Origin: Branchiostoma lanceolatum
Lineage: Eukaryota; Chordata; Leptocardii; Amphioxiformes; Branchiostomatidae
DNA: 64,000 nucleotides
Reading direction: 5' to 3'
Assembly (NCBI RefSeq): GCF_035083965.1
Contig: NC_089724.1
Coordinates: 4,140,001-4,204,000 of the forward strand
In this document: piece after piece, positions 1 through 64,000 of the stretch
Numbering within the stretch: the stretch's first letter is position 1
Layout of the letters: each line of letters starts with the position of its first letter
Position numbers and translations under genes: made by a program
Notes under the pieces: model-generated
What the model was told of the DNA's origin: nothing
What the model saw: the letters and a program-made list of their open reading frames with translations, nothing else
Databases searched by the model: none

Positions 1-3000
1 TAGACGTCGGGTACAATCCATTGGGGCTGGGCTGGAATACAACAATATGACTTCACTTCACGATTCAGTTGCAAATAAGAGAGATAATGGCTACTATGCA
101 TAACGGTACGGTTTACAAAAAGTATCGGGTATGCATTTGACCTCTATTCTGAAAGATCGCAATCTCTACCCTTCAGTAGTAGATTACTAGACGAGTATAT
201 GCAAAGCTGACGCGATGTGTGTGCGTGTTACGCCGAAGGGTTCTTATACCGGCTATACAGTTGGCGGGGATTTTAAGCCCGTCCAGTGGAAGATGCTAGC
301 GATTTAAACGCTGAGCCAGTCTATTTTCATTCATCTATTTTTATTGAGACAAAAAAAAATACACTCAGGCAAGCCTGTTTTTCAGGTACCCCCGGTTTCA
401 CAACATAAAAACACAAACTACAACTAGTTACACATTAACAATAATAACCAATCATAAAGCTACGTTACATACAGTACAGATACCATATAGCTAAAGCCTA
501 GGCCTAGCTAATACTAGAAATATCTCACCAAACGGTGCAGAAGCATAGCTCTGGACCAGAGACGGCGGCGGGGTTTTCAGTGCCGTCCAGGAGGACGTGC
601 CGATCTCCGTCTGAAGGTACTCGACGATCCACTGGTGTTCACGGGGTTCCTTCATGTCCGGTTGTTGACCTCCTATCTCGGCACAGTTTGCGACGGCGTC
701 TTGGTGGGTCCAGGGGAACTTCGAGAAATGGTAGCACTTATCTTGCTCCACCACATTGTGGAAAACGAAATCTAGAGGGGCAAGTTTGCAAATCAAAAGC
801 ATGTCATTTTCCTTTCCTGTTTATATGTATGAGCCCCTTGGACCTTTATGATTTCTTAATTCAAAATAGTTTAGATCTTATGAAATGAAAATGACATCGG
901 TACCGATTTGTAGCTGTATTCTTCATTATTTCTGTCGTAACTTCAAAAATTGGTATGTAACGTTACATCATCATCATCATCATTCCGGGTGTGCTGCCTG
1001 AACTAAGTTCAACGTCTCTTTCCAGACGTTTCGGTCATCCATAGGTATGGTGCGTATAGACAGAATATATTGACAGAGCCTAAAAGACGTAAAGTGTTAA
1101 AAGGAGTATAGCTTGGCAGATCAAAATGGAGATTAATTTCTGTACGCACATCTCACATGAATATCCGTATATCTTTCCCGATGACAAGATAAGAAACTAG
1201 GTCATGGTTTAAGCTGTGCGTGAGCAGTGTAATAGCAATGTGGATAATGTGTCAAGGACTCTGAGATATGAACAAAAACACGTCTGGACATGGTATCAAG
1301 GATGGTATAGACAAGAACCTTTAACAAGTTGCGGGCCTTCACCTTTGACCTCGCGCATGCTCAGTTTAAACCGTGAAGTAGCTTATATACGAATACATCG
1401 ATCATCCTTTGTACCAAAGCATTGAATTTGTATGTCAATGTTCCAGCCTACATCAGTAACGCTGTCTGGGTGAACTTTGTATTGCTGTGTTGCAGGTTTA
1501 ATAGAATAAGATAAAATGAAATGAAACGAAATAAAGTAAAATAAAAAGCTCACCTGTTGCACAGCTGCCTGTGCCAGGCGGACAAATGCAGGCGTAGGCG
1601 TCTGTAAAGTCCACACAAACTTGACCATCAAATGGACAGGGATCGCTCGCACAGTTGTCGATGTCTACAAAGGATGAGAAAGAACAAAACATCGCGTTAC
1701 ACCAATACCCCCAAAGAATGCATTTTTCACAGAATTCATGACAGGTTGAACAGATGAGTCATGATAGAAAGTTTCCTCCATTCATGTGCATGCAATTGCT
1801 AGTGCTTAAGTACGTCTAACAGTTGATTTGATTTATCTATTCGGCTGTAGAAAGAGTACAGCCAGGGCTATCCAACCAGCTAAAGGCTATTACAAAAGGG
1901 TCAGCCCTTCTAACAGTTAAGAAGGCTCTGCTGATATGCACACCATATGTATCTTCACGAACCTATTTCGCAGTTTTGTCCGGTTATCCCAGGTGGGCAG
2001 GTACACGTGTAACCGTTCACGTCATCAGAACACGTGCCATCGGAGCCGCAAGGACCGCTGGCGCACTCGCTAACCTCTGCAAAACAAGCCCACTCGTTAT
2101 TTTCGAGTACGCATGTGCAATGTCGAAGCCCCTGGCTTGTAAACAGTTCTCGTCTCTACCATTTGCATTTGCATAACAACGTCCAGACGGGGTTTGTTAA
2201 CGTCTTCACCTTTGGCACTGTACATGCGTACTCGAAATTACGAGTGGGCTTACAGATGGTTTGTGAAGCAACACAAGCTTTATAAGCCGGTTCACGATTT
2301 GAACTGCGCATGAGCAGCGAGATGCATTGTGGGTAATATGTCAAATTTGAAAGCACCGGAGACATAAACAAAACACTATATATATAAACCATGGTCTAAA
2401 GATGTACAAGCACTGTTTAAAAAGTTGTGGACCTTAACCTTTGACATATTACCTTCCATTCGCTTTAAAAAAGGATATTCTAAGACAAGTGATCATATTA
2501 GGGCTGGGAAAGTAATAAGCTAGTTCGGAGTTGCTACTACGCATGTGCAGTGTCAAAGGTGAAGGCCCCCGCGACGGAAACAAGACCCGTCTGGGCCTTG
2601 TTATGCAAATCGAGACAATGTGTAGGCGAGCGCTGTTTTCGTCGCGGGGGCCTTCACCTTTGACACTGCACATGCGTAGTAGCAACTCCGAACTAGCTTA
2701 TTGCATGCAAAGGTAAGGAGTCGGAGTAATTAACTTGAAGATCGTATCTATGATCAATGAGGTGTTTAAGGCGATATAGATATATAATAAACGTACCGAG
2801 TTCGCATCTGTCCCCAGTCCTTCCGGCCGGACACTGGCAGATGAAGCCGATGTTGACAACTGAGATGCAGGTCCCATTATGTGCACAGGGGGCGCTGCTA
2901 CACGGATCAGCTTCTGCAATTACATACACCTTTTTGTTCGTGCGCATGTGCCGGCTTATTCTACAATACTGATCTGAACGTCCCGATGTACTGCTCATAT

Positions 3001-5976
3001 TCACCAAATGGTGATCTGTATAAAGGCTTTTTATTTGCGCCATGTTGCCTTGTTGGGTTGGAGTGTACGTCTCTTGAACACGATAAAATGCTGCTTTTCA
3101 AATCCAGTTACATCATGGTCGCCGAGGCGGGATTCGAATTATCATGCTGTGACGTCAATGAAAAACCTGTATACAATGTTTGTAGTAAAATGCCAGTAGT
3201 TACCTACACACAGGGCGAACATGTCGGAGTAGTCGACCCCGTTAACAGGCCAGGCGGCGGCGCCGACGTCGGTCCCCCAGGCGCTGTCCTTGTGCACGGA
3301 CAGGGGGATGTACACGAAAGTGTGGTACATGATCAAAGCTTGTACAATGTAATAGAATGCAGATAGTTACCTACGCACAGGGCGAACATATCGGAGTAGT
3401 CGGCCCCGTTGACAGGCCAGGCGGCGGCGCCGACGTCGGTCCCCCAGGCGCTGTCGTTGTGAACGGACAGGGGGATGTACACGAACGTGTGGTCCAGCGG
3501 GGGGCAGCGGTACGAGGCGGCGGTTCCGCACAGGGCGTACGACAGGAATTGGACGGTGGTGCAGGTGAAATCGTCGTCTTTGCTGAGAAAAAAGAGAGGG
3601 TGATATCGATCCAATTTAGCTTACTGAAAAGTTATTCTTTCACTGTTCGTGACAGAGAAGATAATGAACAGTATTTACAGGTTAATTGTGCCGGGGAAAT
3701 TCCGTTAGCTCTTTTCGACAAGCACAATGAACAGTGGACAACGCCTTTACGTCCTGTCCTAAGGATCGGACTGTGACCTTTTCCAGTACTGCGGTGTGCA
3801 TGCCGGGTGAGCGACACAGCCGGGATCGAAATCACGGTCCAGATGCAAGACCGCTAAAGCGGGCATTTTGAAATTGTTGCCAACTAAATTCTAGGAAAAT
3901 TCACCAATTTTGGTAGTCCCAGCACACGTCGTTCGGCAATTTTACGACTATAAAGTTGTCGCGGGACTACACCCCCGGCGGGCACCGGTGCAATTGGGAC
4001 CAAAGCATTTATTAACCACTCGCACTACCTGAAGACGATCCCGGTGCAGGCTGGCGACCAGTAGAGACTGATGCCGCACGCCGTCTCGTGGCGGTAGTGA
4101 CAGGGGAAGCCCAGCCCCGCCGCCTCACACGTGGCCCTCACGTTGGCGTTGGTCACGGGGCCGCTGACGCGAACTTTGTAGAAGCTGAATCCCTCCAATG
4201 TCGCCAAACGAACCGTCTCACCTGTACATGGTAATAGTTTACTTTTAGCCTTTGATGTAATAAGATAACTATGAAAGGTAAAAAGTAGCACGGTGGCAGC
4301 CAATTGAAAAATGCAAAGTCCGCTGCAGTACTGTTGGAGAATGCCAGGTAAACCATTTTCGAACTTGACCTTCCTTTGCACAACCACTACATACCTACTG
4401 AAAATCATGAAAATCCATCAAAGGTTTCTCAAGTTATGCTCTTGACATACATACAGACCCACCAACAGCTGGATTAACCGAAAATATAATCTTCGCCGAG
4501 TTCTCGGCGAAGATAATCACTTTAAAATCGTGTCATAGTATAAAGGAACTTATCAATGACAACAGTATATATGATTGTGATATTACAATAAATTGATACA
4601 AACATACACAAATAAACATCATTATTTAACTGATAGTATCGTTAAAAATGATAGTAAGTAAATGGTTTTAAGAAATGGTAACAATTGTACATGTATATGC
4701 CATCAGATGTGATCAAATTTAGCCCAATCGCAGGTCCCCACTCCTGTCCAATGTGATGGGGTAGATTTTCAGGTGTCTCTGGAGATGGCTAAATTTGGCA
4801 ACCTTTTTGCGAGCAACGAATAAGCCGAAGGTCGTCAAGAGTGTATTTTTTTGTTAAAACCTTTGTTTATTCATGAAAAGCTCATTTTGGCATGCAGGTC
4901 GCTTTTTATTCAGGTCATGAGGGAAGAGGTAAGGGTCAGGCAAAATATATAACAAAGATACAGTTTACATGATGTCCTAATAAATCTCTACACTTATCAT
5001 CACACATGTACATGCATAGTAAAAAGTACATAACGTTAACAGTGAGAGTTGGTATATGGTTCGTGTCCGTTAGTCATTTCTATAATTTCTGCGCTCCCCT
5101 GTTTTCAAATAAACAATAAACTATATATCAAATGAAAGGTAAGGTTTCTGAAAATCAGCACAGAGATTTTCAAGAATATTCATGAACGCTAAATACCTGC
5201 TGCAAGCCATCAAAAATGGCGTAAAATACGCAATGTTCAGTGGATAATTTTTTATAGTATGACTCATTTAACACCAATAAGTTGGCTACCGGTGGGCGCA
5301 CCAATGCTTGTTTTTTAAGCACGCCAAATTTCATGGACCTGCAGTCAACCAACTTTCTGCTAGGAGTGTTAAAGTAGAGCCTACTTGAGGGTATTTTCAC
5401 GGGAGGGGCGCGTTACGTCGTTTTAGCGTTTTAACAAAATAAGCGTGTTCTAGAGCGTTGGCCCTTCGACTATCTAAATTCTGTAACTTTAAGAGTCTCT
5501 TGAAGGGGGCCAGGGTTGTAGCCGTATGCGTGACAGAGGATTTCCGAACAGCTTGGCAAAATCTAAGTTTCGGCAACCAGTGTTCGACATCAAACTGCAC
5601 ACGGACCTTGTATAAACTTGTAAGTGCCTAAAGGTAACTGTCTCACCTGTTACAGGTAGTCAATCATAATTCTTCAATCGGCAATGTTACTTGAACACAA
5701 TAGGGTTTATCGCACAATATACATCGCATACTCAATATATTGGCCTTAACGCCTATATTGGCCTAAATTTATTCATTTTTCTAACTTACGTCTAGCGTGG
5801 TACCCTCTGGTTGTTACGTCACTACCCGTTGACACAGTATAAGTTCAATAATTCTAGCACATCAACATTTTGTTTACGAGAATAATACGCCAAATTGTAC
5901 AGAAACAATATTCACCTTTGCATTTCAGCATGAGGGATGGAAGAAGGCAAAGAAATATGACCGTTGAAAGACCCAT
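1..5976 (-). CDS. Secreted cysteine-rich / EGF / C-type lectin multidomain protein, 3' end missing
   Basis: Spliced minus-strand gene rebuilt by hand. Exons: 5976-5916 (ATG and hydrophobic signal peptide starting MGLSTVIFLCLLPSL), 4221-4029, 3582-3371, 2913-2797, 2076-1963, 1664-1554, 771-529, and probably 31-1. The reading frame stays open across all junctions for at least 360 codons. Residues ~22-155 form a cysteine-rich domain containing CEAAG, ALCG, DSAWG and MFALCV; I recall this type from lancelet multidomain secreted proteins, but that is memory, not a search. Residues ~156-269 are three EGF-like domains of 37-39 residues, each one exon with six cysteines. From ~270 a C-type lectin fold begins (DKCYHF, WTHQDAVANC, WIVEYL). 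Junctions between modules are all phase 1, the classic exon-shuffling arrangement. The likely role is extracellular recognition or adhesion (inference). The lectin half that would carry ligand-binding residues lies outside the window. Confidence 0.8.
1206..1372. mobile_element. Short TIR element (MITE) in an intron
   Basis: The ends are imperfect inverted repeats of about 22 bp (GGTTTAAGCTG... and ...CAGTTTAAACC). The interior shares the phrase GGCCTTCACCTTTGAC with the elements at 2086 and 2514, so the three look like one family. No coding capacity. Confidence 0.6.
2086..2251. mobile_element. TIR MITE ten bases upstream of an EGF exon
   Basis: Inverted ends AAGCCCACTCGT... / ...ACGAGTGGGCTT extend about 40 bp with mismatches. 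The left end lies only ~10 bp from the EGF exon start at 2076 (minus strand), so the element supplies part of the polypyrimidine/acceptor context of that exon. Confidence 0.7.
2514..2702. mobile_element. Palindromic TIR MITE with ~60-bp near-perfect inverted ends
   Basis: The left arm starts AATAAGCTAGTTCGGAG and the right arm ends CTCCGAACTAGCTTATT. The arms match for about 60 bp around a ~65-bp unique centre. No ORF of note. It lies in an intron of the lectin/EGF gene. Confidence 0.85.
3198..3327 (-). repeat. Partial duplicate of the cysteine-rich-domain exon
   Basis: This stretch repeats about 130 bp of the exon at 3371-3582 (its part at ~3366-3495) with only a handful of substitutions, in the same orientation and inside the following intron. 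It keeps the donor side (GTAG then gtaact) but lacks the 5' part of the exon, and I see no clear acceptor. It is probably a dead local exon duplication, although use as a cryptic exon cannot be excluded. Confidence 0.75.
4489..4514. repeat. 26-bp perfect palindrome
   Basis: ATCTTCGCCGAG and its exact inverse CTCGGCGAAGAT abut around TT, inside intron 1 of the lectin/EGF gene. It may be a minimal palindromic element or its remnant; no function can be assigned. Confidence 0.6.
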
Positions 5977-5999
5977 TGTGGCGATTGCTCGACGTGTGG

Positions 6000-6700
6000 A
6001 AGGCAGCTAGCTTGAACTTCGCTGAATAGCCTTGTTAAAACACGGCGTACACGCAACGCGTCCTACAGAACGTCGTTAACTTACCTATAAGTTCACATCA
6101 CGTGAGTGGCAGTTTCCCTAAACATCCTGCTAGTCGATTGTATGTTGTGAATGGTATCCACTCAAAACGCACACACACACACGTCAGTCACAGGTCATTT
6201 CCAGACCCGAAGTTTCTGCGACCAAACGTACATGTCGACTGCTGATCGCCCAAAGATTTGACAGATCGCACAATCAATTTCATAGATAAAGAGAGATTTT
6301 GTTGCGTTTTGTGTTCTTTGTTGTGTTTTAAAATCGTACCTTTTACATCTTGCATCATATTTTAATTATGATATCAAGGGTCACACAAATGCAATTTTGG
6401 TCTCTAATACGGTCACAAAGCACAGCTAAGAGCTTTGTAAAATCCAAGCAACCAATGCATCCATGTCAGACACACACAATCTTGCTTGGCATAGTTGTTG
6501 ACATAGGAGGTAATCAAAATCCTATCAGAGCTTGTTACGGCGTGTAAATCAAGGTACCGCACAAACTCTGCCTAACTCTAGGTTTTAAAACACTCACAGT
6601 GGGAACTAGAGCTCCACGACCTCATATCTTCGCCAAATGATTTTAACCTTTATGACTGATCTATTATGAGCGATTCTCATTGATTATAAATCATATCAAT
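6000..6700. other. Upstream region of the lectin/EGF gene
   Basis: This is presumed promoter and 5' flank of the minus-strand gene whose ATG is at 5976. I see no convincing TATA box. A stretch at 6340-6400 resembles the interior of the TIR element at 19441-19666. No gene is seen. Confidence 0.4.
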
Positions 6701-6764
6701 TGATCATGTTCTCCACCATTGCACAAGTATGACCTTAAGAAAGAAGCACTGCACGAAATGGCCT

Positions 6765-7525
6765 CGTTTCCCGGCGTATACGTACCGGTATTTTTCTGTA
6801 TTTTTGTCGGATACTGACGGATACATGCGGATTCGTGTAAGATATCCGACAATTTCCGCACCGGTATATGGAATATTTCCGGAAGAATCCGAAAGTAAGG
6901 TATTTTCGACGAATACGGAGCCGTACACTGCACGGAAATGCCACCGATCCTGACGGATACGAACAGGAAATGTTCTGTATTTTTGGCGGATACTGACGGA
7001 TACAGGCGGATCCAACCTGACGGATCCGACTAAATGCGCACTGGGATATGGAATATTTCCGGAAGAATCCGAAAGTAAGGTATTTTCGACGAATACGGAG
7101 CCGTACACTGTACGGAAATGCCACAGATCCTGACGGATGCGTACAGGGATTTTTCTGTATTTTTGGCGGATACTGACGGATACTGACGAATCCAACCTAA
7201 CGGATCCGAAAATTTCCGCACCGGTTTGGGAATATTTCCGGAGGAATCCGAAAATGAGGTATTTTCGACGGATACGGAGCCGTACACTGTACGGAAATGC
7301 CAGAGATCCTGACGGATACGTACAGGAAGTTTTCTGTATTTTTTAAAAGAAAATTGCGGATACTGACGGATACAAGCGGACTGTGATCCGGAACCTCAGA
7401 TCCGGAGGAATACAAAAATAGGAATTTTCGATGGATATGGGGCCGTACATTGCACGAAATTGCCCAAGATGCTGACAGATACGTACAGTATGTATTTGCC
7501 ACGGATACAGACTGATCCAACATAC
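6765..7525. repeat. ~180-bp tandem repeat, about four copies
   Basis: A block beginning GAATATTTCC recurs at 6871, 7051 and 7230, giving periods of 180 and 179 bp, and a decayed fourth copy follows from about 7400. Each unit also contains several short GACGGATAC words, so the satellite has an inner ~9-12 bp sub-repeat. The open frames on both strands follow from repeat composition, not selection. Confidence 0.85.
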
Positions 7526-7529
7526 AGAC

Positions 7530-8100
7530 TTTCTACAATCTTTGACATATTGTGACTCTGAATATGTTTGTGTTTGCCACGAATATGTACAAATCAAACA
7601 CACAAAGTTTGATAGAATGGTTGATTATTCATAAATACGCGTGCATTCTTAATTTAACGATACCCAAAACATTATTATTCAATGACAGGAAGTTTTGGGA
7701 AAGCCTGAATGTAACATCATTTCATATTTCAACATATATGCATTTCTAAGTTCAAAAACTATCAAATACAATACGGAAGTTCTATGTGGCTAAATAATCC
7801 ATTCCGTTTAAGACAGGTCGAGGGACATCCACATACTCAAAGCACCTCTGCATATGCAGGTTAATGTCGGTAAATTGGGGTTGTGTAAGCACAATTGTTA
7901 TAAAATGTATTACAATTAACAACCATCACATCATGGTGGTAATATTTACTGCCGTATAGTGCACTTGGACCAAAAATTTCTACATGTTCTACATATTCTA
8001 CTAAAGTAATGAAAGCCTTATTTGTGGCCAGTTCTTCGTCTAAAAGATATCAGATACAAATAATTTCAAATACAGAGGTTGAAAATAGAAACTTCAAAGT
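7530..8100. other. AT-rich intergenic stretch, nothing recognised
   Basis: Frequent stops in all frames, with no inverted or tandem structure that I could support. Confidence 0.4.
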
Positions 8101-8104
8101 AACA

Positions 8105-8672
8105 TTATACTGTCTGAAAAACTCCCATGATGACACGCCACATTTTACACGTAAGTAGTATATGCCGTGGAACTGCATGTGTATAATCGTCCTCTCCCCA
8201 TTCTATGACTACATCTGAGTTCACTTCTTCCATGCACTCTTGGTAAGGTACAGGCAAGGCTGATTTCTTCTGTATCTAGCATGTTGGACTCAGCTTGGAG
8301 TTCATCTTGTGATGAACCAGTTCCTATATGATAAAACCAAATGATGAATAAATATCAATTCACATACTTAGTATTTTTAAAAGTAACATGTCACATTATT
8401 TTGACATAACTGTGATCAAGGAGGTTATATAGACTATATAACCTCCTTGCTGTGATGGGCTTCGTTTCATCACAGCAGCTAACAAAAAACAAGGGACAAT
8501 GGGTATCCATCATGCCTGTCTCAGCTAACATTGAAGTGTACCGATGATGGACTTAAGCCTTACCGAAGGAGCCTGAGGTACTCTGAGCATCTGACAGCTG
8601 ATTGCTTTGTTCCAAGCCAAGCTAAGGTCCTCACATCATGTGCTGCATTTGTGAAGGAAGTATCTGCCGATG
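8105..8672 (-). other. Two candidate minus-strand exons, unidentified
   Basis: Segment 8672-8564 has a CAG acceptor, an open frame (SADTSFTNAAHDVRTLAWLG...) and a good CGgtaagg donor. Segment 8269-8105 is open for 54 codons and contains EVNSDVVIEWGEDDYTHAVP before a TAA. The phases do not agree (the first ends in phase 2, the second needs phase 0), so either an exon is missing or this is a decayed gene or transposon. The family is not recognised. Confidence 0.25.
8417..8449. mobile_element. Minimal palindromic element with 7-bp flanking duplication
   Basis: A 33-bp perfect inverted repeat opens with CAAGGAGGTTATATA and closes with TATATAACCTCCTTG. It is bounded on both sides by CTGTGAT (8410-8416 and 8450-8456), which looks like a target-site duplication. 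The end motif ACCTCCTTG recurs at ~44780, ~44870 and in the 5S linker. Confidence 0.7.
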
Positions 8673-8910
8673 CTGTATAGGATGTATATATAAAGGGAAT
8701 CAATGACAAATATTAAACATATCACAATACCGGAATCAATGATATGAATACCGGGGCTGACATGGACTTGAATAAACGCACAAGCGTAAACGGGCCCTAC
8801 CTTCGCAAAGAGGGATATATTTTGACATAATGTGGGACCACAATGACTCCATAATGCTTAGATGGATTGTCTTGATATTATAATAATTTGGTATGTGTGT
8901 AGGTCTTGAA

Positions 8911-9029
8911 GAGACCTCAAGCTAAAAAAGATGACTGATTTTTGGCCGGCAAGCAACTTTCTAAGGTGCAGTACATTAGAAAGTTGCTTGCCGGCCGAAA
9001 ATCAGTCACCTTTTTTAGCTTGAGGTCTC
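8911..9029. mobile_element. Long-stem palindromic element
   Basis: Arms GAGACCTCAAGCT... and ...AGCTTGAGGTCTC pair for about 52 bp with few mismatches around a ~15-bp loop. Its structure is that of a MITE. No TSD was recognised. Confidence 0.75.
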
Positions 9030-9479
9030 GGCGATCGGGACTTGTATTGGGTCATAAATATGAATGAATCTAATTGCTCGACAGTTGTACACGGTACAAA
9101 TGTATGACAACGATGACAAAGCAATAAAAATAGCAACCAAACACACAAAAACGTGCCAGCATGAATTGTAAGAATGGCTTTGCACACTTGTGCATCAATC
9201 ACTAAAACCAAGATTATAATGTCGGAAAATGCAGTTATTCCGAAAAAAGACTAAAAAAAAAAAACTGAAGAAAAAAAATTAGCGGTTCTTGGTGGATGCC
9301 AATGTGCAGATGTTGGAACATTGGCGCACCAAATCCGTAGTGTGTTTTTGGCACACATTTTTGGCAGATAAGCCGAAGTGGCTCGGTGAGCGTGATTCCA
9401 CCGTCCGGGAAGGTCGAAAAACTTAACAGCTTATCAGTATTCTCCTAGCTTTCACGTTTTCATTTATTCGCGAGACAAT

Positions 9480-9592
9480 GACACATGTGACAAGAAAATA
9501 GATCACGTGAAAAGACGATAGATCACGTGGAAAGACAATAGATCACGTGGAAAGACAATAGCTCAGGTAGTAAGACAGCTTTTTCCCATCCT
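9480..9592 (+). promoter_or_regulatory. Tandem E-box array, promoter of ankyrin-MYND gene B
   Basis: About five head-to-tail ~20-bp repeats of the form ATCACGTGGAAAGACAATAG lie 70-180 bp before the ATG at 9660. Three contain CACGTG, one contains CATGTG and the last is decayed (CTCAGGTAG). CACGTG is the bHLH E-box (USF/MYC/TFE class, established); which factor binds here is unknown. Confidence 0.7.
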
Positions 9593-9659
9593 ACTTCAGT
9601 TCCAACTTAGACAGCAAGCGCTCAAGGTGTCGGCAACATACACAGCGCTCCTAACCAAA

Positions 9660-12600
9660 ATGGAGGGAATGTCGCAACGCAGTAAGAACATGTGGCTGGT
9701 GTTTAACGCTAGGCATGCAAACCTCCAAGGCGTTGAAGAGGATCTGGAGGCTGGTAAGTACATATTGTAACTTCTTTTCTAAAGCATTGACGTAATGTAA
9801 TGACGGAAAAGGGCATGAACCTGTATACCCGTATGCCTTCTAAAGCATTGACGTAATGTAATGACGTAGACTCGCGTCATGCAACCAAATGTCGATCCAA
9901 CCTCTTTTGTAGGCTTTCTGGGCAGCGACGTCGTTTGCTTTTGGGGGAGCACTGATTCGTGATTTACAAGATATTGGGGCCAGGTTGCCATACGATATGC
10001 TAAAAATCGCGACCCAGCGCTTCCCACAAATTAAATGCCTACGTCACCCAGAAGGCCTGTAAAGGAGGCTAGTTACTGACTGAATAAAATTTGGTACCAC
10101 TGACAATTGCCGGGGTACTGTGTTTGAACAAGTTGAAGGGGTACTGTGTTTGAACAAGTTGAAGCTGTGTTAGAATCTGTGTTTGAACAAGTTGAAGGGG
10201 TACTGTGTTTGAACAAGTTGAAGCTGTGTTAGAATCTACCAGCCTCTGCGGGTCGCTGGGAATCCAAATAGAGTCAACTGTATGAAGGCGGTTGGCTATG
10301 GAGTTAGGGTCCAATATTGCGGATGGGAATGTTATCCTCCATGGCCAAAGTCCCCCAGCAAATGTTCTCTCTATAGCTGACGCGGTTAGTCTGGTAGAGA
10401 CTAGTACTGTGTTTCCGTGATCTAAAGAAGTAAACTTTTATTTTGGTCCTAAACTAAGTAAAGTATCAGTTTACATTTTCAGTTGCTGAAAACGTTCTCG
10501 CTGATCAGAGTTTGATCTGAAAAGAGGGCCAGAAGATGATTATACAAATGTCAATTAGCAGATAAGGACTTGCATAGCTAGTGCACAAGATGGTCTTTTC
10601 TGTGCTATAAAAAGACGCTACAATCTACAAACGACCTTCGGCTGAAAAGGAACGCCTGGCATAAATGTTTGAGAGCACTGTGTCGTTTGTCCTAGCAAGG
10701 CCATTATAAACTTCCTTTTCCTTTTCAAGATCGTCGTCAAAATCACCCATCGCCCGGTCGCTCCATCGTGAATTCGTTTAAACAATAGCGAAGATGCTTC
10801 CGGTCGCTTGGAATATATGCAAATTAGTATACTAGTATACGTGTCGATTGCCTTTCAGTAACAGTTCCCATGGTGTTGTCCTACCATAGGAGCTATATCT
10901 ACATGATTTACATTTGAGTGGGATTTGCATTAGATCCTTACGAATTTGCGACTTTGACATGTTCAACCGGTTTTTACCTGTCAGATGTACTTAAGCATTG
11001 ATTTGTTCTGCCAACCTCCTTGGTTCTGCAAGTTCATTCTACTAAGTTAAACGCTGAATAAGAGTGGTGGATTAGTCGCCAAGCAGATCCAACGGTTGCA
11101 AAGACCATATCCAACTGGCAAAAGTACCTTTGCAATAAAAATTTCTTCTGCCAGTTGGATACGCAACCGTTGGAATCGCTTGAAGTTTATGATGGATGGC
11201 ACTCGATTCGCCCTGCAGTAATCTCCTAATCTTGTCCAGTAGAGCCGTGTAGAGATAAACATATACTCAAATCGATCCCTCAAACCTCGCTTGTATATAT
11301 TGCTTCTAATGAAATCGTGGATGCTCCCAATTAGCATACTAGTATACGTGTCGATTGCCTTTCAGTTACAGTTGCCATGGTGTTGTCTTACCATAGGAAT
11401 TATATCTACATGATTTACATTTGAGTGACATTTGCATTCGATCCTTACGAATTTGCGAATTTGACATATTCAACCGTTTTTGTGTTTTACACGTCAAATG
11501 TACTAGCATTGATTTGTTTTGCGAGTTCATTTTCACATTCTAACATAAAACGTTAAACGCTGAAGAAGAGCGTTGGATGGCACTCGAATCGTCCGAAAGT
11601 AGTCTCATAATCTTGTCCAGTTGTAGAGAAAAGCATATACTCAAATTTCGCTTGTATGAATTAATTCTCATGAAATCATGGATCACCAAACAGGTGCAGA
11701 CATTGACTTCGAGCAGCCTGACAGCGGAACCAACACTAAAACGGCGCTGTTCGCCGCATGCGCCAACGGTGACCTGGACATGGTGAGGCTGCTGCTCCGC
11801 AAGGGGGCGTCCGTTTCGAAGAGGATCAAGTGTTCATGCGCACCCCTTCATGCAGCAGCATCTGCAGGTAGGTCGATTCAAAGAAAGTCTGTAGACTAAA
11901 AAAAAACTAAAAGTAGAGCGCAAAAATAGGCATCGCATTTCATTTCCTTATTTGTTTATTTATTTATTTGCACATATCAAAATCAGTTTGCAGTACATGA
12001 TAGAGCAGAATAAAACAAAAAAAATACACGTGCTGGGGGAAGAAGAAAAAATGATGGCTTGTACAAGGTCTTCCCCCCATCTAGATAAGAAAAAATATCA
12101 TAAATCTAACATTTCATAACACTTCCCATATTTCCAAGTTGTCGTACACTGCACCTGTTGCAATTGTCTTGCAATAAAGCTCTTCTTATTACATCCTGGA
12201 GGGCAACATTTCCATGTCAAGTTGATGTGTATTTCTTATTTTTTTTAGATCTTAGAACTAGTAGTGTAAGTGATACGTTAAACTCAATATGTTGAAGTAT
12301 TCATATACTTGTACGTAGGTTTATCATTTTGTATACCATTGTTTGTTGTCTGCATGTGTAGTTGTACAAGACCTTACAAAAGTCGCTGTACTTTTGTTGT
12401 GTCAATAACTGAGATTTCTTGTGTCGTAAATCCAATCGTAGGGTTGACAAAAACGGCGGAGTTGCTGGTGAATGCTGGTGCAACTTTAGACATCCGGGAT
12501 TGCTTACAGTTCACGCCGCTCATGAGAGCCTGCGCCTACAAACAAGTGGACACCGTTCGGCGTCTGATTGAGCTGGGAGCAAGAGTGGATTTGACTGACG

Positions 12601-13834
12601 ATTATTGCCAGATAGCTCAGAGGTAAGTGTCTCATACTTTGAGGATCACGATACAATGAATGCAATGTACTTTTTTCTTTTTTCATGTAGACAAATCAAA
12701 CTTTGCAAAAAAACATTCATTGGATTGTGCTTTTCTGTCTTTCAGTGTGTGTGTGTGTGCGTGACAGTGCGATGTATGCATGTTTGTGAACCGTTACATA
12801 TCTTATACTGATTCATAGGAAAGGACCCAGATGTAATGTAATTCCATTCAAACTTTCAGAATGATAAACCATGCGTTCTATAGGAAACATATGTATATAT
12901 GTGTCATAGTAGAAATGGCGATTCAGGACAATCAGCGACAGACTCTGATCGCGATCTGTCCTAGGACAATCACCGATTGTCCTGAATCGCCATCTCTACT
13001 GTGACATATACATGTATATTGGTATCCCGTGGCATAGCTAGTTCGCTGAATGAGTTCTATTTTCCACCTGTGACCAGGTTTGGGACAGAAGTAGGATGTC
13101 GTCATTGGGAAGAGTGCATGAAGCTGATACAAGAGGCGAGGAAGTCCAGGCTGTTGAGATGCTGCAACCCGAAGTGTGGCAAACCAGGCTACAGGTAGGT
13201 TTTGCTTATGATGGAGTTATTTTTGTTTCACATTGTCATCATATGCAAATGCTACTATTGGCACAGGAAAATTATCCTAGGTCATACATTTCTCCACAAC
13301 CAACATGTTATCGTCGGTTCAATGTCGATTGTCGTGGTAATTAAGCGAAAGGGGAGAGCGAGCGGTATCTACGGAGTATGGTATTCAGGTATACATAGAG
13401 ACTTTCTTTCCAATTTCCATTTTGATTTTTAAAAGTCTTCATAGCCTACAGAAGGCAATTGGAAAGCAACAAAAACGACACAGTTCCTTAATAGCTTGTT
13501 CAGCTGTTGGATCTTCAACCCCAAAACATTCTTATAAGAGTTGGGTTCCAACTGGAGCCTCGTTTTAGTGCCGTAAGTGGCTAGAGGTCTATTTGTACTT
13601 CCTATCAAAGGAAATTGTCTTGTCTGAAATATCATATGTACCTGTTATCTCATCTACAGGTCAACCGGTGCCCTGAAGCTGTGTGCCCGGTGTAAAATGA
13701 CCCGGTACTGCAGCCGCGACTGTCAGAAACAACACTGGTCTATAGGACACAAGAAGTGCTGTGGGCAAGATGCGTATCCCAAGAAGTGCTGTGGACATAA
13801 CGCGTACCCTGTAAAGCAAACAAAAGCAACCTAA
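9660..13834 (+). CDS. Ankyrin-repeat / MYND zinc-finger protein, paralog B (246 aa)
   Basis: Five exons: 9660-9753, 11694-11867, 12442-12622, 13078-13194, 13660-13834, all GT-AG and in frame (741 nt including TAA). Exon 1 starts an ankyrin-like helix (MEGMSQ...). Exons 2-3 hold ankyrin repeats (TALFAACANGDLDMVRLLL, then TPLMRACAYKQVDTVRRLIE). Exons 4-5 hold a C-terminal MYND finger (CCNPKCGKPGY, LCARCKMTRYC, CSRDCQ, HWSIGHKKCC), with metal-ligand Cys/His in the expected order. The tail repeats a KKCCG(H/Q)xAYP motif. MYND and ankyrin domains bind proteins, so an adaptor role is likely; no enzyme domain is present. It has the same exon phases as paralogs C and E. A poly(A) signal lies ~440 bp downstream. 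Confidence 0.88.
10110..10235. repeat. Short tandem repeat in intron 1 of gene B
   Basis: The words CTGTGTTTGAACAAGTTGAA and GGGGTACTGTG recur about five times, arranged as a larger ~60-bp unit present twice. Confidence 0.75.
10825..11500. repeat. Local ~150-bp direct duplication in intron 1 of gene B
   Basis: A block starting ATTAG(T/C)ATACTAGTATACG at ~10825 recurs at ~11331 with about 90% identity. Between the copies, 11081-11182 forms an imperfect inverted repeat (CAACGGTTGC... / ...GCAACCGTTG). Confidence 0.7.
12899..13008. mobile_element. Palindromic element in intron 3 of gene B
   Basis: The left arm TATGTGTCATAGTAGAAATG and right-arm counterpart CATCTCTACTGTGACATA continue through GGCGATTCAGGACAATC and its inverse. 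The stem is about 36 bp around a ~40-bp centre. No ORF. Confidence 0.75.
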
Positions 13835-14271
13835 GAATAATGATGTTAATGGATGTGTCCTGTAACGTTTAGAACGCATATAACAAACGTTCTTCCGCAC
13901 ATTTTATGACTTTTTGCCTCTCTAACGACGATATGAATTGCCCAATCATTCCCGGTATATGAAGCATTGTCGAGAAGACTGCCGCTGCAGCCATATCGAG
14001 CATAGCTATTTCTCACCAAGGATATGGCCTTGGTGTCCTTGTAGAAAATTATTTTTTTCACGCGTGTATATTTTGTCGAATGGGTCCGACGCCGACGATA
14101 CAGCTTTGTTACCTTGTAAAAGAAAGTCAATAAGGGTAGTCGAAGTTTTACCAACAACTTTTGTAATGATCAATATTTCCCTTCCTAGCTCAGCGTTGTT
14201 AGATCAATGTCACATGCAGTATAGTAATTGCCATAGTTACGTTTTGATTATCACTGAATCGTGTTTCATCT

Positions 14272-14277
14272 AATAAA
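14272..14277 (+). terminator. Poly(A) signal of gene B
   Basis: AATAAA, followed by AGTAACTGAACGG. The identical context follows gene C (20465), so this 3' end was duplicated together with the gene. Confidence 0.6.
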
Positions 14278-14799
14278 AGTAACTGAACGGACTGTTGAGT
14301 GTTGCGACGTGAATGTATTAAGCTAATAAAGTGTTGTTATTCCAGGGTAATAAACACAGAAAATGACCACATAGTACACCTATAATAGCAATCAAACATC
14401 AACTTTGTTCCAAGGATATCATTTATTCATATTTAGTTTGACTTTTCACCATTTGGCTCATAAATGTAATCACTGTGATTTATTTAGCTTGTTTTGTTTT
14501 CTTGAAACTTATTAATTCTACAAAAGTACATGTACAAGCATTTAAATACAGTTATTTCATGCAGCCGCAGTACACAAAGTTCGAAAAACTTATAAATTGA
14601 TCCGTAGCCGGTTTGGGCAATTTGTGGAAACGAAACGTATGATTGATAAAAAAAAAGACTAACACACAAAACGTTAAAAAATAGTCATAATGCTGCATAT
14701 TTCATGATGATGCATGAGTAGGGGAGTGAAGGCAAAGAAAACAAAGCCCTCCCCACCTTATATGCAACCTTTGCATTTGGAATAGTCCATATCACATGC

Positions 14800-14920
14800 A
14801 GTGATACTTTCCAGTTGCGGTTGGAAAGGGGAATCGTCACTCTTTCTGACTAGCCCCGCTTTCTTTAATGAATCTGTCACATCCGGGGCAAGTCAGAAGA
14901 GGGTAGCGATCTTCCCTTCC
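14800..14920. repeat. Hairpin-forming dispersed repeat, copy 1
   Basis: TTCTGACTAGCCCCG... and its near-inverse CGGGGCAAGTCAGAA flank a short loop. Related hairpins lie at ~40150-40260 and ~51725-51850. Confidence 0.55.
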
Positions 14921-15159
14921 AACATCTGCTTGATTAGTGAAATAACGGCCCATAAAAGATAGCAACTACACTTACTAGGCGCAAGAAGCACGCGCACACA
15001 TTCACGAATGATAGCAATGCCTTTTCGTATCATTGTGCATCCATCAATAAAAGCAAGCCTTGGGAATTAAGAAAGATTTAATTCTTATTAACAAAAATTG
15101 TCCAAAATGGAGCAGTTTTTGAATATTCCCTTTCAGCACTTTTACGTTCTCATTCCAGG

Positions 15160-15262
15160 CACGTGATAACACTACAGTAATTGCTCACGTGACAAGACAA
15201 TAGCTCACGTGACAAGATTATAGCCCACGTGACAAGACAATAGCTCACGTGACAAGACAACT
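15160..15262 (+). promoter_or_regulatory. Tandem E-box array, promoter of gene C
   Basis: Five CACGTG cores; the last four sit in ~20-bp repeats of the form CTCACGTGACAAGACAATAG, ending ~65 bp before the ATG at 15327. The extended core TCACGTGAC resembles TFEB/MITF- and USF-type sites (established motif class); binding here is inference. Confidence 0.72.
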
Positions 15263-15326
15263 TCTGCCTATGCTTCTTCATTTCAAAGTCAGACAGCAAG
15301 GTGTCGAGAACGGCGGTCCTAACAAA

Positions 15327-18300
15327 ATGGCGGGATCTTCTAATGCGAATAAACGTCTGTTTGATGCTGCTGCGAAAGGCTCACTTCAAGACGCCAAAGC
15401 GTCTTTGAAAGCTGGTAAGAACATCATGTAATTCTTTCCGAAATGCGTCATAAAACCTGGTGCCGGTCAATGATGAACCACGAATACAGTTGTGGGAATT
15501 TTGGTGCCATCTATGGATTCTGGCTACTTGTGGCGTTTCTGTGTGGTGTGTGTGTGTGTGTGTGTGTGCGCGCGATCTAAATATAAGATTGATAACGACT
15601 TTTCTTTTCGTCTTAAAAAGTGTCATACCCAAGTCGTCCTCACGGCGACTTTTGATATAGACCTGGACTCAAATACATGTATGTTGGTATTCCTTGCCTC
15701 AAATCTCCCACTGAGCACCCCACCAGGCTAACCTAGTACCTGCTACCGGGACTGTCGATAGACTAGTATCTGTGCACAATCCATTACAGTACTATTATAG
15801 TTTTCTCCCAGTATTTGCAGTTACGTCGACGTCGTGTTGTTGCTCCGGGAAGGAGGATGACCTCCTTCTGGGAGTATTGGGAATGCATTTGTTTGCGCGT
15901 TCGCAGCTATAACTCACGATCCCGTTGTCGCATTGGTGTGTAACTTGGCATATCGTTTGCCTGGTTCGGCGTGGTGATGCACAATAGCTTTGTTACACCA
16001 TAACTACTTTAAACGTCAATCCAATATCGTAATTGCACCCCTATAATTAATGCTATGTCCCACTGCCCTGCCATAGGGACCATGTTATAATCCGTTATGC
16101 ATGACTGGAATACTTCAGGCAGATACGGGGTATAAATCTTCCTTACTTGCTGTGATCGTATAGTCACTGTTACATTGAAAAATAGACAACGTGCATCACC
16201 ACACGCAACCTAGCTAGCGATATACCAAGTTACATACCAATGCGGCAACGGGAATTGTGAGTTTTCGCTGCGAACATGTGCCGAGTGAGCTTCAGTCTGT
16301 GTATTAAGTATGCCGTGTCCACTCGCAACTCGCATACAGTATGTGCGCACGGGACGGACGATGCACTTTTACGCACAGTGTGAAAATGGGAAATCTCTGG
16401 ACCTTCAAACTTACCACACTTGTAGTTTATAATACGGCGGCTGTGACAATGTAAAAAGTTTACGCAGGGGATGAAAGATTGTTGAGGAATATCTCTCAGA
16501 AAAGTGCGCGCGCCAGTGTCACTTCCGGGTGGTTAGATCCGGTGACCTTTGACCTTCGTGAAATGTTACGATAATATAAATTAGCCTTTTTTATTGCAAA
16601 TAGCTTGATAGCTATAGATCAGGCCGGCCTGCAATAAATTGTGGAAAGAGGATTTACTGCATATTTGTGATTTCTGATACATCTTAGTTGTAAGGCTGAA
16701 TAAGAATGGTTCGTTGATAATTGAAAAGGGGCCATCTAGATTTAACTTTGTGACTTTTCCCGGAATTTCTAGATCCCATCTGTGCCATGCTGTAAAAACA
16801 TACTTTTCAGCAGGTTGACCACTCCTGAATTGAACGAAAAAGATAAACAAACACGTTTTCTTTACTTGCTCTAAAACACTACGTGGACAGTGCAGAGATG
16901 CAATTTGTGTGGGTCAATACTTGTACATACTATAAATACTTCACGGAGAATTGTGTCCTACGGACTCTTGTTTTATTTTACTAGTGCTTTATAAGTCTTC
17001 AGTTTATACAGCAGCATTGCAGTAACTTTTTTGCAGTGATTTGAATTTGAAAAGATGGCTTTGGACCATAGATATGATTCAAATGTAAATTAGCACACAA
17101 GTGTGAAGTACAGTGCACTAGTACCACCTGTTGTTCCTTTCCGTGCTGTGCAGACAATTTACATACGAGCTCGGGCCGAAAAGGGAAGTTTAGCACGACT
17201 GTTGTGAGCTAATGTATCTTTTGTTCTATCTAATCCTGCAACACAAAACAGGAGTGACAAATGTTCTTTGGACATGAAGACTCCTTGATAAATCACCTGC
17301 TAGGAGCGTCTCTTCGTAACTCCGTATGTATCGGTGGAACATCTAGTGTCGAATTAAGTTATTACTGAATAGTGATCGAGGAACATGTAATGCCTTACGG
17401 AATACCAACATGATTCCGTAAGGTTACAATTGTACCCGCTACACTAAAAATGCCTGAAGAGATCTCCATTCAACGTCTCCCAGTGTGATACACTCCTGTG
17501 TATCTAGACTTTTTGCATACCTGGGGTGTGGCGGATACTAGTAAATGTTAATGGAGGTTGTTTTGAACCGTGTATTGCTTGTCAACTATGTGACCTCCTT
17601 GCAATATCATCCAGACGTATAATCTCTCTTGTATCAACTGTGGTAATGAATTACCAAACGCAGGTGCAGACATTGACTTCCGCGATCCGGACGGCGAGGT
17701 CTCGTCCACAGCATTGTTCATCGCATCCCACAGGGGGCATGTGGACATAGTGAGACTGCTGCTCCGCAAGGGGGCGTCCGTGGTGAAAAGAACCAGAGGT
17801 ACTGGTTCATATGCTCCCCTTCATGCAGCTGCGATGCAAGGTACAGTAGATTGATTCATAATCACAAATGCTTGTCTGTTAGACTTTAAAGGTTGGCAAT
17901 CGAAAATACAAACTAAAAATGGAGATACGATTTTTCTTTGCGAACTGTCGGTGATGTCGTAACTCAGAGCAAACGATGTGACATTCGTATAAATTGCGTG
18001 TGAACACTAACGCTAACTCCTGAATGTCATGACTCATGAACTTTACAGGAAATGGCAATGACTTTTGACGGTTTAGTAGACTGGTGCGTCGTATAGCAAG
18101 GGCCTAAAATATGCATTGTCTATTTGTCTACATTTATTCATTTAAGTATACATTGCATATCACTTTGCAGAAGGCAACGTCGACTTGATATGTATTTTTT
18201 GTGTCGAAAATCCAACGTAGGGAGGACCACATACGCTTTGCAATTGTCAAGCTGATTTATATTTCTTGTGTCGAAAATCCCAACTTCAGGTTGGACAGAA

Positions 18301-20045
18301 GTGGTGGACCTGCTGGTGAATCATGGTGCAACTTTAGACGTACGGGACCGCTGCCGGGACACTCCACTCATGCACGCATGTATCTACAGACAAGTAGACA
18401 CAGTTCGGCGACTGATTGAACTTGGAGCAAGAGTGGATTTGACCGACGACTACGGTTACTGCCAGGTAGCCCAGACGTAAGTGTCGCATACTTTCAGAAT
18501 CACGATACAATAACTGTTTCTTTTGTAGGCAAACTTTCAAATAAAGCTGGACTGAGTCGTTGGTTTGTGTTGGTCTGTCTTGCAATGTGTATGTGACACT
18601 GTATGTGTGTATGTGACACTGTGTGTGTGTATGTGACACTGTGTGTGTGTATGTGACACTGTGTGTGTGTATGTGACACTTTGTGTGTGTGTGTGTGACA
18701 CTGTGTGTGTGTATGTGACACTGTGTGTGTGTATGTGACACTGTGTGTGTGTATGTGACACTGTGTGTGTGTATGTGACACTGTGTGTGTGTATGTGACA
18801 CTGTGTGTGTGTATGTGACACTGTGTGTGTGTGTATGTGACACTGTGTGTGTGTATGTGACACTGTGTGTGTGTGCGTATGTGTGTGTGTGTTTGTGTGT
18901 GTGCGTGTGTGTGTTTGTGTGTGTGCGTATGTGTGTGTGTGTGTGGTGTATGTCTGTGTGAGGAGGAAAGAGAGCGACAGCGCGGTGTATACATGTAAGT
19001 GTAACGTCTTATGTTTTATACTGTTCTGATCCATAAGCAAGAATCCAGATCTAATACAATCGCTCAAAACTTTCAGAATTCTAGGCCGTGCGTTCTTTAG
19101 TGCTTCACAGTATAAAATGTGCATGCATTGATGTCTCGCTTCACAGCTATTTCCCTAAATGAGTAATATTTTCCGCAAGGTTTGGGATGGACCGTCATTG
19201 GGAAGAGTGCATGAAGCTGATACGACAGGCGAGGAAGTCCAAGTTGCTGAGATGCTGCAACCCGAAGTGTGGAAAACCAGGCTACAGGTAGGTTTGCTGA
19301 TGATGATATTAAAAAGTTGTATTGTCACATTGTCATGCTATGGTTTATATGTGCACATGCTGTTATTGACCTGGGAAAATTAGCTTTCTAATTGAGAAGT
19401 TATGGCTATGTACCTTTCTCCATAACAATTATATTAACTCCTCTCACTGGACCCGCGGCACGTTGACGGCGTCGCTGCGGCCGATCGAATTGACAAAGCA
19501 CCAAAAGAATTTCATCGATAAAAACGGATCTTTTAAAGCTTTGTGTGTTTTATGTCTTGTTGGTCATACTTGTACGTTTTGAATGATATTCCCATCATAA
19601 AGTCAAGGGTAACACAAATCCAGAGGACGCAGCAACGCCGCCAGCGTGCCGGAGGTCCAGTGAGAGGGGGGCTTTACCGCCGGTTCAATGGTAATGAAGC
19701 AAAAATGGCGATCGAGTGGTAACTACGGAGGATGGTACCCAGGCTATATGGAAACTTTGTTTCCAACCGGACATCTTGGTCTCTTAGAATGGAAACTTTT
19801 GTTTTCATGTATGGAATTCCTACAAGTCTTCGTAGCCTACAAAAGGCAATTGGAACGCTACAAAAACTACAAAGTTCCTGAGTAACGTTTGTACCTGTTA
19901 CATCTTCTACAGGTCAACCGGTGCCCTGAAGCTGTGTGGCCGGTGCAAGATGACGCGGTACTGCAGCCGTGACTGTCAGAAACAACACTGGTCTGTCGGA
20001 CACAAGAAGTGTTGTGGGCATGACGCATACCCTGTCGACGTGTGA
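15327..20045 (+). CDS. Ankyrin-repeat / MYND zinc-finger protein, paralog C (230 aa)
   Basis: Five exons: 15327-15414, 17664-17840, 18290-18476, 19180-19287, 19913-20045 (693 nt including TGA), with the same phases as gene B. Exon 1 encodes MAGSSNANKRLFDAAAKGSL. The ankyrin repeats run through GHVDIVRLLLRKGAS, TPLMHACIYRQVDTVRR and GARVDLTDDYGY. The MYND finger uses CCNPKCGKPGY, LCGRCKMTRYC, CSRDCQ and HWSVGHKKCC. An in-frame ATG upstream at 15249 lies inside the E-box array and is less likely to be the start. Exon 4 is nine bases shorter than in B and E (no TEVG-like insert). Long introns contain two TIR elements and a TG minisatellite. It lies head-to-tail with gene B, indicating tandem duplication. 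Confidence 0.88.
15899..16275. mobile_element. 377-bp TIR element in intron 1 of gene C
   Basis: Inverted ends GTTCGCAGCTATAACTCAC... / ...GTGAGTTTTCGCTGCGAAC match imperfectly for about 85 bp, including TGGTGATGCAC / GTGCATCACCA. Non-coding; a non-autonomous DNA transposon. Confidence 0.8.
18590..18960. repeat. TG-rich minisatellite in intron 3 of gene C
   Basis: About fourteen copies of a ~19-bp unit (GTATGTGACACTGTGTGTG), then a pure (TG)n tail with CG/TT interruptions. It gives long spurious open frames on the minus strand rich in His and Thr. Confidence 0.9.
19441..19666. mobile_element. 226-bp TIR MITE in intron 4 of gene C
   Basis: Inverted ends CTCTCACTGGACCCGCGGCACG and CGTGCCGGAGGTCCAGTGAGAG-like; the match continues through GGCGTCGCTGC / GCAGCAACGCC, and the interior is non-coding. 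Confidence 0.8.
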
Positions 20046-20464
20046 CCTTTCCAAAAATGGCCACGTTAACGATAAGGAAAACTTCAGTGTATCACGGAAC
20101 ATCATATGACATACATGTACGTATACGTAGCTACAGACATATCGAACATTGCTATTTGACACTAATTATAAGGATATGACACTGGTATCTTTGTAGAAAA
20201 TAAAGTTGTGCCAAGCTTTGTTTTTCACACACGTATTTCGTCCAAAAGATCCGACGATATAGTTTTACTACCATGTTTGGTTCCCTTGTAAAAGAAAGTC
20301 GGAGTCAACAAGGGGAGTCATATTTTACGGAACAGCTTTTGCAATTGACTTTTCCCTTTCTAGCTGTTGATAGACACTTGGATACTGTATTAATTATATA
20401 GATGAATGTTACTAGTGTAATTGACACGGTTACGTTTTCATCCTCACTGAATCGTGTTTCACCT

Positions 20465-20470
20465 AATAAA
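20465..20470 (+). terminator. Poly(A) signal of gene C
   Basis: AATAAA followed by AGTAACTGAACGG, as after gene B. Confidence 0.6.
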
Positions 20471-20834
20471 AGTAACTGAACGGTCTGTTGAGTGTTGCAA
20501 CGTGAATGTTATAAACTGGATAATTTTATAATGTGTTATCACTCCAGGGCTATAAACACAGCGAGTGGCCATACCCCTAATATCAATAAATCATCACCTT
20601 TGTTCCGAGGATATCACTTATTCATATCAAAGAGTTTTTATAACACCTCCTTGTTCATATCTATCGACGGTAGGTTCGAAAACCAACCCCAGCTTCATCC
20701 GGGCAGCACAATACAATGTAAGGCAAGGAGGGCCACACAATAAACACACTCTGACTGTACCTTATTAGCCTCTACAGGTTAGGCATACATCGAGAATGCA
20801 AAATACATGTACATATTGTTTCATGGATAAATGG

Positions 20835-20945
20835 TTCAAAACGGGGAAGGGCATCCGGGATGGAGCTGCATCGTCTTTCGGAAGGGACATAAAAGGAGGT
20901 GCCTCGGTCACGTTAAAAAGGCACTGCAACAGCCTCATTGCTCGT
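20835..20945 (+). repeat. SINE/LINE 3'-tail-like fragment
   Basis: It contains GTCTTTCGGAAGGGACATAA followed by GGTGCCTCGGTCACGTTAAA, a phrase I associate with the conserved 3' regions of metazoan SINEs and their LINE partners. No intact promoter boxes are visible. Confidence 0.4.
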
Positions 20946-21514
20946 GTGGATACCTACTATACTTCAGATGAATATGTCATATGAATATATGTGTATAATA
21001 TATCCATGCAGCGACCTCGAGGAACGACAACACCATGCGGTAGAATCTGGTAATGCTGGTCTACACGGTGGCAACATTTGTGAACGCGGCAAGATCCGGA
21101 AGGGGCTTAACTGTTGACTCAAAACAAGGCATGGCATGACACCGTTACAGACACGACGCAATCATAACAGTATTCTTTCATACTGATGTCGATCTGGGAA
21201 GGGATAGGAGGGAGCTGAAAAATAGTAGCCAAACAGAATCCGTATGTTGGCCGTCTATATATAGATAAGTGACTGTGGTACAGACATAGAGAGACAACTA
21301 TATCATTCACATTACACAACTCTCAAATTTATTATTTTCATTAGAACAGGACAACACTTTGTCGCAAATTTCAAACGTCGGAATAAAGGTTTCTGTAATA
21401 CAGACCGAACTTTTATTTATTCGTTTTTGCGTGGATGGAATTTATATACAGGTAATAAACATCACCGACGCTTGCTGAGTCTTCTACCACCCTTTAGAGA
21501 TTGCATCACAACAG

Positions 21515-21960
21515 GTAGACATTGTGCCATCGTACATGCACAGTAATACAGGCGGTAGAGGACGTCCAGCGCAGGGTCGCCCGACTGACAATGAATGAGT
21601 ACCGGCGGACTAGCAGCGTGACAAGAATGCTCAATGACCTGCAGTGGACCCTTCTCTCCGAAAGGAGGAAGAACACCCGGCTCAGATTTTTATACAAACT
21701 AGTTAACAATCATATCAATATAAACACTGACAGTTTACTGAACCAGCTCAGGGATGCACCCGGGGGAGCCACCATCTCAGATTTCAAACAATAAACACCA
21801 GGACAGACAGACACATACAATATTCATATTTCCCCCGCACTATTCCACGGTGGAATGCCCTGGCACGGTTGTGACGGCTACCACCGTCGAGTCGTTCCGT
21901 GCCTGGCTGGAGGCCTGCCCGTCTTAGCCCGGGACCTCCCCCCCCCCCCCCCCCTACTTT
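21515..21960 (+). pseudogene. Non-LTR retrotransposon ORF2 C-terminal fragment
   Basis: The frame over 21522-21794 encodes IQAVEDVQRRVARLTMNEYR, RRTSSVTRMLNDLQW and SERRKNTRLRFLYKLVNN, the characteristic tail after the reverse transcriptase domain of L2/CR1/Jockey-type LINEs. Downstream, FPRTIPRWNALA-like remnants follow in other frames, so it is frameshifted and truncated at its 5' side. Confidence 0.75.
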
Positions 21961-22226
21961 TCCCCTCGTGGGGTCAACGATCAACACCCATACCTGGGGA
22001 CCATATCATCACAGGACCTCAAGTGATCCCAAAACATCAACTCCATTACTGCAAAGGCAAACAGTACTCTGGAAGCTTTCTTGAAGCGAAACATAAGGGA
22101 GGGCTTCCAAAGAGGCAAGAGCTAATGCATAATACAGCTAGCACATGTGAGACCTTAGCTGGAGTATGCGGCTTCAGCTTGGGACCCACTGAAACATCCA
22201 AACACACAATCCAACACTCTACCGCT

Positions 22227-22595
22227 AGGATAAGTTAGAATCAGTTCAGAGAAGAGCGGCCAGGTTTGTATTCAACGACTATAGACAGTCGACCAGTGTC
22301 TCTCAGCTGTTGAGCAAGCTAGGGTGGCCACCTTTGCAATATCGCAGGAAATTCACACGCCTAGTTGCTATACCTTACCAAGACTACACTACCAAACACT
22401 CGACACTCAAACCGCTTCCGAGCCCATGACTGTAGGACGGAAGTATACAGAGCGAGCTACTTTCCTAGAACCATTCAGGAGTGGAAATGCCTACCTGCCA
22501 GCTTAGTTGCATGATAGCTTACACCAAGCTCAGTCAACCAGTTTAAGGTGGGGTTGGCCCAGCACATGGGCCTTTCCACCCCCGATTAGTTGCAT
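22227..22595 (+). pseudogene. Second LINE ORF2 C-terminal fragment
   Basis: Broken frames give LESVQRRAARFVFNDYRQST, LLSKLGWPPLQYRRKFTRL, then RTIQEWKCLPASLV and VNQFKVGLAQHMG. This is the same RT-tail signature as the neighbouring fragment but a different subfamily. Confidence 0.7.
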
Positions 22596-22778
22596 ACAAT
22601 AGCTAAGGCGGCCATCACAGCATCTTTTAAATTTTGTCATGTTATTGTTTCTTTTAATACCGTTAGTTTAGCTTTAATTTTGCACTTTTTGTGGAGAACC
22701 ACCAAAACCACCACCACGTGCACCCTGTGAGTTATACCCATGCCGGGTCTTGCCCAGTAATATAGATAAGATAAGACC

Positions 22779-23053
22779 TGTACCCGACAGTGTAAAAAAA
22801 AAACGAATTCCTGAGCAAGTTACTCCTGGGCCGACAGCAGCTGCAAGTTTGCGTGTTTACAGCTTTGTTGCTATTTTCATTATATACATGTAATGTTGTT
22901 TGACGTTGTCCGCTTCGGTCGTGTTCATCCACACAATGAAAAAGAGCAAACATCCTAAACATGGGGACCAATTCCACCTGACGCACTCAACACCTGGATA
23001 GTACTACAGGCCACGGTCGTGTTCACGTTGACAATGTGTTAGTCAACAGTCAC
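22779..23053. repeat. ~275-bp direct repeat, left copy
   Basis: Runs from ACCTGTACCCGACAGTG to GTTAGTCAACAGTC and is about 96% identical to 25118-25392 in the same orientation. It may be a terminal repeat of an insertion or a local duplication. It has no clear TG...CA ends with target duplication, so an LTR call is not secured. Confidence 0.75.
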
Positions 23054-23089
23054 GAACTCCAGCTCCCTCCGCTGAAAGAACGGAAACAC

Positions 23090-23153
23090 GACGTGTGTGT
23101 ATGTGTGTGTGTGTGTGTGTTTCTGTGCGTCTGCGTGCCCATGTGTCTGTGAA

Positions 23154-23184
<31 letters not shown>

Positions 23185-23248
23185 CTGTGCGTCTGTGTGC
23201 CCATGTGTCTGTGAATGTGTTTGTGTGTGTGTCTGCTGTCTGTGTGTG

Positions 23249-23289
<41 letters not shown>

Positions 23290-23340
23290 CTGCTGTCTGT
23301 TTGTATCTCTCTGTCTCTTCATGTGTGTTTGTGTGTGTGC
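23090..23340. repeat. (TG)n / (TC)n microsatellite
   Basis: Alternating TG tracts with TTTCTGTGCGTCTG(C/T)GTGCC inserts, then ~35 bp of (TC)n. Open frames through it are spurious. Confidence 0.9.
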
Positions 23341-23599
23341 CTTTAAGTCTTGGTGCTCTTTTCTTTGTAATCAGGTATTTCGTTTAATCATACATCATAC
23401 ATTATTGTAACGCTGAAATTTCCAAATAAAACGATGACAAAGTGTTATGATTTTGGAATATCATAATAACTCATTTTTTCAGTATCAATCAGGTTGTACA
23501 CTTTGACATTTCCCTGTATTCTTTTTCCTCAATATGTGTTAGATGTTATAAGAAAACAATATTTTGACTTATGAATGCCGGTGGAGCGAGTTTTTATTT

Positions 23600-24135
23600 T
23601 TTTTTATTCTGTCATATTCATCCAGGGCAGCCCTACTCAGTGGTTACCACTGCTTTTCAGAGGGGCCCTGCGTACATAAAATAGCTGATAATGCAAACAG
23701 AAATATCAACATATAGAAATAATAATAATGATCATAATGAAAACAATGAAGGTACTGATAACAATAGTAAATAAATGATAACAATCATAGTACAAATCAT
23801 AATACAAATCATAATACAAGTCAAATCATAATTCCATCCGTTCCTTGTCATTGAGGGGTCAGGGGTCATGTCAGCCATTGCCAGGTGTTACATTTGTTTT
23901 TAAAGACAGACATGGATGTAGAAGTCTTTATAGATTGTGGCAGACGGTTCCACATGATAGCACCTCTATATGAGAACTTGCGCTTTCCACATTCAAGGCG
24001 TAGTAGCGGCAGTTTCAGGGATAGATTCAGACTGTGTGGATGTAGGTAATGTAGATGTCTGGGCGTACCAAGATCTTTGCCAACAACCGCATTGTTTGGC
24101 GATGAAATGTTAAGTCTTCCACTTACGTCCCTTTA
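23600..24135 (-). pseudogene. Minus-strand LINE 3' fragment
   Basis: Read on the minus strand, broken frames contain LECGKRKFSYRGAIMWNRLP, followed by KTSTSMSVFKNKCNTW, the terminal RT-tail signature of CR1/L2-like LINEs. The 3' end runs into a T-rich stretch at ~23590-23610 (A-rich on the element's own strand). Confidence 0.65.
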
Positions 24136-24749
24136 GGGGGGGGGGGAGAAAATTCGCCTTGTTCTAGAGTTGATGGGTCACGAGATCCGATGTCGAAAGC
24201 AGCAAACAGGAACATCTAGTACTGGTAACGTAACATGACCAATTATCGTGCAGGACAAGTTATCGTCCAGTTTGGGTCATGTCCACATGTCGAGGTGTAT
24301 TATGGCAAAGCCTGTTCTCATGAGCAATAAAGATCGTGATAAGTATGATTCCTTGCCATCTCTCTCTTTTATACTAAATAATGAAAGAGGTTTACGTCCA
24401 GCGACATTACAGAATGAACTCCTGAACCAGTAACAACAAGTTGCACGGAAGCGCCATGCATGACGAATTTCATATGTAGTTCGACGCCGCGTACTTCATC
24501 ATGCTTTTCTAACACGATAGCTAGTATCTTTTAAAAGTAGCTGACGTTAAACCTTTCTTTGATGTCCAGACTATCCATAGTGATTCGAGGTTTGAAGCTC
24601 TTGTCAGTTTTAGGAAGGTTTGATACAACCTAGCGACCCCCGCTCTGATTGTTCCTTTTTTTGCACGGCATAACATCATGGCCATGAGTTGATCACGTGA
24701 ACGCCACGTGCCGCTGATGTCGGGGAAGTTCACTACAAAACGTTTTTCT

Positions 24750-24840
24750 AGTTTTACCTGGAAGACGTGCACAGAACACCTGTCCAAGCCAAAAGGTGTC
24801 TCACCTGCGAGTGTTCTGTGCACGTCTTCCAGGTAAAACT
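24750..24840. repeat. 30-bp perfect-stem inverted repeat
   Basis: AGTTTTACCTGGAAGACGTG begins the left arm; the right arm ends CACGTCTTCCAGGTAAAACT. The loop is about 30 bp. It lies between the two 275-bp direct repeats. Confidence 0.75.
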
Positions 24841-25117
24841 GGAGTACCCTTGACTTGAAATGGGAGAAAAACTCGAGTCTGGAGTCACGACGGGGTAAGG
24901 CGCTTGTGTGTGATGACGTCTCACATAGGGATGTATTTTGGACTCTCACAAGAACGTCCTTTGCGCCGGCTTTAGTATATGTTTATTCTCGCTCTGATTT
25001 CAGTACAAATTCAATATCCATCAGTTTACAGTGAACGCATCTACATTATAACTACCTTCAAGTCCCAATCATATCTGCATTGTTCCGTTATAACCACCCT
25101 TTGGTCTAAATACACAG

Positions 25118-25392
25118 GCACCTGTACCCGACAGTGTAAAAAAACGAATTCCTGAGCAAGTTACTCCTGGGCCGACAGCAGCTGCAAGTTTGCGTGTTTA
25201 AAGTTTTGTTGTTATTTTCATTATATACATGTGATGTTGTTTGACGTTATCCGCTTCGGTCGTGTTCATCCACACAATAAAAAAGAGCAAACATCCTAAA
25301 CATGGGGACCAATTCCACCTGACGCACTCAACACCTGGATAGCACTACGGGCCACGGTCGTGTTCGCGTTGACAATGTGTTAGTCAACAGTC
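25118..25392. repeat. ~275-bp direct repeat, right copy
   Basis: Partner of 22779-23053, about 2.34 kb away start to start. Confidence 0.75.
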
Positions 25393-25599
25393 CGAAGTAC
25401 CTGGGGACATAATAAAACACTTAGACAGGCTGCAAATACAAACCATTTCAAGTACCTAACAAATAACGTCACCATTCCCCTAAGCCGGGATGTTTGGTGG
25501 ACCCGCTTGACTGTGCGCTGGCTCATCACCTCCCTCATACTCGCTGGTCCGTCAGTCACGACTACCGGTCACGACTACAAGCATGGCTTGCTGTGCCCT

Positions 25600-25770
25600 C
25601 CCTATAAATTCACGCGCTGTGCGTGGCAGCAGTGAGAGTTGGATCGATCCTGTACATGTGTACAGGACAGGTGGACCCAGACGAGCCCCGTTCCGAGAAC
25701 CTACAGACACCGATACTGTCGGGCCCTGAGCTACTACATACGCGTCGAGTGCCGAACAGAGCCTAGGTAG
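25600..25770 (+). promoter_or_regulatory. Candidate TATA promoter and non-coding first exon
   Basis: CCTATAAATTC at ~25602 is followed ~28 bp later by CAGCAGTGAGAG (possible start site), and then a GAGCCTAG/gtagg donor at ~25767. The spacing fits a TATA promoter. The next likely exon begins near 26242. Confidence 0.35.
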
Positions 25771-26241
25771 GAACTAACCTTACGGATTTTCTAAGTCTCT
25801 TTAGATTCACGGGGTGGTTTCGGTCAAATGAAGAATCCGAGGTGGGTTATTTTAAGATTCGCGGTTGACGATGTGTAGGAAATGATACTAGTAGTATAAA
25901 AACTCTCGTGGACATATCAAATTAGAATTTTCCGGCCACGTGCATCGAGACAACTTGCACGTGGCAATCAAAGAGTAGAGACATTTGAAGCGCTTTGATG
26001 GTCAACAGGCCGGATTCCTTTATCACCTCCCTCTGCGAGGGTCCGCGGGGATTAACAATTCTCATGGAAATACATGTTTAGTATCACAAAAAGTCGGTAT
26101 CTTTTCGGCCAACTTCAATCAGTTTGCCAGAGTGTACGCGCGGTTTGATAATGTAGCACTCAAAAATGAAATAAAAGTACTTTTGTTCTACTGTCGGTGT
26201 GTTCATTTAACAGACAACTAGACGATAAACTATAAGAATCA

Positions 26242-26695
26242 GGCAGGTCAACTTCATTCCAACTGCGAAACTATACCGTGCGTCATCATGTTGAACTGGC
26301 TGAAGAAAGTGAACCCGCCGTTGCAGCGACCCACTACGCCTGGACTGCCGAGCCTTGCGGACACTGAGAATCCCCGTGCTAGCACTGCGGCAAACAGGGG
26401 GGGTACCGAAGGTAATTGTGGCCATGACAGAGGAAGAGGAAGCGCGGGAACTACGGAGCAGCGGGCAAAAAATCGCCAAGATGCACATCGCCATCGGGCC
26501 TCAGAAGACGACAGACCGCATGTCAGCAGAAGTCGACCGCTAACTCAACGAGACCACGGTCCAATATATTCATCAAAATCAGCTTCAGTTAAAGCTACGG
26601 TCACATTAAACTCACGTCGTACCTGCGATGGGGTTTCATCCGTCATGATAGCGCCGTACGTCGTACGTTTGAGAATGACCGGGTGCAATCGTTAA
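26242..26695 (+). other. Candidate coding exon, unidentified, probably decayed
   Basis: After an ATCAG acceptor, an ATG at 26288 opens MLNWLKKVNPPLQRPTTPGL and stays open to 26695, but the later part has low-complexity, out-of-frame character. A +1 frame reads VPKVIVAMTEEEEARELRSS, and at ~26767 a related piece reads AENREVAKVNADVAELS before a stop. This pattern suggests a frameshifted, partly duplicated gene or transposon-encoded protein. Family not recognised. Confidence 0.3.
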
Positions 26696-27660
26696 GGTAT
26701 ATAAAGTTGTGGTCGCATATATCGTAGGTACATCGTACGATGGTGTTTTTTTAGTGTACTTAGCGGAAAACAGGGAGGTAGCGAAGGTGAATGCGGACGT
26801 GGCAGAGCTGTCCTAGACCTTTTTCGGCGGTTGTTGTTTTTTTCAACCGCTTGAGAATTCCTCGCCGTCAATCGTGTAAGAGGACCTACGACGAATGTGA
26901 GTGCACCGTTTGTAAAATTCATTGATCAAGCGGGTGGAGTTGCTGACGGAAAACATGTTAATCCCAAAGCGTCACGTTGAGCGTTAGTAATTTTTTGTTC
27001 TGGCTGCCGAGTTTTTCCTCCATTTCAATGTTACCTGCGACTACGAATAGCGGAGAGTGTGGGTAAATATTCTTTTTCCGGTCTGTTATTGAAAAAATGT
27101 CCCTTTTGAAAAATGTCTGTGGTATTTCAAGTTCTTTTACCTTCCAGCTTTTATTCCTATCCGAGACATCTCGTGTTCAATTTAGTATTTTTTTTCACGT
27201 GACTGTTTGTAGTTTTGTTAAAAGATGTTCGCCTTTTTATCTTGTAAAGCCCTCGTCACAAATCAAGAACTGAGTTCGGTCGAAATATCTGCGAGCTCCA
27301 AACGGGCATTTTCGGCAAAGTACGACCCACGTCCTGTCGATTACGGGGGATTCGGGCGATTTTTAGCAGCTCGGCCAACGTTCGCGAGTCACGGGAAGCT
27401 GGTCTTAAATTCAGCGAGACCTCGACCGAGCAACGGCTAACACTCGGCCAATAGTCAGGAGGCAATCCGACGATTTTAGTCAGCTTTAATCAGTCGGAGG
27501 TGCCCAAACTCTTCAGCCTCGCTCGGCTTCCTACGATAATCGGACATCCTACAATAATCGTCGGTATTCCACTCGACTTTTGAATAGTTGGGCGAGCGTC
27601 GTGCTTTGACCAAACTCCACCTGTAAGCTAATCAATTTGACACCTAGTCTGGTTGAACAT

Positions 27661-28720
27661 GTAACGTTGGGTAACATAAATTCGTGGGGTACTTAAATTC
27701 GGGATTTTTCGAAAACGGGGTATTTAGGGATATGTGCTAGATGCAACATCAGTAATATCGCTAGAAATGCAAACTTGACAGACTAACGTATTCAGAACAC
27801 TGTCTGAAAAGGTTCGATAAGCATGCATTAGAAGGCGACGAGGACAAAAACTCTCCTTCCCTTATTGGAACAGTCTGAGGGCTTCGTGGGAGAACCACAC
27901 TACATCGTTGTCGGCTGGTTTATAAGACAAATGTCACATCCGCTTCCTGCTAAACACAATCATTTACAAGACAACTTATTTTCTTAAAATTGCTGACCTG
28001 CAATTGGACTCTAAGTGTGATCAATCATCAAAACCCCTCTTTGTTCCTACAACCTACGGCACGTGTATTTTCCCGCCGCCATATCATTACCCAGAATCCT
28101 GTTGTCAAGCAGACGACAAAGCCAGGTTTGTGAGGAACACTTTTTTGTCTAAATGTTGCGTGTGATTGTGGACTGAGGACGATATTTTCCTCAAAGTTTG
28201 CTCCTAACACAACAAGGAATACATGGACATAGTAGTATTATCAATGCTACGGCATCCGGCTAACTTTCCATGAATAATGTACACGTTACCACGACGGTGG
28301 ATGTCGACTTTGACGTTCTATAGCTACCGACTCAACACACGGGTTGTTCCCGTAGGCCTGATGTGTGCGGTACGGCCGTTTTTTCGTGTATTTTTTTACT
28401 TGGACACGTCTATATCCATAGCACTCTCCTCAAGCCAAGGATGGAACGAATAGCTGCTGTATAAAATGTAATTAGCGGTAAGATATTCAAGACGAATCTT
28501 CTCTCCCGAATTAATGTTCACTCCTGTCCGACAGCACCGTCATTGTGCGTGCGGCGGACGGTAGTTTCAAGTTGAAATATTATGGTGTCAGCATGACTAG
28601 AGACAAAATCTACCATATATATGATTAGTGCAAAGATAGTACATGATACTGACAGAATAATAGAAAAAAAGGATGGTTTATTGTTCGGAAAAATCCCAAA
28701 TTTATGTTACCCAACGTTAC
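27661..28720. mobile_element. ~1.06-kb TIR DNA transposon, non-autonomous
   Basis: Ends GTAACGTTGGGTAACATAAA / TTTATGTTACCCAACGTTAC are exact inverses, and an inner GGGATTTTTCG / CGGAAAAATCCC pair extends them. No transposase frame is seen. A second copy of its left ~320 bp lies at 37290-37612, beyond the large secreted-protein gene. Confidence 0.75.
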
Positions 28721-29228
28721 CATTACTTAATTGTTTTTCAGGAATAAAGTACTGCTTGTTGTAAGGTTGTTTGTACATAAAACTTAGCGACACTTTGGTT
28801 TATAACACAATAAGATAAATAACACTGTTATTGACTTGTCTAAGAATGTTTCCTAACTTATAACGAAAGATAATTCAATTGCAAAGTGAAAGCTTCATTG
28901 AAAATAATTGATTATGAATTAAAAGGGAAAACCGAGGACAATACTTCCTGTTTCTTTTTTGCTATTGGTTAGGTTGTGTTAACTTAATAATAATGATAAT
29001 AATAATAATTTATATATTCATGAATTGAGACTGAAAAAGAACTTGACTTTCAGAACCAGCATTTATTTTCCCACAACATCAATACCAAGTTAAAGAAGAA
29101 ACACATTACAAACTAAAGCACCAAACACTGTTTCTCTGCCGAAGCACGTCCAGGTGACCAGATACAGATTAATTGTCTTTTCCGAAATGGTGTTCCATCC
29201 ATACAGGTGCAGAGAAGACAGCATCAAC
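28721..29228. other. Promoter-side flank of the large secreted-protein gene
   Basis: AT-rich, with an ATAATA-type simple repeat at ~28985-29015. No TATA box or gene is confidently placed. Confidence 0.35.
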
Positions 29229-32200
29229 ATGTGGGAGAAGTGGACGCTCGTCATCTACGCGATGGCAACATTGGGTGTTGGGACCTATGCTGGTAGGTTA
29301 ACATACGTTTATCAAACAGCGATTATGCAAATACAGGTATTGCAATTTAGATAGCATAGAGAACGAATTCCATTTTGTAATAGAAGGTAGATTACAAAGC
29401 AGAAATTATGAGGGAGAAAGGCATCACATAGACACAAGCCATATTTCTTATTTCATCCTTGCACCAAGGCACTTGTTTATACTTGATATTGAGTAGCGCA
29501 CATTTTGTCGTTTACCAACTTCTATTCCAATCAAACTGATCAGCAAGTCTGCCTGAGGCGCTGCAGCCGGTATGGTACGCCATGCCTGAGGCCATACTGC
29601 CCGGGCCGCAAGATCCGAACAACACCCTACCCGAGGAACTGGCATCGAACACCCTGACACTTCGACAACTACCAGGTAAATTCACTTGCCTCGAACCAAA
29701 CATATTCAAAGGACCTGTGTATTCTATAACAACTATACAATGTAAAGACACAACAAAAACACCGAAACGTTGATGGAAGATCTCTGTGTTCCATTTTAAC
29801 GCCCAAAGTGTAAAAATAACCAACATATACATCACCACAATGAGAACTACCACTTCGTTTATGAACATCCCATGGGAGAAGCGTCATGCGACAAAACTGT
29901 CAAAAAATGTACTAGTAGTCTTTCTTGGATATCAAAGTACTTTCTCATTCTATGTTTCTCTTCCTCATTTAGGTGGCATCCTTCCAAAGTTACAACAGCT
30001 TCTCACCGACGCAGTCGAGGGTTCCTACACCGTCAGTTCAGACTGCAGCGTTAATCTGGGACTCAGCGGATGTCGACTTGACATAACTAGCGACCCCGAT
30101 CTCTGTCTGACTGTCCGCCCTCTCCTTTCAACTGTCCTTCCGAACCTGTCGCTAGACGACTATAAGAGCGGTGTCGCTTCTGATCTGCTTGACGTGGCCG
30201 TGTCTAGTAGCTACGTTGACCGCTGTGATAAGAAATTATCTGTTTCAGGGGGAACCACACAGCCTATCACTATCGTACCTTCTGTCGTGACACTCAATGA
30301 ATTTTCTGTCGATGTCACATACACTTTTCCCTCGTCTTTCAATGCCTTGCTGAGCGGTGTGTGGTCCATCGGTGATGTCGACTTCACGGTGACAATAGAA
30401 AAATTCGACGACGGTTTTACTCTCAGTGGCACGGTAGCAGAAACTACAGGTGTAACCACTGACAGACTTATCTCTGGACTGTCATCGTTTGTTCCTGGGA
30501 ATGACATAAGCGAGTTATTCCACTTACTAAAGCTCGACAGCATCTCCGTTACAGACATAAATGTTATGGTTATGATTATGGACGGTGGATACAGCTTAGA
30601 ACTGGACTTCAAAACAAACATTCTCGACTCGCAGGTTTTCTTGTTCCTCAGCTCAGCTGATGCAGATGATGGTTCTACCAGTTATTCGTTTTCGATGGGT
30701 ATGTCTGTCAAGTCTGTCCGCTTGGGCGACCTCATCCGAGATGTAGTCGATGACAACGTTGTTGTTCCTATCATAAGCGACTTAGTCATTCCCGAGGCCG
30801 CATTGCTGGGAACGACTACTACACCAGAGCTCGATTATCCGGTACCTCTTTTGAACGAGGTAGCTTCAGAGCTGTCGAGTGGGCTGGGCATTGCCTTCAC
30901 GATGAAGCTCTCTGACGATGTTCCTTTTGGGACGTTCTTTCTCGGTTTTGACGGTAACAGGTACATGTTTAAGGTCCTTTCTGACGAGACAGTCCCTGTG
31001 TCCGCTCTACTGAGCAAAGTGATTTCCTCTTTCACGTCCATCAGTCTTCCAGCTCAGTTACCTGTTGCAGACGTTCTAGCCGGATCCCTGAAGAGCTTCG
31101 AATATGACACAGATACTAACGTCATGTCGGTTTCTGCCGATGTGGACGACTCTCTGGTCATTATAGAAAACATCCTCGTTCTTGAGGATCTAACAGCATC
31201 ATTCCAGCTTGGCAAGGCGTCGCCATCCTCCGGAAAGGATTATAACTTTGGTTTTGAATTAGAATCCGTGTGGAGCATCGGTCAGTTAACTGTCCCTTTG
31301 TCGGTCGCCAGAGATCCAACAACACTGGACTTTTCCGCATCCGGTTCTGTAGAAGATGAGTTGCCCGTAGGCGCCCTGATCCAAGAGTTCGGTGCGTCGT
31401 TTTTACCACCAGGTCCATTAAGAGACATCCTGTTTGGCATCGGCCTCGAAGACTTCTCTATAGTGGATCCCAGTGTAGCAATCGTGTTTGGGCAGGAATT
31501 TTCTGTCCATCTTGGTGGAAGTGCGGTGATCGGAGACTGGACCAGTACTGTCGAGATGATTGTGGGACGGGTGCAGAGCAAGCTGGTCATGGCGGCAGGC
31601 GTGACGTTGTCGAACATTGGCATAGTTCCGGCGGTTAGAAAACTTACAGGAATAGACCTTTCAGTAATTCCAGGAGCAAGCATTTTGTCACACACTAGCG
31701 TTGCCTTTGCGGTGTCTCCTAGCACAATGCCCCGAGATCAGCACTTGACAATGTCGTCCCCGCTGCTTGCTGATGTAAACATCAGGAAAGGAGTCAGCAT
31801 TGCAGCATCTTTTACGCTCCCACCAGATTGTGGTCAGGACGTATTTTGCAAAGTTGTGAAAAAACTGCTAGGAGCTGACATTGAACTCAAACTTCTTGCA
31901 ACCCTGACCACTGTGAGTGACCTGTACATGAAAGCGGTGATTGGAACCCCGGTGACTCTAGCTGATGGTATTGTGATGCAAGATGTGGGGTTTGAAATCG
32001 AGGTTGGGACCACCAATAATGCCATAGGAATAACTGGCTCACTGGAGTTTGAAGAACCCCCTATAATCTTGAGGGGCGGTATTGGAGTCTCGCAAAGTGG
32101 AGGGTACCTTAAAATGTCCTCGGAAGGGATGTGGAACAAAGCGTTCGGGCTTGATTTCCTTGCAATCGGTGACATAAACTTTGAGCTGTCAATTACTCCC

Positions 32201-35200
32201 GAGCCCTCTGTCATAGCGTCTTTGGAATTTGGTGGCCGTGCTATAATTGGATTCCAAAACATCCCCAGCGCTACCCCCATTGAGGGGTCTGCCTACATAG
32301 GTATAAATAAGATAGATCCACGACAGAACTACTGCTCAGGCTCTATCACTGCTCTAACCGTCCCCGCCATTCTCCGCGCTTTCGGTCAGTCCTTCCAGCT
32401 TCCGTCTTTCTTGGCAGATATCGGTTTTCCTGACGGAGCCAGGTTTTCGTTCTCCGCACTAGAGCAAACCCTTCCGAACGGTGTAGCCGTTCCACAGGGG
32501 TTCTTCTTCAAAGGCAAATTACAAATTCTCTTCTCCAGCGTGAGTGCAGACATAAAACTTGACTCAAAATCACTGTATGCCGAGGTCGCAGTGACGCCAT
32601 TCAACATAGGCAACGGCTTGATCCAGATTTCTGGATCAGGTTCCGAAACTGGCCCTATCCTTAAAGTCGAAATCAGCTGGATCCCGATACATGCAGAGCT
32701 GCTAATCGACGGGAGCGTCACCGTCCTCGGCATCCACGGCAGCACCACTGTCTCCATGGACGCATCCAGGACCTATTTTGCTATCGAAGGGAAATTCCTC
32801 AACAAATTTTCAGCATCACTAGAGATAGAGGCTCCCTACGGATCTCTGAAGGAAGCTGAGTTTTCGGCAACTGGGACCTTCAAGAACGACCTTTTCAGGT
32901 CGGTCAATCAACTCAAAACATCTTCTATCTGCGAAAGTGTAGGCTCGAGTATTTTAATCACAATAAGAAGTTAACTAATCATAACCTGTATGTGTGGAAG
33001 TGACTCATGTACCCTTTAGGTTAATCAGAAAGACTTAAATCTCGGTTGCCCAGCTTGTAATGGTGGTAGGTAATACAATGGTACACGGTATGTCTCTTCT
33101 TGAATCATAAATCTTGAGATTCTGAATCAGTATACAATTTTCTTTCAGTACCCTGCAAAACAAGGTCGAGGGATTCCTGGACAACGTCGTGAAGGAAGCA
33201 AACAAGGCCGTGACCGGTGCTCAGGATAAGGTCAAGGAAGCTCACGATGCCTGTGATGACGCAAAAAGACCCTTCAATTCCGCCAAGGCAAAAGTGAGTT
33301 CGTCAATTCGTCGTTAGTGGGCCTTTAGACTTTTGCGCAGCTTTGAAGAATGATATACACCAATTTGACTAAAGGAACTAGGACACAGACACATATGTAA
33401 GGAGGCATCAAATTAAAAAGAGCACATCCGACGGAAATCATCCTGCTGCCTTCTAGACTCTAGAAATAAACTTAAAACTAATCATTTTCGATTGGACGAT
33501 AGACCATGCCAGAGCTCTTTGAACATGATATCCGTTTTCCCTCTAACATCTATTGATAAATAACAAAATACAATCACCCATCAACGGAAATGCAAGAGCA
33601 ATTCCAAAACAGTTTATCCGGTATGCCTTCAGAACTAGGCAACTCTTATACGATATTTCACAGGTTGACAGTGCACAGCGTGACTTTGACAACGCAGTTG
33701 CAAGCTTGGAGGGAGCAGAACGAAACCTGGAGAATAAAAAGAGGAAGTTCGACGATGCCAGTAGGTCTCTGAAGAACAAGGAGGCAGGTTGCAAGCGCAG
33801 GAAATGTAAATGGTGTAAGTAGATCATTATTTTTATATGATTTGATTGCTGTTGGACGGAGGAGGATGCAAGGTTTTAAGTTCTAGCATAACAGATTATC
33901 CCTGCTTAATGTATACTTTTTCCATGTGGATTGGCGCTTGATGTAACTGATTCAGGTTTTCATACCTCATAACGAGTTCTCAAAGACACCAGATATATCT
34001 CATTCATAAGTTGTGGTGTAGGTGTTTGAAATAGTTTTGATAGAGATCCTAATCATTTGGACCTTTACGTGGTGTATGTAACCATATGGAGGGTAGCTAC
34101 AACATTGTTTAGAGTAAATGATACTAGTTTACTCACAGACTGTAACTTTTGTATCAAAATTTGATAGCAAAAAAGAAGCCATGTGGCATGTGCAATGTCA
34201 TTGTTGCACTTTCCATTGCAGGGGATGCTCCTTGTCATGCGAAAAACGCCGCACTGGCAATATGTCGAGCTGCTTTAAAGGTAAGGTCAATCAAACGCTT
34301 TCACTAAGTGGCAACATATATCCACCCACCTATTTCGCATATACAATTGTATTGACATCATCATAAATTTGTTGAGAATTAACGAAAACTTGGCATGGAT
34401 AAATGTCTTTTTTTCGGACACATGTAGCGGTGCTACTCCCTTCCTACTATTCTTGTGTGTGAGAAGTGTTTCTTTCTGGGGGGGGGGGGCATGTAGCCCA
34501 ACAATTTCAACATGTATTAACACCAAATCATAGCGAATGTAGGGCGCAACGCCACAATTACTGTGTGCAGTAATCAAACTAACCATGTCCCTGCTGAATA
34601 CTAGATTGCAAGGGGTGTAGTAGAAGCAGCCAAGAGTACGCTGGACGTTGCCAAATTTGCCGTCTCAGGCGCCCAGGAGATAGTGGACAACAGCCGCTGG
34701 ACTCTTGACGCTGCAAAGGGCGTTCTGGAAGGGACAAAAGCCACAGTGCACGGAGCGTGCGAGTAAGTGGAAACATTGCTTGCACTAATTCATACTGAAA
34801 CTCTGGAGGTTGAAATGATATCCCAATCCAAGTGCATTTGAATTGAACTAGCTTTGATTCATCATTACAATATCTGTGAATTGTTGCTCAATATTCTTTT
34901 GGTGCGTTTGAGAAATACGTTGGATTTGTTATGCCCCGAAGTAAGCTCTTCGTCTTGTGCGTGTATCTACAGCGTTGGCATCGACGCTGTGGAGTTAATG
35001 CTGACTGTTGTCAAGGAAACTCACAAGTTTGGCCTCAACGTAGCAAAGAAGGTAACTGCAAACCACCCATGAACGATAAAATCTTAGTAATTTTTGGGTC
35101 AGAATTGTGCAACCTGCCCCAAAATGATTGTCTAAATGCACTTCACACTCTTATGCTTCTTAACATTATTTAGTAACATAATGGTAAAAGAAATGTAAAA

Positions 35201-35489
35201 TTCTAAGACGGCTCTACATTTATGATGGATTGAACAGGAGTGATGATACCCTGGAATGATGATGATGATGATGAACATTAGGCTACAAAGTTTATAAACA
35301 GACTAATGTTTAGACATAACAATTAATGATGATGTTTAACATGTCTCTTTAACAAAAGCACATCGCTCATATATTTGTATCTACATATGCATACACATAT
35401 ACATATACATATACATATAGAATACAACACGGGGTATTCCGTATCACCCGAGGTACCAGCCCGACCGCGGGTTGGATCGCCCGACGGCC

Positions 35490-35550
<61 letters not shown>

Positions 35551-36237
35551 CTCCATCACCTATACACTAAAAAGGTCTGATAACATGTATATCTCCCCCA
35601 TTATCAGGCTATCAATGGCGTGCTGGGGGGAGCGCTGGACATCCGTGAGATGGGCTTCAGCGTGACCGTGGCCGTGGCACAGACTGGCAGCTTCGAGGGT
35701 TGGATGGAAGCCTCGTTCTTTAAAGCCGATCCGGTGGTAAGTGTCCGCGTTTATTCACCACATCATGAATATGATCTTTCACCTATATCAAGGAGGTTCT
35801 CAAGTTTTAATACTGTCTTTGTAACAGCTGTGGTCTGTGGGGAAGGTAGCTAAGGACTAACTTTATAACACAATGCGACAAAGGTAAAAGCTGTGTTGCT
35901 ATATGCCCTAAAAAAATCACACGTTCTGCTATATTCAATCCGAGACTCTAGCGCGTGAAAAGACTTGTTTATTGGTCTGAATACAGAAACAGAATGGATC
36001 TAAAAGCATATAACAAATACACGGACTTTTACTTTACTTTTTCAAACATGTACATGAATCATTACATTTTTTTCATACATACCTCATCCTGACTTGGAAT
36101 ATAATATACAATTAATTCCGCCTTAATCTAAGTATTGTATTATCCCCCAGACGCTGGACATCGCAATCAATATCTTCTCCATTGAGGACATGAAAGACGC
36201 CATTATTGACATGATCAAGGATATCGTGGACAAGTGA
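29229..36237 (+). CDS. Large secreted protein of unknown function, ~1309 aa, ten exons
   Basis: Exons 29229-29292, 29544-29675, 29973-32898, 33149-33293, 33664-33814, 34222-34280, 34605-34762, 34973-35051, 35608-35736, 36151-36237 join in frame to 3930 nt. Residues 1-21 (MWEKWTLVIYAMATLGVGTY) are a signal peptide. Residues ~65-1040 come from one giant exon and are strand-rich, Ser/Val/Asp-rich and nearly cysteine-free. They hold at least two related modules (compare VWSIGDVDFTVTIEKF with VWSIGQLTVPLSV, and LKLDSISVTDINVMV with IGLEDFSIVDPSVAI). Residues ~1041-1230 are charged helical or coiled-coil segments around a cysteine knot (CKRRKCKWWDAPCHAKNAAL). The C terminus (LDIREMGFSVTVAVAQTGSF) returns to strand. 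I recall a similar helical-Cys-strand tail in uncharacterised marine invertebrate proteins, but cannot name a family. Extracellular location is inferred from the signal peptide. Confidence 0.85.
35491..35547. repeat. (GT)n microsatellite
   Basis: Almost pure GT dinucleotides, in intron 8 of the large secreted-protein gene. Confidence 0.95.
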
Positions 36238-37289
36238 ACACCCAACGAATCGCAGTTAAAATGACCAGATTGGTGCAACCGTTATTCCATCCCAACCACC
36301 TACACCTTTTATCAGACATGAATACGGAATTATTTGCTTATGCTAGTGTTGTTCGGCTGCTATATTCTTCCCTATAGTTACCGGCTTATCATAGTAATCG
36401 AGTGGTGCTGATACATATGGATTCTAACCTGCAATTAGGCTAGACGATATTTAGGTTAAGATATCATAAAACATTGAGTACGATTAATTCAAATTGATGG
36501 TAATAGTTAACTGCATGATTCGTCATGCCAACGGTAGATTGTGCATCTAAAAGTATATTTTGCTGATTTAAAGTTAGGCGCCATTTTGATTTTGTCATGG
36601 GTCTATCTGACCCAGATGTATGGTAGTTGCTGCACATGCTGTAAGACAAATAGGCTTCAATATATATTAAGCTTCAACACCAAATAGAAATCCTACGAGG
36701 ATGTGCCATGTATTCAAACGTTCTAAGAACATCACTAGTATGTTATTCTATTGCCAACTCTAGGTCACTGTAGAAACTACATAGTGTAGATTGCAACCAT
36801 GAACAAAAGTCAAATGTAATCAAGAATGAATTCATGCTGGTGTCTAGTATAATTTCCCATTATGTGCATATCTGTTGGGTTAAGGTTAATTTGTGAGGAC
36901 CAGAAGTTCTTTTGCGTAGTTAGATAACGATGATGTTATCAACACATTCTATTTCACGTTTTCCACATTAGAGACTGTCAGCAGTAGGAAACCTGGCTTG
37001 CTATATTTACTCAAGATCAAGATGATTAACATTTTGAAGAGTCGATCCCTGTATTGTTGTGCATTATGACCATATTATCAGTCTAAATCATTGAGGGTTT
37101 TCGTTTCATCTTGTTCAACCTTCATCAAAGTATAATCAATACATGTGGAACCTCTTTACACACGGGTCATGCCTTTCTTTCTTCAATGGAATACATTATC
37201 ATAATGGTACTTTCCCCCCTATACACATCTATAACAATAACAGTGTTACACGTGTATACTTCACGCAAACAGCAACTGACGTTTTGTTC
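36238..37289. other. 3' flank of the large secreted-protein gene
   Basis: AT-rich sequence, presumably 3' UTR then intergenic. I did not find a canonical AATAAA close to the stop codon. No other gene seen. Confidence 0.35.
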
Positions 37290-37612
37290 ATCAGTTGTAA
37301 CGTTAGCTCACATAAACTCGCGGGGTAATATAAACTCGGGATTTTAAAAAAAGGTGTATTTATTTTAGGGATATGTGCTAGATGCAAGGTCAGTTATAAC
37401 GCCAGTAATGCAAACCTGACAGACTAACGTATTCAGAACACTAAAAAGCTTCGATAACCATGCATCAGAAGATGGCGACGTCAAAAACTCTCCGTCCCTT
37501 ATTGGCACAGTCTGAGGGCTTCATGGGAGGATCACACTACATGGTTGTTCGCTGGTTCATAAGACAAATGTCACATCCGGTTCCTGCTAAACACAATTAT
37601 TTACATGACAAC
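37290..37612. mobile_element. Truncated copy of the 27661 TIR element
   Basis: It repeats the left ~320 bp (GGGATATGTGCTAGATGCAA, TTCAGAACAC, ACAAATGTCACATCC and more) in the same orientation at about 85% identity, but lacks the right end. Confidence 0.7.
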
Positions 37613-38274
37613 TATCTATAAGATGTAAAAGGAAAATAAGTAAGCTCACACTGAGCCAAGTAAAATAGAACATTGGACAATAAGACCATACATGAGTATC
37701 GTCTGGGCAACGTCAGTCAAATGTGACTTGGAATATTTCATCTCTTTTGGCAAGATCTAGAGAACAAGGAATAATCGGATTGTGACTGTCTTTCAAACTA
37801 ATCAGTATGCAAACAAAACAAGTTTGTGTACTTCAACTCGCACGGTCGTATATGTTCTGCATTGGCTGATTAACTACATGATTATAAATGGTTGTTTTCT
37901 TTGTTGTATTCTGATCAAATGTTAAGAACACTTGGTTGATTCAAAGATCAATGTGGTTTGTGATGAAGTTTAGACATACAGGTAAGAAGATACGCAAGAT
38001 AACATTTTCGCAAGCGACTGGATAGATTTTGAAATGGTAAGACGTTTCATATGGCATCCACTGACTTTCGACAGTGTCACGAAGGTTCGGTGTCACTGAG
38101 TAAGATCTGTTGTCCAGAAAACATTTAAGCAAAAAGTACGCATTTACTTATTGACCAAGTTTTTCCAAATTTTATCCAGTTGCAGGTAAAGTGTGTCGGT
38201 GCCACCCATCGGTAGTTAAGAGATTTACATGTACCAATCCTTCCAACAGTAGTGCATCATAAGATATTGGAGAT

Positions 38275-38420
38275 TTCTTTTTTACACAAACAGTATATCT
38301 CACCTGCTGACGTTTCGGTGTCTGTCAGACACCTTCTTTAGAGCTTCTGACTTGAGTGTTGCTTCTCGTCGCTATAAATAGCAAAGGAGGTGGCGCTTTT
38401 GCGGCGAGAACACAGTCCCA
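38275..38420 (-). mobile_element. Penelope-type element fragment with hammerhead-ribozyme-like motif
   Basis: On the minus strand, CTAAAGAAGGTGTCTGACAG is followed by ACACCGAAACGTC. That is a CUGANGA-like box (with G to A), a perfect 7-bp stem II (GGTGTCT/AGACACC), GAAA and a GUC cleavage triplet. Such minimal hammerheads are known in Penelope-like retroelements. The changed core and weak stem I suggest an inactive relic. Confidence 0.45.
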
Positions 38421-38680
38421 AACGTGGCTAAGCTTGTATAACCCTAGCCTTGTCCCGGTTCATCACTGGGGTTGACTTTCTGAAGTATTTACAGAAGTAT
38501 TGCATCATGTTGTCAACATGTTGTCGGCGGGCTGGGTCGTAAAAAGACCCGGTGGTTGTTGAGAGGGACCCGGCTTGCGGGGTCTAGCCCTCACGGTAGG
38601 GCCGCTAACCTCCAGTAGTAGTTTTCGCAATTTGGCTGTAACCATCTCTTAGCATCCCTGTTTTGTTTCCTTGAAACTGC

Positions 38681-38801
38681 TAGCCTGGAATCCAAACCTA
38701 TTATAGCTCCCGAGTCTCCAAACCTATTATAGCCCCCGAGTCTCTCTCCGCAGATAGCGGAGAGAGACTCGGGAGCTATAATAGGTTTGGATTCCAGGCT
38801 A
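38681..38801. mobile_element. Perfect palindromic MITE with 9-bp target duplication
   Basis: TAGCCTGGAATCCAAACCTA opens the left arm and TAGGTTTGGATTCCAGGCTA closes the right arm. The flanking TGAAACTGC occurs on both sides (38672-38680 and 38802-38810). A 9-bp duplication is typical of Mutator-like elements (established). The left arm carries a 24-bp internal duplication absent from the right arm. Confidence 0.85.
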
Positions 38802-39128
38802 TGAAACTGCCAGTTTTACAAGCAGTCAAATAGAGTCATTTCATGCAGTTACACAGAGTTCGATCCGTAGCGTCATAACAGCTTTCTTTGTTTGCTTGTT
38901 TTGGTTGTATCTGGACAGATTTATGTGATCCACTCAAGCCAGGAAGGACCCCTTCTCTTTTTGATAAGCGTGGTTTATTGGTAAAACGACTCCATTAGTG
39001 AGTACACCGTAGTGTACTGCACTACTCTTCCTGGAGTCACATCATGTTGAACAGACAGATTACATTGGAACACATTCACATAACATAACATTACATAATA
39101 TATACATATTTACATCAATTTCAAATTG

Positions 39129-39460
39129 CTACCAGTTCATAATGTTTTTGTACATTTTTAGTCTGTCTTTGATGTGTATTTTGAATGTGGATGGTACAGA
39201 TGTTCTGATATGATATGGAAGAGTGTTGTATGATTTTGAGCACCGGTAGAGAAAAGACTTGGTTGCAGATGATGTTTTTGGTTTTGGCAGTTTGAAATCG
39301 TTTCTTTTTGAAGATCTTGTGCTGTAAGTATGTTGGTCGGATACGAGGTGTAGTTTACTGTAGAGAGTGGATGGTTGTTTGAAGAAGAGTATTTTATGGA
39401 AAGTGCACATGTTGCTGATGTAAAGTCTCTCTGTAACAGTCTGCCACGATAACGCACAGT
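39129..39460 (-). pseudogene. LINE ORF2 C-terminal fragment
   Basis: The frame reads RLYISNMCTFHKILF, HLVSDQHTYSTRSSKRNDF, LPKPKTSSATKSFLYRCSK and YNTLPYHIRTSVPSTFKIHI, the typical post-RT tail of CR1/Rex/Jockey LINEs. The remainder of the element is absent. Confidence 0.75.
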
Positions 39461-39479
39461 TCATTTCCCTGACTGATAT

Positions 39480-39605
39480 GCGGTAAGATCCCAGAATAAG
39501 TTTTACCGCCTTATTCTAGGTGGGTTCCTTTACGTGCTCGAGGTGTTGCTTTCCTCAAAATCGGGACCTCCATTTAATGTCCTATCCGAGGGAAGTCCCA
39601 AAATG
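39480..39605. repeat. SINE-tail-like fragment
   Basis: ACGTGCTCGAGGTGTTGCTT, CCTCAAAATCGGGACCTCC and GTCCTATCCGAGGGA match a related phrase at 51085-51130 in the 5S linker (intron before the exon at 51151). Confidence 0.45.
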
Positions 39606-40149
39606 AAGTATGCTCATTTTCACCTGAGTGAAGTTCGGGCAATTTGCAAAACGATTTTGTGATTTGTGATTTAATGAAATTGTAAACAGTACAATACTGG
39701 GCCACAGGCAGCTGTTGCTGGTGTCGTGGCCCACACACAAAACAATACACAGCACATGGACTACAAATAACAAACAGTCGGTAAATACAATTAATCTAAA
39801 AAGCAACGTAATAAAACATAACCTAACTATCACTTCGTATTAATACTATAATATATAACGTTATGATTGGTATTATCACTGGTGGTATTATCATTTTGTA
39901 TGATTAAAAGACAACGAAACACACAAAACGTTCAAAATAGTCATAATAATAATTTGTGCATATTTCTTAATATAAACTTTTTTTTATTTTTCGCTACACG
40001 ATTTGGAATTGTGACCTTGTCATAAGCTGGGAATCCTTCCAGTGGCGAGTACCTTCTAATCAACGATTTTTTTTCAGTGTAATAATAAGCTAATAAACAA
40101 AGAATAACACAGCCATCTCCGAACTACGTGCACCCTTTGGAATAGTCCA

Positions 40150-40262
40150 CATCACACACTCTCCAAGCAGTTGGGTGGGGAGGGGAGATCGTTATCGTCT
40201 TCTGACTAGCCTGACACCTATATCATCCGGGGTATGTCAGAAGAAGGAAATGATCTCATCGC
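40150..40262. repeat. Hairpin-forming dispersed repeat, copy 2
   Basis: CTCCAAGCAGTTGGGTGGGG then TCTTCTGACTAGCC, with the inverse GGTATGTCAGAAGA after a short loop. It lies in the same relative position upstream of paralog D as copy 1 does upstream of paralog C. Confidence 0.55.
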
Positions 40263-40477
40263 CACACCTCTCACCTCTGCTTGTATCGGTCCACAAAAGA
40301 TAGCAACCAAGCGCAAGAAGCACCCATCCCACGCGCGAGTAGCAACATCGTCTTTGCCCATGTGTGCATCAATCGCTAAAGGCAATACTTGCGTAGGAAT
40401 ATTTGTTTCGAAAACAAAGCTGTACAAACAGAAAAACTCTTAGCCTTTACGTTTAGAATTCATTCTACTCAGGCATT

Positions 40478-40605
40478 TCTCACGTGACAATACAATAGCT
40501 CACGTGATAAGACAATAGCTCACGTGACGAGCCAATGGCTCACGTGACAAGACAATAGCTCACGTGATACAACAGCTCACGTGACAAGACAATAGCTCGC
40601 TTGGC
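40478..40605 (+). promoter_or_regulatory. Tandem E-box array in front of ankyrin-MYND copy D
   Basis: Six CACGTG cores in ~20-bp repeats (GCTCACGTGACAAGACAATA), ending ~70 bp before the ATG at 40675. It is well preserved although the gene behind it is only one exon. Confidence 0.7.
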
Positions 40606-40674
40606 TATACAACTTCTTTAGTTCAAACCTAGACAGCACGCGCGCAAGGTGTCGGAAACAGCGATCCTAACCAA

Positions 40675-40813
40675 ATGGCGGAAACGGTGGAAAAACTGAA
40701 AGAAATTTTGTCGCATGTAGCTGAGAATGGCCCGATTCGAACGCCGAACACAGTTCTAATGAATGCCGCTATAGATGGATCACTTCAAGGCGTGAAAGAG
40801 GCTTTGAAAGCTG
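40675..40813 (+). pseudogene. Ankyrin-MYND copy D: exon 1 only
   Basis: Exon 1 is intact (MAETVEKLKEILSHVAENGP ... LMNAAIDGSLQGVKEALKAG) and ends with the family phase-1 donor (gctg/gtaagc). No plus-strand exon 2-5 follows. After ~125 bp, which includes a MITE fragment (40872-40935), the sequence jumps to the 3' flank found after genes B and C (TAACTGAACGGACTG at ~40946). Exons 2-5 are therefore deleted. It could still be transcribed as a short RNA from its E-box promoter. Confidence 0.7.
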
Positions 40814-40871
40814 GTAAGCACATATTGTTACTATTTTCGAAAGTGTTTATAAGCCCATTCGTAATTCTGAC

Positions 40872-40935
40872 TACGCATTGCAATGTCAACGATGAAGGCC
40901 CTTGCTTGTAAACAGTTCTCGTCTCGACATTGTCT
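40872..40935. mobile_element. Fragment of the 2086-type MITE
   Basis: ACGCATTGCAATGTCAACGA followed by GCTTGTAAACAGTTCTCGTC matches the MITE interior at ~2110-2160. It sits at the deletion junction of copy D. Confidence 0.55.
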
Positions 40936-41758
40936 AGATTTGCTGTAACTGAACGGACTGCTGAGTGTTAATTGCGACATAATTATATTGTGTTATCATT
41001 CCAGGGCAGTAAGCACAGCAAGTGGCCATACCTATGATATCAATAAATAATCACCGTTGTTCCAAGGATATCACTTATTCGTACTTGGTTGGACTTTTCA
41101 CCATTTGGCTCATAAACGTAATCATTATGATTTTATGCCATCTCTTAGCATCCTTACCTCGTTTTGTTTTTTGGAAATTGCCAGTTTTACAGGCGGTAGA
41201 ATACAGTTATTTCATGCATTTACACACAGTCAAAACAGCTTGCCTTGTTTTAGGGTCAAATTTCCAAACCGCCCCCGGTTAGGGAACGAAATGTATGATT
41301 AAAGGACAACGAAACACACAAAACGTTGAAAATAGTAATAATCATAATTTTGGTAGAAAATCATTTTTATTAGATGAAACACGATTCATTTAGAATAAAA
41401 ATCGTAACCGTGGCAATGGTCTACCCCCAACAGATAGGAAACAAAAGCCGACGCCTTGACACTTAATAACTTATTTACTTCCCTTTGCAAGATAACTCAA
41501 ACAAGGTCATACAAAACCTTTTGCACAGTAACCGCGTGTGAAAAGAAAAGAAAAACTTTATTTCTACCAAGAACATTGCTTGGGCGCATAAAGACACCAG
41601 TATCAATATGCAAATCGAGAAATAGACAATGATTTGGCGACATTTATTTTCTACTACACTGTACATTCCATACGGTTACAGCGGCATTGTGATCTCAACA
41701 GTTCTTACAGTGATACATCCCGTCGCTAAAGATGCAAAGAGTTGTAAAATATGTGGAG

Positions 41759-44700
41759 TCACGCTTGGTTTTTATGTTGTAGGATAAGATTTGCCATTGC
41801 CAAATCCTCCCGGAAGGGTTCTGGACCCCCGGAGTAAGTATCATGCCCGCAGCACTTCTTGTGTCCGACAGACCAGTGTTGTGCCTGACAGTCGCGGTTG
41901 CAGTAGCGGGTCATCTTACACCGGCCACACAGCTTCAGTGTTGACCTGTAAAAGATGTAACAGACACACAGTTTCAGTTTCAGCTTATTTCTTATACCAG
42001 AAATACATACACAGGCTGTTCAGGGACTGTGGATAATTCTGTTTTGCAACTGCCTTTTGTAGGCTATGAAGATTTGCAGAAATTTAAATGAAAACGAAGT
42101 TTCTATGTAACATGGGTACCATCCTCTGTAGTTAACGTTACCGCTCGCTCTCCATTTTCGCTTGATCATTTGATTATGCGGATGACATCTCCTGGGTGCC
42201 CCAAAACTGATACGAGTGTGTGAATAAAACAGGTGGACAAAAATGTTCAGTAAGGTTGAAAAATGGCCGAACACACAGAACACGAAATACAAAACTATCA
42301 ATTCTTTATTTTTGCTCTTTCATATCTTCTTCTTTGCTCGGATCTAGAAACCCCTTTGTCAGTTTATTACACATGGCTAAAATTACTTGCATCAAACATT
42401 ATGCAGGCTCAACACAAACCTTCGGACCCGTTCATATTTGTACGTAAATCCAAGTCCGTATGAGTTGGGTATTAGCATTTCTTGGATTAAGCCAAGTGTG
42501 TGGGGGAAAAACTCTGTTAACTTTAACATTATAACCCACCGTTGAGTGCCCCAAAAAATTACTTCATTGGTCGCAAAATGTATCCAAACAAAAATAATTG
42601 ATACGCATCTCATGCGTGGACTGGACTATGCGCACAAGTGTGAACGGGCTTTCACAGTATGGTTGCAAGCTTTTGCTGGTCTTTTTTTAACGAGGGAGGG
42701 GGGGGGTGATATCGATGCACGGATGTCATCCATATAATCAAGGTCTTCCTACGGGAATACGGATCATAGAATTCAGCCAAATAGGCTAGGAAATAATTGA
42801 CCAGGAGAGTCGACGGTGAGGTTACATCATTCCACTCATCAGGTCAACCCCTTTCGGTAGCCAAACTCCCCTGAAGTGCTAGTATTCTCCCTATAAGCTT
42901 AAGCCAGCGTAGTCTTCTTCTTGCCTTTCATGCACACGGTCTTGATGACGACCATTCCGGCATGTTGGGAAAGTCGTGTAAAATGTATTTCCTAAGGGCA
43001 CAAGATCGGTGACACTGAAGGATTCGAACCCGGGACCACTTGGTTCTGAGCGGAACACACTGCCGTTGCGTCACACGACCCCACAAGTCAGTCTGGTACA
43101 TACCAACAATCGAGATTGAGGCGGTAGTGATTACGGAGGAAGGCATCCATTTTCCAGTAGCAACATTTGCTCATGCAAAGCCTTGATACAAGTCATAGGC
43201 GTCAATGATAGATAAAATATCTTAGCAGAGCCATCATCAGCAAGACCTACCTGTAGCCTGGTTTGCCACACTTTGGGTTGCAGCATCTCAGCAACTTGGT
43301 CTTCCTCGCCTCTTGTATCAGCTTCATGCACTCTTCCCAAGGATGGTCTCCTACTTCTATCCCAAACCTGGTGGAAAATATAACTCATTCAGGGAACTAG
43401 CTGGGGAACGGGATATAAATATATTGCATATATATAACATTATTCTTCATATAGGACGCACGGTCTAGAATTCTAAAGTGCCTTTATGCTATCTGTATTC
43501 TTGCCTATGGACCAGAATAGTATAAAACATGCACACATACACATTTTTGCTAGTGTATCTCTTCGAAAAGCGGCGGAGATGAGTGAGTGAGAGTGATCCC
43601 CCCACACACACACACACGCGCGCGCGCGCTCGCTCACACACGCGCGCACACACTCACACACACGCGCGCGCACACACTCACTGTGAGACAGAGACGAACA
43701 CGAGCCGATGGCTCAGTCCAGTTCTATTTGAAAATTTGTCTACATAAAAAAAAACAATCATATATTGTATGTATCACTCATTTCATTATTCTCAAAGTAT
43801 GTGACACTTACCTCTGGGCTACCTCGCCATAATCGTCGGTCGAGTCAACTCTTGCTCCCAGCTCAATCAGTCGCCGAACCGTGTCCACTTGTTTGTAGAC
43901 ACATGCTCTCATGAGTGGCGTGCACTGAAGGCGGTCCCGTATGTCTAAAGTTGCACCAGCATTCACCAGCAACTCCACTATTTCTGTCCACCCTAAGTTG
44001 GATTTGTGGCACAAGAAATACACATCAAGTTGAGAAACGTTGAAGAAAAATATACAATGCAAACCCAAAGGCTAAAAGCTGACATACTGTCACAGAAAGC
44101 TTTTCAGTTCCCTTCACTTGCAGTGTGAGTTTTCAGTTCCCATGGAGTCTAGCACTTTGTTGTCTCGGCTAGCTCACAGTTGCAAATTCTACTAATTACG
44201 ACACTAGACAACAATAGGCGTGAAATACATCATCGCAGCGAAATGTCAAACATACCCTCTTGTCAGTTGAAACTTCGGTTGGCATATCTTAAAAGTCTTA
44301 AGACTAGCATTTGTCGTAAATTGCAGACAGATATACAAAGACTAGGTGTAACAGAGACCGTTCGGTGTAATATAAACAGCTAGCTGCTGCCACTCCGCGC
44401 GCCTGTCGCACCGTGTGTTACGCCGAATGGCGGTTATACCGGCCATATTGATACAGATACAGATTGACCTACCTTCGGATGCTGCTCCATGAAGAGGAGC
44501 AAATGAACCACCGGTTCTCTTCGCCACAAACGCCCCCTTGCGGAGCAGCAGTCTCACTATGCCTACATGTCCCCCGTAGCAAGCATGGTGCAATGCCGTG
44601 CCTCTGCTTGATGTTGAAGGCTCGAAGTCAACGTCTGCACCTGCGTTTGGTGAACAATGATTGCGGTTAAGTAAAACTGAATATACACATTGTCAATATA

Positions 44701-46497
44701 ATTTCTCAGCATTTCAAAGTACATGTTTATATAGGATATTAAAATCCCATTGATGTTTCCCAACCATGAATAAAGTTTAGAAATTAAGCCTCCTTGCACA
44801 AACCAATGAGGTTTTATATAGAATTTCTATATATATATATATATACTGTTCGAAAATATATAAAACCTCCTTGCACAAACTGGTCCGTCGATACGGAGCT
44901 ACGACTAGAAAGGGCCTCTATATAAAGTTATTGGCTGAAGAGACAAACATACTTTACAAGGCTATATCCTGCCGGGCAGAATACAAGGGACAAAATTTTG
45001 TCGCCGTCTCTTAGTGTGCTGCAGGATTAGTTAGCCTAAGAACAAAAGATAAAGTTGTTGTGCCAGGCTTTCTTGTTCAGTCCCAGTTCGTATGTAAATT
45101 GTCGGCACAACACGAGGAAAAAACAAAAGGTTTTTCATACTTGTATGCAAATTTTATCTGTTAATTTACCTTTGAATGATCATCTACCGGTACAAAGCCA
45201 TTTTTCAAATTCACGCCTGACATTTCTGTTGTCAACTAGAAATGAAAAAAAAAACACTGCTGAATTGCAAGTACTATTAGGAAACTATACAGTCATGTAC
45301 TGTACGCAGTGGGCGGCGTGGTTAGACACTCGGGCAAGATAATAATAATAGTCTTTATTGCATGTTCCTGCCCAGAAGGGCTAAATGCACAGAAGACCAC
45401 ACGTGGTCTGTAAGGAACATAATGTAAAACATAAATTGATAAAATGCTACATTCTAATGCTAAAAACTAAAGAAAAGAAAGAAAAAAACATAAAAACTGT
45501 GGGATATTGCTAAACTAAATGATGATCACCTAGTAGTTTCTTCTCTCTTTTTGAAACATTTGGAAATATGACTACATACTTTGTCCATTATATATTCGTT
45601 CTTACATGACATCAGGTATATAAAAGTATCCTGTTTTGACATTTTTGTACATTTCTTGTCTAATTTCTATTATCTTAAACAACGATTGCCGCTCATCTTT
45701 ATATAAGGAACAATCAATTAAAAAGTGTCTTTCATCTTCAACATATAAATCGTCACAGAATTCGCATGTTCTATTATTTGGAGGGGTACGGTTTTGCCTG
45801 CCAGATTCTATGTGTAGGGAGTGGTCACTGATGCGAAGTTTACACATCGCTCTGCGATGTTCGAAGTTTGCAATGTTTAAATATGCTTCTCTTTCATATA
45901 TTTTTTTGAAAGTTTTGTATGTTCTTAATTTGTTGCCTTGGTTTTCTCTTCATCCTTTAGCGTGTAATTCTGAATTAAATTTTTGGATGTAAATATCCTT
46001 TAATCTTTGTTTTAGGTCATTTGAATGCGAATGTGTGTTTGAGGGACCGTTTATGTAATAAGAAATACTAGTACTAGTAATTGAGTCGACGTCTATACAT
46101 TCTGTAATAATGTGCCCATAAACTACACTGCCGACTTTTATCGGGAGCGTGGAGAATATAATTTTGTTGGAGAGTTTAAAGGCTGTGTAGGATAAAAGAT
46201 AAGATTCTATTTAATCCTATTGAGGATGATTAATACGCTAGGAACAAAATATAAGCCGTATTCAACTTCTTTAGATAGATGAAACACACTACTCCGGTCC
46301 GGCAACTGTCATCGGAACCCAATTTCCTACAATACATTTCTCGGTTCGAAACCTGGTTGTATGACGTCTACGTCATTCATTATAAATGCTTTCGGAAGGC
46401 TTAAAAATTACGATATATGCTTACCAGCTTTTAGGGCATCTTCGACGCCTAGGAGGCATCCATTCATAGCAGCATACAACAGAGATATGTTCGCCAT
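41759..46497 (-). CDS. Ankyrin-repeat / MYND zinc-finger protein, paralog E (241 aa)
   Basis: Minus-strand exons 46497-46425, 44640-44473, 43992-43812, 43367-43251, 41945-41759 join in frame to 726 nt including TGA, with the same phases as B and C. Exon 1: MANISLLYAAMNGCLLGVED. Ankyrin repeats: GTALHHACYGGHVGIVRLLL and TPLMRACVYKQVDTVRRLIE. MYND: CCNPKCGKPGY, LCGRCKMTRYC, CNRDCQ, HWSVGHKKCC. The last exon has lost the TGA codon pair after RST (RSTLKL, where B, C and F have RSTGALKL) and has its own C-terminal tail (SGGPEPFREDLAMANLILQH). Introns contain a tRNA-type SINE and a CA/CG microsatellite. It converges on copy D and is followed upstream by copy F. Confidence 0.88.
42950..43087 (-). 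repeat. tRNA-derived SINE
   Basis: On the minus strand GTCGTGTGACGCAACGGCAG (box-A region) is followed ~35 bp later by GGTTCGAATCC (box B), then GTGCCCTTAGGAAATACATT, a typical SINE body. It lies in intron 4 of gene E. The tRNA part does not fold as a functional tRNA. Confidence 0.65.
43593..43690. repeat. (CA)n/(CG)n microsatellite
   Basis: Alternating CACACA and CGCGCG runs in intron 3 of gene E, the intron that also carries the TG minisatellite in gene C. Confidence 0.9.
44772..44880. mobile_element. CCTCCTTG-ended palindromic element
   Basis: CCTCCTTGCACAAACCAATGAGGTTTTATAT, an (AT)n core and ATATATAAAACCTCCTTGCAC. It is the same end motif as the 33-bp element at 8417, here with a longer AT-rich centre. 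Confidence 0.5.
45335..46060 (-). pseudogene. LINE ORF2 C-terminal fragment with 3' tail
   Basis: Minus-strand frame: ANFEHRRAMCKLRISDHSLH, GRQNRTPPNNRTCEFCDDLY, DERHFLIDCSLYKDERQSLF. The CxxC...HFLIDC arrangement is the zinc-knuckle-like tail of a LINE polyprotein. Further upstream the frame is broken. The 3' end is an ATAATAATA microsatellite at ~45340. Confidence 0.75.
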
Positions 46498-46574
46498 TTT
46501 GGTTAGGACCGCTGTGTAAGTTGCCGACACCTTGCGCGTGGGCTGTCTAAGTTTGAACTGAAGAGGCATGGGAA

Positions 46575-46702
46575 GAAGTTGTCTTACTACCTGAGCTATT
46601 GTCTTGCCACGTGATCTATTGTCTTTCCACGTGATCTATTGTCTTGTCACGTGATCTATTGCCTTGCCACGTGATCTATTGTCTTTCCACGTGAGCCATA
46701 GT
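46575..46702 (-). promoter_or_regulatory. Tandem E-box array, promoter of gene E
   Basis: Five CACGTG cores in ~20-bp repeats (minus strand GATCACGTGGAAAGACAATA) plus a decayed CTCAGGTAG repeat nearest the gene. This is the same decayed last unit as in gene B, so B and E promoters share recent ancestry. The distance to the ATG at 46497 is ~80 bp. Confidence 0.72.
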
Positions 46703-47329
46703 CACGCGGGGAAATGAAAAGGCGAAGGTGAAGAGAAGGAATATTGATAAGTTGTTCATGTATTTAATTTATTAAATGCAGCTTTTTTTTCCGAAAAAAA
46801 AAATAAATTTCACAGACGTTTAGGCATTGAAACATATCATAGATCAAATAAAAAGAGCACTGCCATAGATTGATAAAGCTGAAGCACTAGGCTGAACAAT
46901 AGTAACAACAAGCAGACATAAAATAGGCAACCATTCCCTGATGTAAAGTTGTAAAGACGCATCCTCATTTCTTGATAAGTGTTTATTTTTACAAAGATAG
47001 CTGTGTAATTAGATGATCGGATGTCGTCCGACTGTTCAGGTCTAGATTCTAGGGTTGCAATATTTGACCCTCTGTCCGTAGTGACTCTATTTGGCCAATT
47101 TCTTCTATTTTCCCAGTGACCCGCGGAGGCTGGTAGAACCTAAAGTTTTCCAGTTAGAAATAGTAATATTGTATTCGTTTTGCCAATTCATTCTAGTGAC
47201 GCTGAAGAAGAGTGATGGCTGTCACTCAAAATGTCCGGAAGTACTATTCGAATTGCATCCAGTTCTAGAGTTTGAATTGTCTTTATAAATTCTTCGTATG
47301 GAATTATGAGCCGTTTCACGTCGTTATCA

Positions 47330-48537
47330 TCATCCAAAAAGTTTTAAGAGTGTCCAGAATTCCGGTTGGTGTCCATGGTCTCGGACGTGTTGTGCCATCA
47401 ACGTCATCAGTTTCCACCAGCTTTCTATCCCCTGGTCTTCGGAACACGCGTCATGCCCGCAGCACTTCTTGTGTCCGATAGACCAGTGTTGTCTCTGACA
47501 GTCGCGACTGCAGTAGCGGGTCATCTTACACCGGGCGCACAGCTTCAGGGCACCGGTTGACCTGTAGAAAATACAAGACAATTTCCTTCGATAGGTAGTA
47601 CAAATAGACGTCTTGCCATTATCACGGCGTCCATTTTTAATATCCCGGGGTCAGCTTTGGGTCATGCACCAAAACGAGGCTCCAGTTGGTGTCCCCCTTC
47701 TTATAAGCATGTACCTGTATTGCAATATAGGTATGCCATCTTTGGTCACCGTGGTCGTTTCACCCCTCAAGGGTGAAATACTGCAAGAAGTCTATTCAGA
47801 TGGAAAACATACTTTCTTCGGGCCAATAACAACGCCTGTACAGAGGACAAAGTATGTTTAAGTTAGTATTCTCAGACGAAATGGAAATAAAACGATGGAG
47901 CCTTCATCATCAAAACCTACCTGTAGCCGGGTTTGCCACACTTCGGGTTGCAGCATTTCAACAGCCTGGACTTCCTCGCTTCTTCTATCAGCTTCATGCT
48001 CTCGTGGCAATCGCAGAAGCCACGGCAGACATGGCTTTCGTCTGCTATCCCCATCCTAGTGGAAAGGTTTGACTCGTTTAGGAAACTTGACCACAAGATA
48101 TCTATCTATTTACATCCATCGATCTATCTATCTATCTATCTAATGATAGTATCTGTCTGTCTATACCTTTCTTTATATATCATATGTATCAGGATAGTAT
48201 AAAACATGCACCATGCACACACACAAACAAACACACACATAAATATGTGTATATAAACAAACAAACAAACACAAGACGAATTATTCCAGCTTTATTAGAA
48301 AGTTTGTCTACCGTAGAAACAGTCGTTCATTTTGTATTCTGATGGAAGGGTATGACACTTGCCACTGAGCGTCGTGGCCGTCGGTCAAATCAGGCCTTGC
48401 TCCAAACTCCAACAGTCGCCGAACTGTGTCGACACGTTTGTTGACGCATGCAGTCATGAGCGGCGTGTTCTGGAAGCCGTCCCGTATGTCTAGTGTTGCA
48501 CCATGATTCACCAGTAATTCCACCACTTCTGTCCACC
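47330..48537 (-). CDS. Ankyrin-MYND copy F, missing exons 1-2
   Basis: Exons matching family exons 3-5: 48537-48363, 48055-47921, 47561-47330. Frames join correctly. Exon 3 carries an ankyrin repeat (TPLMTACVNKRVDTVRRLLE). Exons 4-5 carry an intact MYND finger (CCNPKCGKPGY, LCARCKMTRYC, CSRDCQ, HWSIGHKKCC) and an extended tail (ESWWKLMTLMAQHVRDHG). The exon 3 donor reads CAGTG/gcaagt, a GC-AG intron, unlike the GT donors of the paralogs. No family exon 1, exon 2 or E-box array occurs before the 5S array begins at ~49060, so either the 5' end is lost or it lies beyond the array. Probably a 5'-truncated gene. Confidence 0.72.
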
Positions 48538-48679
48538 CTGAGATTGGATTTGCGACACAAAAATAATATAAATGAATTAAAATCATCAAATTTTGTGTTG
48601 GAAATGAATGATAATGCAATTTGTTTTATCTTTAGCTATATGATTTACTGAATTTCTTGATGTTGTTGATATCTTGTTC

Positions 48680-49060
48680 ATCATCATCATCGGTCGACCC
48701 CCGGGGGGGACGGGGCAAGTCCATGCACAACCGCTGACCACTCCATATCTTGTTAACCACCACTGTGATTTTGAATCTGCCCTTGTACTGATTGTATTTT
48801 ATTACCTGTAATGGATTACTTTATAGATTTGGTTGTTGTTTGTATCTGATCACTTTTAATTTCGTATTGTATCTGTTTGTTTGTATGTTCATGTAGTTTG
48901 TGACGGGAACCAAATGAAATATAGATAAAACAAACATTGCCTTCTGCGAAGTAACATGCAATCATTTCTTCACGCCGAAATCTGATAAACGTTGCAGTAT
49001 ATACGAGTTCATAAACAGGGTACGTGTATTTTTCATTCCTTGTTATACGACGCAAATATC
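48680..49060. other. Junction region between ankyrin-MYND cluster and 5S array
   Basis: A CATCATCAT run at ~48680 is followed by GGTCGACCCCCGGGGGG, which looks like the end of a retroelement. The rest is AT-rich with no gene. Confidence 0.4.
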
Positions 49061-49061
49061 T

Positions 49062-49165
49062 CGTTCCCAAGTGGTCTCCCATCCAGGTACTGGCCGGACT
49101 CGACGTTGCTTAACTATCCGAGTTCGAATGGGATCGGGTGTTCTCAACGCCATGTGGCCTTAGAT
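49062..49165 (-). rRNA. 5S-rRNA-like gene, array 1 unit 1
   Basis: Minus strand carries AGTTAAGCAACGTCGAGTCC (box A region) and AGTACCTGGATGGGAGACC (box C), the internal Pol III promoter of 5S genes. The last ~10 bases of the usual 3' end are replaced by flanking sequence, so this edge unit is truncated. Confidence 0.75.
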
Positions 49166-49240
49166 GAAAGGTGATGTTTGGGTGGCTTACTTATGGCCAC
49201 TTTTTACAATAATCGAAAGAAAAAAAGAATCAAAAGAGAC

Positions 49241-49356
49241 GCCTTCAGCATTCGTTCCCAAGTGTTCTCCCATCCAGGTACTGGCCGGACTCGACGTTGC
49301 TTAACTATCCGAGTTCAAATGGGATCGGGTGTTCTCAACGCCATGTGGCCTTAGAT
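49241..49356 (-). rRNA. 5S-rRNA-like gene, array 1 unit 2
   Basis: A 116-nt unit from ATCTAAGGCCACATGG to GCTGAAGGC, followed by CTTTTG and T-rich stretches that can end Pol III transcription. It has GAACAC for GACCAC after GGGA in box C. Confidence 0.78.
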
Positions 49357-49431
49357 GAAAGGTGATGTTTGGGTGGCTTTCTTATGGCCACTTTTTGCAA
49401 TAATCGAAAGAAAAAAATAGTCAAAAGAGAC

Positions 49432-49547
49432 GTCTTCAGCATTCGTTCCCAAGTGTTCTCCCATCCAGGTACTGGCCGGACTCGACGTTGCTTAACTATC
49501 CGAGTTCGAATGGGATCGGGTGTTCTCAACGCCATGTGGCCTTAGAT
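49432..49547 (-). rRNA. 5S-rRNA-like gene, array 1 unit 3
   Basis: Same structure as unit 2, with the same box C substitution. Unit period is 191 bp. Confidence 0.78.
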
Positions 49548-49803
49548 GAAAGGTGATGTTTGGGTGGCTTACTTATGGCCACTTTTTACAATAATCGAAA
49601 GAAAAAAAAGAATCAAAAGAGACGCCTTCAGCATCCGTTCCCAGGCAGCCAAGTACCTTTGTTGACCAATGGTTGAGCGACGTTGAGCAAGTTGAGTACT
49701 CAACCCGCCAATCATTGAGCCACGTTGAGCAGGGTCTTTTGCTCAACAGACCAATCAGGCTGCGCGACCCCCGTATGTCAGAGTTGAAACTGGGGTCAAA
49801 TCC

Positions 49804-49814
49804 AAGATGGCGGC
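49804..49814 (+). promoter_or_regulatory. AAGATGGCGGC (YY1-like) start element of the linker transcript
   Basis: AAGATGGCGGC is the well-known YY1-type core promoter / translation-start motif. Here the ATG is followed by a stop after six codons, so it would act as a transcription-start element. It is conserved at 62555 in the second linker. Confidence 0.5.
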
Positions 49815-51724
49815 AACCGGCCATTAGTGTGCGAAGCGAGGCACCTTTTCTGCTGTCATCTCGCTCAGGTGAGGCTAATCTTCTTCAAATTTGTCTCATT
49901 TTGTAGGGAATCTGGTGGCGCACAAGGCTATCTAGTTTAGGTTTTAGCTCCGTCGGCAGATTTTACGAAAATTGACTAGTTATTTCGTCAAAATCCCATT
50001 GTTTAAGTATAGTAAATTCGGCATGGTGGAGGGTAATTTTACCTGAATTTATACCGCTGTCACTTGGCTCAGGTAAGTCCCATCTCCCCCATTCTTGGCT
50101 CTTTTACAAGTCTATCTAGTTTGGGGTTTTCCTGTGTTGACAGATTTTCTGAAAATTGACAACTTCTATTGTCCAATATGCCATTGTTTAACCTCCTTGG
50201 TTTATGTATGGGGATTTCATGGCATTTTCCTGTCAATTCATCCCGCTGTCATTTTCCTCAGGTAAGTCCCATCTCCTCCATTCTTGGCTCTTTTTTAAGG
50301 TCATGTAGTTGTGCACAAAGCTATCTAGTTTTGGGGGTGCCTGTCTTGATAGATTGTCTGAAAAATGTCAGCTTCTATTGTCAAAAATACCATTGTTAAG
50401 AGATGCTGATTTTGCATGTTCTTGTGTATAGACAACATAGATCCAGTTGCCGTTGAATCTGAGCTAATTTTTCACTCATTTTGCTATCTGGTGCATCTTG
50501 TTAGCTTTGGAACAATGTTATTGACCTTTTGCGGTAATAATCTTTGTGTTTTCAGGGGCATAGCTAGTCCCCTACTAGCTAGTAGCTACATATTCTTGTA
50601 TCCAAAACTGGTTCTGTTGCAGATGAAGTCAATTTTAGATCTGCTTCTGTTTTAGGCTTTACGTTAGATGATCTATCTTAATCTAGATAACAGGCTACTA
50701 GGATGGGACAAAGTAAGGTTTTTGCATAGCGTTACAGAATGAAGAAACTGAACTACTGTATGTATAATTGATATTGTGTTTATGTTTACTACACCAGGTG
50801 AAGGTTGAACATGGAGAGGAGATGGAGAGTTTCCTTCTCTCACCTGTCATTTTGTCAAGGCTGAACCTGGTCGGAGGTAAGATAACTTTTAGATCATTTT
50901 GACTAAGTTTTGATTACAGATTGTACTGTTTTGTGTATGGACAAACTTAGCACCTCTACTTGTAAGGCATTGGTGTTTTCTACAAGCCGCATAAGACCAA
51001 ACTGATAGGTTTAATCCACTCACACCAATAAGTAATCTTTTCTATAATAAGACTGGTCGGTTCTTTAAGTTTAACGTGCTCGAGGTGTGTCTCTCCTCAA
51101 ACATAGAACCTCTGACTTGACGTCCCATCCTACTGTTTTATCTTCTGCAGGAACCGGACTCAAAGAAACAAGTGAAAGCTGACTCTACTGTTTACAGGTT
51201 GCAGCAGGATCCTGACTATGCAAGTGATACTGTATTGTTGGCACCTACAGGTCATGTTACGTTTTATGATGCTGAGATTGAAATGACATTTGTACATGCT
51301 TTATTTGTACATGTTTGTACAAGTGTGTATAGTGTGTTGCTGTACTTTCAGCATTTACCTTCTTGTCTTAGGCTAGATAACATTTGATGATGTCTTGTGC
51401 TGTGTGTGTTACACTGACACCTGATGTCAGAGTTTCATAGAATATGAAGACATTTTAATTGGAGATGATACATATGAAGACTGCTTCCATAGAATTTTAC
51501 AGAAATTTTAAAGTTAGAAATGATTTCGTTTCTTCAAAGACTACTATGCTTTGTGAAATTCATTCTTACACTGTCTTGAAATGTACTTTATCATAAATCT
51601 TGGTCTGATTTCTTCTTCAGAAATGAGAAAGTGTCCTTGATGAATCAGAGGTGCCAGTATACTTACAACTTATTGCCTGAGGAGACATCACACCAGCTGG
51701 GAGCCAGCACTCTGTCAACTGGTG

Positions 51725-51850
51725 CTCTCCAAGCAGAGGTTTGATGAGAAGGTTGTGACCTTCTTCTGACTTGCCCCGTTTACCTAAAGCCAATCCATTT
51801 TTTTCAATCCAACCTCCAACCTCGCCTGGCTGTCAGAAGAAGCTCACAAT
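51725..51850. repeat. Hairpin-forming dispersed repeat, copy 3
   Basis: GTGCTCTCCAAGCAGAGG, then CTTCTTCTGACTTGCCCCG and inverse CTGTCAGAAGAAG, related to the copies at 14800 and 40150. It lies in the last exon of the linker transcript candidate. Confidence 0.5.
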
Positions 51851-53969
51851 CTCTCAATCCAACATTTGGTTGGCTGTTAGAAAACAGCACAAGTCTTGCA
51901 CTGTAAGGTGTATGAAACATTTTGCTATTTTGCATCACCATACCGTGTTCAGACACTTAAGACTTGCAGGCACAACAGTTTTGGGAAGAGTTTTCTGATC
52001 AAGGAAGAATTTTGTTAGAAAGGATTGTGATTATTGAATGGTTTGAAAAGAAAATGGCACCTGAACAAATATAGGAAGAAGAGTTCTAAGTTCTGTCCAA
52101 GGGGAGCTGTCCAACAGCTGGCATCACCAGTGCCCCAGAACCTGAATTCTCTTCATCTTGTTCAGCTCCTAAATTCCCTCAAAGACATCAAGTCTCATTT
52201 CCTATAGCAATTATACCTCGATTCTAACAGCAACCTTCTCTATGCTACCTGTTACTGCTTGAAGACAAGAACACTAAGTTATAAATGCAGTGAGATGTAT
52301 TGAATGTTTTCTACTGACTGTTCTTATTTATACTTTGTATCAACATAACCTCCTAAATACTTAAAACAGAAAGGAATAAAAATTTTGAGCCCTTTTTATG
52401 TGACAGAGGACGGTAAAGATGTTAAGTGTTTTATGATCTCTTTATTACAGAAATAAAATGGGATTTGGCGGTGTTTTCATGTTTTAATTGCTAAAGCAGA
52501 TGTAAAATTCAATTTCTCACTTTAATCCAACAGATTCCTGCCATCTCAACATAGATACGGCATCCCAAAGAGGTTAACACACTTTCCCCCACATCTGCAT
52601 GGATTCCCGAGATCTCCAAGCAGATGTCGCTTAACCCAGGAGTTTCTGTAGGGACTTGGGGGGGTCATCCGCCGTTCCCAAGTGGTCTCCCATCCAGGTA
52701 CTGGCCGGACTCGACGTTGCTTAACTATCCGAGTTCGAATGGGATCGGGTGTTCTCAACGCCATGTGGCCTTAGATGAAAGGTGATGTTTGGGTGGCTTA
52801 CTTATGGCCACTTTTTACAATAATCGAAAGAAAAAAATAATCAAAAGAGACGCCTTCAGCATTCGTTCCCCGTTCCCAAGTGGTCTCCCATCCAGGTACT
52901 GGCCGGACTCGACGTTGCTTAACTATCCGAGTTCGAATGGGATCGGGTGTTCTCACACCATGTGGCCTTAGATGAAAGGTGATGTTTGGGTGGCTTACTT
53001 ATGGCCACTTTTTACAATAATCGAAAGAAAAAAATAATCAAAAGAGACGCCTTCAGCATTCGTTCCCAAGTGGTCTCCCATCCAGGTACTGGCCGGACTC
53101 GACGTTGCTTAACTATCCGAGTTTGAATGGGATCGGGTGTTCTCAACGCCATGTGGCCTTAGATGAAAGGTGATGTTTGGGTGGCTTACTTATGGCCACT
53201 TTTTACAATAATCGAAAGAAAAAAATAATCAAAAGAGACGCCTTCAGCATTCGTTTCCAAGTGGTCTCCCATCCAGGTACTGGTCGGACTCGACGTTGCT
53301 TAACTATCCGAGTTCGAATGGGATCGGGTGTTCTCAACGCCATGTGGCCTTAGATGAAAGGTGATGTTTGGGTGGCTTACTTATGGCCACTTTTTACAAT
53401 AATCGAAAGAACAAAATAGTCAAAAGAGACGCCTTCAGCATTCGTTCCCAAGTGGTCTCCCATCCAGGTACTGGCCGGACTCGACGTTGCTTAACTATCC
53501 GAGTTCGAATGGGATCGGGTGTTCTCAACGCCATGTGGCCTTAGATGAAAGGTGATGTTTGGGTGGCTTACTTATGGCCACTTTTTACAATAATCGAAAG
53601 AAAAAAATAGTCAAAAGAGACGCCTTCAGCATTCAAGTGGTCTCCCATCCAGGTATTGGCCGGACTCGACGTTGCTTAACTATCCGAGTTCGAATGGGAT
53701 CGGGTGTTCTCAACGCCATGTGGCCTTAGATGAAAGGTGATGTTTGGGTGGCTTACTTATGGCCACTTTTTACAATAATCGAAAGAAAAAAATAATCAAA
53801 AGAGACGCCTTCAGCATTCGTTTCCAAGTGGTCTCCCATCCAGGTACTGGTCGGACTCGACGTTGCTTAACTATCCGAGTTCGAATGGGATCGGGTGTTC
53901 TCAACGCCATGTGGCCTTAGATGAAAGGTGATGTTTGGGTGGCTTACTTATGGCCACTTTTTACAATAA

Positions 53970-56900
53970 TCGAAAGAAAAAAATAGTCAAAAGAGACGCC
54001 TTCAGCATTCGTTCCCAAGTGGTCTCCCATCCAGGTACTGGCCGGACTCGACGTTGCTTAACTATCCGAGTTCGAATGGGATCGGGTGTTCTCAACGCCA
54101 TGTGGCCTTAGATGAAAGGTGATGTTTGGGTGGCTTACTTATGGCCACTTTTTACAATAATCGAAAGAAAAAAATAGTCAAAAGAGGCGCCTTCAGCATT
54201 CAAGTGGTCTCCCATCCAGGTACTGGCCGGACTTGACGTTGCTTAACTATCCGAGTTCGAATGGGATCGGGTGTTCTCAACGCCATGTGGCCTTAGATGA
54301 AAGGTGATGTTTGGGTGGCTTACTTATGGCCACTTTTTACAATAATCGAAAGAAAAAAATAGTCAAAAGAGACGCCTTCAGCATTCGTTCCCAAGTGGTC
54401 TCCCATCCAGGTACTGGCCGGACTCGACGTTGCTTAACTATCCGAGTTCGAATGGGATCGGGTGTTCTCAACGCCATGTGGCCTTAGATGAAAGGTGATG
54501 TTTGGGTGGCTTACTTATGGCCACTTTTTACAATAATCGAAAGAAAAAAATAATCAAAAGAGACGCCTTCAGCATTCGTTCCCAAGTGGTCTCCCATCCA
54601 GGTACTGGCCGGACTCGACGTTGCTTAACTATCCGAGTTCGAATGGGATCGGGTGTTCTCAACGCCATGTGGCCTTAGATGAAAGGTGATGTTTGGGTGG
54701 CTTACTTATGGCCACTTTTTACAATAATCGAAAGAAAAAAATAATCAAAAGAGACGCCTTCAGCATTCGTTCCCAAGTGGTCTCCCATCCAGGTACTGGC
54801 CGGACTCGACGTTGCTTAACTATCCGAGTTCGAATGGGATCGGGTGTTCTCACACCATGTGGCCTTAGATGAAAGGTGATGTTTGGGTGGCTTACTTATG
54901 GCCACTTTTTACAATAATCGAAAGAAAAAAATAATCAAAAGAGACGCCTTCAGCATTCGTTTCCAAGTGGTCTCCCATCCAGGTACTGGCCGGACTCGAC
55001 GTTGCTTAACTATCCGAGTTTGAATGGGATCGGGTGTTCTCAACGCCATGTGGCCTTAGATGAAAGGTGATGTTTGGGTGGCTTACTTATGGCCACTTTT
55101 TACAATAATCGAAAGAAAAAAATAATCAAAAGAGACGCCTTCAGCATTCGTTTCCAAGTGGTCTCCCATCCAGGTACTGGTCGGACTCGACGTTGCTTAA
55201 CTATCCGAGTTCGAATGGGATCGGGTGTTCTCACACCATGTGGCCTTAGATGAAAGGTGATGTTTGGGTGGCTTACTTATGGCCACTTTTTACAATAATC
55301 GAAAGAAAAAAAATAGTCAAAAGAGACGCCTTCAGCATTCGTTTCCAAGTGGTCTCCCATCCAGGTACTGGCCGGACTCGACGTTGCTTAACTATCCGAG
55401 TTTGAATGGGATCGGGTGTTCTCAACGCCATGTGGCCTTAGATGAAAGGTGATGTTTGGGTGGCTTACTTATGGCCACTTTTTACAATAATCGAAAGAAA
55501 AAAATAATCAAAAGAGACGCCTTCAGCATTCGTTTCCAAGTGGTCTCCCATCCAGGTACTGGTCGGACTCGACGTTGCTTAACTATCCGAGTTCGAATGG
55601 GATCGGGTGTTCTCAACGCCATGTGGCCTTAGATGAAAGGTGATGTTTGGTTGGCTTACTTATGGCCACTTTTTACAATAATCGAAAGAAAAAAATAGTC
55701 AAAAGAGACGCCTTCAGCATTCAAGTGGTCTCCCATCCAGGTATTGGCCGGACTCGACGTTGCTTAACTATCCGAGTTCGAATGGGATCGGGTGTTCTCA
55801 ACGCCATGTGGGCTTAGATGAAAGGTGATGTTTGGGTGGCTTACTTATGGCCACTTTTTACAATAATCGAAAGAAAAAAATAGTCAAAAGAGCCGCCTTC
55901 AGCATTCGTTCCCAAGTGGTCTCCCATCCAGGTACTGGCCGGACTCGACGTTGCTTAACTATCCGAGTTCGAATGGGATCGGGTGTTTTCAACGCCATGT
56001 GGCCTTAGATGAAAGGTGATGTTTGGGTGGCTTACTTATGGCCACTTTTTACAATAATCGAAAGAAAAAAAGAATCAAAAGAGACGCCTTCAGCATTCGT
56101 TCCCAAGTGGTCTCCCATCCAGGTATTGGCCGGACTCGACGTTGTTTAACTATCCGAGTTCGAATGGGATCGGGTGTTCTCAACGCCATGTGGCCTTAGA
56201 TGAAAGGTGATGTTTGGGTGGCTTACTTATGGCCACTTTTTACAATAATCGAAAGAAAAAAATAATCAAAAGAGACGCCTTCAGCATTCGTTTCCAAGTG
56301 GTCTCCCATCCAGGTACTGGTCGGACTCGACGTTGCTTAACTATCCGAGTTCGAATGGGATCGGGTGTTCTCAACGCCATGTGGCCTTAGATGAAAGGTG
56401 ATGTTTGGTTGGCTTACTTATGGCCACTTTTTACAATAATCGAAAGAAAAAAATAGTCAAAAGAGACGCCTTCAGCATTCAAGTGGTCTCCCATCCAGGT
56501 ATTGGCCGGACTCGACGTTGCTTAACTATCCGAGTTCGAATGGGATCGGGTGTTCTCAACGCCATGTGGGCTTAGATGAAAGGTGATGTTTGGGTGGCTT
56601 ACTTATGGCCACTTTTTACAATAATCGAAAGAAAAAAATAGTCAAAAGAGCCGCCTTCAGCATTCGTTCCCAAGTGGTCTCCCATCCAGGTACTGGCCGG
56701 ACTCGACGTTGCTTAACTATCCGAGTTCGAATGGGATCGGGTGTTTTCAACGCCATGTGGCCTTAGATGAAAGGTGATGTTTGGGTGGCTTACTTATGGC
56801 CACTTTTTACAATAATCGAAAGAAAAAAAGAATCAAAAGAGACGCCTTCAGCATTCGTTCCCAAGTGGTCTCCCATCCAGGTATTGGCCGGACTCGACGT

Positions 56901-57960
56901 TGTTTAACTATCCGAGTTCGAATGGGATCGGGTGTTCTCAACGCCATGTGGCCTTAGATGAAAGGTGATGTTTGGGTGGCTTACTTATGGCCACTTTTTA
57001 CAATAATCGAAAGAAAAAAAGAATCAAAAGAGACGCCTTCAGCATTCGTTCCCAAGTGGTCTCCCATCCAGGTACTGGCCGGACTCGACGTTGCTTAACT
57101 ATCCGAGTTCGAATGGGATCGGGTGTTCTCAACGCCATGTGGCCTTAGATGAAAGGTGATGTTTGGGTGGCTTACTTATGGCCACTTTTTACAATAATCG
57201 AAAGAAAAAAATAATCAAAAGAGACGCCTTCAGCATTCGTTCCCAAGTGGTCTCCCATCCAGGTACTGGCCGGACTCGACGTTGCTTAACTATCCGAGTT
57301 CGAATGGGATCGGGTGTTCTCAACGCCATGTGGCCTTAGATGAAAGGTGATGTTTGGGTGGCTTACTTACGGCCACTTTTTACAATAATCGAAAGAAAAA
57401 AATAATCAAAAGAGACGCCTTCAGCATTCGTTCCCACGTGGTCTCCCATCCAGGTACTGGCCGGACTCGACGTTGCTTAACTATCCGAGTTCGAATGGGA
57501 TCGGGTGTTCTCAACGCCATGTGGCCTTAGATGAAAGGTGATGTTTGGGTGGCTTACTTATGGCCACTTTTTACAATAATCGAAAGAAAAAAAGTAATCA
57601 AAAGAGACGCCTTCAGCATTCGTTCCCACGTGGTCTCCCATCCAGGTACTGGCCGGACTCGACGTTGCTTAACTATCCGAGTTCGAATGGGATCGGGTGT
57701 TCTCAACGCCATGTGGCTATAGATGAAAGGTGATGTTTGGGTGGCTTTCTTATGGCCACTTTTTACAATAATCGAAAGAAAAAAATAGTTAAAAGAGACG
57801 CCTTCAGCATTCGTTCCCAAGTGGTCTCCCATCCAGGTATTGGCCGGACTCGACGTTGCTTAACTATCCGAGTTCGAATGGGATCGGGTGTTCTCAACGC
57901 CATGTGGCCTTAGATGAAAGGTGATGTTTGGGTGGCTTACTTATGGCCACTTTTTACAAT
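53970..57960. repeat. 21-unit higher-order block, first copy
   Basis: Unit-specific variants recur exactly 4184 bp later (for example GAGGCGCC at 54184 and 58368; AAAAAAAGTAATC at ~57590 and ~61774). About 4 kb of the array was therefore copied as a block of some 20-22 units. A smaller 4-unit (~758 bp) duplication is nested inside (55549-56307). Confidence 0.85.
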
Positions 57961-58154
57961 AATCGAAAGAAAAAAATAATCAAAAGAGACGCCTTCAGCA
58001 TTCGTTTCCAAGTGGTCTCCCATCCAGGTACTGGTCGGACTCGACGTTGCTTAACTATCCGAGTTCGAATGGGATCGGGTGTTCTCAACGCCATGTGGCC
58101 TTAGATGAAAGGTGATGTTTGGGTGGCTTACTTATGGCCACTTTTTACAATAAT

Positions 58155-61100
58155 CGAAAGAACAAAATAGTCAAAAGAGACGCCTTCAGCATTCGTTCCC
58201 AAGTGGTCTCCCATCCAGGTACTGGCCGGACTCGACGTTGCTTAACTATCCGAGTTCGAATGGGATCGGGTGTTCTCAACGCCATGTGGCCTTAGATGAA
58301 AGGTGATGTTTGGGTGGCTTACTTATGGCCACTTTTTACAATAATCGAAAGAAAAAAATAGTCAAAAGAGGCGCCTTCAGCATTCAAGTGGTCTCCCATC
58401 CAGGTACTGGCCGGACTTGACGTTGCTTAACTATCCGAGTTCGAATGGGATCGGGTGTTCTCAACGCCATGTGGCCTTAGATGAAAGGTGATGTTTGGGT
58501 GGCTTACTTATGGCCACTTTTTACAATAATCGAAAGAAAAAAATAGTCAAAAGAGACGCCTTCAGCATTCGTTCCCAAGTGGTCTCCCATCCAGGTACTG
58601 GCCGGACTCGACGTTGCTTAACTATCCGAGTTCGAATGGGATCGGGTGTTCTCAACGCCATGTGGCCTTAGATGAAAGGTGATGTTTGGGTGGCTTACTT
58701 ATGGCCACTTTTTACAATAATCGAAAGAAAAAAATAATCAAAAGAGACGCCTTCAGCATTCGTTCCCAAGTGGTCTCCCATCCAGGTACTGGCCGGACTC
58801 GACGTTGCTTAACTATCCGAGTTCGAATGGGATCGGGTGTTCTCAACGCCATGTGGCCTTAGATGAAAGGTGATGTTTGGGTGGCTTACTTATGGCCACT
58901 TTTTACAATAATCGAAAGAAAAAAATAATCAAAAGAGACGCCTTCAGCATTCGTTCCCAAGTGGTCTCCCATCCAGGTACTGGCCGGACTCGACGTTGCT
59001 TAACTATCCGAGTTCGAATGGGATCGGGTGTTCTCACACCATGTGGCCTTAGATGAAAGGTGATGTTTGGGTGGCTTACTTATGGCCACTTTTTACAATA
59101 ATCGAAAGAAAAAAATAATCAAAAGAGACGCCTTCAGCATTCGTTTCCAAGTGGTCTCCCATCCAGGTACTGGCCGGACTCGACGTTGCTTAACTATCCG
59201 AGTTTGAATGGGATCGGGTGTTCTCAACGCCATGTGGCCTTAGATGAAAGGTGATGTTTGGGTGGCTTACTTATGGCCACTTTTTACAATAATCGAAAGA
59301 AAAAAATAATCAAAAGAGACGCCTTCAGCATTCGTTTCCAAGTGGTCTCCCATCCAGGTACTGGTCGGACTCGACGTTGCTTAACTATCCGAGTTCGAAT
59401 GGGATCGGGTGTTCTCACACCATGTGGCCTTAGATGAAAGGTGATGTTTGGGTGGCTTACTTATGGCCACTTTTTACAATAATCGAAAGAAAAAAAATAG
59501 TCAAAAGAGACGCCTTCAGCATTCGTTTCCAAGTGGTCTCCCATCCAGGTACTGGCCGGACTCGACGTTGCTTAACTATCCGAGTTTGAATGGGATCGGG
59601 TGTTCTCAACGCCATGTGGCCTTAGATGAAAGGTGATGTTTGGGTGGCTTACTTATGGCCACTTTTTACAATAATCGAAAGAAAAAAATAATCAAAAGAG
59701 ACGCCTTCAGCATTCGTTTCCAAGTGGTCTCCCATCCAGGTACTGGTCGGACTCGACGTTGCTTAACTATCCGAGTTCGAATGGGATCGGGTGTTCTCAA
59801 CGCCATGTGGCCTTAGATGAAAGGTGATGTTTGGTTGGCTTACTTATGGCCACTTTTTACAATAATCGAAAGAAAAAAATAGTCAAAAGAGACGCCTTCA
59901 GCATTCAAGTGGTCTCCCATCCAGGTATTGGCCGGACTCGACGTTGCTTAACTATCCGAGTTCGAATGGGATCGGGTGTTCTCAACGCCATGTGGGCTTA
60001 GATGAAAGGTGATGTTTGGGTGGCTTACTTATGGCCACTTTTTACAATAATCGAAAGAAAAAAATAGTCAAAAGAGCCGCCTTCAGCATTCGTTCCCAAG
60101 TGGTCTCCCATCCAGGTACTGGCCGGACTCGACGTTGCTTAACTATCCGAGTTCGAATGGGATCGGGTGTTTTCAACGCCATGTGGCCTTAGATGAAAGG
60201 TGATGTTTGGGTGGCTTACTTATGGCCACTTTTTACAATAATCGAAAGAAAAAAAGAATCAAAAGAGACGCCTTCAGCATTCGTTCCCAAGTGGTCTCCC
60301 ATCCAGGTATTGGCCGGACTCGACGTTGTTTAACTATCCGAGTTCGAATGGGATCGGGTGTTCTCAACGCCATGTGGCCTTAGATGAAAGGTGATGTTTG
60401 GGTGGCTTACTTATGGCCACTTTTTACAATAATCGAAAGAAAAAAATAATCAAAAGAGACGCCTTCAGCATTCGTTTCCAAGTGGTCTCCCATCCAGGTA
60501 CTGGTCGGACTCGACGTTGCTTAACTATCCGAGTTCGAATGGGATCGGGTGTTCTCAACGCCATGTGGCCTTAGATGAAAGGTGATGTTTGGTTGGCTTA
60601 CTTATGGCCACTTTTTACAATAATCGAAAGAAAAAAATAGTCAAAAGAGACGCCTTCAGCATTCAAGTGGTCTCCCATCCAGGTATTGGCCGGACTCGAC
60701 GTTGCTTAACTATCCGAGTTCGAATGGGATCGGGTGTTCTCAACGCCATGTGGGCTTAGATGAAAGGTGATGTTTGGGTGGCTTACTTATGGCCACTTTT
60801 TACAATAATCGAAAGAAAAAAATAGTCAAAAGAGCCGCCTTCAGCATTCGTTCCCAAGTGGTCTCCCATCCAGGTACTGGCCGGACTCGACGTTGCTTAA
60901 CTATCCGAGTTCGAATGGGATCGGGTGTTTTCAACGCCATGTGGCCTTAGATGAAAGGTGATGTTTGGGTGGCTTACTTATGGCCACTTTTTACAATAAT
61001 CGAAAGAAAAAAAGAATCAAAAGAGACGCCTTCAGCATTCGTTCCCAAGTGGTCTCCCATCCAGGTATTGGCCGGACTCGACGTTGTTTAACTATCCGAG

Positions 61101-62145
61101 TTCGAATGGGATCGGGTGTTCTCAACGCCATGTGGCCTTAGATGAAAGGTGATGTTTGGGTGGCTTACTTATGGCCACTTTTTACAATAATCGAAAGAAA
61201 AAAAGAATCAAAAGAGACGCCTTCAGCATTCGTTCCCAAGTGGTCTCCCATCCAGGTACTGGCCGGACTCGACGTTGCTTAACTATCCGAGTTCGAATGG
61301 GATCGGGTGTTCTCAACGCCATGTGGCCTTAGATGAAAGGTGATGTTTGGGTGGCTTACTTATGGCCACTTTTTACAATAATCGAAAGAAAAAAATAATC
61401 AAAAGAGACGCCTTCAGCATTCGTTCCCAAGTGGTCTCCCATCCAGGTACTGGCCGGACTCGACGTTGCTTAACTATCCGAGTTCGAATGGGATCGGGTG
61501 TTCTCAACGCCATGTGGCCTTAGATGAAAGGTGATGTTTGGGTGGCTTACTTACGGCCACTTTTTACAATAATCGAAAGAAAAAAATAATCAAAAGAGAC
61601 GCCTTCAGCATTCGTTCCCACGTGGTCTCCCATCCAGGTACTGGCCGGACTCGACGTTGCTTAACTATCCGAGTTCGAATGGGATCGGGTGTTCTCAACG
61701 CCATGTGGCCTTAGATGAAAGGTGATGTTTGGGTGGCTTACTTATGGCCACTTTTTACAATAATCGAAAGAAAAAAAGTAATCAAAAGAGACGCCTTCAG
61801 CATTCGTTCCCACGTGGTCTCCCATCCAGGTACTGGCCGGACTCGACGTTGCTTAACTATCCGAGTTCGAATGGGATCGGGTGTTCTCAACGCCATGTGG
61901 CTATAGATGAAAGGTGATGTTTGGGTGGCTTTCTTATGGCCACTTTTTACAATAATCGAAAGAAAAAAATAGTTAAAAGAGACGCCTTCAGCATTCGTTC
62001 CCAAGTGGTCTCCCATCCAGGTATTGGCCGGACTCGACGTTGCTTAACTATCCGAGTTCGAATGGGATCGGGTGTTCTCAACGCCATGTGGCCTTAGATG
62101 AAAGGTGATGTTTGGGTGGCTTACTTATGGCCACTTTTTACAATA
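58155..62145. repeat. 21-unit higher-order block, second copy
   Basis: Partner of 53970-57960, apparently identical or nearly so by eye. The copies stop matching beyond ~62145, where unit 51 carries different variants. Confidence 0.85.
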
Positions 62146-62384
62146 ATCGAAAGAAAAAAAATAGTCAAAAGAGACGCCTTCAGCATTCGTTCCCAAGTGG
62201 TCTCCCATCCAGGTACTGGCCGGACTCGACGTTGCTTAACTATCCGAGTTCGAATGGGATCGGGTGTTCTCAACGCCATGTGGCCTTAGATGAAAGGTGA
62301 TGTTTGGGTGGCTTACTTATGGCCACTTTTTACAATAATCGAAAGATAAAAATAATCAAAAGAGACGCCTTCAGCATTCGTTCC

Positions 62385-64000
62385 CAGGCGGTTTCCCAGC
62401 CAAGTACCTTTGTTGACCAATGGTTGAGCGACGTTGAGCAAGTTGAGTACTCAACCCGCCAATCATTGAGCCACGTTGAGCAGGGCCTTTTGCTCAACAG
62501 ACCAATCAGGCTGCGCGACCCCCGTAAGTCAGAGTTCAAACCGGGGTCAAATCCAAGATGGCGGCAACCGGCCATCAGTGTGCGAAGCGAGGCACCTTTT
62601 CTGCTGTCATCTCGCTCAGGTGAGGCCAATCTTCTTCAAATTTGTCTCATTTTGTAGGGAATCTGGTGGCGCACAAGGCTATCTAGTTTTAGTTTTAGCT
62701 CCGTCGGTAGATTTTACGAAAATTGACTAGTTATTTCGTCAAAATCCCATTGTTTAAGTATAGTAAATTCGGCATGGTGGAGGGTAATTTTACCTGAATT
62801 CATACCGCTGTCACTTGGCTCAGGTAAGTCCCATCTCCCTCATTCTTGGCTCTTTTTTAAGGTCATTTAGTGGTGCACAAATCTATCTAATTTGGGTTTT
62901 TCCTGTGTTGATAGATTTTCTGAAAATTGACAACTTCTATTGTCCAATATGCCATTGTTTATGTATGGGGATTTCATGGCATTTTCCTGTCAATTCATAC
63001 CGCTGTCACTTGGCTCAGGTAAGTCCCATCTCCCCCATTCTTGGCTCTTTTTTAAGGTCATTTAGTGGTGCACAAATCTATCTAGTTTGGGGTTTTCCTG
63101 TGTTGACAGATTTTCTGAAAATTGACAACTTCTATTGTCCAATATGCCATTGTTTATGTATGGGGATTTCATGGCATTTTCCTGTCAATTCATCCCGCTG
63201 TCATTTTCCTCAGGTAAGTCCCATCTCCCCCATTCTTGGCTCTTTTTTAAGGTCATGTAGTTGTGCACAAAGCTATCTAGTTTTGGGGGTGCCTGTCTTG
63301 ATAGATTATCTGAAAAATGTCAGCTTCTATTGTCAAAAATACCATTGTTAAGAGATGCTGATTTTGCATGTTCTTGTGCATAGACAACATAGATCCACTT
63401 GCCGTTGAATCTGAGCTAATTTTTCACTCATTTTGCTAGCTGGTGCATCTTGTTAGCTTTGGAACAATGTTATTGACATTTTGCGGTAATAATCTTTGTG
63501 TTTTCAGGGGCATAGCTAGTCCCCTACTAGCTAGTAGCTACATATTCTTGTATCCATACTAACTGGTTCTGTTGCAGATGAAGTCAATTTTAGATCTGCT
63601 TCTGTTTTAGGCTTTACCTTAGATGATCTATCTTAATCTAGATAACAGGCTACTAGGATGGGACAAAGTAAGGTTTTTGCATAGCGTTACAGAATGAAGA
63701 AACTGAACTACTGTACATACATATAATTGATATGTGTTTATGTTTACTACACCAGGTGAAGGTTGAACATGGAGAGGAGATGGAGAGTTTCCTCCTCTCA
63801 CCTGTCATTTTGTCAAGGCTGAACCTGGTCGGAGGTAAGATAACTTTTAGATCATTTTGACTAAGTTTTGATTACAGATTGTACTGTTTTGTGTATGGAC
63901 AAACTTAGCACCTCTACTTGTAAGGCATCGGTGTTTTCTACAAGCCGCATAAGACCAGACTGATAGGTTTAATCCACTCACACCAATAAGTAATCTTTTC
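62385..64000. repeat. Linker between 5S arrays, copy 2 (runs off the edge)
   Basis: Same content as 49640-51042, including AAGATGGCGGC at 62555, donors and the ACACCAG exon. It has four instead of three ~192-bp donor blocks and lacks the 14-bp ACCTCCTTG insertion seen at ~50190. Confidence 0.85.

Follow-up and report, generated by a model that had tools for sequence, protein, structure and literature searches.

According to Kojima and Jurka 2013 (PMC3706591), Dada elements are DNA transposons that insert at fixed bases of U6, U1 and tRNA genes and generate target-site duplications of 6-7 bp. They are described there as lacking terminal inverted repeats; in the U6 and U1 families, short sub-terminal inverted repeats have counterparts in the target gene, spaced at an equal distance. 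The paper further places the Dada-U6 duplication at U6 65-70, reports introns in all members except those of Perkinsus, states that internally deleted derivatives exist, and names Dada-1_BF of Branchiostoma floridae and Mutsu, a non-LTR retrotransposon found in 5S genes. The 5S-targeting elements, Dada-5S, come from four fish families, Clupeidae, Cyprinidae, Adrianichthyidae and Labridae (Table 1 of Kojima 2022, PMC8869645). Their target is ATTCCCAGGCGGTC, which we divide as ATTCCC/AGGCGGTC, the position of the duplication boundary (slash) within the printed target being taken from a statement in the same paper on the similar Dada-U1 site. The characterised families encode a transposase, and Dada is argued to recognize its target by primary sequence (PMC8869645). 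Our literature search found Dada-5S named in PMC8869645 only, from ray-finned fish, and returned no paper on the locus described here.

This locus occupies the last part of a 64,000-nucleotide stretch of DNA, the whole of which was analysed and is referred to as the window. It had been annotated in a first pass as three 5S-like units, a linker of ~3 kb (here L1), 51 further units and a second linker copy (L2), with the 5S-like genes on the minus strand, and our analysis bears out both this layout and the strand. The features are listed below, with the linkers labeled according to the reading that we favor.

49063-49642 (49061-49643 as a repeat run), minus strand: first run, 3 x 191-bp units (Rfam, TRF, unit table)
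49063-49068: GTTCCC target box on the outer left edge of the 3-unit run (unit table)
49637-49642: GTTCCC, read as the left target-site duplication of L1
49643-52673, plus strand: L1, read as a 3,031-bp inserted element (junctions, ORF and Pfam searches)
52674-52679: GTTCCC, read as the right target-site duplication of L1
52674-62385 (52673-62407 as a repeat run), minus strand: second run, 51 units (Rfam, TRF)
62380-62385: GTTCCC target box bordering L2 on its left
62386-64000, plus strand: L2, read as a second element copy with its right end beyond the window

We consider it likely that both linkers represent copies of one non-autonomous, cut-and-paste DNA transposon that resembles Dada-5S and inserts at one exact position of 5S rRNA-type genes. 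Like Dada-5S (PMC8869645), they occupy the corresponding 5S insertion base, with the target on the strand complementary to 5S RNA and with a short target duplication; unlike it, the linker here is 3.0 kb, has no recognizable transposase and lies in divergent 5S-like units. Dada-U6N1_DR (PMC3706591), an internally deleted Dada of zebrafish U6, is similar in being non-autonomous, in its fixed site and in a sub-terminal inverted repeat shared with the target, and differs in target gene and sequence. Mutsu shares the 5S rRNA genes as target but is a retroelement, whereas L1 has no reverse-transcriptase match and no poly(A) tail at either edge. The linker is probably a new, non-autonomous member of the site-specific DNA transposons of small RNA genes. 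Its assignment to Dada is provisional, because no transposase was found in L1 and the likeness to Dada is one to published descriptions, not to sequence. Exact-pattern scans of viral contigs for relatives gave no match, eukaryotic DNA not being expected there.

All Rfam matches in the window (n = 54) are to RF00001 (5S_rRNA) on the minus strand, with scores of 52.2-71.7 bits, and every unit passes the gathering score of 38 bits. The unit period is 191 bp, with variants of 185, 190, 192 and 198 bp (TRF and spacing of unit anchors). The units are related to 5S along their length. Alignments were inspected for four of the 54 units, two complete and two at array margins. When the complete units (49240-49356 and 49431-49547) were aligned to RF00001, three of the nine helix I pairs were non-standard and three bases were missing near model positions 103-105, near helix V; neither helix is intact in these two units, contrary to what functional 5S would show. 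In the two margin units, the 3′ ends of the 5S matches run into other sequence. Folding of three units gave z = 0.01, -0.34 and 0.08. Across the array units, the 5S part (pi = 0.0177) varies about as much as the spacer (pi = 0.0194), whereas in functional 5S the gene would be the more conserved of the two. That all 54 units pass Rfam might suggest functional 5S genes, a reading we set aside as unlikely given the defects in helix I and near helix V in the two complete units inspected and a 5S part about as variable as the spacer. The units look like a decayed, 5S-derived satellite, not working genes. Because a CTCTTTT terminator-like box is present in all 54, their transcription is still conceivable. 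ARAGORN found no tRNA in the window.

L1 interrupts this array without shifting its phase. The unit anchors flanking L1 are spaced 3,229 bp apart, equal to 191 + 3,038, and removing 3,031 bp together with one box restores an in-phase 191-bp unit, with one substitution before the box (ATC for ATT). L1 and L2 (at 62386) begin at the identical base of the 5S-like unit, and this base corresponds to ATTCCC/AGGCGGTC of the Dada-5S target. The units themselves read GTTCCC/AAGTGGTC, with three mismatches to the published 14-mer, and the left edge of L2, GTTCCCAGGCGGTT (GTTCCC/AGGCGGTT), is the window's closest match to ATTCCCAGGCGGTC, with two mismatches. GTTCCC stands on both sides of L1, a duplication of the size expected of Dada (6-7 bp); the right side of L2 falls outside the window. 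The run common to both L1 junctions extends up to 9 bp (CCGTTCCCA), so the duplication is readable as 6 to 9 bp. We take it as 6 bp because both ends are then equally spaced to the inner motif described below, and because a 6-bp stretch is absent here from seven units.

Related motifs are found close to the linker ends.

49649-49658, plus strand: left sub-terminal motif of L1, CCAAGTACCT, 6 bp from the target-site duplication
52650-52659, minus strand: right sub-terminal inverted motif of L1, CCAAGTCCCT, 14 bp from the target-site duplication
62400-62409, plus strand: left sub-terminal motif of L2, CCAAGTACCT, 14 bp from the target box

L2 starts with AGGCGGTTTCCCAGCCAAGTACCT and the reverse complement of the L1 right end starts with GGCGGATGACCCCCCCAAGTCCCT. 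In each of them, CCAAGT is 14 bp away from the box and forms part of an inverted motif, CCAAGTnCCT, that these two ends share at that distance from GTTCCC. The left end of L1 has lost 8 bp relative to L2, hence its spacing of 6 bp, not 14. Matches of at least 9/10 to CCAAGTACCT number six in the window, three of them at the element ends, and three among 97,982 background positions (first 49 kb, both strands), counts to be read with the motif having been picked after seeing the end of L2. The units carry a similar arrangement: GTTYCC-N14-CCAGGTA occurs in 47/54, with the spacing of the element ends and with a box of GTTCCC in 34 and GTTTCC in 13, and the remaining seven are those with a 6-bp deletion. 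The unit motif, CCAGGT, is one base apart from the CCAAGT of the element ends. A sub-terminal inverted repeat that is also in the target at equal distance, as described for Dada-U6 and Dada-U1, is seen at the L2 left end, the L1 right end and, one base different, in the units. Alignment of the two 30-bp ends gave P values of 0.0039 by shuffling and 0.0031 against random 30-mers from the window. This overall similarity is only moderate, which is why we speak of sub-terminal motifs and not of good terminal inverted repeats. We take the element ends to be closer to canonical animal 5S than the local units are. From what we assume to be the position of the ACAGAGA box in U6, the Dada-U6 motif would also lie 14 bp from its duplication, as in the L2 left and L1 right ends.

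The first bases of L2 after the target box presumably resemble the 3′ part of canonical 5S, and with just the two mismatches to the published 14-mer L2 continues from the box much as that part would. The left end of the linker could on these grounds be a captured piece of canonical 5S that entered by illegitimate recombination, not transposition. We think this very improbable, since it leaves unexplained the duplication and the kept phase at L1, as well as the inverted motif at the right end and the indels that occur at the same base in linker-free units.

Those indels were seen in an alignment of the 54 units, two of which are interrupted, unit 3 by L1 and unit 54 by L2. Relative to the consensus, 36 units have no indel, eight have single-base indels only (in three columns) and eight have multi-base indels, one of +7 and seven of -6. 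All eight multi-base indels fall at the insertion base.

52865-52877: GTTCCC-C-GTTCCC, where 7 bp are duplicated at the target box, interpreted as a footprint of excision
53628-53640: first of the seven units without 6 bp (GTTCCC) at the target box

The anchors of the seven -6 units are at 53641, 54208, 55729, 56487, 58392, 59913 and 60671. Three pairs among them are copied by a 4,184-bp block described below, so no more than four of the deletions can be independent, and all seven may stem from a single event. The 6- and 7-bp indels are apparent scars of excision or of failed transposition.

The nature of the indels also bears on whether the linkers could belong to another transposon class (hAT, P or MULE-like, with an 8-9 bp duplication) that landed here twice, or once with a later duplication. 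Such a class would accommodate the shared run of up to 9 bp around L1. It would not account for the coincidence with the published Dada-5S target base, for the 14-bp motif spacing common to the L2 left end, the L1 right end and the units, or for indels of 6 and 7 bp, and the two 30-bp ends are just modestly similar. We judge another class to be very unlikely and retain a Dada-like element.

On its outer left side, the 5S-like array likewise has its margin (49061-49068) at the transposon target box. A second element end at this margin was considered and rejected, as CCAAGT is absent at offset 14 in the reverse complement of the flank (from 49061). We cannot explain the position of this margin other than by chance (about 1-2 in 191) or by an older event.

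The first-pass annotation had also proposed that the linker carries a spliced Pol II unit on the plus strand, on the basis of a start motif, splice sites and poly(A) signals, and that this unit could keep the chromatin of a Pol III array open or homogenise the array. We located the following in L1.

49804-49814, plus strand: AAGATGGCGGC promoter motif, after three CCAAT boxes
50070-50078, plus strand: perfect splice-donor consensus MAGGTRAGT, with a second at 50259

We take AAGATGGCGGC to be a YY1-type promoter motif. It is present once per linker, and these are the only two occurrences in the window. In L1, the three CCAAT boxes and the single AAGATGGCGGC are all within the first 250 bp, and the CpG observed/expected ratio is 0.72 in the first 260 bp vs 0.30 in the rest. 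The plus strand of L1 has two perfect donors, where 500 shuffles average 0.07 (two or more in 0.6% of them), and the minus strand has none; the two donors fall within copies of a single internal repeat and cannot be counted as independent. L2 retains these features, with three donors and one AAGATGGCGGC. Two A[AT]TAAA sites occur in L1, against an average of about one AATAAA per shuffle. The start motif and the donors are real as sequence and lie inside the element; the poly(A) signals are uninformative. A plus-strand transcription unit in the linker, predicted to be Pol II-like and opposite to the minus-strand 5S-like genes, is plausible from the sequence, and we attribute it to the element itself, a Dada derivative being expected to have one. 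The proposed role in chromatin opening or homogenisation is unsupported: L1 is a phase-keeping insertion with a target-site duplication, at the base corresponding to the published target.

The coding content of L1 was searched in six frames, and no Pfam family was found. The longest ORF is 88 amino acids vs a shuffle mean of 104, with none beyond chance, and no Dada-like CCHC finger pattern is present in L1. A DDE transposase (DxxH, CCCC and CCHC fingers), as in autonomous members, was not found, and L1 fits a non-autonomous derivative only. A gene of the host, or a snoRNA host gene, within the linker was rejected because the six frames gave no Pfam family. The only snoRNA match there (E up to 5) was snoZ165, at 21.3 bits vs a cut-off of 90 and with E 1.9.

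A rival reading that follows the first-pass annotation is a host Pol II gene built into a higher-order 5S repeat of 12.8 kb, which would help keep chromatin open or homogenise the array. The plus-strand promoter-like and splice-donor motifs would suit it, as would two linker copies that differ by just 2.4%. Against it are the target-site duplication and the kept phase, an ORF length within the shuffle range with no protein family, and the register of the units flanking the two linkers: comparison of the three units before L1 with the three before L2 gave 18 changes, rank 34 of 49 registers, showing no special similarity. We regard this reading as highly improbable. The 12.8-kb unit itself, as originally put forward, is not established, there being a single complete linker-array period, an L2 that is cut by the window end, and flanks that are out of register; the register test lends a true higher-order repeat no support. 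Two insertions of a site-specific element in one array explain the layout without such a unit, and a duplication with flanks homogenised later is possible.

L2 is visible for 1,615 bp before the window end cuts it. Over the aligned part, L1 and L2 differ at 34 of 1399 bases (2.4%) and by seven gap runs, with six of the 34 differences clustered beside the largest gap, where they may be alignment effects. The mean difference between units is 2.0%, about that between the linker copies. The largest gap is an extra copy in L2 of an internal repeat of ~195 bp. Within the array, the strongest internal repeat is a block of 22 units: 53634-57976 recurs at 57818-62160, a shift of 4,184 bp with one mismatch in 4,343 bp, such that units 9-30 and 31-52 are one block copied tandemly. 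No other register tested comes near this, the others at lags 1-30 averaging 3.7-4.6 changes per unit. The block copy includes no linker, and it is either a very recent duplication (unequal exchange) or an assembly effect. The count of 51 units may for this reason reflect very recent expansion or an assembly effect.

The same block raises the question of whether L1 and L2 are allelic or duplicate sequences that the assembly has brought together, with the number 51 inflated by an assembly duplication and one insertion instead of two. An allelic difference of 2.4% is within the range for highly polymorphic animals, and the 4,343-bp stretch repeated with one mismatch also speaks for it. L1 and L2 are, however, unlike in internal repeat number and in the left-end deletion, and their flanks are not in register. 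We hold a joining of this kind to be rather unlikely, though deserving of some weight; it would change copy number only and is compatible with the transposon reading.

For the transposon reading, we hypothesize the following mechanism. A full-length relative at another place in the genome would supply a Dada transposase that recognizes the motif found in the element ends and in the 5S gene; with no transposase found in L1, the element would be non-autonomous. Insertion would duplicate GTTCCC, and excision would leave scars of 6 or 7 bp. The element's own transcription unit would survive in the promoter and splice motifs of the plus strand, and the array hosting the element would be a decayed satellite derived from 5S, able to tolerate the insertions. 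We tentatively extend this, with somewhat less than even confidence, to a 5S-targeting Dada lineage outside ray-finned fish that lives on a derived 5S-like satellite. Its ends would copy the Pol III box C region, so that one recognition serves both target and ends, and repeated excision at one base would make the array a record of transposition.

On this reading, a supposed 5S/Pol II higher-order repeat is recast as target-specific DNA transposition that can be put to the test. Should the host not be a ray-finned fish, 5S-targeting Dada would have a wider range than reported. Filled sites, apparent excision scars and intact sites lie side by side in the array, which provides material to infer how the transposase cuts. 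The agreement of the element ends with the target gene favors recognition through primary sequence, in line with the argument made for Dada (PMC8869645).

Elsewhere in the window, the ORFs tested contain EGF, ankyrin and MYND domains (Pfam), which have an animal character. Minisatellites of 20 bp containing ACGTG may hint at a cephalochordate host, although a literature search on them gave no paper. ORF fragments with ankyrin repeats and a MYND finger are located at 12282-12623, 44345-44692, 47333-47650 and 48311-48625, and are perhaps exons of related ankyrin-MYND genes. A 1,066-codon ORF (stop to stop) on the plus strand at 29774-32974 has no Pfam family at E 0.01. TRF identified ~3.2 copies of a 180-bp tandem repeat at 6778-7343 (86% matches), as well as four minisatellites whose 20-bp units resemble one another and include CACGTG, at 9492-9577, 15179-15260, 40479-40613 and 46579-46694.
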